Source: Phormidium tenue FACHB-886
Lineage (GTDB): Bacteria > Cyanobacteriota > Cyanobacteriia > Elainellales > Elainellaceae
Length of the DNA: 37,922 nucleotides
Direction of reading: 5' to 3'
Assembly (NCBI RefSeq): GCF_014764505.1
Contig: NZ_JACXWX010000044.1
Coordinates: 1-37,922, forward strand
Of the stretch, positions 1-37,922 are shown one piece after another; the stretch's first letter is position 1; each line of letters opens with the position of its first letter. Position numbers and translations under genes: made by a program. The notes below the pieces were generated by a model that was given only the letters and a program-made list of their open reading frames with translations, was not told where the DNA came from and made no database searches.

Positions 1-1
1 G

Positions 2-241
2 GGCAAAAAGTGCCGACACTTAAACAGAGCAGGAGTAGACATCAGAGGAAGAAAAGGCAAGGTTGGTCCTATCTACCTTACCACCCACCAGTTTTTGCGA
101 CACAACCGTTTGACGAAAGGCTATCAATTTGTCAGCATTCATATCGGCTTCCGAGAATTGGTAGTGCTTTTCTCAGAATGCCAGGAGCAGTCGGTTTCTT
201 TCGCTGACTGCTCTTTTTTACCGCCTTACTACTCCGCTTAG
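2..241 (+). pseudogene. C-terminal fragment of an integrase-type transposase (tentative)
   Basis: A reading frame open from the window edge ends at the TAG at 239-241. It has alternating basic and beta-strand-like character (for example VDIRGRKGKVGPIYLTTHQF), resembling the beta-barrel tail that follows the catalytic core of IS481-type or other integrase-core transposases. Another frame is also open over 1-207 but reads as low-complexity arginine/serine. The gene is cut by the window edge, so no catalytic residues can be seen. A 37-nt stretch of it (74-110) recurs in inverted orientation at 32712-32748, as expected of a mobile-element relic. The family assignment is inferred from character, not from a recognised signature. 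Confidence 0.3.
186..219 (+). terminator. Rho-independent terminator-like hairpin
   Basis: Arms agcagtc (186-192) and gactgct (206-212) pair perfectly across a 13-nt loop and are followed by a run of six T (214-219). It overlaps the end of the transposase-like frame, so it probably terminates that transcript. Confidence 0.5.
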
Positions 242-253
242 TCTAAACTCCAG

Positions 254-346
254 TCAATCAGTCGAACGAAAGAATAGGGTTCCACTAGAAAAAAGGAAGC
301 CAAGTTCTCGATAAGGAATGATGAGTACTCAGTTCTGGCACTTTCG
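254..346. repeat. Copy A of a ~93 bp MITE-like repeat
   Basis: The stretch matches 1286-1379 in direct orientation with about 91% identity (roughly eight differences plus a one-base length change). The two copies bracket the acetyltransferase gene. This copy keeps the right inverted arm (tgagtactcagttct) but not a clear left arm, so it looks like a truncated copy of the element at 1260-1369. Confidence 0.7.
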
Positions 347-465
347 TTAAAAGAGCATACAGCCGTCAAGCTTTGGATCGATGAGGATAAGTTGGGGGCG
401 ATCGCGCTTGATCATTCAGTCGGCTTCCAGGTCATTGGCTCCTGCTACACCGGATATTTTAGGAG

Positions 466-1095
466 TTAGAGAATTTTTTGCCCCATGGCATCAAACGCTG
501 CAACGCTGGCAGTCGCCGCTTTACTGGTTGGGTAATCCTCGGCAAATAACGACCAAATCATAGAATCTCGTTTGCGTCCCTCATGATTCTCTACTCGTTG
601 CCGCAGTGTCGCCTCATGAACAAAGCCCAGTTTGCGTGGAACCGCTGCGCTTCTGAGGTTGGTTGGATTACAGTGAATTTCGACTCGTGCTACCTGATTG
701 ACGGTAAACGCCACTTTGGTTAGAGCTGCTGCTGCCTCGGTTGCCAACCCCTGATTGATATGATGAGCATGAATCCAGTAGCCAATCTCCAGTGCCTCGT
801 TGCCAATTCCTGTGTGCAGCCCGGTTCCGCCTAGCACCTGCGTTTCGTCGAGATTGAAGATGCCATAGGTAAAGTCCTGCTCCAGGTCGAACTCGCCACG
901 GGATTGCCTGAGCCAATGCATTCGCTGTTGCAAATCTTTGGGTTCCTCATGTGCCCACGGCATCCAGGCTTTGAGATGCTCCAAACTTTGAGCGATCGCA
1001 GTGGACAACAACGGCGCGTCAGTTGGATGCCAACAGCGCACAACCAGTCGTTGAGTATGAATTCGATAGGCTGGACTCAGAGGTTCCGTTGGCAT
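466..1095 (-). CDS. GNAT-family N-acetyltransferase (RimJ/RimL type)
   Basis: The 209-residue product has the layout of the RimJ/RimL group: an N-terminal RLVVR strand, a central IGYWIH strand (about 104-109), the acetyl-CoA pyrophosphate-binding loop around NQGLATEA (about 114-121), and the late HCNPTNLRSA...KLGF segment (about 141-158). Such enzymes move an acetyl group from acetyl-CoA to an amine of a protein N-terminus or small molecule in the cytoplasm; the substrate here cannot be read. ATG at 1095 is the natural start because the family begins just before the RL-V-R strand. About 30 residues after the domain are unstructured and variable. It stands alone between two copies of a MITE-like repeat, which suggests it may be mobile or recently rearranged. 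Confidence 0.88.
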   Translation of the reverse strand: MPTEPLSPAYRIHTQRLVVRCWHPTDAPLLSTAIAQSLEHLKAWMPWAHEEPKDLQQRMHWLRQSRGEFDLEQDFTYGIFNLDETQVLGGTGLHTGIGNEALEIGYWIHAHHINQGLATEAAAALTKVAFTVNQVARVEIHCNPTNLRSAAVPRKLGFVHEATLRQRVENHEGRKRDSMIWSLFAEDYPTSKAATASVAAFDAMGQKIL

Positions 1096-1097
1096 GA

Positions 1098-1262
1098 TTG
1101 GTGAAAATTCCTACAGGTGAACCGGTTAAGGGGCTACTACAGCAAACCTCCCTCCTAATCCAGATGCTGAGGCAATTTACTGATTTGAATCCTGAAGACA
1201 CGACCGCCATTGAGCAGACTGCATCGATCCTGTGGACTGCTTTGGGCACTGAAACTGTTAGA
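1098..1262 (+). pseudogene. Possible small ORF interrupted by a MITE-like element
   Basis: A frame starting with TTG (1098) or GTG (1101) reads a plausible helical peptide (LLQQTSLLIQMLRQFTDL is part of it) up to about 1262, where the MITE-like element begins and the remainder becomes element sequence. It is divergent from the acetyltransferase with almost no space between. No family is recognised. It could equally be non-coding. Confidence 0.22.
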
Positions 1263-1369
1263 ACCGAGTACTCAGATCCCAATTCTCAATCAGTCGAACG
1301 AAAGAATAGGGGGTTCACTAGAAAAAAGGAAACCAAGTTCTTAATAAGGAATGATGAATACTCAGTTCT
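1260..1369. mobile_element. MITE-like element (copy B) with 15 bp inverted ends and TA flanks
   Basis: Inverted arms at 1260-1274 (agaaccgagtactca) and 1355-1369 (tgaatactcagttct) match at 13 of 15 positions. The inner boundary gaac...gttc is bordered by TA on both sides, the target pattern of IS630/Tc1-type transposons. Similarity to copy A runs from 1286 to 1379, slightly past the right arm. No coding capacity is seen, so it would depend on a transposase elsewhere. Confidence 0.6.
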
Positions 1370-1500
1370 AATACTTTCGGTATCCAACGCTGTTACGGCT
1401 TAGGTTGTTCCGGTCAATCGAGCGTGACAGGTTTGTCAGTTGTGTTTCTGGGGAGAATCTACCCCATTGATTTTGCTGCTAGAATCGCTTCATGTAAGGA

Positions 1501-2150
1501 TTGCCGATTAGTTTTATCTTGATTTTACTTCTTGGTGCAGTAGATGCCTGGACATACAGATTGCCAGAATCTATTTCACAAACATTAGCAGTTGTAGAGA
1601 TAGTCAATATGTTGTCTTTAGAACTAACTAGCAACGGTAATGGTAGGGAAATCAATGGCATCCTCTTTGAAACACTGCTGTCTGTGCAAACCATTTTTGT
1701 TCCTCAATCAGGAGAGCAGGTTCCAGTTCAGTTTGGCGTTCGTATTACCAATCAAAGCTCAATCTCTTATCGATTTCATCTAGCTGGTTTTATTCCAGTC
1801 TATTTGATGAGAATGGGCAGACGATGAGAACCAGCGGAGGGAGTAATGCTCGACGACGTTTAGGAATTGAAGCCGTTCCACTCATCAGCCCTAAATCGAG
1901 TCTGAGTTTCGCGATGAATTTTACGTTGAGCTGGAGGTGTGAAAACTCCTTGGGCTTTGGAGGACACGATCTTCATGGAGGAATTTGGGCATTTCTTGAC
2001 TTTCAACCTGGCAGTTATCAGTTTCGCTTCACCTACAGCAATCAATCGCCTTGGTACGAAATTACCTTCCCAAACAAAGCTGAGATTAGTGATTTTTGGA
2101 TAGGTACGGTTTCTACGCCTCTAGTTCCGTTTTCTTTGGTGCAACCGTGA
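1501..2150 (+). pseudogene. Unknown gene split by a single-base frameshift
   Basis: Two adjacent frames belong to one protein. The first runs from a TTG at 1501, or more credibly the ATG at 1609, and stops at 1827. The second is open through the same region and ends at 2150. Reading the first frame to about 1798 and then the second joins the text smoothly (...FIPV / FDENGQTMRTSGG...), giving about 180 residues from the ATG. A one-base loss near 1798-1803 explains this. The product is rich in beta-strand-like and aromatic sequence (RYRF-like, SYQFRFTYSNQSPWYEI), suggesting a compact beta-sandwich, but I recognise no family. It may be a true pseudogene or a sequencing error. Confidence 0.55.
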
Positions 2151-2238
2151 TCGAAAAGGTGATGAGGGAATGAGCAGAAAGAGAAGCAAAGCTGGAGAAG
2201 ATGCTATCCTCCATGGACAAGAGAAGACGATTAGAGCT

Positions 2239-3393
2239 TCAAAGTTGGTCAACCTGGCGCTTCAGGGCTTCTAGCTTGGCAGTAACCGAGTCTTTAAGCT
2301 CGCTGGAAGTTGTGGTAGAGGAAGTTGCCGGCGCTGAGGGCAACTGCTGACTTAAAGGGTTACCGCCCAGGAGCTGCCCCTTCAGGGCTTCTAGCTCCTC
2401 ATCCACATCGCTGCCGGGCTCTAGCTGAATAAACTGCTGCTCTAAGTCTGCCCCTGTCTGCTCAGCCGCCTGCGCTCGAGCTTCCATTTGCCGCACTTTT
2501 TCTTCCATGCGCTCAAAAGCAGACATGGCGCTGCTGGTGCCCAAACTGCTCACTGGAAGTTGGAGCTGCCCATTTACCTGAACAGCCGCAATCTGCTCCT
2601 TCAAGCGGGTTCTCATCGTTTTTGCTTCAGAGATTTTGGCTTCTAGAAGCGTTAGATTTCGCTTAAGGCTTTTAACTGAAGCCGGTTCTCGATGGAGCTG
2701 AACTTTAAGGCTGCTGAGAACTCTAGCGTGCATCTTCTTGCGGCGCAGCGCTTCTCGTGCCAGATATTCATCTCCTTTTTGCAGAGCAAGTTGTGCCCGT
2801 CGTTCCCATTTACTGACTTCCGCCTGTGCCTGTTCATAGTGCTGTTGAAGTCGCTTTTGGCTAGCAATTACAGTGACAATTGCTTGACGTGCGTTCTGCG
2901 AGTCTGCTTCCATCTGCTCGATCGCGCTAGCCAAAAGCTTCTCTGGATCAATGCCTTGCTGAAGCAGACGATTTAAGCCAACGAAACCCAGTCCAACCAC
3001 GGCTCCTCCTGCCGCCATGGAAGCGATCCCAACCCCAATCGCACCTCCACCAACGGCTACACCCACTCCTCCGATCGCTGCTGAAGTGGCTGCCCCTGCC
3101 GCTGCTCCAATGAGCGCAGCACTTGCACAGGAAGCATCGTCTTCAATCAGCGAGCGCAACACTTCGTACAGGGCAGCACCTGTTAACGCACCAGCGGCAG
3201 CAAGCGGAACAGCACCAAGGCTGTAGCCTGTCCCACTTGCTAACAGTCCCACCTTGCTAATAGAAGCACCTGTAACTGCTCCTCCCACAACTAGGGCAGT
3301 TCCTGCAATGGGATAATTTTCCTCGTAATCACCTTGATTGGAGTTCAGCTCGGCTCGAACCACCTGACTAATACGATTGAATAACTGCCCCAT
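2239..3393 (-). CDS. PspA/IM30 (Vipp1)-like protein with an inserted membrane domain
   Basis: Residues 1-18 (MGQLFNRISQVVRAELNS) are the membrane-binding first helix of PspA/IM30. Canonical sequence resumes at about 148 (DPEKLLASAIEQMEAD) and continues through the long coiled coil (WERRAQLALQKGDEYLAREAL, TLLEAKISEAKT, TSSAMSAFERMEEKV) to about 340. A Vipp1-like tail helix ends the protein (AKLEALKRQVDQL). Between helix 1 and helix 2 lie about 130 residues of glycine/alanine-rich, strongly hydrophobic sequence (about 28-147) that ordinary members (220-260 aa) lack. IM30 proteins are ESCRT-III relatives that polymerise on and remodel membranes; this one should be permanently anchored by the insert. 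It is monocistronic, with unknown genes around it. The family call is firm; the role of the insert is inference. Confidence 0.88.
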   Translation of the reverse strand: MGQLFNRISQVVRAELNSNQGDYEENYPIAGTALVVGGAVTGASISKVGLLASGTGYSLGAVPLAAAGALTGAALYEVLRSLIEDDASCASAALIGAAAGAATSAAIGGVGVAVGGGAIGVGIASMAAGGAVVGLGFVGLNRLLQQGIDPEKLLASAIEQMEADSQNARQAIVTVIASQKRLQQHYEQAQAEVSKWERRAQLALQKGDEYLAREALRRKKMHARVLSSLKVQLHREPASVKSLKRNLTLLEAKISEAKTMRTRLKEQIAAVQVNGQLQLPVSSLGTSSAMSAFERMEEKVRQMEARAQAAEQTGADLEQQFIQLEPGSDVDEELEALKGQLLGGNPLSQQLPSAPATSSTTTSSELKDSVTAKLEALKRQVDQL

Positions 3394-3669
3394 AACGCTC
3401 TACTCCTGATCGTGTTTTTGCTGGCAGCACCCAATCCTCCAAGCTTAAGCGCAACTGACTTTGCCTGTTTGATGGAGATTAACAAATTCCTCTAATCTTC
3501 AAAGAGCGCTTGTCGATCTAAAGCTCTGTGCAGCCTGAAGGATTCAGCGGTATAACGCCCAAGTTGGCGAGCTACGCGGCAAAGTATCCCCGGTGATGCA
3601 AACCGTTCTCTCTCTGCCGCTCATACTGATGCACCTTCTGCCCCAACGAGGCAAACACACGCTCTTTTT

Positions 3670-4029
3670 ATGACAGCATCCCAGATCACAGAAGCAATCT
3701 GGTATTCTAGAATAGAACAGCTGTACCTACTGCCTCATGCCACCATGCTCCAGGAAGTGTTTCTCGAAAGCGATTGGGAAGATGCCGCTCATGCTCGGCA
3801 GTGTCGAGATGCTCGTATTGAGGAACTGCAAACCCAAGGAATGGTTTGCACTGCTGAGAACCTGTGGAACGTCCAAGGCTATCGCGTCTATCTGCTAGTC
3901 GCAACTCGTGATGTACCCGAAGCAGCTGAAGCACTTGCTCATCGTGCCCACCCTCAGAACGCGCAGGCTAATCCTGCTAAGCGACCTGTGCGCCGTTCGC
4001 CTGCAATCTCCAGCATTGAGGTGCGCTGA
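3670..4029 (+). CDS. Hypothetical protein, 119 aa
   Basis: ATG at 3670 opens an uninterrupted soluble protein with a regular helical first half (LQEVFLESDWEDAAHARQCR) and a basic, proline-rich tail. Codon use is even and matches the neighbouring genes; the opposite-strand frame is poorer. No signal peptide, membrane segment or known motif is seen, and I do not recognise a family. It follows 276 bases without a supported gene. Confidence 0.55.
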   Translation: MTASQITEAIWYSRIEQLYLLPHATMLQEVFLESDWEDAAHARQCRDARIEELQTQGMVCTAENLWNVQGYRVYLLVATRDVPEAAEALAHRAHPQNAQANPAKRPVRRSPAISSIEVR

Positions 4030-4548
4030 TTGTCCTCAAAAAGCTCACCCTCGCTACCTGGCTCTGTGCTCCTCGTCGCTCTCATAAACCTTGCTTGTGC
4101 CATGGATTTTGCTCGCGAGCTTGAACGCTAGCAGTGAGGGTGGAACATCTAGCATCACAAGCGCGATCGCAGATCTCCTACATCGCCAGGTCTGATTCAG
4201 TAGTACTCATCGCGGCAAAGCAGAGAGAGCGAATCTATCAGGGTTCATTGAAGCAATTCTTGCGGCTGAGGGTTCAGCGGTTGAGCCTGAGCAAATAAGC
4301 ACAGCTAAAGGCAGAGCGTCAAGCTACAGTCCACAGCGACGGACAAATCGTCATTGGTAAGGTTACACAGAGATAATGGAATTACAACCGAGAGATGAGT
4401 TTGAGATCGAATTAGGATACAAACATATTTATCTATTTAGGATTGAATCATGATAATTGATAGTAAGAAAGAAGTATAAGCTCAAGCCTACTTCTCCGAA
4501 GTGTTATCAATAGTTGCACTGTGGCTTTGGCTGTGCTGGCGATCGCCC
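4030..4548. other. 519-base interval without a supported gene
   Basis: Short plus-strand stretches around 4215-4360 read like worn coding sequence (KQRERIYQGSLKQFLRLRV), interrupted by stops and a frame change, so this may be a decayed gene. The part from 4370 to 4500 is AT-rich with no long frame. No RNA gene or clear terminator is seen. Confidence 0.4.
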
Positions 4549-4791
4549 CTATTCATTTTTTCCCAACACGAGCAGTGTCAGCCCCAGACCAATTAATAGG
4601 TCTTTGCTTAGTTGCGATGGCGGCACTTCCTGTTGCTGCCAGGGATAAGGCAGCAACGATCGTCCCTCTGCTCTAGCGGCGGATTCGCCTAGTAGTTCCG
4701 CTAGGCGGTAGTGATACTCCTCGTGGGGGCTAAGTGTGCCCCTGTGGAATCGCAGCATGGCTTGCCAATATTCGTCCGCGGTCATTGTCAT
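4549..4791 (-). CDS. Small hypothetical protein with a hydrophobic C-terminus, 80 aa
   Basis: ATG at 4791 gives an 80-residue product. An acidic/aromatic N-terminal half (ADEYWQAMLRFHRG) resembles small cyanobacterial regulatory or phycobilisome-era helical proteins only loosely. The C-terminal stretch LLIGLGLTLLVLG could be one membrane helix. A 16 bp perfect palindrome lies about 50 bases upstream (4840-4855), a reasonable operator position. No family is recognised. Confidence 0.5.
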   Translation of the reverse strand: MTMTADEYWQAMLRFHRGTLSPHEEYHYRLAELLGESAARAEGRSLLPYPWQQQEVPPSQLSKDLLIGLGLTLLVLGKNE

Positions 4792-4839
4792 TGCCCAACT
4801 CGTACTCTTCTTCTAGTAAAGCACTTTTGAAAAGAGCAG

Positions 4840-4855
4840 CTTTAATCGATTAAAG
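4840..4855. promoter_or_regulatory. 16 bp perfect palindrome, candidate operator
   Basis: The sequence ctttaatcgattaaag is its own reverse complement. It lies about 50 bases upstream of the minus-strand small gene starting at 4791, where a dimeric repressor could act. There is no T-run after it, so it is unlikely to be a terminator. Confidence 0.35.
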
Positions 4856-5021
4856 AGTTAATCTATTGGGGCATGGACGGCAGTATTACTTATTTTTCCG
4901 CTGTGGAATGACCCAAGCTGGCAGGGACGATCGCCAAGACGGGTGAGCAGACAGACAGAACTTGTCCACGTCACCTTTGAGACAGCAGCAAGAAACGAGT
5001 GCCCCAAAGAAGTGTGGTGTG

Positions 5022-5530
5022 AGCGATGACGAGTGGGCATTTGTTGCTCCATACTTAACCCTAATGACAGAAGATGCGCCCTAACGGCATCATAGCCTGC
5101 GCGAAGTGTTCAATGGACTACGCTCTCGTTGTTCGTTCTGGGAGTGCCTGGCGGTTAATGCCGCATGATTTGCCGCCGTGGTACAGGGTGTACCAACAAA
5201 CTCAACGTCGGTTTAAAGCAGGCGTGTTTGAAACAATTGTCGATGATTTGAGAGGACTGTTGAGGCTGGCTCAGGGGCGTAACGAGCAACCATCTGCAGT
5301 GGATTCTCGATAGTCGGACGTTGCAATCCACGCCTGAGAGTGGTGGACGAGATGAATATGACGGTGCTAAGCGTAAAAGGGGGAACAAGGTTCATCTTGC
5401 GGTCGATACGTTAGGGCATTTATTGGAATTAGTTGTGACACCAGCGAATGAATTAGTTGGATTTCATCTAATTGCATTTGCCATTCTCATGCTTGGACGA
5501 TTTGCTGAGTTGACCGTGAAAAGTGCATAA
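5022..5530 (+). pseudogene. IS5-family transposase remnant (frameshifts and internal deletion)
   Basis: Pieces of an IS5-type transposase are readable in order but in changing frames. DDEWAFVAPYLTLMTEDA (5024 on) is the N-terminal DUF4096 region. Then VRSGSAWRLMPHDLPPW (about 5125-5180) follows in another frame, and [13 protein letters not shown]...[20 protein letters not shown], the first catalytic aspartate region, in a third. After TPANELV (about 5450) the text jumps directly to the usual C-terminal [16 protein letters not shown]...KSA, so the middle with the remaining catalytic residues is deleted. At least two frameshifts and one deletion make it non-functional. Confidence 0.85.
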
Positions 5531-5718
5531 CACCTTCTAGCGCACCACCGGAGAATTTACAGCAGGAGAGGCTGCTTACAAGATGCTTTTAGGTTGTTGA
5601 TATTGTATTCAACTCAATCGGAAAACGCTATGCTCTTAATGCATTGGACCTAAATTCTGGAATATACTCTTTCGAGGGGTTGAGCCCAAATCCCCAGTTT
5701 AGGAATTTTGGAAAAGTA

Positions 5719-6519
5719 ATGAAGATAATGTGTTTGAACGGATGGGGAGGAAAGTTACAGGAACATCTAATTCCTTATGTTCACGATACGTCGCCTGATG
5801 TATTGTGTCTGCAAGAAGTTGTTCATACGCCTACTAGTCATAAGGACTGGCTGACTTATCGTGATGGCGATCATGTCCTGCCTCAACGGGCGAACTTCTT
5901 TCGTGACGTGTCCGAGGCTTTGCCAGATCACGTTGCGACATTTTGCCCCGCAGCGCAGGGCATTTTGTGGGATGGGGAGCAACAGATACCCTCACAGTGG
6001 GGGCTTGCCACATTCACCCGAAAGAGCTTTCCAATCATCGGGCAGATTCAGGGGTTTGTGCACAAATCCTTTGCAACAAACGGTTATGGTGAACATCCTC
6101 GGTCTCGAAGTGCCCATGCAATTCGTGTCTTTGACTTTGAGAAAGATAGACCAGTCAGCATTGTTCATATGCACGGACTAAGGGACCTGAACGGCAAAAG
6201 GGATACGCCAGAGCGGGTGGCGCAGGCGCACAGGCTGTTAGCACTGGCACAAGCCGTTATGGAAGAAAATGACCCTCTCGTGGTCTGTGGCGACTTCAAT
6301 ATCGAGCCGGACAGTGAAACTTTTGATGTCCTCAAAAAGCTGGGATTGGCTGATCTAGTAACCTCGCGCGGATTTACCGATACTCGGACTTCTCACTACC
6401 AAAAGCCCGGGCGGTTTGCCGACTACATGCTCGTCAATCCATCTGTTGCAGTGGTTAGCTTTCAGGTGGTAGAGCAGCCTGAGGTATCAGATCATCGACC
6501 ACTAATTCTCGAAATCTGA
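5719..6519 (+). CDS. Endonuclease/exonuclease/phosphatase (EEP) family protein
   Basis: The product shows the ordered EEP signatures: MKIMCLNGWGG at the start (the family Asn), LCLQEV with the metal-binding glutamate (about 33), HMHGL with the central histidine, VVCGDFNIEPDS (Asp/Asn pair), FADYMLV, and the C-terminal SDHRPLILEI with the catalytic histidine. Such enzymes are Mg-dependent phosphodiesterases acting on nucleic acids, inositol phosphates or phospholipids. I chose ATG 5719 (266 aa) because homologues begin at this strand; a TTG at 5644 would add 25 residues without family match. No signal peptide is seen, so the protein should be cytoplasmic. The substrate is unknown. An inverted repeat follows the stop codon immediately. 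Confidence 0.88.
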   Translation: MKIMCLNGWGGKLQEHLIPYVHDTSPDVLCLQEVVHTPTSHKDWLTYRDGDHVLPQRANFFRDVSEALPDHVATFCPAAQGILWDGEQQIPSQWGLATFTRKSFPIIGQIQGFVHKSFATNGYGEHPRSRSAHAIRVFDFEKDRPVSIVHMHGLRDLNGKRDTPERVAQAHRLLALAQAVMEENDPLVVCGDFNIEPDSETFDVLKKLGLADLVTSRGFTDTRTSHYQKPGRFADYMLVNPSVAVVSFQVVEQPEVSDHRPLILEI

Positions 6520-6550
6520 ACAGGTCTTTTTGGCAATGTTCTAGACCTGT
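6520..6550. terminator. Inverted repeat just after the EEP gene, possible terminator
   Basis: Arms acaggtct (6520-6527) and agacctgt (6543-6550) pair perfectly over a 15-nt loop directly after the TGA. There is no T-run downstream, so it could be a weak or RNA-stabilising hairpin rather than a classical intrinsic terminator. Confidence 0.35.
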
Positions 6551-6659
6551 AGATTAGAGGGATAATCTCTGAGAATTCAGTGACTCATACAGCTATGGTG
6601 CTAGAGCCTCTCCAATGTCAGTCTCTGAGAGACTTCATAATCTAAAATCCAGAGATGCA

Positions 6660-7190
6660 TTACCTTGGTGGGTAGCCAATTTTGCCCCAAATTCGTTGCT
6701 CACAAACTGTCTTGGTTGCCCTCGCCGCATGAGGATCAAAGCTTTGATCAGGGTTGTGCAGCACTGAATGCTGGCGCAATTGGGTGCAGTCCGCTTTAAG
6801 CCACCCCTGCCAGTCACCCAGCCACAGCCGCACCATCTTGTCAAAGCTGCCGCTAGCGATCGTCTTGCCGTCAGGGCTAAATTCTAGAGACCCGACAGTA
6901 TCTGTGTGTCCCTGAAGGAGTTGACCGATGGGCTGTCCCTGCAAATCCCACAACCGCACGGTTTTATCTGCATTGCCACAACCACTAGCGATCGTCTTGC
7001 CGTCGGGGCTAAATATCACAGACAAAACGGGAGCCATATGTCCCTGAAGAGGTTGACCGATAGGTTGCCTCTGCAAGTCCCACAACCGCACCATCTTGTC
7101 ATTGCTACCGCTACCGCTACCGCTCGTCTTGCCATCGAGGCTAAATGCTACAGAACTAACAGCATCTGTGTGTCCCTGGAAGGGTTGACA
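6660..7190 (-). pseudogene. WD40-repeat protein, C-terminal remnant
   Basis: Three WD40 blades are readable (GHTDAVSSVAFSLDGKT, GHMAPVLSVIFSPDGKT, GHTDTVGSLEFSPDGKT, each followed by VRLWDLQ or VRLW). A characteristic cyanobacterial tail follows (GDWQGWLKADCTQLRQHSVL). Full-length relatives carry seven to fourteen blades and often an N-terminal NACHT or kinase domain. Here everything before the first visible blade is missing, and the sequence changes abruptly at about 7190 into a transposase tail on the other strand. No proper start codon context exists, so this is a truncated gene. Confidence 0.85.
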
Positions 7191-7193
7191 ATA

Positions 7194-7304
7194 TTGCGAG
7201 CCCAAAATCGTTCAGTTTTAACTTATCTGGTTGTGGCATGCCGGGCTGCTCGGCAGGGTCAGCCTGTTCCATCCTTACTGCCTGCTGATACCTCTATCCC
7301 GTAA
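7194..7304 (+). pseudogene. IS66-type transposase C-terminal fragment
   Basis: The frame reads LRAQNRSVLTYLVVACRAAR followed by QGQPVPSLLP and stops at 7302-7304. This is the pattern of the extreme C-terminus of IS66-family transposases (RSVLDYL...G..APSLLP). Only about 36 residues remain, and the upstream junction coincides with the break in the WD40 gene. The family call rests on this short motif. Confidence 0.5.
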
Positions 7305-7330
7305 ACGATTACAAATATTTGAGCTGTCCA

Positions 7331-8023
7331 TTAACTATTTAATGCAGGCAAAATGATATTGATTAGTTGAGACGAGAGAAAAGCTGCACCAATACCACAT
7401 AGCACGAATCCAGCGGACTGGATTTTGGACGACATTTGGGAAGCATCCTTACGTCGTGATAGGACTTGACTAAGCATCATTACGCTGGTCGTAATTCCCA
7501 TTTGAATAGTGGTGAACCCTAGCAAATACGCAAGAAGGGGAGCCATAGAAGCGCCGAAAATCGCTTCGCCATAAGCAAACCCGTGACAGATACCAGCTAG
7601 CGCTGCCAAAGCCATAATCAGCAATGTGTTAGGGCTGTCTTTCAGCACTAGCAAAATGCCGAATAGCAGAACCGAGCCTGAAATCAATAATTCTGCTCCG
7701 GGCAAACCAACCCCCATCAGATGCAGCCCAGTGCCGACCATTGCAAATAACACAAACGAGATCGCAATTAAAATGCCCTGCCGTTTGGTGGCAGCTAGTA
7801 AGCCAACAGCCACAATAAAGGCAAAATGATCGACCCCAATCACGGGATGCGCCAACCCAGACAAAAAGCCTTCGATGAAGTTAGAGGGTGTTTTGCCGCC
7901 CATTGGGTGATGTGCTAGGGCAGGGGTGCTGATAAGCAGCATCAGCAAAACTGTGGTCAGTTGCAAAAATCGGGTTAGGTTGAACGTTCTCAAGGAGATA
8001 GAGCGAAGTAATTGTTGAGGCAT
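7331..8023 (-). CDS. HupE/UreJ family protein, putative cobalt/nickel permease
   Basis: The protein is 230 aa from ATG 8023; an in-frame TTG at 8071 would add 16 unlikely residues. It has a signal peptide ending in ALA before HHPMGGK, which leaves a histidine-rich N-terminus suited to metal capture. About six membrane helices follow, with the family motifs HPVIGVDHFAFIVAVGLL and GICHGFAYGEAI. HupE/UreJ members import Ni or Co for metalloenzymes. Here it is the last gene of the nitrile hydratase cluster, whose alpha subunit carries a cobalt-type motif, so Co uptake is the likely role (inference). It is separated from the accessory gene by about 50 bases. Confidence 0.87.
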   Translation of the reverse strand: MPQQLLRSISLRTFNLTRFLQLTTVLLMLLISTPALAHHPMGGKTPSNFIEGFLSGLAHPVIGVDHFAFIVAVGLLAATKRQGILIAISFVLFAMVGTGLHLMGVGLPGAELLISGSVLLFGILLVLKDSPNTLLIMALAALAGICHGFAYGEAIFGASMAPLLAYLLGFTTIQMGITTSVMMLSQVLSRRKDASQMSSKIQSAGFVLCGIGAAFLSSQLINIILPALNS

Positions 8024-8075
8024 AGTGCAAATTTTAGAGGGAGAAATAATGGGAACACAGAAGGTATTCAACAGA

Positions 8076-8429
8076 TCAAACCGACTGAGTTTCCTGAGCC
8101 AATAGTTCGGCGGTACGCTGATCTAGCTCGGCTGGATCCAGGAGGTTTGATTCCATGGCTAACCGCTCCAAAGCCAGCAACCAGCGCTGATAGTAATCCC
8201 ACTCAGGGTCATCCTTACAGTGGGTTGCTTCCCACTCCGCGATCGAGGCAATCAATCCCTGCCGAAAGTCCTCCCACTCATAATGTCCCTTCTTGGATAG
8301 CGCGATCGCCATCCCAAATGCGCGTCCTTCCCAGGGACGTTGAAATAACAACTCACCATTATCACGGGGTGGAGCATCTACACTGCCCAACATACTGGTG
8401 GCTGCAAACTGCTCAAATTTCACTTGCAT
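8076..8429 (-). CDS. Nitrile hydratase accessory protein (activator, beta-like)
   Basis: From ATG 8429 the product is 117 aa. Its core LLFQRPWEGRAFGMAIAL parallels VFVQPWEERIFGIHVAM in the beta subunit encoded two genes upstream, as expected because NHase accessory proteins are homologous to the N-terminal half of beta. The later part (WEDFRQGLIASIAEWE, YYQRWLLALERL) also follows the family. In cobalt enzymes this protein forms a complex with alpha and delivers metal by subunit swapping. A TTG-started extension to 8477 is unlikely. It lies about 90 bases after the alpha gene on the same strand. Confidence 0.9.
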   Translation of the reverse strand: MQVKFEQFAATSMLGSVDAPPRDNGELLFQRPWEGRAFGMAIALSKKGHYEWEDFRQGLIASIAEWEATHCKDDPEWDYYQRWLLALERLAMESNLLDPAELDQRTAELLAQETQSV

Positions 8430-8520
8430 AGTTGCATCCCAATCACTTACGAGAATGATGAATCTAATGAATACCATGAATACTGGGGTGAGTTTTATGT
8501 CCCCTCACCCGCTGCCAAGT

Positions 8521-9129
8521 TTAAGTAGGGATAACAACCTTTGCCGCACCTTGCATCGCTTCGGGTGTGACAATCGCAGCCAATTGCTCCTCTGTCCAGC
8601 CTTCCGTTCCAGCAGGACGTTCAGGAATGACAAACCAACGGATTTGAGCACTCGTATCCCAAACGGCAACCTGAGTAGATTCGGGAACCTCTAGCCCAAA
8701 CTCTTGCAAAACTTTTCGCGGTTCACGAATAGCTCTGGCTCGAAAGGTTGGGTCTTTAAACCAATAGGGAGGCAACCCTAAGACGGGCCACGGATAGCAA
8801 GAGCACATTGTGCAAACAATCAAGTTATGAACCTCTGGGGTATTTTCGACTGCCTTCATGTGTTCACCTTCCGCACCCGCCATACCACGGGGGAAATTCA
8901 TTTCTGCGATCGCTGAGGGAGTGTCTTCCAACAAGCGTTGCTTAAACGCCGGATCAACCCAGGCTTTAGCAACAATCTTGGCACCGTTAAACGGTCCCAT
9001 ATCTTTTTCAAAAAACTCAATCACCTTATCAATAGTTTCGCCAGCGATGATTCCCTTCTCAATCAAAAGGGATTCTAATGCTCGAACACGAGCTGCACTA
9101 TAGGTTTCACGATCGATATTTTCTGCCAT
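8521..9129 (-). CDS. nthA: Nitrile hydratase, alpha subunit (cobalt type)
   Basis: The 202-residue protein matches the usual alpha length. The metal-binding loop is VCTMCSCYPWPVLG, with Cys106, Cys109, Ser110 and Cys111. Threonine after the first cysteine marks the non-corrin cobalt class; iron enzymes have serine there. Two of the cysteines are normally oxidised to sulfenic and sulfinic acids. With beta it hydrates R-CN to the amide in the cytoplasm. ATG 9129 is 39 bases after the beta stop, so the two are cotranscribed. The downstream accessory gene and the CobW and HupE genes of the same cluster fit metal loading. Confidence 0.95.
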   Translation of the reverse strand: MAENIDRETYSAARVRALESLLIEKGIIAGETIDKVIEFFEKDMGPFNGAKIVAKAWVDPAFKQRLLEDTPSAIAEMNFPRGMAGAEGEHMKAVENTPEVHNLIVCTMCSCYPWPVLGLPPYWFKDPTFRARAIREPRKVLQEFGLEVPESTQVAVWDTSAQIRWFVIPERPAGTEGWTEEQLAAIVTPEAMQGAAKVVIPT

Positions 9130-9168
9130 ACTGTCGTTTCCTCAATCCATGCAATGCCTACCCAGCGA

Positions 9169-9888
9169 TTAAGCAGGGTCTTCTAAATACCCTTCAAAAA
9201 TTTGCACATAAATCCACGTCTTTGGTTCGGTCAGGTTACTCCAAATATTGTGGGAATCAAACTTTACGTTATAGATGGGCATTGGGTCGCCCACCCCATC
9301 GCCTGTTGGAAAGTAGTAGTTGTACATCCCTTCATAGACCTCGTCTATCACACCTTGCTTCGTCCGGAGATAACCTGGCAACTTGCAATGTGCTACAGGT
9401 GGGGGATTTTTGACTGTCACCACATCCCCTACTTTAAATTTCGGTGGAACTGCTACATCGACCTTTGGGGAGTCTCCTACGCGCAAATACTCCATTACCT
9501 GCTCATCGATCGCGGGGTCTCCACCCTTTGGTAAGGGAGCTGCTGGGTTTTCTAAATATGCCGTCGTTTTAGCATCTAATTCCTCTGAGGATACGTATCC
9601 CGATTCCACGAAGAAACCAGAAATACCGCCCAACCATTTCTCGTAATAGCGATATTTGAAATAATCAAATGGATTTAAACCTTCAGCGCCTTTGCGGAGG
9701 TGTCCCCAGGTCCAGAAACTCTTGAACTGGGTGGGCACTGTCTTGACGGCTTCTAAATGATTACTCAAGCCCATCATGGCAACGTGAATTCCAAAGATTC
9801 GCTCCTCCCAAGGCTGGACAAAGACACGCTTTTCAAAACTAGATGGCTTCAGTCCTTCCAAACCACCGATATAGTGCTGTAGTTTCAT
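9169..9888 (-). CDS. nthB: Nitrile hydratase, beta subunit
   Basis: The 239-aa protein begins MKLQHYIGGLEGL, a family hallmark, with the helical N-terminal region (FVQPWEERIFGIHVAMMGL) and the SH3-like C-terminal barrel (FKVGDVVTVKNPPPVAHCKLPGYLR, IYNVKFDSHNIW). Beta packs against the metal loop of alpha and contributes arginines that hold the oxidised cysteines. Order here is beta, alpha, accessory, as in many cobalt NHase operons. ATG 9888 is the clear start. About 55 bases separate it from the DUF1097-like gene upstream. Confidence 0.95.
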   Translation of the reverse strand: MKLQHYIGGLEGLKPSSFEKRVFVQPWEERIFGIHVAMMGLSNHLEAVKTVPTQFKSFWTWGHLRKGAEGLNPFDYFKYRYYEKWLGGISGFFVESGYVSSEELDAKTTAYLENPAAPLPKGGDPAIDEQVMEYLRVGDSPKVDVAVPPKFKVGDVVTVKNPPPVAHCKLPGYLRTKQGVIDEVYEGMYNYYFPTGDGVGDPMPIYNVKFDSHNIWSNLTEPKTWIYVQIFEGYLEDPA

Positions 9889-9943
9889 TCACTCACCTCA
9901 TTTAACCAAATCAAACATGGATACTCTTAATGGCGTGATCGCT

Positions 9944-10459
9944 TCAGACGCGGGTGCGTTCTCTCATAGAAGTTTGCTCCTGAGTCATAGCATCACCCCA
10001 CATTTCTGACAAATAGCCAAACACATTGCCCAATATCATTGCCGCTGCAGCAACCAAGGCAGGATTGTCTAACCCTGGCGCGGTAATGGGGTTGCCTGTT
10101 GCAATAGTAGTACCAACGGTAGAAGCAAACCCCCAGACAATTGCTGGCACCGCACTGAGTAGAGGAATCTTAGAGACTTGTACCATCGCAGCACTGCCCA
10201 ACCCAACACAAATTGCAGCGACCAAAGGATTGGCATTTAGTAAGGCAATGCTTAACAGGGTGAGAGAGGCGATCGCAACTCCTGTCAGGTTAGAGGCAAT
10301 ACTTTGCTTCAGTCCTGAAGACTTACCACCCAGTATAAAGAACGATGCCCAGGCAATAAATGTGACCCATACAGGAACAAGAATCAACGTAGCTGTGAGA
10401 TAAGTATCAACTGCACCTAAAACTCCAATGCTGATACTATAAGCATCTAACTTTCTCAT
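9944..10459 (-). CDS. DUF1097-like integral membrane protein
   Basis: The 171-aa product is almost entirely hydrophobic, with about five or six membrane helices rich in small residues (AAICVGLGSAAMV, VAAAAMILGNVFGYLSEMWGD), consistent with the DUF1097/YcdZ group of inner-membrane proteins, whose function is not established. It sits inside the NHase operon between the CobW GTPase and beta, about 55 bases from each. A role in nitrile, amide or metal movement is plausible, but inferred from position only. The family name is moderately certain. Confidence 0.65.
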   Translation of the reverse strand: MRKLDAYSISIGVLGAVDTYLTATLILVPVWVTFIAWASFFILGGKSSGLKQSIASNLTGVAIASLTLLSIALLNANPLVAAICVGLGSAAMVQVSKIPLLSAVPAIVWGFASTVGTTIATGNPITAPGLDNPALVAAAAMILGNVFGYLSEMWGDAMTQEQTSMRERTRV

Positions 10460-10515
10460 TAGAGAAACTCCCTTTGAGGAATGGAAATTTAATATTTAGA
10501 AACTTTGCAGATCAC

Positions 10516-11475
10516 TTAAACCAAGCAAGACTGAAACCCTGCTTTCAAAACTGCTTCGGGAAGATTGCGACCGATAAAAACCATCTCATTTCGACGATTT
10601 TCATGCGGCTTCCAAGGTTTTCCGGGTCTGCCGTCCAAAAGCATATGAACTCCCTGAAGCACAAACCGCCGATCCTCATCGTCGACATTCAAAATGCCCT
10701 TCATTCGAAAGAGATTCTGTCCTTGTGCCTGTACGAGTTGATTTAGCCAGGTGGTGAGCTTGTCACTACTAACAGACCCTGTTTCCACAATCGAGATAGA
10801 CGTCACCGTTTCATCATGTTCGTGGGCATCTTCACTTAGAAATTGGGGATCGATCGACAAGGCATTTTTCAAGTCAAAAGCTTTCACGCCTAAAATTGCA
10901 CCAATCTCCAACTCACAATTCTGAGTCCGGTGGATTTTTGCGATCGCGTTAGCGGCTCGAATTCGTTTCTCTAAAACGTCTGCTTGCTCTGAAGAAACGA
11001 GATCCATTTTGTTGAGAAGAATTACATCGGCGAAGGCAACTTGTTCCTGAGCCTCACTGCTATCCCAGTGGTCCCAAATATGTTTTGCATCGACTACCGT
11101 CACAACGGCATCTAGCTCTGTTTTTGAATGCATTGCCTCATCAACAAAGAAAGATTGAATTACAGGTGCTGGATCTGCTAAACCCGTGGTTTCAATGACT
11201 AAATGATCAAACTTTTCCTGCCTCTCCAAAAGATTACCAATGATCCGAATTAAATCACCTCTCACCGTGCAACAGATACAACCATTATTCATTTCCAAAA
11301 TTTCTTCATCAGCATTCATCACAAGCTGACCATCAATTCCGACATCGCCAAACTCATTAACAATCACGGCAACTTTTTTGCCATGCTCAAACGTCAAAAT
11401 GCGATTAAGTAGTGTGGTCTTTCCAGACCCCAAATAGCCGGTAATGACAGTAACAGGAATCGCGCGACTGATCAT
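10516..11475 (-). CDS. CobW/G3E-family GTPase, metallochaperone
   Basis: The 319-residue protein has Walker A GYLGSGKT (13-20), the metal-binding CxCC motif GCICCTVR (Cys66, Cys68, Cys69), Walker B region [10 protein letters not shown], and the guanine-specificity motif NKMD (155-158). A histidine/acid patch (EDAHEHDE) and the C-terminal CobW domain ([11 protein letters not shown]...RFVLQGVH) follow. G3E GTPases load metals into target enzymes; in the NHase setting the partner is most likely the cobalt enzyme encoded just downstream. ATG 11475 is right for the domain. The 237 bases upstream separate it from the deacetylase gene and could hold its own promoter. Confidence 0.92.
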
Positions 11476-11712
11476 ATTATTAAAGAGCCAATTGATAAAT
11501 AAAGTTAATCAATCTAGTGAAGAGCTGCATCTATTCATTGCATTAACTCACAAGTCAAAATGTATTAATTAAGACAATTACAGGATTAGGGTAAACGCAG
11601 CTACAACGAGGCGGAAAAGGGTGTAGGATGGGGAGATTCCCTTTGCGGTTGTGTCGATTGGCTAAGGAATTAAGCTCTGATTCAAACAGCCTTTTGAAGT
11701 AACTCCAGGTTC

Positions 11713-12579
11713 TCAAGCAGACTTGATATAAGCCGCCACGTTTTCACAGGTTGCCCACCAGACATCATCAAATGTTTTCATGTACTCAAACAGCCGATAA
11801 AGCATATTCAGCCGTCCCGGTCTGCCTAACAAGTTGGGGTGAAAAGTTGTAGTAAATAGCCCGCCAAACCGCCGCATGCCATCAAATTCCTCTTTCCAAA
11901 TCTGAAATGCAGATTCAGCAGTGGCATTGACCCCACCGCCCGGAAACGGTCCTGCTCCAAAAATCTGCCAGTCATCCAATATCATGCTGATCGGCAGTTC
12001 TATGAGCGTTCCAGCATTGGTTTTCAACCAATAGGGCGTATCATACTCCATTAAGCTACAGTCGTAGATCATACCTAGTTCACACAGTAGCTCAAGCGTG
12101 CTCAGTTTGACTCCCCACCCTGGAGCGCTCCATCCTACAGGGGCTTTCCCTATAATCTGCTCTATCGACTTTGTTCCTTGAATGAAAATTTCTCTCTGCT
12201 CAGCTTTGCTCAAGAAGAAGCAGTTCTCATGCAGATATCCATGATGTGCAACTTCATGTCCTGCACTGGCGATCGCTTCAACCATATCTGGGTGCAGATC
12301 AGCGACATAGCCGGGAATGAAGAAAGAGCCTGGAATCTCTAAGCTACGGTGCATCTCCAAGATACGAGGAAGCGCTGTGGAAACGCCATACGCCCCTTCT
12401 GATAAAGCCGCCAGATGATCAGCTGCACGGGGATCGCCAGCAATTGCGCCTGCTTCTCCGTCAATATGCCAGCTGATAGAGACCACACATTTCTGGTTTT
12501 GTGGACCTTGAAAGCCAGGAATTGAAGTAACTTCAAAGGTATTGAGTAGCAAATCAGGATTAGAATGTTGCTGGATCAC
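11713..12579 (-). CDS. Polysaccharide deacetylase-family (NodB/PuuE-like) hydrolase
   Basis: The 288-aa protein has the NodB barrel features: an early metal-site acid in SISWHIDGE, then SFFIPGYVADLHPDMV, and the metal histidines in HEVAHHGYLHEN (about 130-141). SAPGWG comes later, with a C-terminal TTTFHPNLLGRPGR histidine. The order resembles PuuE/HpPgdA-type enzymes, which act on small C-N substrates such as allantoin or on peptidoglycan, rather than chitin deacetylases. There is no signal peptide, so it is cytoplasmic. Its place between the regulator and the NHase genes makes a small-molecule amide or imide substrate attractive, but that is inference. Confidence 0.82.
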   Translation of the reverse strand: MIQQHSNPDLLLNTFEVTSIPGFQGPQNQKCVVSISWHIDGEAGAIAGDPRAADHLAALSEGAYGVSTALPRILEMHRSLEIPGSFFIPGYVADLHPDMVEAIASAGHEVAHHGYLHENCFFLSKAEQREIFIQGTKSIEQIIGKAPVGWSAPGWGVKLSTLELLCELGMIYDCSLMEYDTPYWLKTNAGTLIELPISMILDDWQIFGAGPFPGGGVNATAESAFQIWKEEFDGMRRFGGLFTTTFHPNLLGRPGRLNMLYRLFEYMKTFDDVWWATCENVAAYIKSA

Positions 12580-12629
12580 GTATCCCTCACTTACATATTT
12601 CTAAAGTTCAGCAGGTTAATCTTGTCAAC

Positions 12630-13301
12630 CTATAAATTTTTCAAGACACTCGCTAATTCCTTCTCGTACCAGATCGTGTGATAGAACATTAAATCCTCTG
12701 CCTTAGCTACATCTCGCTGCTTCAGCGCCTGCAAAATGTCCCAGTGCTGCTGGGCAGAAGTTTCTACTGGCACAATTGCATGATGCCAAATAATCGGTCG
12801 AATCCGGTCAGTGTGCTCCTGAAGCTGCTGAATTTGCGCTTTCAGCTTGCGGTTGCCAACTATGTCAAACAAATAAGTATGGAATGCGTCACCCAACTCT
12901 CGTGCTTGGTCGTCTTCCTGATTAGCAATTGCCTGATCGGCTTGGATCAGCAGAGCTTCCATTGCCTGGAAGTCGGTGTCTTTCAGAAGAGGGGTTGCGC
13001 GCCTCACTACGTATCCCTCCAGCGCTGCTTGAACTTCTATTACCTCCAAAATCACCTTGGCTGAAGGGACAGTCACTTTCGCACCACGCCGTCCGTCGCT
13101 TTCAACCCACCCCTCGCGCTCTAGCATGATCAACGCTTCTCGAACCGGCGTTCGGCTAACTCCATACTCTTTGGCAATATCGCCGATAACGAGATAATCA
13201 CGCGGTTTAATTTCTAAAGACAAAATCCCTTGCTTGAGCGTATTAAAAACTCTTTCTGTTAAGGAGTATTCCTCGTTATCAATTAGCTCCGGAAACGGCA
13301 T
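12630..13301 (-). CDS. GntR-family regulator, FadR/FCD subgroup
   Basis: The 223-residue protein has an N-terminal winged helix (about 12-75; IGDIAKEYGVSRTPVREALIMLEREGWV is the recognition region) and a helical C-terminal FCD domain with metal/ligand histidines and acids (ELGDAFHTYLFD, AQQHWDILQALKQRD). FCD regulators usually repress catabolic or transport operons and release DNA when a carboxylate-like ligand binds. It lies within the cluster between the hydrolase and permease genes, so it is most likely the local regulator. A TGTAT-N4-ATACA palindrome upstream of the first cluster gene is a candidate site. Confidence 0.92.
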   Translation of the reverse strand: MPFPELIDNEEYSLTERVFNTLKQGILSLEIKPRDYLVIGDIAKEYGVSRTPVREALIMLEREGWVESDGRRGAKVTVPSAKVILEVIEVQAALEGYVVRRATPLLKDTDFQAMEALLIQADQAIANQEDDQARELGDAFHTYLFDIVGNRKLKAQIQQLQEHTDRIRPIIWHHAIVPVETSAQQHWDILQALKQRDVAKAEDLMFYHTIWYEKELASVLKNL

Positions 13302-13345
13302 GAGTTCATCAGATTGATTTCAAGAAAACAAATTAGTGATGATGG

Positions 13346-14083
13346 TTAGCGAATGATTTGATGCATTGCACTTGTCTTCCTGGCTAACGGCTGGGACGCA
13401 TTGAAGGAGAACACTTTGTTCTCTAAATAAGATGAAATCTTAGTCAATACTCCAACAATGATTAAATATAACACTGCCACTTGAATGAGGATCTCTGCAA
13501 ATACAAAGTTCTCAAAAATCAGCGCGTTGCCCACCTTGGTCAATTCATTGACAGAAATTACAGAAAGTAGAGAGGATGCTTTCACCACGTTAGCTAATTC
13601 ATTGGTCAATGCGGGTATCATCCGCTTCGCCGCCTGAGGAAATAGAATTTGCATTAGTACCATTGGTTCATCCATACCAATGGCAAGAGCAGCTTCCCGT
13701 TGTCCGCGATCGACTGACTCAATTGCTGCCCGCACAATTTCTACCTGATAGCCAGCTGCAATAATCGTCAAAGCAATTACACCGGTCCAGAACTCGTTTA
13801 ACCGTAACCCAAATGAAGGCAACGCAAAGTAGATAAAAGCGATAATTAACAGAGGTGGAACACCGCGTACAAAGTCAACCCATCCTTGAATCATCGATTT
13901 GATAACAGATGGTCCTAGCACTCGCAAACCCCCCAGCAGAAACCCTACGCTGGTTCCTAGAAGCATTGCTAAACAGCTAATTTGAATGGTGACACCTGCT
14001 GCCTGTAGAATCTCTGGAAGAGTTTGCCACATAAAAGCAGTGTCAAAGGCGAGTAATGCGGTTTGCATAGGTTGAACTAGCAC
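13346..14083 (-). CDS. ABC transporter permease, polar amino acid type (second of two)
   Basis: The 245-aa membrane protein has the HisMQ/GlnP architecture: five predicted helices, ILQAAGVTIQISCLAMLLG at the start, RGVPPLLIIAFIYFALPSFG, and the EAA loop QREAALAIGMDEPMVLMQILFPQA that contacts the ATPase. It is paralogous to the permease at 14902-15603, and the two probably form a heterodimer. The ATG is at 14083, about 18 bases after the ATPase stop. The substrate cannot be deduced from the permease alone. Confidence 0.92.
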   Translation of the reverse strand: MLVQPMQTALLAFDTAFMWQTLPEILQAAGVTIQISCLAMLLGTSVGFLLGGLRVLGPSVIKSMIQGWVDFVRGVPPLLIIAFIYFALPSFGLRLNEFWTGVIALTIIAAGYQVEIVRAAIESVDRGQREAALAIGMDEPMVLMQILFPQAAKRMIPALTNELANVVKASSLLSVISVNELTKVGNALIFENFVFAEILIQVAVLYLIIVGVLTKISSYLENKVFSFNASQPLARKTSAMHQIIR

Positions 14084-14101
14084 AGCAATTAAAAGACAAG
14101 T

Positions 14102-14860
14102 TTAGAGAACATAGCTGAGAAACTTTCGAGTTTTGCGGCTACGTGGGCGTGTGAAGAAGACTTCTGTTGCACCCACTTCTATGATTCTGCCTTGCTCCAT
14201 GAAAACAACTCGATCGGCAACCCGTTGAGCAAAAGGAATTTCGTGCGTCACAATTAACATAGTCATTCCATCTTCGGCAAGTTCCTGCATCACCTGTAAT
14301 ACTTCATGCGTTAAGCAGGGATCGAGAGCTGAAGTTGGTTCATCAAATAGCATGAGTTTAGGATTCATTGCTAAGGCACGGGCGATCGCTACTCGCTGTT
14401 GCTCTCCTCCAGAGAGTTGCCAGGGAAACTTGTCGGCATGATGCCTCAGATGTACTTTATCTAATAGATCTCGTGCTAGCTCGTAGCAAATACCTTTAGG
14501 CTTCTTCAGCACTTTTTGAGGACCGATCGCAATATTGTCTAGCACCCTTAGATGTGAGAACAAATGGAAGCCTTGAAATACCATGCCAACTTCACGCCGC
14601 TGCCTTGCAACTTGACTAGAGGAAGCCGTGATCCAGCGTCTTTGCTTGTCAAAATGTCCCCCCATCGGTCGTCCATCTAGCCATACCGTACCTTGATTTG
14701 GAGCTTCCAAATAATTGATACAACGCAAAAGCGTGCTTTTACCAGATCCGGATGCACCTAGAAAGACCACCTGTTCTCCCGCAGCGATCTCTAAGTTAAT
14801 ATCAATTAGCGCTGCAGTTTTTTCATAGTTTTTATAAAGGTTCTCGATCTTGAGTAACAT
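14102..14860 (-). CDS. ABC transporter ATP-binding protein, polar amino acid type
   Basis: The 252-residue ATPase has all motifs intact: Walker [10 protein letters not shown] (about 35-43), Q-loop MVFQGFHLF, signature [15 protein letters not shown], Walker [14 protein letters not shown] and H-loop VTHEIPFA. The short insert around [15 protein letters not shown] between Walker A and the Q-loop is slightly longer than in GlnQ. It lies between the two permease genes with short spacers, so the importer genes are one transcription unit. Confidence 0.94.
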
Positions 14861-14901
14861 AGCGTTGTTTGAGAATGAATTAGTAAATATTTATTTGTGC
14901 T

Positions 14902-15603
14902 TTAACCAGATGGATTAGATAGCGAAGATACGGGAACCAACTCATTTCCAAAATTGAAAACCTTATCTTCTAGATATTTTGCCCCCAGGCACAGTGTTTG
15001 GATAATTGCAAAGTACAACACTGATAAGACCAGCAAAACTTCAGCAAATTTGAAAGTAGCGGCAATAATTGCATCACCTGCTTTAGTCAGTTCAAACAAA
15101 GAAATCACTGACAATACAGAAGACGCTTTGACCAAGTTGGCAAGCTCATTTGCTAAAGGCGGAATCATACGACGAGCAGCTTGCGGTAGAACGATCCATA
15201 CCATTGTCATTCGATTGGTCATACCAATCGAAGCGGCAGCTTCGTGTTGTCCACGGCTGATGGAGGTGATTGCCGCTCGCACAATTTCAATTTGATAGCC
15301 AGCTGAGTTGAACGTCAGCGCTACCACACCAACCCAAAATACATCTAATTTCATCCCCAGCTTGGGAAGTACGAAGAATGCCGTATAGATTTGTATAATG
15401 ATGGGCGTGCCCCGGACGATCCAAACGTAGGCATTGAGCAGTACACGGAGGAAACTGCGGGCAGAACTCAGGACCCATATCATACCCAAGCTGACCCCGA
15501 TTAGCGTTCCCAGCAGCAGTGAAAGCAAGCTAACTGCCAGAGTAATCCATAAAGGCTGAATTAACCTTGGAGCTATGTCAAAAATAAAATTAATATCTAG
15601 CAC
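14902..15603 (-). CDS. ABC transporter permease, polar amino acid type (first of two)
   Basis: The 233-aa HisMQ-type permease shows RGTPIIIQIYTAFFVLPKLG and the coupling loop QHEAAASIGMTNRMTMVWIVLPQAARRMIPPL, closely parallel to the second permease. About five membrane helices are expected. ATG 15603 follows the binding-protein stop by 36 bases. Pairs of non-identical permeases are normal in amino-acid importers. Confidence 0.93.
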   Translation of the reverse strand: MLDINFIFDIAPRLIQPLWITLAVSLLSLLLGTLIGVSLGMIWVLSSARSFLRVLLNAYVWIVRGTPIIIQIYTAFFVLPKLGMKLDVFWVGVVALTFNSAGYQIEIVRAAITSISRGQHEAAASIGMTNRMTMVWIVLPQAARRMIPPLANELANLVKASSVLSVISLFELTKAGDAIIAATFKFAEVLLVLSVLYFAIIQTLCLGAKYLEDKVFNFGNELVPVSSLSNPSG

Positions 15604-15639
15604 CTTGAATTTCTATCCTGTGAGTTGAATCAAGTGTTC

Positions 15640-16554
15640 CTACCAGTTTGGTGCATCTTTAGGCAAATCTTTGAACGCTTGACCAAACCATTTAGTCTGC
15701 AGCTCATAGAGCGATCCATCAGTTTGCATTGCCAGAATTGCTTGATTGAAGCCATTTCGTAAGTCTTCGTCTTCTTTGCGAAATGCCGCACAGGTGTACT
15801 CAGCCTTCCAGCGCTCTGACTTAAAAGGAATGACTTCAAATCCAGGATTGGTTTTGGTAAACTCCAGCATACTCACGACTGAACTGGCGTAGGCATCAAT
15901 CCGTTTGCTTCGCAGTGCCTCTAGCCCTGCCGTGTCATCTGGAAAGGTTTTGATGGTTTCAGCGTACTGGATCTGCAATTCTTCCTGAGTCACTTCGAGC
16001 TGCTTGATGGAAGGAGTTCCCGCTTTTGTGCCAACAATTCTGCTATTAAGGTCTTTGCGGTCAGCAATTCCCTCACCTGCTCGCACCAGCAGTCCTGAAC
16101 TGGCGTCCATATAGGGAATAGAAAAGTTGACTCGCTTGTAGCGCTCCTCAGTTGCCGTCATGCCACCGAGAATCATATCGAACCCACCATCATAGAGAGT
16201 CTGAATCACGGTTGCCCAGTTTGTTGGAGTTGGGCGAGCTTCCACACCCCACTGCTTGCCTATTGCGGCAGCAAGGTCAATATCATAGCCGATCAGTTTG
16301 TTGCTTTCGTCGTAAAACTCGAACGGGCGATAGCCAGCTTCCAAGCCATAGGATAAATAGCCCCGTTGCTTGATAGTCTGAAGTAGCCCACCGGGTGAAC
16401 TTTGAGCCGCCGGAGAAGCTGGAGAAGCTTCGTTGGTGGTTGAATTTGTACAGGCAGCGAGGATACTTGTACCAACAGCCATCGCGCCGTACTTAATGAA
16501 TTTACGGCGGCTCGCACCATAAAATTCTAGTTGAGGGTAACGTAGATTACTCAT
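15640..16554 (-). CDS. Extracellular solute-binding protein family 3, Tat-type lipoprotein
   Basis: The 304-residue protein begins with a twin-arginine leader (SRRKFIKYGAMAVGTSILAAC) whose lipobox cysteine is residue 35, so it should be a folded, lipid-anchored periplasmic protein. The mature part is a family 3 binding protein: YGLEAGYRPFEFYDESNKLIGYDIDLAAAIG, DMILGGMTATEERYKRVNFSIPYMD, VGTKAGTPSIKQL. It presents the ligand to the permeases encoded directly downstream. The family binds amino acids and related small polar compounds; a cyano- or amide-substituted ligand is conjectural. Confidence 0.93.
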   Translation of the reverse strand: MSNLRYPQLEFYGASRRKFIKYGAMAVGTSILAACTNSTTNEASPASPAAQSSPGGLLQTIKQRGYLSYGLEAGYRPFEFYDESNKLIGYDIDLAAAIGKQWGVEARPTPTNWATVIQTLYDGGFDMILGGMTATEERYKRVNFSIPYMDASSGLLVRAGEGIADRKDLNSRIVGTKAGTPSIKQLEVTQEELQIQYAETIKTFPDDTAGLEALRSKRIDAYASSVVSMLEFTKTNPGFEVIPFKSERWKAEYTCAAFRKEDEDLRNGFNQAILAMQTDGSLYELQTKWFGQAFKDLPKDAPNW

Positions 16555-16589
16555 CTTAGATCTCCTATCTGTTTAAAGGTAGTCAAAAA

Positions 16590-17495
16590 TTAACTGTATA
16601 GCTGTTCCATAAACTGATTCGTCATCACGTCCTCCGCTTGCAAAGATCGGTTGATGATTTGGTAATCTTCTAAATAGCGAATGCTTTTATCCCAGCGTTC
16701 TGTGGTCATCCAGCCCAGCTTTTCCATCCCAACTCTACCCAGAAATAGTGGATTTAAGGCAGTAATAATTTCTTCCTGCATCTTGGAATTAGATTCACCT
16801 AGATATTTATCTACGATGATTTGAGCTGTTTCTTTCGGATGGCTAAATGCATAGCGCCAGCCCTCAAAGGTGATTTTAAGGAACTGCTTGAGTGTTTCAG
16901 GTTCAGCTTTGATTAAGCGATCGGTAGTAGCAATCACCTGAGAATACACCTCGTAGCCCCACTCATAAGCAGGCATAACATGAAGATCAAAGCCTTCTGC
17001 TGCTAGCTCCAATGGCTCTACCATAACAAGGCACTGCACAGCGTCAAACTCGTTGCTTCGCAGTAGATCAGCATAATCAAATCCAACCTCGACAACCTCA
17101 ACATCCCGGTTGGTTAATCCAAATTGCTTGAGCGTAATATTGAGACCCGTCTCGCCATCCCCATGAATGCCGACTCGTTTTCCCTTGAAATCAGCAATGC
17201 TGCTAATTTTAGAAGACTTCAACGCCATCCAACCCAGTCCCGAATACTGCATCATCGTGGCGATCGCTTTGACAGGCTGCCCTGCCACCCGCCCTCGAAT
17301 TAGTAAGTTATCTTCTGTGCTGACAAGGTAGTTTCCATCCTGCTGCAAGATATCCACCTGGTTAAGATAGGGTTGCCAGGGATGAATATCTAAATCAATT
17401 CCTTGGTCGGCATACCTGTTTAAATGATGTGCGATTAAGATGCCAGCAAATTGAGCGTTGGGTTTCCAGTCCAACTGAAGAGAAAGTGAAACCAT
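16590..17495 (-). CDS. NMT1/THI5-like substrate-binding protein without signal peptide
   Basis: The 301-aa protein has the NMT1/THI5 fold signature: LQLDWKPNAQFAGILIAHHL at the start, RYADQGIDLDIHPW, then FKGKRVGIHGDGETGL and the EPLELAAEGFD region. Such proteins normally bind thiamin-pyrimidine precursors, sulfonates or nitrate for an SsuBC-like transporter. No export signal precedes the domain from ATG 17495, and the upstream in-frame sequence does not supply one. No cognate SsuC-type permease lies in the window. It is the first gene of the minus-strand cluster. It could be cytoplasmic, or an orphan component. Confidence 0.85.
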   Translation of the reverse strand: MVSLSLQLDWKPNAQFAGILIAHHLNRYADQGIDLDIHPWQPYLNQVDILQQDGNYLVSTEDNLLIRGRVAGQPVKAIATMMQYSGLGWMALKSSKISSIADFKGKRVGIHGDGETGLNITLKQFGLTNRDVEVVEVGFDYADLLRSNEFDAVQCLVMVEPLELAAEGFDLHVMPAYEWGYEVYSQVIATTDRLIKAEPETLKQFLKITFEGWRYAFSHPKETAQIIVDKYLGESNSKMQEEIITALNPLFLGRVGMEKLGWMTTERWDKSIRYLEDYQIINRSLQAEDVMTNQFMEQLYS

Positions 17496-17738
17496 AAATT
17501 CTTTGCTTGATTGTGAGCTGAAAAGCGTAACTAAGCGAATAAAAATTCGCTCAATTGCTGTAAACCATGAAATCCTAAAGCATACTTATGGCGCTGTCTA
17601 AACTGGCTAAATTGCACAGGATAAAGCACCTCGAGAGGCATTTCCCTCTGAACCTTGCTAACTTACAGCCTGCAAAGTTCAACAAGTTTCGAACATATAT
17701 TGATTGATATATTCTAAAAGGACTCACATTCTAAGCTG

Positions 17739-17752
17739 TGTATCTGAATACA
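17739..17752. promoter_or_regulatory. TGTAT-N4-ATACA palindrome, candidate GntR/FCD operator
   Basis: The inverted repeat tgtat-ctga-ataca has perfect 5 bp arms and lies about 245 bases upstream of the first cluster gene, within the divergent region. FadR/VanR-type regulators bind short palindromes of this kind (T-G-T/A-C-A cores), and a GntR/FCD regulator is encoded in the same cluster. I saw no second copy in front of the other cluster genes, so the link is tentative. Confidence 0.35.
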
Positions 17753-17973
17753 TTTAATTAGTTTAAATTGGCTTTAATACTATGTCTTTGTGGAGCTGCA
17801 CTAAACTTAATTAGCTCAGAGAAACTTTCATGTCCTTACCAGCACGGACTCATGCAAGATCAGTATAAGTAAACAGCTATGATTAGTTGAAAAAAGCAGC
17901 CTAGTAGGCGTTCGAGTATCCTCAACCTTCGTCAATTTAAAGCACTATGTAGCAGGCGTGGAATCCTGTAGAG

Positions 17974-18111
17974 TCATATAGTTTTTGCTTGAGTGGGGAT
18001 TTGAGTTGCTTCCAGGGTTCGCTGTGCTTTATCCTGCAAGGCATGTTGTTCTGGAGCTATAGAACAATCCAGTGAGAGTGAATATAAAGTTACCCTTTCG
18101 GTAATACTCAT
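17974..18111 (-). CDS. Possible 45-aa ORF
   Basis: ATG 18111 opens 45 codons (MSITERVTLYSLSLDCSIAP is its start) ending at TGA 17976-17974. The composition looks protein-like, with a helical second half, but I recognise no family and see no strong ribosome-binding site. It would be oriented with the nitrile cluster, 480 bases upstream of its first gene. It may be a chance frame or a remnant. Confidence 0.2.
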   Translation of the reverse strand: MSITERVTLYSLSLDCSIAPEQHALQDKAQRTLEATQIPTQAKTI

Positions 18112-18199
18112 TCGTATCACACGTATCGCAAGCCACAAAATTGCGATCGTGGTTTCAGTAGGGTGAAGTCAGTTCATCGAAACCGCGGGGGTAGCAGCG

Positions 18200-18769
18200 A
18201 TGGCACGTCGAAAAGGAAATCAGGTCTTTAGCATTGTCTTTGCAGTAATTTGGGGTGTGATCACGGGTGTGTTGTGGGCATACGCCAACCCCATTCAGCT
18301 TGTTCCGGGTGTCATTCAGTGGCGCATTTTTGCGTTTCTACCGCCCGTCATTGGTATTTTGTTTGGTCCTATTTCTGGTTTTATCTCCGGTTATCTCGGC
18401 TCTGTGGTTTGGGGTTTACTGGCGGGCACATTCATTCCCGCCCATACTCTGCTGGTAGACGGCATTATGGTCGGCGTGACAGGTTTGGTTCCAGCACTCA
18501 CAACCGGACGTAAATTTACGCTAGAGCAGATAGTAACTAGTGGACGTGCCATGACTCACGCCATGATCACCGCTGGCATCACGACGGTGATCATGGTGTT
18601 TGCAGTCTGTGCCAGTCTGGCTGTACTCGGTATCTTTCCATTTTGGTGGGCGGTGTTGTGGATTGGGCTATCTGACATCATTCCAGTTTTGATCGGGACG
18701 CCGCTGGTGATGAGATATGGAGCACGCGTCCTTCAGTCGGCAACTTGGCTACCCACGCAGCGCATCTAA
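18200..18769 (+). CDS. ECF transporter S component (substrate-specific)
   Basis: The 189-aa protein has about six membrane helices, beginning FSIVFAVIWGVITGVLWAYA and including a typical S-component glycine-rich core (GILFGPISGFISGYLGSVVWGLLAG). It is translated just before the ATPase and T genes (spacing 3 bases), so the substrate is defined by this gene. The fused double ATPase recalls the YkoEDC thiamin-pyrimidine system and the trailing phosphoribosyltransferase suggests a nucleobase; I cannot choose from sequence alone. ATG 18200 is preceded by the purine-rich gcgggggtagcagcg. Confidence 0.82.
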   Translation: MARRKGNQVFSIVFAVIWGVITGVLWAYANPIQLVPGVIQWRIFAFLPPVIGILFGPISGFISGYLGSVVWGLLAGTFIPAHTLLVDGIMVGVTGLVPALTTGRKFTLEQIVTSGRAMTHAMITAGITTVIMVFAVCASLAVLGIFPFWWAVLWIGLSDIIPVLIGTPLVMRYGARVLQSATWLPTQRI

Positions 18770-18772
18770 GGT

Positions 18773-20479
18773 ATGGGCATTATTGAAGCCCATCGGCTGT
18801 GCTATACCTACCCTAAAGCGGCTTGCCCCGTTCTGCAAGATCTTTGCTTCTCGATCACCCCTGGCACGGTCACCGCATTGTTGGGCTGTAGCGGTTCGGG
18901 CAAATCTACCCTGCTGCTGGCATTAGCTGGTATCATCCCGGAGTTTTATGGTGGCACTTGGTCAGGTCGATTGCAGGTGGGGCACGCTGTCGTGACCGCC
19001 GAGGAACCGCAGTCAGCTGAAGTAATTGAGCAGGTGGCAATCGTGCTGCAAGTGCCCGATACGCAGTTAGTTGGCTTTCGCGTCGAAGAAACGATCGCCT
19101 TTGGGCTAGAAAATCAGGGCATGCCGACCGCGCAGATTCGCGAACGGATTTCTCAATCGTTGGAGGAACTGGGGATTACTCACTTGCGCCACCGCCTTAC
19201 TGACACACTCTCCGGTGGTCAGAAGCAGGCTTGCGTGTTGGCAGCGATGCTGGCACTTGATACGCCCGTGATTGTCCTGGATGAACCTACCGCTGCCCTC
19301 GATCCTGCCGGCAGGGTGCTCGTCAGCCGCATTGTCGATCGCCTCAAGCAGCTTGGCAAGACGTTAGTAATTAGTGATCAAAATCTAGACTGGTTTGCAC
19401 CTCTGGTCGATTGTACCCTAGTACTCGATAGCACAGGCAGTCTGCTATTCAACGGCACCTTGAGCCATTTTTTGAGCGATCGAGACCTGGTGCTTCGATC
19501 AGGCGTACCAATTCCGCCGCTTACCGCCATCGTATACGAGCTGCAGCGCCTGGGACATCAGGTACAGCCGTGGGTCACAATTGCTGACGCGCGTACCTGG
19601 CTTAGCCAGCATCCGCGTCATGTGCCGTTTCAGCTGTCACCACCATCCTTTAGCCCCTCGGTTGACAACATTGTCCATTGCACCAATCTGACTTACACCT
19701 ATGCGGGTACAAAGACTCCGGCGATCATGGAAGCCAGCTTTACGGCTGATGCTGGACGCATCTTGGGCATCATTGGGCAGAATGGCTCCGGTAAATCGAC
19801 AGCGATTCGGCATCTCAACGGGCTCCTCAAACCCCAGCGCGGAACAGTTGTGGTGGCTGGGCAATCGACCGCACAACTGACAGTGGCACAGCTGGCGCGG
19901 CTGGTCGGTATTGCCTTTCAAAATCCTGATTTAATGCTGTTTAACGAAACGGTCGAGCAGGAGGTGTTTTTCGCCTTGAATCTATCCTCAGACAAGGCCT
20001 GGCAGGTGCAGCAGCGGGCACAGATGATGGCGATCCTTGAGCAATTTAATCTTGCCCAGCACTTAGGACGATCGCCGCTGGCACTTTCGGTCGGTGAAAA
20101 GCAGCTTTTAGCGATTCTTTGTGCGTTGGCGCTGAATCCGGCCGTCCTGGTTCTCGACGAACCAACTTCTGGCATGGATCGAGCGGGACGCGAGCAACTC
20201 GGGCAACTGCTGTTGCAACTCAAACAGCAAGGAAAAGCGGTAATTTGTGTTGCTCACGACCTACCGTTGCTAGCAGAATTTGCGGACGATATCTTGGTGT
20301 TTCAGGCTGGACGGGTTGTTTGCTCTCGCCCAACTCGGGACCTATTCGCTGATACAGAACTGTTCGAGCGCCTTGGCATTCCCTTACCAATTGAGATTCA
20401 GCTGGCGCTCGAGTTCCTTGGGTTTCCCTGCCTTACCCCTGCTGAGTTTACCAATCGCTTTATGACTGCTGCTGTTTAA
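18773..20479 (+). CDS. ECF transporter ATPase with two fused ABC domains
   Basis: The 568-residue protein carries two complete ATPase halves. The first (about 1-230) has Walker A GCSGSGKST, signature LSGGQKQACVLAAML and Walker B VIVLDEPTAALDP. The second (about 300-540) has Walker A GQNGSGKST, Q-loop AFQNPDLMLF, an unusual signature LSVGEKQLLAIL and Walker B VLVLDEPTSGMD. In most ECF systems these are separate EcfA and EcfA' proteins; fusion occurs in some dedicated modules. It energises uptake through the adjacent S and T proteins. Start ATG 18773 follows the S stop by 3 bases. Confidence 0.93.
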   Translation: MGIIEAHRLCYTYPKAACPVLQDLCFSITPGTVTALLGCSGSGKSTLLLALAGIIPEFYGGTWSGRLQVGHAVVTAEEPQSAEVIEQVAIVLQVPDTQLVGFRVEETIAFGLENQGMPTAQIRERISQSLEELGITHLRHRLTDTLSGGQKQACVLAAMLALDTPVIVLDEPTAALDPAGRVLVSRIVDRLKQLGKTLVISDQNLDWFAPLVDCTLVLDSTGSLLFNGTLSHFLSDRDLVLRSGVPIPPLTAIVYELQRLGHQVQPWVTIADARTWLSQHPRHVPFQLSPPSFSPSVDNIVHCTNLTYTYAGTKTPAIMEASFTADAGRILGIIGQNGSGKSTAIRHLNGLLKPQRGTVVVAGQSTAQLTVAQLARLVGIAFQNPDLMLFNETVEQEVFFALNLSSDKAWQVQQRAQMMAILEQFNLAQHLGRSPLALSVGEKQLLAILCALALNPAVLVLDEPTSGMDRAGREQLGQLLLQLKQQGKAVICVAHDLPLLAEFADDILVFQAGRVVCSRPTRDLFADTELFERLGIPLPIEIQLALEFLGFPCLTPAEFTNRFMTAAV

Positions 20480-20480
20480 T

Positions 20481-21254
20481 ATGCCTCGTCTTCTGAGCTA
20501 TACACCCCGCCCTTCTCCCGTTCATGCGCTTGATCCGCGCACCAAGCTACTCTGGATTGTGCTGTGCAGCTTGCTCGCCTGGTATCTTCGCAGCCCGCTG
20601 CCGCTGCTGGTGTTGCTGCTAGGTGTGGTGCTGTACTGGGTAATCGGTCAGGTTGCCGACCAAGGTTTGCGTTTCGTACTTGCCATCTCGCCGATGTTAA
20701 TTGCCTCCTTTGTCATGTGGAATTTAATTGGTGATCGTGGCGGCACTGTGCTGTGGAGTTTAGGGACATTCCAGTTCACTGACTTGAACCTGGCTTTAGC
20801 GACTGCGGCAGTTGCTCGCATTCTGGTGATGTCTGGGTCATTTTATGCACTGCTGGTTACCACAGAGTTTGGCTCTATGATTGCGGGGTTAAGTCGATTG
20901 CGGGTCCCCTACTCAATTGCGTTTGGCGTGGGGCTAACGCTGCAACTGCTGCCGTTGATTATCCAGGAGTTCTCGAACATCCTGGACGCTCAGCGCAGTC
21001 GTGGACACGAACTTGATCGCGGGGGATTGGGCGAGCGAATTCGGAAATACTTGGCGATTGCGGTTCCCTTGCTGTTGCGATCGCTGCGGTTGGGACAGAA
21101 CCTCTCGTTCGCGCTGCTTACCTATCGCTTCGGCAGCAGTTCGCACCGGACAAGCCTGCATGTGCTGAAATTTCGGTTGGGAGACTATAGCTTCATGGTG
21201 CTGTGTTTGGTCTTGACGATTGGGCTGGTAATTTGGCAGGAGGCACTGAGATAA
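20481..21254 (+). CDS. ECF transporter transmembrane (T) component, CbiQ/EcfT family
   Basis: The 257-aa membrane protein begins with the T-component motif SPVHALDPRTKLLWIVLCSL and has about five helices. A cytoplasmic coupling region contains the family's short Ala-Arg-Gly-like motifs (LDAQRSRGHELDRGG, about 170-186), which insert into the ATPase halves. It starts 1 base after the ATPase stop, so translation is coupled. With its neighbours it makes a complete dedicated ECF transporter. Confidence 0.92.
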   Translation: MPRLLSYTPRPSPVHALDPRTKLLWIVLCSLLAWYLRSPLPLLVLLLGVVLYWVIGQVADQGLRFVLAISPMLIASFVMWNLIGDRGGTVLWSLGTFQFTDLNLALATAAVARILVMSGSFYALLVTTEFGSMIAGLSRLRVPYSIAFGVGLTLQLLPLIIQEFSNILDAQRSRGHELDRGGLGERIRKYLAIAVPLLLRSLRLGQNLSFALLTYRFGSSSHRTSLHVLKFRLGDYSFMVLCLVLTIGLVIWQEALR

Positions 21255-21256
21255 GC

Positions 21257-21958
21257 ATGGCAACACAGCGACCATATCGAGCCAGATTGATTCCTAAGGG
21301 TGAATTACTGCCCGCCTTAGAGCCACCCTACAATGATACCTATCCGGTCTTACTACAAGATGGAAGCTGTCTGGAACTACCGCTCCAGCCTTTCTCAGAC
21401 GGTCAAGTGGCGATCGCCTTATTAATGTCGAATCAAACCTCTTTCGTAGTGGAACAAGGGCTAGCTCCCCTGCTAGGCAAGCTAGCAGCTGCCTTTGCTC
21501 CCCAAGCGATCGTGGGCATCCCGACTTTGGGACTAGATTATGCGCGACTCGTTGCCCAGCAGTTGCAGCTACCGCACTACACGGCTCTCGGCAACTCGCG
21601 CAAGTTTTGGTACGAGGATGCCCTCTCGGTGCCGGTGGAGTCGATTACCAGCCCTGGCGTTACCAAGCGACTCTATCTTGATCCCGGTCTAGTCGATCGC
21701 GTCGCAGGTAAACGCACGGTGATTGTGGACGACGTGATTAACACGGGTGGAACAGCATCGGCAGCAATTCAATTGCTACGGCAAGCCAGGGCAGAGGTAG
21801 TGGGCTTGGTCGTTGTATTGACAGAAGGACATGACTGGAAAATGCGACTGCAGGCGATCACGTTTGACTGGCAGGATGCCCTTCAAGCGGTGGGACATAT
21901 TCCGCTGTTTCAACGGACCGAAGCGGGATGGATACCGATTGCTGAAACCTTGGACTAA
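21257..21958 (+). CDS. Phosphoribosyltransferase family protein
   Basis: The 233-residue cytoplasmic enzyme has the PRPP-binding loop VIVDDVINTGGTASAA (about 153-168) and an upstream GIPTLGLDYARLVAQQL pyrophosphate-loop region, as in adenine/xanthine-type type I PRTases. It would convert an incoming base and PRPP into a nucleotide. ATG 21257 is 2 bases after the T-component stop; an upstream start at 21203 would overlap that gene by 50 bases and lacks family sequence. Its place in the ECF operon suggests that the transported compound is a base trapped by phosphoribosylation (inference). Confidence 0.88.
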   Translation: MATQRPYRARLIPKGELLPALEPPYNDTYPVLLQDGSCLELPLQPFSDGQVAIALLMSNQTSFVVEQGLAPLLGKLAAAFAPQAIVGIPTLGLDYARLVAQQLQLPHYTALGNSRKFWYEDALSVPVESITSPGVTKRLYLDPGLVDRVAGKRTVIVDDVINTGGTASAAIQLLRQARAEVVGLVVVLTEGHDWKMRLQAITFDWQDALQAVGHIPLFQRTEAGWIPIAETLD

Positions 21959-22046
21959 GTGTGCTTCACTGCACCTGTCACGCGAATGGGAGCGGAGGCG
22001 GTTCTGGCACTCCTCCTGGGTGTTCGCCTTATTAGCTCCTACATCA

Positions 22047-23774
22047 CTATGGCGCTAGGCTGTGCTTTGGCTCCAGGTCGATTTGCAGGCTACGGACAAC
22101 CTGTTCCACCTCATCCTCAGACAAGCGATCAAGTAAATAAGCCAGTAGATCTTCTTGGCGGCTCTGCCCAAACACCAGACGATACGCTGCCAGCGATCGC
22201 CGCAGCGCTGTCAATCGCTCACCATCCTGACTAAGCGGCAGATTGGGGACATAGCGCTCGATTTTGGCTCCTCCTGCCACTGGGTAAATCCAGAACGGAA
22301 TCAGGTCAGATGACCCGGCAGGGCGATCGCGCTTCCCGGCAGCAAACAAGCTTTCCCAGGGGTCACAGCTTGGGCTATAGATTTCCTTTAAGCCGTAGCT
22401 AAGCGCCAAATTCTTGCGAACCGCATGTCCTTTGTAGCGATGAACTCTACCTTCGCGTTGCTCTAGATCAACCGGATTCGAGGGCAGATTCCAATGCACG
22501 ATCGCATGGCAGTAGGGATGGAAATCCAATCCTTCTTGCCCAACGGAAGTCGTGGCCAGAACAAACGGGCGAAACGGAGAGTTAAAGGCTTCGCGAACTT
22601 GCTCCGTCCGGTTGATGATGCGGTCGTCATCCGACTGTTCTTCGCCAAAACGAAGGGCAAAATGCCCCCGAATGCGATAGCTTTCAACGGCAATTGTATT
22701 CCGCTCTGCATCAACCTCAATTTCGTCAATGCTCATTACTGAAGTGCGTAGCGTCAACGCTTTGGATATCGCTCTGGATATCTCTGATGCTACCTTAGTA
22801 GGCTGTTGATTCACCAAGCTCAGTGACTCTCGTAGGATATGGATATATTCATCTAATAAAGACTGTAAGCAGCCATCCATACAATAGTTCAGAACACTGC
22901 GCCAGTAAGCAGTTTTGGGATTGATACCTCTGAGTAAAGCAGTCGCCTCGGGCGAGTTAAACACCGTTCGAAATGACCAAGCCATCTGAGCCGCACTTGT
23001 CCTGATTTCGGGTTGAGTCAGCAGGGACATTCCTCCAGCAATGCGGCTGAGCGCCCGCAGCGCAGTAACGCCGGGGCTAGCGATCGCCATCTCTGCCAGC
23101 ACCAGTGATAGATCACTGGGAGGCTTGCCTAACGGAAAGTGCTGAGTTTCTACGACATGCTTTGCTAGCTTGACGTGTTCGCTCCACAAAGAATCATCAT
23201 TGTCATCATCCTGGTCTGCACCTGCCCAGGTTTGGGCTAGCTCAGGGGTAGAGAACCACTGGAGGGTTGCATCAGGGTCAAAATGGCAATCGAGCAGCAG
23301 CGGCGCGGCCCAGTACCATGATTCATCTTCGGTACCAGTTTCCGGAAGTTCTAGCGCTTGCAGCAGTGTCTCAATCTTTTGCTGCGTATGTGGCAGTAAT
23401 TTGGAGAGCGAGGGTTGCTCTGGCGCGTCTATTGCAACTGCCAGCGGATCACATTCTCTGGCTAGAACGGTACTGGGGTAGAGCAAACTTAGAATGGGCA
23501 TTCCGGTCAGTCGCTCCTTTGTCCGGGCAAACCGGAGTAGTGGGCGCCGCCGCTCTCTTGCCTCTGGTGTATTCTCAGGTGTCTCCTCAAATGCACTAAT
23601 CATCTGACGTTCTGCCTCATAGCTCAAAAGAGCTGCGATCGCTTTGGGGACAACTCGCCAGGAAGAAAAGACGAGCCGTTTCGTGAACTGTGAAAGCGTC
23701 GGCTCAGCGAACACGCCACCTAGTTGGTAATAAGGCAATGCGGGTGGAATCTCCTGTATTAAAGGAACTCCTTA
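22047..23774 (-). pseudogene. SNF2/SF2-type helicase, C-terminal part only
   Basis: The open frame (563 aa from TTG 23738, open up to a TAA at about 23775) carries helicase motifs V and VI: ATTSVGQEGLDFHPYCHAIVHWNLPSNP, then LEQREGRVHRYKGH (about 395-438). These match the C-terminal lobe of large SNF2-like helicases of the RapA/DISARM-DrmD kind. The Walker A, DEAD and other N-terminal lobe motifs are absent, and the 130 bases upstream do not encode them, so the gene has lost its front half. The remaining frame is intact, which suggests recent loss. It converges with the phosphoribosyltransferase gene. Confidence 0.8.
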
Positions 23775-23870
23775 ATTTAGAGGCTCTTAGACACCAATAC
23801 TGTAGTTTGTAGCCTGAAAAAGCAGCAAGGATTGCCTGCCGCTAGCCCACGATCCTATTGCCATCCTTCT

Positions 23871-24740
23871 CTAGTTCCTTCCTCCAGGTCTGACGCTAGA
23901 TGCCCGTCCACCACAGCGACGACCCCGACTATCTAGATCATCTGGACTATTGCAGCGACCTGAGCCGCTTGATGAGTAGGAAGGAGCTGCATAAGTTGTG
24001 CTATCCAAACTCGGCTCCGAGCTGCGCTGAGTCTCAGCTTGGCTGGTGTTGAGGAGAATAAAGTCGCTGCGTACCCATCCTTGGGCTTGCGATGTGAAGG
24101 AAACTCGATACCAGATGGAGCCATCGCTGCCCTGCTTTTTGCTTTGGATGGCAACAGAATCCCCTGCATATCCAACGTGTCGAGCAGTGGCTTGGGTGCT
24201 GGCATCGTCCCGCACGTTGATCGGGGAGCCTGGTGTTTGCGAGGTGAGTCTACCAGATTGCCGGAACTCTATTTCATTGCCCTGAGTTGCCGTGTTTTCT
24301 GCCGTTTTAGATGAAGGTTGTGGTTTGACAGCTCCTATGAGCTCTGTAGCAGTCGTCGGTGCGCCAACTTCCCCACCCACTGCTTGGGCAAACGCATCCG
24401 CTTTCTGACGACTAGTGAAGCTAGCAAGCTGCACCGATCGCACGCCTGTATCTTGACGAGTGGTCGTAATCGAATCTGCACAGAACTGGGTGCGAAGCTT
24501 ACCCACATCTCCACCATTAATAAACACGGGATACCAGGTGTCCTGACCTCCAGTCGGCTTGTCTCCACAGCTAGGCTGAGGAAACTGGAATGTTTGGGTG
24601 GCTGCTGGAGAAGCTAATGGCGAAGGAGCTACTGGAGCAACTTGACTGACTGGAGTGGGCTCAGTTGTTTGTTGAGTTTGGGAGGAACACGCAGCCAGAA
24701 CGCTTAAGAGAAAGAGGGCGGACAGAGCCGACAATTTCAT
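23871..24740 (-). CDS. Lipoprotein with SPOR-like and SH3 domains
   Basis: The 289-aa protein starts with a lipoprotein signal (LLSVLAAC, lipid cysteine 18) and a long proline/threonine-rich linker. A region like SPOR repeats follows (VRSVQLASFTSRQKADAFAQAVGGEVG, about 100-126). A bacterial SH3 domain runs from about 171 to 228 (INVRDDASTQATARHVGYAGD...GWVRSDFIL). The tail GRCNSPDDLDSRGRRCGGR with two cysteines is a motif I associate with cyanobacterial exported proteins. It should sit in the envelope and bind peptidoglycan or glycans. It is transcribed alone. Confidence 0.78.
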   Translation of the reverse strand: MKLSALSALFLLSVLAACSSQTQQTTEPTPVSQVAPVAPSPLASPAATQTFQFPQPSCGDKPTGGQDTWYPVFINGGDVGKLRTQFCADSITTTRQDTGVRSVQLASFTSRQKADAFAQAVGGEVGAPTTATELIGAVKPQPSSKTAENTATQGNEIEFRQSGRLTSQTPGSPINVRDDASTQATARHVGYAGDSVAIQSKKQGSDGSIWYRVSFTSQAQGWVRSDFILLNTSQAETQRSSEPSLDSTTYAAPSYSSSGSGRCNSPDDLDSRGRRCGGRASSVRPGGRN

Positions 24741-25153
24741 GATGTGGTGAGGTCGAAGATTGCTTCACTCTCCAGAGTTCCCTAGCTCGTGCCGGGCTAT
24801 CGCGCTGTGAAAGTAGAAATCTTGACCCATATGAAAAGCTTTCAAGTAGATTAAGCATCAACCGATCGCTGCACTTTTCTGGGTACAATCCAGCCCAATA
24901 TGCATATCTGCAGGCTCTCCGATGATATTGGACGATGAGGTGAAATGACTATCAGCAAATGCAAAAGAGCACTTGACAACTGGAACTTGGTATTGAGAGC
25001 CTATGACTACCTATCAAACGATGTCAAGCAGTTAAGCAGTTAATACATTCAGCCACTCATTCACTAAGATTACGTGAAGGTCGAATAGGAGTACCATCCA
25101 CTGGCAAACGCATTGGGAATAATGGATACTGCAAGCTTGCCTCCCTGCTCGAA
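24741..25153. other. 413-base divergent intergenic region
   Basis: The region lies between the lipoprotein gene (minus) and the membrane/coiled-coil gene (plus). It has a TTGACA hexamer near 24974 without a well-spaced -10 match. The frame of the downstream gene stays open for about 45 codons before its ATG at 25154 but shows no family sequence. Nothing else is supported. Confidence 0.4.
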
Positions 25154-25788
25154 ATGAACAAACAAATTGCCGCTGGCGCAACTCTTGTCGCCAGTCATCC
25201 CATCATTAATACCGCTGCCAACGCGATCGGAGTTGCTAAGACGGGCACCGCGATCGGCACCTTACATGGGGCAGCTCATACAAGTGCGACAGCAGCCTGG
25301 ATCGGTCTCGGCAGCATGAAAGCTGGGATGTTTTTGATGGGAGCGTTGCCCGTCGTCGGCGTTTTGCTGATTCTTGAGGGCATCAGTGGTCGAGAACAAG
25401 GTTCACCCATCATCGACTGGTACGAAGAGGCTTGGCGGCAGTACGAGGCTCAATGTGAATTGGAAGAACTGAAGAAGGAGGTCGAAGTTGATGTTGACCA
25501 TCAGCTTCGAGTCAAAAGACAGGCTGCAACTCTAGCTCACCAGGAAGTACAATTTCGAGCGCTGGAAGTGGAGCATGATCTTTACCTGATGAAGAAGGAA
25601 ATAGGGTTTGAACAGAAGCAACCTGATGACAAAGGCCAGAAGTTAGGCAAAAGCGTCTTAACCGAGATTGATTACAGCTCTTTCAACGTCCTAGATACAC
25701 CGAACGTAGGACTGAAAGTAAAGGAAAACACAACAGGAATTATCGGCTTCATCGTGAGCGAGTTTTTTCACACTAAATCCTACAGACA

Positions 25789-26930
25789 CAGGACTTACGC
25801 AGAGGCACTAGATATGGGGAGAGGAAACTTCCAGTTCATTGACAAAGTTGGTGCCTTCAGTTGCTCAATCAAATACTCGGACAACAATCCCCTTTTGTGT
25901 CGATAAATCGTTGTACAACTGAGGTAAGCAATCTGCTTCAACCGTGTCCAAACTAGTAATGCACAAGCAATATGATTGCGCTGAATTCGTTGCTTGCGGC
26001 ACTGGCAGGATTCGATTCCTGTTGTTTGTTTGACCTCCCGATGAAACTGCTCAATTTTCCAACGCACGGCACACACCTTTTGTGTGTCATCCATTGCATC
26101 TTGAGTTAAGTCGTTGGTGACGACGTATTCCGTCTTATCGGTAGAGACAATGACCCGGAACAATTTCACCTTCTTGTCTTTGGGGAAACCCCGTAGCTTC
26201 ACCACTTTGCCTTGTTGAGCTTCAGACTCACTCCAGCATAGTTGGTCAATCCGTTTGTAAGGTTCATTCCTACCACTGTCATCGACTAAACGATTCAGCT
26301 TCAGTGGACAGTAATAGACCTTGCCCAATTCCTCAATCGATGCCATCAGCTTCTGGGCAGCATACCAGCTGTCCATCAGCACGATCGCAAACGGCAATTG
26401 CTTGGCAAAGACAGCACTGTGTAGCATCTGTTGAACGTGGTCAAGCTTGCTGTTGCCATCTCCGTCTGGGTTGTACAAGCGGTAATCAATTACCCAAAAC
26501 TCTCCAGTGCTGGCATTGACGTAGAGGCAATTAATCAAACCGATGCCGCGAATGACACGGTGTTCATTGCCACTGTATTGCCGTCTGACCAGTTCAATCG
26601 ATTGACTGAAACGTTTGTCCAACACCGTGTCATCAAAAATCAGATACCCTGTTGCATCGGTGGCAATCAGGGGTTGAACGTTCTCCCACAGCAACCGAGG
26701 GGTGAGTTTTTCGCCGCTCAAGTACCGATTGATGGTGTCATGACTGAACTGCTGCAAATGCTCCGCCAGATGAGTCAGTGTGAAGTTCGTCTGACTGCTC
26801 AACAGATATTGGCAATAGTTCAGCTTGGTGAATGTCATGGGCTAAGGAAGGAGTGGACTGATAATGAAACTGTACCCAAGATTACTCTACTTGACTAGAC
26901 CCTACTGCTAGTGCTCCTGCGTAAGTCCTG
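25789..26930 (-). mobile_element. Complete IS701-like insertion sequence, 1142 bp
   Basis: The terminal inverted repeats begin caggacttacgcag at 25789 and at the reverse complement of 26930 (14 perfect bases, then aggcactag against gagcactag). A 5 bp duplication agaca flanks it at 25784-25788 and 26931-26935. It holds a single intact transposase gene whose stop codon lies inside the left repeat. The element therefore looks recently inserted and possibly active. Confidence 0.9.
25795..26838 (-). CDS. Transposase, IS701-like (DDE)
   Basis: The 347-aa protein has the pattern of cyanobacterial IS701/IS4-group transposases: MTFTKLNYCQYLLSSQTNFT at the start, LIFDDTVLDKRFS with the first catalytic aspartate, LPFAIVLMDSWYAAQKLM with the second, and CAVRWKIEQFHREVKQTTGIE with the final glutamate. 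It is full length and uninterrupted, fills nearly the whole element, and stops within the left inverted repeat. It would catalyse cut-and-paste movement of the element. Confidence 0.92.
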   Translation of the reverse strand: MTFTKLNYCQYLLSSQTNFTLTHLAEHLQQFSHDTINRYLSGEKLTPRLLWENVQPLIATDATGYLIFDDTVLDKRFSQSIELVRRQYSGNEHRVIRGIGLINCLYVNASTGEFWVIDYRLYNPDGDGNSKLDHVQQMLHSAVFAKQLPFAIVLMDSWYAAQKLMASIEELGKVYYCPLKLNRLVDDSGRNEPYKRIDQLCWSESEAQQGKVVKLRGFPKDKKVKLFRVIVSTDKTEYVVTNDLTQDAMDDTQKVCAVRWKIEQFHREVKQTTGIESCQCRKQRIQRNHIACALLVWTRLKQIAYLSCTTIYRHKRGLLSEYLIEQLKAPTLSMNWKFPLPISSASA

Positions 26931-27150
26931 AGACACATGTTGGAGATTAAGCCAGTCAACAGTCGCTACAGTACCTATGCAGCACTCGCAGATGTCAGTT
27001 TAGTTGCTGTATCTGAATAACACTCAGCGACGATGAACTAGAACTAGCAAAGAACTTCAGGTACTGTCTAAAGATACAGCTTTAGGATTTTATCTACGGC
27101 ACCAAAACTGTACCTATTTCCCTTCTGACGGAACTTCTCTTTTAACCTCA

Positions 27151-28308
27151 ATGGATCTTTTTAAGACAACTCAACAGCTCGGCGATCTAGCACAAGACCT
27201 CATTCAGGCAGGTACCAAAACCGTTACCGATTCAGTAGAGGAGGCGAAGACAGCAGCAGTGGCACTAGGTGCAAATGGAGCCGCAGCCTTGGAACACATT
27301 ACACAAGCTTCAGCACAATTGGGTCAGCAATCGGCCAACCAGATCGATGCGGCTCTCGCCACCCTGACAGCAAATGCCTTAGAGACAGTAACATCAGGGG
27401 TGGCAACCGTTGAGGAATTTCAGCAACAATCCCACCACCTGGTTCAGCAAAGTTTTCAGACGATCGAGAGGACGGTTGCTGGCGCCAAAGAAACTGCTTT
27501 CGCGCTTGGTGTGACTGGCGGGGCGATCGCTGATGCCCTCAAAGATTTGCCGACGACTGCTGAAGCACTCGCACAAGAGATGCCAAAACTTGCCTACCGC
27601 ATGAGAAATCGAGCCGGGCTGCGGGTTGGCGATGCGCCACGCTCAGATGCTGATGTGATGAAGCTGTTTGAGAAGATTCCAGGCACCTCCAAACTGGGAG
27701 TCAGTGAAACCAAGATTCGAGAGTTCTTGGCAGACAAGCACGGCAGCCATATCATCTCCCGGCATCAGGGCGGTTCTAATGGGGCAGACAACATCCTCTG
27801 GGAAGTAGGTAGCGCTAATCTTCAACGAGGTTCCAGGGTGATGACGGCAAGCGAGCAGGTTTACATTCGCTTCTACAACGCCATTGATTCTGTCCTCAAG
27901 AACTCAGACACAATTGCTAAGCTGGGGCTAGGTGCAACTGGCACTGCAGTTCTGACCCAAGCCGTGGTAACTGCGGTTGCTTATTCACTCGACCTGTATC
28001 GAGGTGAAATCACAGTTGAAGAGTTCCGCGATCGCATCGTTGAGGCAGCACTGACAGCAGGAATTGCAACACCGATCTTCTTCCTAGTCTTCATTGCTGT
28101 GCTTGCCCTGTTTCCCGAATTGACGCTACTGCTTTCTGCTCCAGCCCTTGTCATGGGATTCAATGCCCTGTTTGGTGTCGGTATTGCCTTACCGCTGATT
28201 CAATCAGTTGTTCGTCATTTAGAAGCTGGAGGATTCGGAGAAGAGGCAACAGTCAGGTACCAGAACTTGGTTAGTGAGATACAGCGGGTTGGCGAATCTT
28301 TTATCTAG
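27151..28308 (+). CDS. Protein with amphipathic helices, HNH-like motif and C-terminal membrane segments
   Basis: The 385-residue product has three parts. Residues 1-150 are alanine/glutamine-rich amphipathic helices in loose repeats (ALGANGAAALEHITQASAQLG; FALGVTGGAIADAL). Residues 160-235 contain HGSHIISRHQGGSNGADN (His197, His200, His205, Asn210, Asn214), resembling the beta-beta-alpha-metal core of HNH nucleases (HI.PR..GGSN...N). Residues 258-350 hold hydrophobic, glycine-rich membrane segments (ATPIFFLVFIAVLALF; SAPALVMGFNALFGVGIALPLI). A nuclease domain followed by a membrane anchor is unusual. The HNH reading is from motif shape only, and catalytic activity is unproven. Its start is 130 bases after the interrupted gene on the same strand. 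Confidence 0.7.
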   Translation: MDLFKTTQQLGDLAQDLIQAGTKTVTDSVEEAKTAAVALGANGAAALEHITQASAQLGQQSANQIDAALATLTANALETVTSGVATVEEFQQQSHHLVQQSFQTIERTVAGAKETAFALGVTGGAIADALKDLPTTAEALAQEMPKLAYRMRNRAGLRVGDAPRSDADVMKLFEKIPGTSKLGVSETKIREFLADKHGSHIISRHQGGSNGADNILWEVGSANLQRGSRVMTASEQVYIRFYNAIDSVLKNSDTIAKLGLGATGTAVLTQAVVTAVAYSLDLYRGEITVEEFRDRIVEAALTAGIATPIFFLVFIAVLALFPELTLLLSAPALVMGFNALFGVGIALPLIQSVVRHLEAGGFGEEATVRYQNLVSEIQRVGESFI

Positions 28309-28513
28309 GATACAGAAAATATCTCAACCTGAGCTGCAAGCGGCGATCGAGCAGCGCAATTCTGCCTTTGCTGATCCAGCAACACTACTTCCAGGATATG
28401 TGAAGTACCTATTTGATGTCGCAATTGCAGTCCATCCACTCATTCATGCAATGGCGAGCGTTATCATCAGAGCTAGAGCGAATCATCCTTCAAATCACAG
28501 AGCTACCCTTTAA
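28274..28513 (+). CDS. Small ORF overlapping the previous gene, or its frameshifted continuation
   Basis: A frame from GTG 28274 (or TTG 28286-28289) gives up to 79 residues with protein-like text (SQPELQAAIEQRNSAFADPA, YVKYLFDVAIAVHPLIHAM). It overlaps the end of the HNH-like gene by 35 bases in another frame. It may be a translationally coupled small gene, or the original C-terminus of that protein displaced by a frameshift near 28300. No family is recognised. Confidence 0.35.
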   Translation: MRYSGLANLLSRIQKISQPELQAAIEQRNSAFADPATLLPGYVKYLFDVAIAVHPLIHAMASVIIRARANHPSNHRATL

Positions 28514-28540
28514 TGCCCGTATCTCAATCAGAGAATAGTC

Positions 28541-28756
28541 ATGCAGCAACCGACGCTTGAACTGGAAACAATAGAGCATCTCAATCCAGTCGCGGCTCGG
28601 ATAATGTTAGCAGCGTTGCCTACTTCCATCCGGGAGGCGTTTGAAAGATGGGCTGCTGAGATTGAATATCCGCTCGAGGCAGTGTTAGAGATGGTACTTG
28701 CCAGTTTTCTCGATAGCGAAGCCCTCAGCTTCCCAGATTGTAAACCCCGATATTGA
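28541..28756 (+). CDS. Small hypothetical protein, 71 aa
   Basis: ATG 28541 opens a 71-residue, acidic, mostly helical protein (ARIMLAALPTSIREAFERWA, YPLEAVLEMVLASFLD). The composition is convincing for a coding sequence, and it follows the preceding ORF in the same direction by 27 bases. It has no membrane segment or recognisable motif. It could be a small partner of the HNH-like membrane protein, from position only. Confidence 0.5.
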   Translation: MQQPTLELETIEHLNPVAARIMLAALPTSIREAFERWAAEIEYPLEAVLEMVLASFLDSEALSFPDCKPRY

Positions 28757-28964
28757 GCAGCTACTCAAAAATTTGAATGCCAATATTTCTATCCTTGTCA
28801 ACTGATTAGTGATAGCAGAAGTTATTCAATTGCATGCAAAACCTTGTGAAGAGTTGTTGATAACTTTGGTCCAGTCATTAGGTTCGGAAGCTGATGTTCA
28901 TCCAGAAATTGGGAGCAGACCGAAAGGGCTTAGTCTTGAGGGATAACGGAAGAACGTTTTAGTC

Positions 28965-29305
28965 CTAACAATTGTCCAAAATTCGGGTATGTCGTTGTCC
29001 AACATTCAAGTAAAGGCACACGTCTAGCTCCTCAATCGGGTCATTAAGGATTCGTAACGAGATAACTTTTACAGGCTGTTCCTTAAAAGCCTTGATGTTC
29101 AGCTTTTTAAGCTTACAGAGGTAAAAGTTACTTCATGCCGAGCTCTAAGCGTTGGAGTGCGCGTCACCTGTTGATAATCGGCGTACTTCAGCTTGAGTGT
29201 CAGCGTTCGTCCCCAGCTTTGTTTGACCTCCATGCACTGTTTTAGCTTTTGGCTAGCCGCCTCCAAGGTGAAGATGCGGCACGATTGCTTAAGTCTGGGT
29301 CGTCG
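28965..29305 (-). pseudogene. Y-family DNA polymerase (DinB-like) C-terminal remnant
   Basis: The minus strand from 29305 reads RIFTLEAASQKLKQCMEVKQ and then WGRTLTLKLKYADYQQVTRTPTL, the little-finger domain of DNA polymerase IV (GRTLTLK.KYADF.QVTRS.T). A TGA stops this frame at 29101-29099. A one-base shift continues with NIKAFKEQPVKVISLRILND to a TAG at 28967-28965. The palm, thumb and finger domains are absent and a stop lies just upstream. It fills most of an otherwise gene-free 625-base interval before the P450. Confidence 0.65.
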
Positions 29306-29381
29306 CTATTCTCTACCCTGCTCGATTTAAAGACTTAACGAAATGAAGTAGGATGTTGAGCACCCCTGCGTCTCATGTTTT

Positions 29382-30713
29382 ATGACTCAGTTGCCGCCTG
29401 GACCCGCAATGCCCCAACTGCTTTGGCAAGTCCGCGGCATCGTTGCCCCGCTAGAACTGCTCGATGAAGCCCATAACACCTATGGCGATCTGTTTCGGCT
29501 GCCTTACGACTACCCTGCGGTCTGTGTATGCAGCCCAACCGGGTTGCAGGCTGTCTTTACAGCACCTCCTGCAATTCTGGAATCGCATCAGCGTGGCAGT
29601 GTCTTCGATTTGGTGATGGGCGAGCAAGCGCTGGTCTTTCTGGAGGGCAAAGCGCATCAGCGGCACCGGCAATTGCTGATGCCGCCCTTTCACGCTGAGC
29701 AGTTGCAGCGATGGGGGACTGAGATTGCTCAGCAGACTCGACAGAGCTTGGCACAACTCCCGCCTCAATCCACTTTCAATGTGCGGGAGGTGATGAAGCA
29801 GATTGCCCTGACAGTGATCTTACAGGTGGTAGTCGGCAGCTCCTCGTCCTACCTACGCCATCGTCTCCACTCGCTGCTGTTTGCCTTTTTTGAGGGCGCA
29901 GAATCTCCGCTTAGCACGGCAGCATTGCTGTTTCCGTTTCTACGAATTGATTGGGGCAAGTGGAGTCCTTGGGGCTATTTCCTGGCGCAGAAGCGCCAGA
30001 TTAACCAGATTCTCTTGCAAGAGATTCGCCAAAGACAAGAATTTGCGCTCAGCAGCGGGCAAAGTGACCTCTTGGGGCTGCTGTTGCAGGTGGGGGATGA
30101 AGCAGGGCAGGGGTTGAGCTTAACTGAAATTTGTGATGAGCTGCTGATGCTTGTGTTTGCAGGCTATGAAACCACAACCTCTGCGATTGTGTGGACCCTC
30201 TATTGGGTGCTGCTGCTGCCAGCTGTAAAGACCCGCCTTGAGGCAGAATTGCAACGACTGGCTGACCCCCATGACGCCTTGGCGATTGCCCAACTGCCTT
30301 ACCTAAGTGCCGTCTGCCAGGAGGTACTGCGAATTTATCCGGTGGCGATCGGTGCTTTCGCAAGGCGGGTTCGCCAACCCTTTGAGCTGGATGGGTACAG
30401 GCTGCCTGTGGGAACGGTGATCAGTCCGTCAATCTATCTAGCGCATCGGCGGCAGTCGGTTTACCCCAACCCCCGACAGTTTGACCCGGAGCGGTTTGTA
30501 GGGCGTTCGGTTTCAGCTTATGAGTATCTGCCCTTTGGTGGGGGTAATCGTCGCTGTCTTGGGGCAAGTTTCGCTTTGTTTGAGATGAAGCTGATTTTGG
30601 CAACGGTTCTCCAGTCGGTGCCGTTGAGCCTACTGTCGGCTGAACGAGTTGAGCCTGTGCGCTATGGCATCACGATGGTGCCGCCTATTGGGCTGCAAAT
30701 GAGACGGCAGTAG
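29382..30713 (+). CDS. Cytochrome P450, CYP110-like
   Basis: The 443-aa protein has all P450 landmarks in order: a proline-rich start (LPPGPAMPQLLWQ), the I-helix oxygen-binding motif AGYETT (260-265), the K-helix EVLR (314-317), PERF (369-372), and the haem loop FGGGNRRCLG (385-394) with Cys392 as the thiolate ligand. The text resembles CYP110, the common cyanobacterial group that oxidises fatty acids, terpenes or hydrocarbons with ferredoxin-supplied electrons. There is no N-terminal anchor, so it is soluble. No terpene synthase or redox partner lies next to it, so the substrate is unknown. Confidence 0.94.
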   Translation: MTQLPPGPAMPQLLWQVRGIVAPLELLDEAHNTYGDLFRLPYDYPAVCVCSPTGLQAVFTAPPAILESHQRGSVFDLVMGEQALVFLEGKAHQRHRQLLMPPFHAEQLQRWGTEIAQQTRQSLAQLPPQSTFNVREVMKQIALTVILQVVVGSSSSYLRHRLHSLLFAFFEGAESPLSTAALLFPFLRIDWGKWSPWGYFLAQKRQINQILLQEIRQRQEFALSSGQSDLLGLLLQVGDEAGQGLSLTEICDELLMLVFAGYETTTSAIVWTLYWVLLLPAVKTRLEAELQRLADPHDALAIAQLPYLSAVCQEVLRIYPVAIGAFARRVRQPFELDGYRLPVGTVISPSIYLAHRRQSVYPNPRQFDPERFVGRSVSAYEYLPFGGGNRRCLGASFALFEMKLILATVLQSVPLSLLSAERVEPVRYGITMVPPIGLQMRRQ

Positions 30714-30837
30714 GAGTTTTCTCAATCACCTGCCAACCTTCGCGATAAAGTTGACTATTGACTTGTGATTGGACATCTCAATTCAAGTCTGGATTGTTCT
30801 AACTAGGAGTTTGTCTTGGCACGGTTCAAGTTTCTCA

Positions 30838-31437
30838 AAATACTGCTGATGCTATTCGCTGGTTAACCAATATGTAGATGCGGGTTGAATCTGGGTCGCA
30901 ATCAACAATGACACATTGGTGGTAGAGCGGAGGTAAAGATTCCCACAACTTGTGAGCCGCCGCTGCATCGCGTGCATCAATGTAAACGCCTACAATCTCA
31001 CGAGTGTCTGCGTCAAGGGTTAACCAAACCCACTGCTTGTTGCCCTTGTTGTGCACGAAAGACCATAATTCATCGCATTGAATCGTTAGCCTCCCCTTTC
31101 TTTGGGTGTCACCTATACGCGGTGGGGCACCTGGGCATATTTTTCGTTGACATAAGTTTGTAGCCATTGCTCAGAAACCTGTGCAGCACGGGCAATGCCA
31201 GCTAAAGAAATGCGCTCTAACAGCAATCGGTCAATCAGTTCCCGTGTGGCTTGGTTGATGACCTTTCTGGTGGGTTGTTCAATGAACTGTCGCCCGCACT
31301 CATCGCATTTGAATCGTTGTTTCCCGTTGTGGATACGACCGTTCTTGACCGTTTTGGACGATGCACAAATGGGACACGCTGGTATGGTAGGAGAACAGCA
31401 AAAACTCTACTTCTCCATCATTACATCTTGAGCATTA
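30838..31437 (-). pseudogene. IS1-family transposase remnant (InsA/InsB)
   Basis: From the right end (ggtaatgctcaagat on the minus strand at about 31437) the sequence reads CPICASSKTVKNGRIHNGKQ and continues to SLAGIARAAQVSEQWLQTYV, the zinc-finger and HTH parts of InsA. The frame ends in a TAG at VPHRV. After a frameshift, KGRLTIQCDELWSFVHNKGN and RDAAAAHKLWESLPPLYHQC follow, the DDE part of InsB. The text then diverges, so the last third with the final catalytic residue is missing. A nonsense codon, a frameshift and a truncation make it inactive. Confidence 0.85.
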
Positions 31438-31616
31438 CCGTCAATTGCGTACAGACTATCTTTACCCTGATTGGTGAAGCAGAATAATTGAGCAATCGCT
31501 TGTCTTTGATTGCATACGTCTGGTAGCCCAAGAACCAAATAGAACTGAGAGGGCTGAAACATTGCCCATTGGTGCATCAAACTCAAAGTGCATCAATTAG
31601 ATTCTGAGGCTTACTA

Positions 31617-32051
31617 ATGATGCAAAACAACAATTTTCGTTCAGCGACTAACCTGCGATCGTTAGGGCGATCGCGCTCAGATAACACATTTGCGACGGCT
31701 ACAAACTTAGGGAGTATTTCGCCAAATACCACTAGGGCTACTTTTAGTGCCAGCGGTACTGTCGGCAGATCGGACAGCGTTGATTTTTACAAATTCACAG
31801 CATTTCCTGGAGCTAACCTGCCGTCAGGGCGCAGCAGCTTTAGACTCAGAAACGGTTCAGCGCTGGTTTCAGTTTACGCTGAAGCTTTAGGAACAAGGGG
31901 ACTTGCAACAAAATTCAGACTTCAACGGGGTTCAGCCTCAACTGCTGACTCGGCAGTCAACCCAACTCAATTTTCTATCACTGTCTATCTTAAACTGGAA
32001 CGCCGTATCAAAGAGACTCAATACAGTTTCACATTGGACCTCTTTCGGTAA
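31617..32051 (+). CDS. PPC-like (bacterial pre-peptidase C-terminal) domain protein, 144 aa
   Basis: The text DNTFATATNLGSISPNTTRA, followed by SGTVGRSDSVDFYKFTA, is the standard opening of PPC-like beta-sandwich domains in large cyanobacterial secreted proteins. About 90 further residues complete one domain (SITVYLKLERR...QYSFTLDLFR). Here the domain stands alone with a short N-terminus and no usual signal peptide; export may use a C-terminal route or be absent. It may be a remnant of a larger exoprotein, but the frame is intact. Confidence 0.68.
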   Translation: MMQNNNFRSATNLRSLGRSRSDNTFATATNLGSISPNTTRATFSASGTVGRSDSVDFYKFTAFPGANLPSGRSSFRLRNGSALVSVYAEALGTRGLATKFRLQRGSASTADSAVNPTQFSITVYLKLERRIKETQYSFTLDLFR

Positions 32052-32187
32052 TACCGATCGACTGACAAAATTCTTGAAAGCCTGGAAAACTCGCGCTTCT
32101 TCCTTGCTTTCCTAATGAACTAAAGCGATCGCCTCACCTGCGAAAACACGATGTTTGATCAGGGCAGATTTTGTACTCTTTTTGAAT

Positions 32188-32488
32188 ATGAAACAGCAAT
32201 CACAGTTTTATTCTGGCGATCTGCTAAAAGCTGTCTCTCCGTTCATCGCCGCCTATTGTCATCAGTCAATTAGCTTTTGCGATGTGGCGAAAGCAGTTGG
32301 CTATTCCCCAGCCTTACTACGGGGAGCGAGTTCTAGTGAACAGTTTTTTCAGAGATGCCTCGCAGCAAGCCTTCTCCAAAATTGACGTGTTAACTACATA
32401 CTGCTCCCAATAGTATCTAACAGATTTAGTCCGGCGCGAAACTGGACAGACGGTAAACCAGTGGATTGTTGAGCATCGACTATTGATG
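32188..32488 (+). pseudogene. AraC-family regulator fragment broken by a short insertion
   Basis: From ATG 32188 the sequence reads FCDVAKAVGYSPA, the first HTH of the AraC DNA-binding domain. After about 100 foreign bases the text resumes in another frame at 32414 as YLTDLVRRETGQTVNQWIVE followed by HRLLM, the next segment of the same domain (GYSPAYLT..RR..G..V..WI..RRL). The second HTH expected after HRLLM is missing. The gene is thus a fragment interrupted by a MITE-like element and truncated. Confidence 0.8.
32317..32413. mobile_element. 97 bp MITE-like insertion in the AraC fragment
   Basis: The boundaries come from the host reading frame. The ends are imperfect inverted repeats (ctacggggagcg against ctattgggagca, 9 of 12) and TA occurs on both sides, again the IS630/Tc1 target pattern. 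It has no coding capacity. It is a different sequence from the element at 1260-1369. Confidence 0.5.
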
Positions 32489-32711
32489 AGCAAACCTAGT
32501 GCTGAGTTCAAGGTTATCTGCAACCGCTGACCTTTACCGTTATGCAGCTCCAGCCGTGGCGGTAAGGTGGTTTCATTCTAGTTGGCTAGTGTTCAACGTC
32601 AAGTTAGCGTCAGTTTTTCAGTGAGGCTTATGGTGCATCTTGAAGATAAAAAAGACAGGATTCAATTGAGGTCATCACCGAAACAGGGCTATGTCTTGGC
32701 TGAGTAAGAAG

Positions 32712-32748
32712 AAGGGTTGTGTCGCAACAACTGGTTAGTGGCAAGGTA
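32712..32748 (-). repeat. 37-nt segment shared with the transposase tail at 74-110
   Basis: The reverse complement of this stretch matches 74-110 at 32 of 37 positions (core gttgcgacacaacc against tttgcgacacaacc). It lies in a 291-base interval without a supported gene, so it is probably debris of the same element family as the window start. Confidence 0.45.
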
Positions 32749-32779
32749 AATTAACAACGGCTGCCTAACGAATAGCTTT

Positions 32780-33376
32780 CTAATCCTTCTGACTTAGCTT
32801 TTGCACGGCAGGATGAGCCGAAGTCTGGGCAGTTCTAGCTCCAGCTTCGACCGCAGAGTTGGCAATCGCCAAGAGCATCTCTCGCGTTCCGTTCTTGACC
32901 GTTACCTGATAGAGCACCCCTTGAGATTGCCACTCTAAAACAGCGGTGCAGTAGGCACCACAGCCGTTGATGAATTGAGCTGGCGTCCCGTCTGACAATT
33001 GCACTAATTCAAAGGCTTCTCTTATACCACCTAAATCTCTAGGAGCATAGTCACGGAAGGGATTAGGGCTAAGTTGTCCTCCCCGCTCTGCTTGGATTGA
33101 GCCAAAGTAGCAGGCGGTACCGCCACAATCAGGGGTGTAGTTGAAATCGACGCGATAGCCGTTGGCAGTGGTGCTGATGTCGAGATACCCCTGCTCCATC
33201 GGCAGGCGATCGGGTAGGTAGATCGGTACATCTGTGCCCCGACTGATTTGTGCTGCAGCCTGACGAAGGGGTAAAGTGACATCCGCATGAGCAGGATGAA
33301 CTAGCAGTAGCCAAGCAGCAGGCAGCGCTGAGAAAAGAAGAAATTGGCGTAGGAAAGACGAGGCTTTTTGCAACAT
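32780..33376 (-). CDS. Exported hypothetical protein, 198 aa
   Basis: A clear signal peptide (FLRQFLLFSALPAAWLLLVHPAHA, cleavage after AHA at about 32) precedes a mature domain. That domain has two cysteine pairs (PDCGGTACYFG and NGCGAYCTAVLEW) and beta-strand-rich text (VPIYLPDRLP...YRVDFNYTPDC). The general layout recurs in cyanobacterial periplasmic or secreted proteins of unknown role, but I do not recognise a named family. It is 84 bases downstream of the thermonuclease gene on the same strand and could be cotranscribed with it. Confidence 0.75.
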   Translation of the reverse strand: MLQKASSFLRQFLLFSALPAAWLLLVHPAHADVTLPLRQAAAQISRGTDVPIYLPDRLPMEQGYLDISTTANGYRVDFNYTPDCGGTACYFGSIQAERGGQLSPNPFRDYAPRDLGGIREAFELVQLSDGTPAQFINGCGAYCTAVLEWQSQGVLYQVTVKNGTREMLLAIANSAVEAGARTAQTSAHPAVQKLSQKD

Positions 33377-33459
33377 AGAAGCAGAGTAGTGTTTGAATGC
33401 TTAGCGCAGCTCCAGTCCCAGCAACCGTGATCGCTGGGGCATGGAGAATAGTCTGGAGC

Positions 33460-34041
33460 TCAATGGCTGTGGCGATAGTCCCACGGACGTTGAGCATCTG
33501 CCTCTTTCCAAACCCCTACATGCTCTGCTTGTGCCTGCGCTTCAAGCGCTGCTAGGCTTGCCCCGTTAGGACAACTACTGCTGAACTGAGCATAGTGGTA
33601 GGCATAACCGTCTTTTACCATCTGCGCGTTGATGGCAATCTCTTCACTGCTGCTGCCTGCCCGCTTGACGAATAGCTCTGCCACCGTGCGACCATAGCGA
33701 TCGACATCGGTTGCGACGACAATGACTTCTCCGTTGTCCTGGTTAAGCAGCGACCGCAGGTGATCGCGTGCAGCAATGCCCATCGCCTGGTCCTGTTCCG
33801 GCGCGTCTATCCCACAGAGTCTGACTTTAATTTGCTGAGTCCCATCAGTCACCTGTAGAGTATCCCCGTCATAGACAGAGCCAGGAACCAGTTGCATCGT
33901 CTGAGATTGTTGTGCGTCACTGATGGCTTGCTGTTTCTGTTGCTGCTGGACTTGGCTGAGCGTCTTCCAGGGTTGCGTCATCCCTAGTAACAGGGCGATC
34001 GCTCCCAGTGGGATGCAGTAGACCAGTCGTTGCAATTGCAT
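33460..34041 (-). CDS. Thermonuclease-family (SNase-like) protein, exported
   Basis: The 193-residue protein has an N-terminal hydrophobic signal/anchor (VYCIPLGAIALLLGM) and a glutamine-rich linker, then the staphylococcal-nuclease OB fold. The catalytic set is complete: YDGDT (57-61), RLCGIDAPE (74-82, Arg and Glu) and DRYGRTVAE (114-122, second Arg). The ending HVGVWKE...PWDYR is also typical. It would hydrolyse DNA and RNA outside the cytoplasmic membrane with calcium. It is the middle of three minus-strand genes for exported proteins. Confidence 0.94.
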   Translation of the reverse strand: MQLQRLVYCIPLGAIALLLGMTQPWKTLSQVQQQQKQQAISDAQQSQTMQLVPGSVYDGDTLQVTDGTQQIKVRLCGIDAPEQDQAMGIAARDHLRSLLNQDNGEVIVVATDVDRYGRTVAELFVKRAGSSSEEIAINAQMVKDGYAYHYAQFSSSCPNGASLAALEAQAQAEHVGVWKEADAQRPWDYRHSH

Positions 34042-34384
34042 CGTCAGCTTGCTCCAGGAGATGTTGTGATCAAGTGTTCCCAGTTCACTAGCGCTTCAGT
34101 TGACTGCTAGGGCTGATCATTTGCTCAGTGGAGAGGTTGTTGAAGGAATAACCGATCGTCATGGGGCTCTTGATGCTAGCGCTTTGAGCTAGAGGAAGCC
34201 GCACTCGCTATAGAATCCTCAGCTCGTCCTCTATCAGCTTCTAGCCGATCGTAGCGCCCAAAAGATTTGATGTAGCACAAAGACGCTGCACTGTTTGAGT
34301 ATTTCTCCCGTTCAATTATTTTTTCCTGAAGTAGAGCAGCTTGAGATAGATAGCCTTGGGATAGCTAAATTCCCTGGCTGTGCT
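34042..34384. other. 343-base interval without a supported gene
   Basis: Frames in both directions are short and overlap the 3' part of the exported-protein gene. There is no clear promoter, hairpin or repeat; it probably carries the promoter of the thermonuclease gene close to 34050-34150. Confidence 0.35.
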
Positions 34385-34879
34385 TTAAGAGGCAGGCTTG
34401 GCAGGCAGAGCACAAATTTCTGCAACCGACTGTTGAGTTGCTGCTGGAAACGAAGGTTGAGTGGAATCAGAAAGGCGCAGTTGCAAGCGCTGCCACCCTC
34501 GACGACGTGGATCTCCTTCAGTCTCACGCACAAATTGATAAAGCTTATTTGCTTGGCAATCAGCCTGCAGAACTTGAAATTCTACAATGCCTGCACAGGC
34601 TGTTCCTTGCATGCCTCGACTCACTTTTGCTGTGGTGAAGCGGCTGTTGCCTTGTTCATAGAGATCGCTCGGGTCAATGTAATATCCACAGGCTCCTCGA
34701 TCGTCGCCCAACCAAAGCGTGTATTTCTGATCATTCAGATAGCTGAAAAACTGCTCCAACTCCGGGGGCATTTGCTGTTGCGTGACCTGTACAGGCAAGG
34801 CAGTTGCACGACTAACCCAAGTTATAGCAAATAGAGGTAGCAGAAAACAGATGAAGGAACGTGACAGATTCATATTCAT
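34385..34879 (-). CDS. Exported hypothetical protein, about 164 aa
   Basis: From ATG 34879 (or 34873) the protein starts with MNMNLSRSFICFLLPLFAIT and a cleavable signal ending near ATA or ALP. The mature part contains WLGDDRGACGYYIDPSD and two further cysteines (GTACAG, LQADCQA), suggesting disulfides in the periplasm or outside. An in-frame ATG at 34903 would add eight residues before the signal and is less likely. No family is recognised. Orientation and type match the thermonuclease and its neighbour. Confidence 0.65.
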   Translation of the reverse strand: MNMNLSRSFICFLLPLFAITWVSRATALPVQVTQQQMPPELEQFFSYLNDQKYTLWLGDDRGACGYYIDPSDLYEQGNSRFTTAKVSRGMQGTACAGIVEFQVLQADCQANKLYQFVRETEGDPRRRGWQRLQLRLSDSTQPSFPAATQQSVAEICALPAKPAS

Positions 34880-35190
34880 GAATGGATGAAGAAATCGTAG
34901 CAATTGTAGGATAAAGCTTGTTACACGGCAATAAATATAAAGTTTTTACGCTCTCAGCAAGATTTCGTCAAATCTCCATAGCAACCGCCTGTCCAGCCTT
35001 TGGAGTAACTCCAGCCGTCCTTGAGCCCGAAACTGTAGTCCCTGGGTCAGCTTCCTGGAAGCAATTGAGAGCTATAAGCGAACTTCTCCCACTTGAATAT
35101 TCAGGCAGCCGCTGTATGCATTACTCCTGGTTATCACGATATGTCTTACCCAAATATTTAATAGATGTGACTTGTTCTACTAGGAAATAA
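34880..35190. other. 311-base interval, no supported gene
   Basis: Several frames on both strands between about 34960 and 35130 read as protein-like over 25-45 codons, but none has a convincing start and they exclude each other. I see no RNA gene. Confidence 0.3.
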
Positions 35191-35343
35191 ATGGAATCGC
35201 CTTTATCCAAGCGTGCAAAACCTGTATACCCAGATTCGCTGCTCCACTTCAACTGGCGAGCACTGGCTCAGCACCTGGGTAGGACGATCGCCTGCTTCGT
35301 GCTACCAGAAACTGTTAGCGCTCGCCGACTTCCTGCTCAGTAA
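35191..35343 (+). CDS. Possible 50-aa protein
   Basis: ATG 35191, preceded by taggaaata (a reasonable AGGA ribosome site), opens 50 codons ending at TAA 35341-35343. The product begins MESPLSKRAKPVYPDSLLHF, is basic, and has a short hydrophobic segment (TIACFVLPETV). I recognise no family. It is the first of four plus-strand frames leading to the primase-like gene. Confidence 0.35.
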   Translation: MESPLSKRAKPVYPDSLLHFNWRALAQHLGRTIACFVLPETVSARRLPAQ

Positions 35344-35405
35344 TGGCGACTTCTTCCACGTCTGGCAATGGCTTTGGAAATAAGTGAAGGAATATTGCGT
35401 CAGGC

Positions 35406-35422
35406 GTTGTCAGCTTGACAAC
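35406..35422. promoter_or_regulatory. Palindrome gttgtca-gct-tgacaac, candidate operator
   Basis: Perfect 7 bp arms flank a 3-base centre about 95 bases upstream of the gene at 35517. A second hairpin (tgctct/agagca, 35459-35478) follows. Either could regulate the plus-strand set, which itself encodes a helix-turn-helix protein. Confidence 0.3.
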
Positions 35423-35516
35423 CCATCTGTCAGCGCAACAGGGATTGGCGAGACATTGTGCTCTCGCTAGCAAGAGCAGTCTTTAATAGCAGACAGTCTT
35501 ATTTCCACGGTGCTGC

Positions 35517-35855
35517 ATGAGCGACTCTAATCCATCGTCATCTTTTCCCGTTTCCCGTTCCGTCCACCCTGAGATCATCACTCCGATTGGCTTGGTAACA
35601 TCCTTGCCAGAACAGTTTGCTGCCCCCAAATTCGAGATCGGACAACTGGTGTTGTGGGCACGGGTGCCCTCGCATGGCTGTGGCAGAATCATTGGACTGG
35701 TCTACGCCCACAGCACCAGTGTTGAGGCGACCGGCTACCACTATGCGATCGCCCTTGATCGTAATAGTCCCTCGCGAGCGGACTGTGCTGCAGATTGGGC
35801 ATTTGAGGATGATCTGGAACTCCTCTCCACCCACGCACACCTGCTGCAAGGTTAA
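35517..35855 (+). CDS. Hypothetical protein, 112 aa
   Basis: ATG 35517 opens a 112-residue soluble protein. A serine-rich start is followed by a beta-rich core (FEIGQLVLWARVPSHGCGRIIGLVYAH) that resembles a small SH3-like barrel, and an acidic end (DWAFEDDLELL). The pattern FEIGQ.V.W....G.G.I.G recalls small barrel domains that bind DNA or proteins, but I cannot name a family. It is followed 14 bases later by a helix-turn-helix gene. Confidence 0.58.
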   Translation: MSDSNPSSSFPVSRSVHPEIITPIGLVTSLPEQFAAPKFEIGQLVLWARVPSHGCGRIIGLVYAHSTSVEATGYHYAIALDRNSPSRADCAADWAFEDDLELLSTHAHLLQG

Positions 35856-35869
35856 AAGGGAGACAGCAT

Positions 35870-36169
35870 ATGTACCCTACAGATCGCCAGTGGCAGCTCT
35901 TTGAGCGCTACAAGAACTGCCCGCCACCCATGTCACCTCGCATGTTTCTCCAGCAATGGGCACTCGACTACCCCGATATTGCCCGCTTAACCGGCGTGAC
36001 CAGAGATACAGTGTCCCACTGGTTCAGTACTGGTCGAGGTAGCCGGGAAGTTCCGATTCACCACTGTCGGAGATTAGCCACGATTGACTTCTTTTGGCGC
36101 AATCACGATCGCATTCCACAAGCATTATTGGATGAATGGTGTGGCTTAACGGAGGATCCAGAACAGTAA
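35870..36169 (+). CDS. Helix-turn-helix domain protein, 99 aa
   Basis: ATG 35870 (preceded by aaaagggaga) gives a 99-residue protein with a central HTH (about 34-58: YPDIARLTGVTRDTVSHWFS), in which DIARLTGVTRDTVSHW is the turn and recognition helix. It is probably a DNA-binding regulator or replication-associated adaptor. It lies 14 bases after the preceding gene and 121 bases before the primase-like gene, suggesting one unit. Confidence 0.72.
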   Translation: MYPTDRQWQLFERYKNCPPPMSPRMFLQQWALDYPDIARLTGVTRDTVSHWFSTGRGSREVPIHHCRRLATIDFFWRNHDRIPQALLDEWCGLTEDPEQ

Positions 36170-36290
36170 TTCTAATTCACTCATCATCAATTTGTGTTGC
36201 CACGACAGAGATTGCTTGTTTGAGAACTGATCTGCGAACAAAATCTAGAAGGCGGAGATTCACAAATGGAAGGAGTTCAAAAGCAGATTC

Positions 36291-37208
36291 ATGGACGCTC
36301 AACTCCCTCTTTCGCTGAACCAATTTATCAGCAGACAGCCCTACTTGTACTGGAAGCTCTGCTTCTGGGCAGGCAAACGTGGCTTAACTGATCCGACCGC
36401 GCAGGTGAATCAGTACCTGAGTGAACTTGTGCTGGAACCAGATACAGGAGGCGATCGTGCTGCCCTACTCCAACGGTGGTCAAGGGTGTTGACTCCACAG
36501 GAGCAAATCTGTTTGGCGCAGCTCAGTCCGATTGTAATGCGAGACTATCGTGGTGGGGCAAGCTGGTACGCCTTACAAAAAGGCGAGTACAGTGTGATGG
36601 CTGAACCTGTGCTGCATGAGATTTCCTATCAAGGAGCGCAACAGGCGATTATTACCCGTAATCGCTACAACTGCCTGATCCTGAACACAAAAAACTTGCT
36701 GATTGTCGATGTGGACATTGGCGATCCACATTTTGCTGACTATTTAGACTGTGCAACGAGTTGCCAAATTGCAAGTGGTCAACAACAAGCGATCGCGGCT
36801 CTCAAAGCAATCGTTCAACAGTTTCCCCAACTAGGATTCCGAGTCTATCAGACCCGCAATGGGTTGCGGTATCTCTGCACAACTCGACCGTTTGACTCTT
36901 TAGACTACAACACCTATCGATTGATGCAAAACCTTTATGCTGATCCGTTGTATGCACGATTATGCAAATTCCAGTCAACCTTTCGGGCACGATTGACTCC
37001 TAAGCCGTGGCGAGTCGAAGTCGATGGGGAAGAACGATTTGTGTACGAACGCACAACAGGATTGATATTACCGGACTACAGCTCCTACGCCGTTTGCCAT
37101 TTCATCGAAGTAGTTGGAGAGCAAATAATCCTCCCCGAATTTGAGTCAATCATTAAGGTTCACGATTCCTTTTGCCGAATTGCTCAATTAAAACTGGAGT
37201 TGGCGTGA
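36291..37208 (+). CDS. Unknown 305-aa protein with primase-like (AEP) features
   Basis: The protein has a helical N-terminal region, then NLLIVDVDIGDP (acid pair Asp140, Asp142). A strand-turn-strand RVYQTRNGLRYLCTT (184-198) and the conserved-looking block LCKFQSTFRARLTPKPWRVE (224-243) follow. A DxD strand followed by a basic R.T.NGLR turn is the order seen in archaeo-eukaryotic primase folds (motif I D-x-D, motif II around a glycine), but the canonical motif II histidine is not obvious. I therefore call it primase-like only tentatively. The GGAAGGAG at 36270 is a strong ribosome site but somewhat far from ATG 36291. Confidence 0.6.
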   Translation: MDAQLPLSLNQFISRQPYLYWKLCFWAGKRGLTDPTAQVNQYLSELVLEPDTGGDRAALLQRWSRVLTPQEQICLAQLSPIVMRDYRGGASWYALQKGEYSVMAEPVLHEISYQGAQQAIITRNRYNCLILNTKNLLIVDVDIGDPHFADYLDCATSCQIASGQQQAIAALKAIVQQFPQLGFRVYQTRNGLRYLCTTRPFDSLDYNTYRLMQNLYADPLYARLCKFQSTFRARLTPKPWRVEVDGEERFVYERTTGLILPDYSSYAVCHFIEVVGEQIILPEFESIIKVHDSFCRIAQLKLELA

Positions 37209-37249
37209 GGCAAGACCACCTCAAAAATTCCTAGGGCGTGTTTTAAAAC

Positions 37250-37922
37250 TTAGAGCCAAAGGAGAATTGCAGCAATGGTAAGCATGGCGAGATAATTCTC
37301 TGCCCGTTTCTCATAGCGGGTAGCAATCCGTCGAAACTGCTTTAAGCGGTTGATAGTTCGTTCAATTCGATTGCGTTCTCGATAAGCCTGCCGGTCAAAG
37401 CGTGTCCCTTGTCGAGATTCATGGGCTCGACGGGGAATGACAGCCCCAATGCCCCGTCGCTGCAAGTAGGTGCGAATCGGGCGTCCTGTGTATGCTTTGT
37501 CTGCTGCAACTCGATCGGGACGCAGGCGGGGTCGTCCCCGTCCCACTCGTTTGACTTCACCTTGCTCCATCAAAGACTCAAACATCACCGACTCGTTGCG
37601 TTGCCCAATACTCAACAGGAAGGTCACGGGCAAACCATTCCCCTCACAGCGCAGATGAATCTTGGTGCTAAACCCGCCTTTGCTATATCCCAGTGCCTCT
37701 GAGTCTGCATCACTGCCGATTGCCCCTGCAGCGTGTTGGTGTGCTCGAATCACGCTGCCGTCGACAAAGTGCAGCTTTCAGTCAAACTCGCCAACCGCAT
37801 CGGACTGCTGCTGCAACTGCTCGAGAATCTGCTGCCAAAGTCCTCGCTTGCGCCAAGCATAGAAGCGCCCTGAGACGGTTTCCCAGGCACCATAGCGCTC
37901 AGGTAAGTCTCGCCAGGGAGCA
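37250..37922 (-). pseudogene. IS5-family transposase with an in-frame stop, cut by the window edge
   Basis: Reading leftward from the window edge: APWRDLPERYGAWETVSGRF, then WRKRGLWQQILEQLQQ and FD, a TGA at 37780-37778 (where homologues have Trp), KLHFVDGSVIRAHQHAAGA with the first Asp, VAADKAYTGRPIRTYL with the second, and RIERTINRLKQFRRIATRYE with the final Glu. All parts are in the same frame, so only the stop codon disrupts it. The 3' boundary of the element is near 37231 (gggcgtgttttaaaac). A restart at GTG 37753 would give 167 aa without the N-terminal domain. Confidence 0.85.

Follow-up and report, generated by a model that had tools for sequence, protein, structure and literature searches.

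The locus at 7331–17495 of the window (the whole 37,922-nucleotide stretch of Phormidium tenue FACHB-886 DNA that was analysed) raises the question of whether one run of co-directional genes encodes one pathway. It contains 13 open reading frames, all on the minus strand and all unbroken, as the first-pass annotation described, and the family names proposed there are borne out by Pfam or NCBIfam matches for all 13 products. That annotation took the whole run for a self-contained route of nitrile import and hydration. Intergenic gaps are 4–56 bases throughout, with the sole exception of 237 bases between cobW and puuE, and the 13 genes form two putative modules—A (7331–11475) and B (11713–17495)—with this gap as their border:

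7331..8071, minus strand: HupE/UreJ permease, predicted cobalt/nickel uptake, module A (Pfam PF04955, 138.7 bits; cut-off 23)
8076..8477, minus strand: NHase accessory protein (Co-type activator), module A (TIGR03889, 77.9; cut-off 46)
8521..9129, minus strand: nthA, NHase alpha subunit with VCTMCSC metal loop, module A (TIGR01323, 303.2; cut-off 249.85)
9169..9888, minus strand: nthB, NHase beta subunit, module A (TIGR03888, 205; cut-off 152.2)
9944..10459, minus strand: DUF1097 membrane protein, module A (PF06496, 120.4 bits)
10516..11475, minus strand: COG0523/CobW-like GTPase with CICC motif, module A (PF02492 and PF07683)
11476..11712, no strand: 237-base inter-module junction, unmatched in 14 compared loci
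11713..12579, minus strand: PuuE-like hydrolase of polysaccharide-deacetylase fold, module B (PF01522)
12630..13301, minus strand: GntR/FCD regulator, module B (PF00392 and PF07729)
13346..14083, minus strand: ABC permease, amino-acid type, module B (PF00528; HEQRo_perm_3TM)
14102..14860, minus strand: ABC ATPase, amino-acid type, module B (PF00005; GlnQ-like)
14902..15603, minus strand: second ABC permease, module B (PF00528)
15640..16554, minus strand: family 3 solute-binding protein (SBP_bac_3), module B (PF00497)
16590..17495, minus strand: NMT1/THI5-like protein, module B (PF09084)

Promoter and terminator scans of 7000–18400 gave 13 and 5 candidates, against shuffle means of 16.8 and 10.5, respectively. 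No match in the window attained the gathering score of an Rfam family, and so no known riboswitch accounts for control.

Module A encodes a predicted cobalt-type nitrile hydratase (NHase): the subunits pass their model cut-offs, the loop is of the cobalt type and a cobalt-type activator gene adjoins. The CTMCSC loop reported earlier can be read directly in nthA, whose nearest solved relatives in a structure-database comparison are cobalt NHases; the motifs given in one review are CT-x-CSC for cobalt and CSLCSC for iron types (PMC2770081). Profile matches and loop together uphold the earlier identification of a cobalt NHase with its activator and linked metal-supply genes. Thiocyanate hydrolase was rejected, with the gamma model TIGR03887 at 182.3 (below 291.45) and beta present as one full-length chain that is not split. 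The enzyme had also been called unusual for a cyanobacterium, and this holds for the phylum, where 7 of 292 sampled genomes have some alpha-subunit match at E ≤ 1e-3 and 4 of 292 a full-length one, but not for its own order, where it occurs in 5 of 36.

Module A was compared over 86 nthA-related loci, comprising 79 from the best 80 of 552 confirmed relatives together with the window, L012, L014, L155, L156, L160 and L161; all fractions over these loci describe close relatives only. Left out were two duplicates (L153 of L017 and L154 of L083), the distant NHase that genome G014 encodes (L015), any second copy in the same locus (such as L013), and partial or leader-peptide matches. A set of cobW, nthB, nthA and activator genes, often with DUF1097, recurs among the best 80 of 552 relatives in cyanobacteria, alpha-, beta- and gammaproteobacteria, Paenibacillus and Nitrospira, with the order of cobW and DUF1097 swapped in some loci. 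A GTPase gene is present in 64 of the 86 loci, and these GTPase-linked loci, close relatives drawn from the best 80 of 552, have the activator in 64/64, a CT[LM]CSC loop in 63/64 and DUF1097 in 46/64. Their loops are CTLCSC in 58, CTMCSC in five (the window and L016–L019) and CSLCSC in one; that of the window is a Leu-to-Met variant of the cobalt motif.

The GTPase combines CobW N- and C-terminal domains with a CxCC motif (CICC), which places it in COG0523. Two candidate identities were rejected: CobW of cobalamin synthesis (TIGR02475 at 215.3, below 332.1; NHase context; a tree position apart from a cobN-linked CobW) and the zinc metallochaperone ZigA (NF038288 at 200.2, below 600). Linkage speaks against a third, the iron-NHase activator Nha3/P47K, since the window has a Co-type loop, as do 63 of the 64 GTPase-linked loci from the best 80 of 552 relatives. 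Six plasmid NHase loci examined as possible sources of Nha3 are likewise all Co-type. Module A is the more interesting of the two modules because reviews assign COG0523 to iron-type NHase only; according to them, cobalt types appear not to need a GTPase (PMC2770081, PMC9164220). As here, iron-type NHase with Nha3/P47K has a CxCC COG0523 GTPase encoded with it, according to the same sources (PMC2770081, PMC9164220), but module A differs in its Co-type loop, in also having a Co-type activator and in the cobalt permeases often linked to it. An expression study obtained NHases, including those of Rhizobium leguminosarum, Tardiphaga robiniae and Variovorax, in E. coli from two subunits plus activator, at 0.1 mM cobalt (1 mM for R. 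leguminosarum), although not all expressed well (PMC7321127).

In two trees the window GTPase groups with other NHase-linked GTPases. The first (71 rows) needs 2 changes for its 64 NHase-linked rows, with one long-branch plasmid row inside; the second (44 rows: 32 NHase-linked rows kept, 7 plasmid outgroups added, L128, L161 and L140 omitted) needs 1 change, with support of 51/87. Both omit L095 (a copy of the window) and L166; non-NHase rows are scarce and several branches long in each, so that they agree with a putative co-inheritance of GTPase and NHase while falling short of proving a clade. The GTPase may be dispensable in Gloeocapsopsis dulcis, because the gene there appears cut short (266 aa) next to an IS5 transposase, and this counts against our reading of module A. 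That reading, for which we put the chances at about even, is of a third route to the NHase metal centre: a widespread Co-type clade whose enzymes mature with a Co-type activator, a COG0523 GTPase that is dedicated to them and inherited along with them, and a DUF1097 membrane partner.

The AlphaFold2 model of the DUF1097 protein has six long helices (mean pLDDT 89.4) and no PDB match at E ≤ 0.001 in Foldseek. Its best VIA-align match is AtALMT1 (Z 9.8, rmsd 5.6, 161 aligned, 9% identity), and it also reaches Z 7.3 with a subunit of sodium-pumping NADH-quinone oxidoreductase; these likenesses, within a common helical membrane arrangement, are a lead only. Predicted cobalt permeases are encoded no more than 7 kb from nthA in at least 14/86 (HupE), 9/86 (NicO) and 9/86 (CbtA) loci from the best 80 of 552 relatives. 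Thirteen nearly full-length amidase matches were found in the genome, all of them on contigs other than that of the NHase; permease, amidase and importer counts come from a single query each with bit-score limits and are lower bounds.

Known cobalt systems resemble module A in part. A Rhodococcus rhodochrous BX2 plasmid locus (L170), which we take to be a cluster of the nhlBA-nhlE-nhlF type, likewise has the beta-alpha-activator order and an adjoining nickel/cobalt transporter, with a VCTLCSC loop; unlike module A, it lacks any annotated COG0523 GTPase or DUF1097 over the 9.6 kb covered, and has an ArsR-type regulator and an amidase. Plasmids of Gloeocapsa sp. PCC 7428 (L160) and Gloeocapsopsis dulcis (L161) have the cobW-nthB-nthA-activator core at 71–87% identity, but DUF1097, HupE and module B were not found there, and amidases flank the core.

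Module B, with all seven genes in identical order and at 65–78% identity, occurs in genomes G306 (locus L151, where a Pot-type importer additionally lies between gntR and puuE) and G324 (L152). Searches of these two genomes, which are 100% and 99% complete, found no nthA at E ≤ 1e-20. The PuuE-like hydrolase has solved relatives 3rxz, 3qbu and 3cl6; PuuE allantoinase proper was rejected (TIGR03212 at 87.8, below 424.6), though the PuuE structure 3cl6 matched at E 3.5e-28. Eight plasmid loci with PuuE-like relatives have an amidase or amidohydrolase in six and a urea carboxylase-associated protein in five, and no annotated NHase within 8 kb. The importer is complete for the PAAT family—binding protein, two permeases and ATPase—and among the matches listed (25 of 189 for the ATPase) the first permease, ATPase and binding protein reach no substrate-specific NCBIfam cut-off. 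In glutamine- and LAO-binding proteins an Asp contacts the alpha-amine. The binding protein keeps the Arg of GMTxTxER but has Ser225 at this Asp position, where 5/5 aligned solved chains have Asp; Ser is found in all three B modules. This probably speaks against a cyano-amino acid or alpha-amino nitrile as substrate and leaves beta-cyanoalanine, an earlier candidate, unsupported. The NMT1/THI5-like protein (nearest solved structures 4nmy and 3ix1) has no evident signal peptide and starts at the fold in the window, L151 and L152.

What these comparisons show is the gene content, order, conservation and separability of A and B. We consider it highly probable that they are two independent co-directional modules placed head to tail, A being a set predicted to make an active cobalt NHase and B an uptake-hydrolysis operon under GntR/FCD; their pairing looks like neighbourhood rather than a single pathway. 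None of the 46 further GTPase-linked loci whose upstream sequence extends over 9 kb or more (from the best 80 of 552 relatives) carries the module B genes (PuuE, GntR, PAAT and NMT1 at ≥80–100 bits). NHase loci without the importer or regulator, named in the first-pass annotation as evidence against its single route, are thus largely what is found, along with module B in G306 and G324 without a detected nthA. At the junction, two of 14 compared loci match the puuE side only and 12 the cobW side only, save one 20-base chance match; the gap is unmatched in 14/14, and homology to either set of relatives ends there.

A pathway in which module B takes up a nitrile or cyano-amino compound for hydration by module A, as first proposed, is unlikely: the halves are separable in relatives, and the Ser in all three B modules argues against an alpha-amino nitrile. 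Consistent with such a pathway are the 13 co-directional genes with mostly short gaps and a like composition (GC 0.464 in A and 0.458 in B; GC3 0.452 and 0.453 versus 0.537 in nine flanking genes), as if the modules came or adapted together. Within the order, 5 of 36 genomes have A, 3 have B and only the source genome has both (odds ratio 3.6, Fisher p = 0.37, on this single double-positive genome), a weak test that leaves room for an association. A PuuE-like gene (35%) directly precedes nthB in a Binatota MAG (L071), and GntR-like genes (27–28%) lie near nthA in L020 and L063. Distant amino-acid-type importer genes are found within 10 kb of nthA in a few proteobacterial loci (26–34% identity, ATPase 43–46%): permeases and ATPase in L028; permease, ATPase and binding protein in L032; binding protein and ATPase in L044; and binding protein in L057, L062 and L063. 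Importers of another family adjoin NHases in an importer-NHase-isochorismatase cassette of cyanobacteria (L089 and others) and a Klebsiella plasmid (L168), but these are SsuA/TauA-type whereas that of the window is amino-acid type, and the window has no isochorismatase-type amidase by its NHase. This cassette is the sort of system that the first-pass annotation imagined.

Less probable still is an assembly error within the gap that joined two unrelated stretches: the window is one contig (C195) of a draft assembly that comprises 255 contigs and has an estimated contamination of 3.54%, and the join is absent from all loci compared, but the composition of the halves matches and the nearest relatives of both are cyanobacterial (for B in the same family; for A, among the matches listed, Leptolyngbya sp. 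Prado105 and strain CCP2).

With two independent modules, metal hand-over, substrate classes and transcription units can be predicted as follows. HupE would import Co2+, the COG0523 GTPase would buffer cobalt or pass it on, and the activator would place it in the alpha subunit, with DUF1097 as a putative membrane partner of unspecified substrate. The alpha-beta enzyme would turn a nitrile into an amide, and amidases encoded elsewhere in the genome could complete its breakdown. Module B would take up and hydrolyse a small carboxylate-bearing nitrogen compound, probably no ordinary alpha-amino acid, with the PuuE-like enzyme cleaving a bond of the amide or ureide type. Both modules may nevertheless be transcribed as a single message.

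The locus cautions that one run of co-directional genes need not mean one pathway, and it links the uncharacterised DUF1097 to partner genes that recur with it in NHase/GTPase loci. NHase is an apt case for asking which metal an enzyme gets in the cell, its cobalt and iron forms being homologous. The third route, if true, would contradict the rule in print by which COG0523 belongs with iron-type NHase and cobalt types need no GTPase; and a part of COG0523 in delivering cobalt becomes directly testable where a conserved GTPase and alternative cobalt permeases (HupE, NicO, CbtA) accompany a Co-type loop.

The window is a single contig, C195, of a draft cyanobacterial genome of 8.93 Mb. Thirteen open reading frames, all on the minus strand, occupy 7331-17495, and their gene content and family names, as proposed in the first-pass annotation, are borne out by ORF and family matches. 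Intergenic spacing across these genes is 4 to 56 bases, with the exception of 237 bases between the cobW-like and puuE-like genes, which separate two modules:

7331-11475 (-): module A, COG0523/CobW-like GTPase, DUF1097 protein, nitrile hydratase (NHase) beta and alpha subunits (nthB, nthA), activator, and HupE
11713-17495 (-): module B, PuuE-like hydrolase, GntR/FCD regulator, two permeases, ATPase, family 3 binding protein, and NMT1/THI5-like protein

Divergent from module B is an ECF-type transporter operon (18200-21958, +) coding for a 189-aa protein that matches no Pfam or NCBIfam family, a double ATPase, and a CbiQ-like T component, its end overlapped by a phosphoribosyltransferase gene; a DDE-family transposase gene (25795-26838, -) lies about 8 kb from module B.

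Module A encodes a cobalt-type nitrile hydratase core, in which alpha subunit, beta subunit and activator all exceed their NCBIfam cut-offs, and the metal loop of nthA reads VCTMCSC. The COG0523 GTPase gene precedes those for DUF1097 and nthB and carries a CICC motif; the protein scores below the cut-off of each of CobW, YjiA and ZigA. Relatives of nthA were assembled into a set of 86 loci – 79 named loci from the best 80 of 552 confirmed, the window, four more, and two plasmid loci – and figures for this set describe these close relatives rather than NHases in general. Within it, the GTPase lies within 4.5 kb of nthA at 64 of 86 loci, with the activator at all 64 and DUF1097 at 46; the loops of these 64 are CTLCSC (58), CTMCSC (5) and CSLCSC (1). 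The last, an Fe-type loop, belongs to the alpha subunit near 10001 of L056 (Cf. Phormidesmis sp. LEGE 11477), which otherwise has a similar gene set. The 22 GTPase-free loci among these 86 close relatives are mostly more distant (their alpha identity does not exceed 65%, and GTPase-linked loci go down to 64%). At one of the 64, on a Gloeocapsopsis dulcis plasmid, the GTPase gene is apparently shortened and sits beside an IS5 transposase (L161:6190-7929), which argues against an essential GTPase role at that locus. Second NHase-like sets with beta-like halves split over two short genes occur at L083/L154 and L013; near the one in Elainella lies a COG0523 gene that matches the window's at 47%.

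Within 7 kb of nthA, single-query searches, which give lower bounds, recover HupE at at least 14, NicO at at least 9 and CbtA at at least 9 of the 86 close-relative loci, with one or more of these permeases at at least 30 of the 64 GTPase-linked loci; a review links HupE to cobalt in cyanobacteria (PMC4284471). A GlxA-type AraC regulator is near 34 of the 86 close-relative loci, mostly proteobacterial by their titles.

Module B is an import operon, probably independent of the adjoining NHase core. Among 36 genomes of the same order, all of one family, puuE (79% and 73%) and nmt1 (70% and 67%) are matched in G306 and G324, with the intervening module B genes in identical order and, in G306, gntR and puuE separated by a Pot-type importer; nthA was not found at E <= 1e-20 in either genome (100% and 99% complete). 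In four others (G300, G302, G317, G318) nthA is present and module B absent, although G318 carries a PuuE-like gene (42%) on another contig. NHase is present in 5/36, module B in 3/36 and both in 1/36 (odds ratio 3.6; the Fisher test, p = 0.37, is weak). A phylum sample of 292 genomes, two of them of the same family, gave no further puuE match above 30% over most of its length, and shorter local matches of up to 40%. BLASTN around the gap against 14 loci found the 237 bases matched by none: similarity to G306 and G324 reaches within about 25 bases of the puuE end, and 12 NHase loci align from the cobW start or slightly later. Of the 47 GTPase-linked loci in the set of close relatives whose sequence extends 9 kb or more upstream of nthA, the window alone has module B genes at the limits used.

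Three observations count against this two-module reading: GC3 is equal in modules A and B and lower than in nine flanking genes; in a Binatota MAG (L071:237-2851) a PuuE-like gene (35%) is directly upstream of nthB-nthA-activator; and distant amino-acid-type importer genes lie within 10 kb of NHase at proteobacterial loci L028, L032, L044, L057, L062 and L063. The earlier proposal of a single import-and-hydration pathway is nevertheless not supported, as module B occurs without detected nthA in G306 and G324, and module A without module B elsewhere.

That proposal fits better a cassette found at other loci. In cyanobacteria, at L042, L054, L056, L059, L064 and L089 among others, module A is preceded upstream by a second NHase-like set together with an SsuA/TauA-type importer and an isochorismatase resembling biuret hydrolase; among the 86 close-relative loci, an SsuA-like protein occurs at 7 and an isochorismatase-type hydrolase at 8. 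Two examples are:

L089:552-6156: cyanobacterial cassette, SsuA/TauA-type importer, NHase, isochorismatase
L168:1252-6217 (NZ_CP056226.1): Klebsiella plasmid cassette, importer, NHase, activator and isochorismatase in a single run

Identities between the two are 59% (binding protein), 51% (permease), 52% (ATPase), 44% (hydrolase) and 58.5% (alpha). The cassette is plausibly a complete route of nitrile uptake and breakdown; its importer is SsuA/TauA-type, whereas that of the window is amino-acid-type.

In the module B binding protein the Arg within GMTxTxER is retained, and Ser225, also Ser in the G306 and G324 relatives, aligns with an Asp of five solved relatives. In binding proteins of the glutamine and histidine type, this Asp binds the alpha-amine. 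In all three modules (the window, G306 and G324) the NMT1-like protein begins right at the fold, so it is possibly cytosolic; its closest solved structures are 4nmy and 3ix1, the latter a formylaminopyrimidine binder. Eight plasmid records were examined out of 599 in which a PuuE-like match occurs: none has an annotated NHase within 8 kb of the PuuE-like gene, six have an amidase or amidohydrolase and five a urea carboxylase-associated protein, and in one, from Aminobacter, an Ehu-type importer adjoins the hydrolase. We tentatively suggest that the module B substrate may be a small carboxylate-bearing nitrogen compound in which an amide or ureide bond is cut.

According to Haas et al. 2009 (PMC2770081), the COG0523 protein Nha3 accompanies Fe-type NHase exclusively, and Co-type NHase is served by another accessory protein. 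Among the titles listed by searches of mostly open-access literature, none concerned Co-type NHase with a COG0523 GTPase. The published picture does not accommodate the 63 loci at which a COG0523 GTPase accompanies both a Co-type activator and an NHase with a Co-type loop, and module A represents a conserved type of cobalt NHase core that has been little described.
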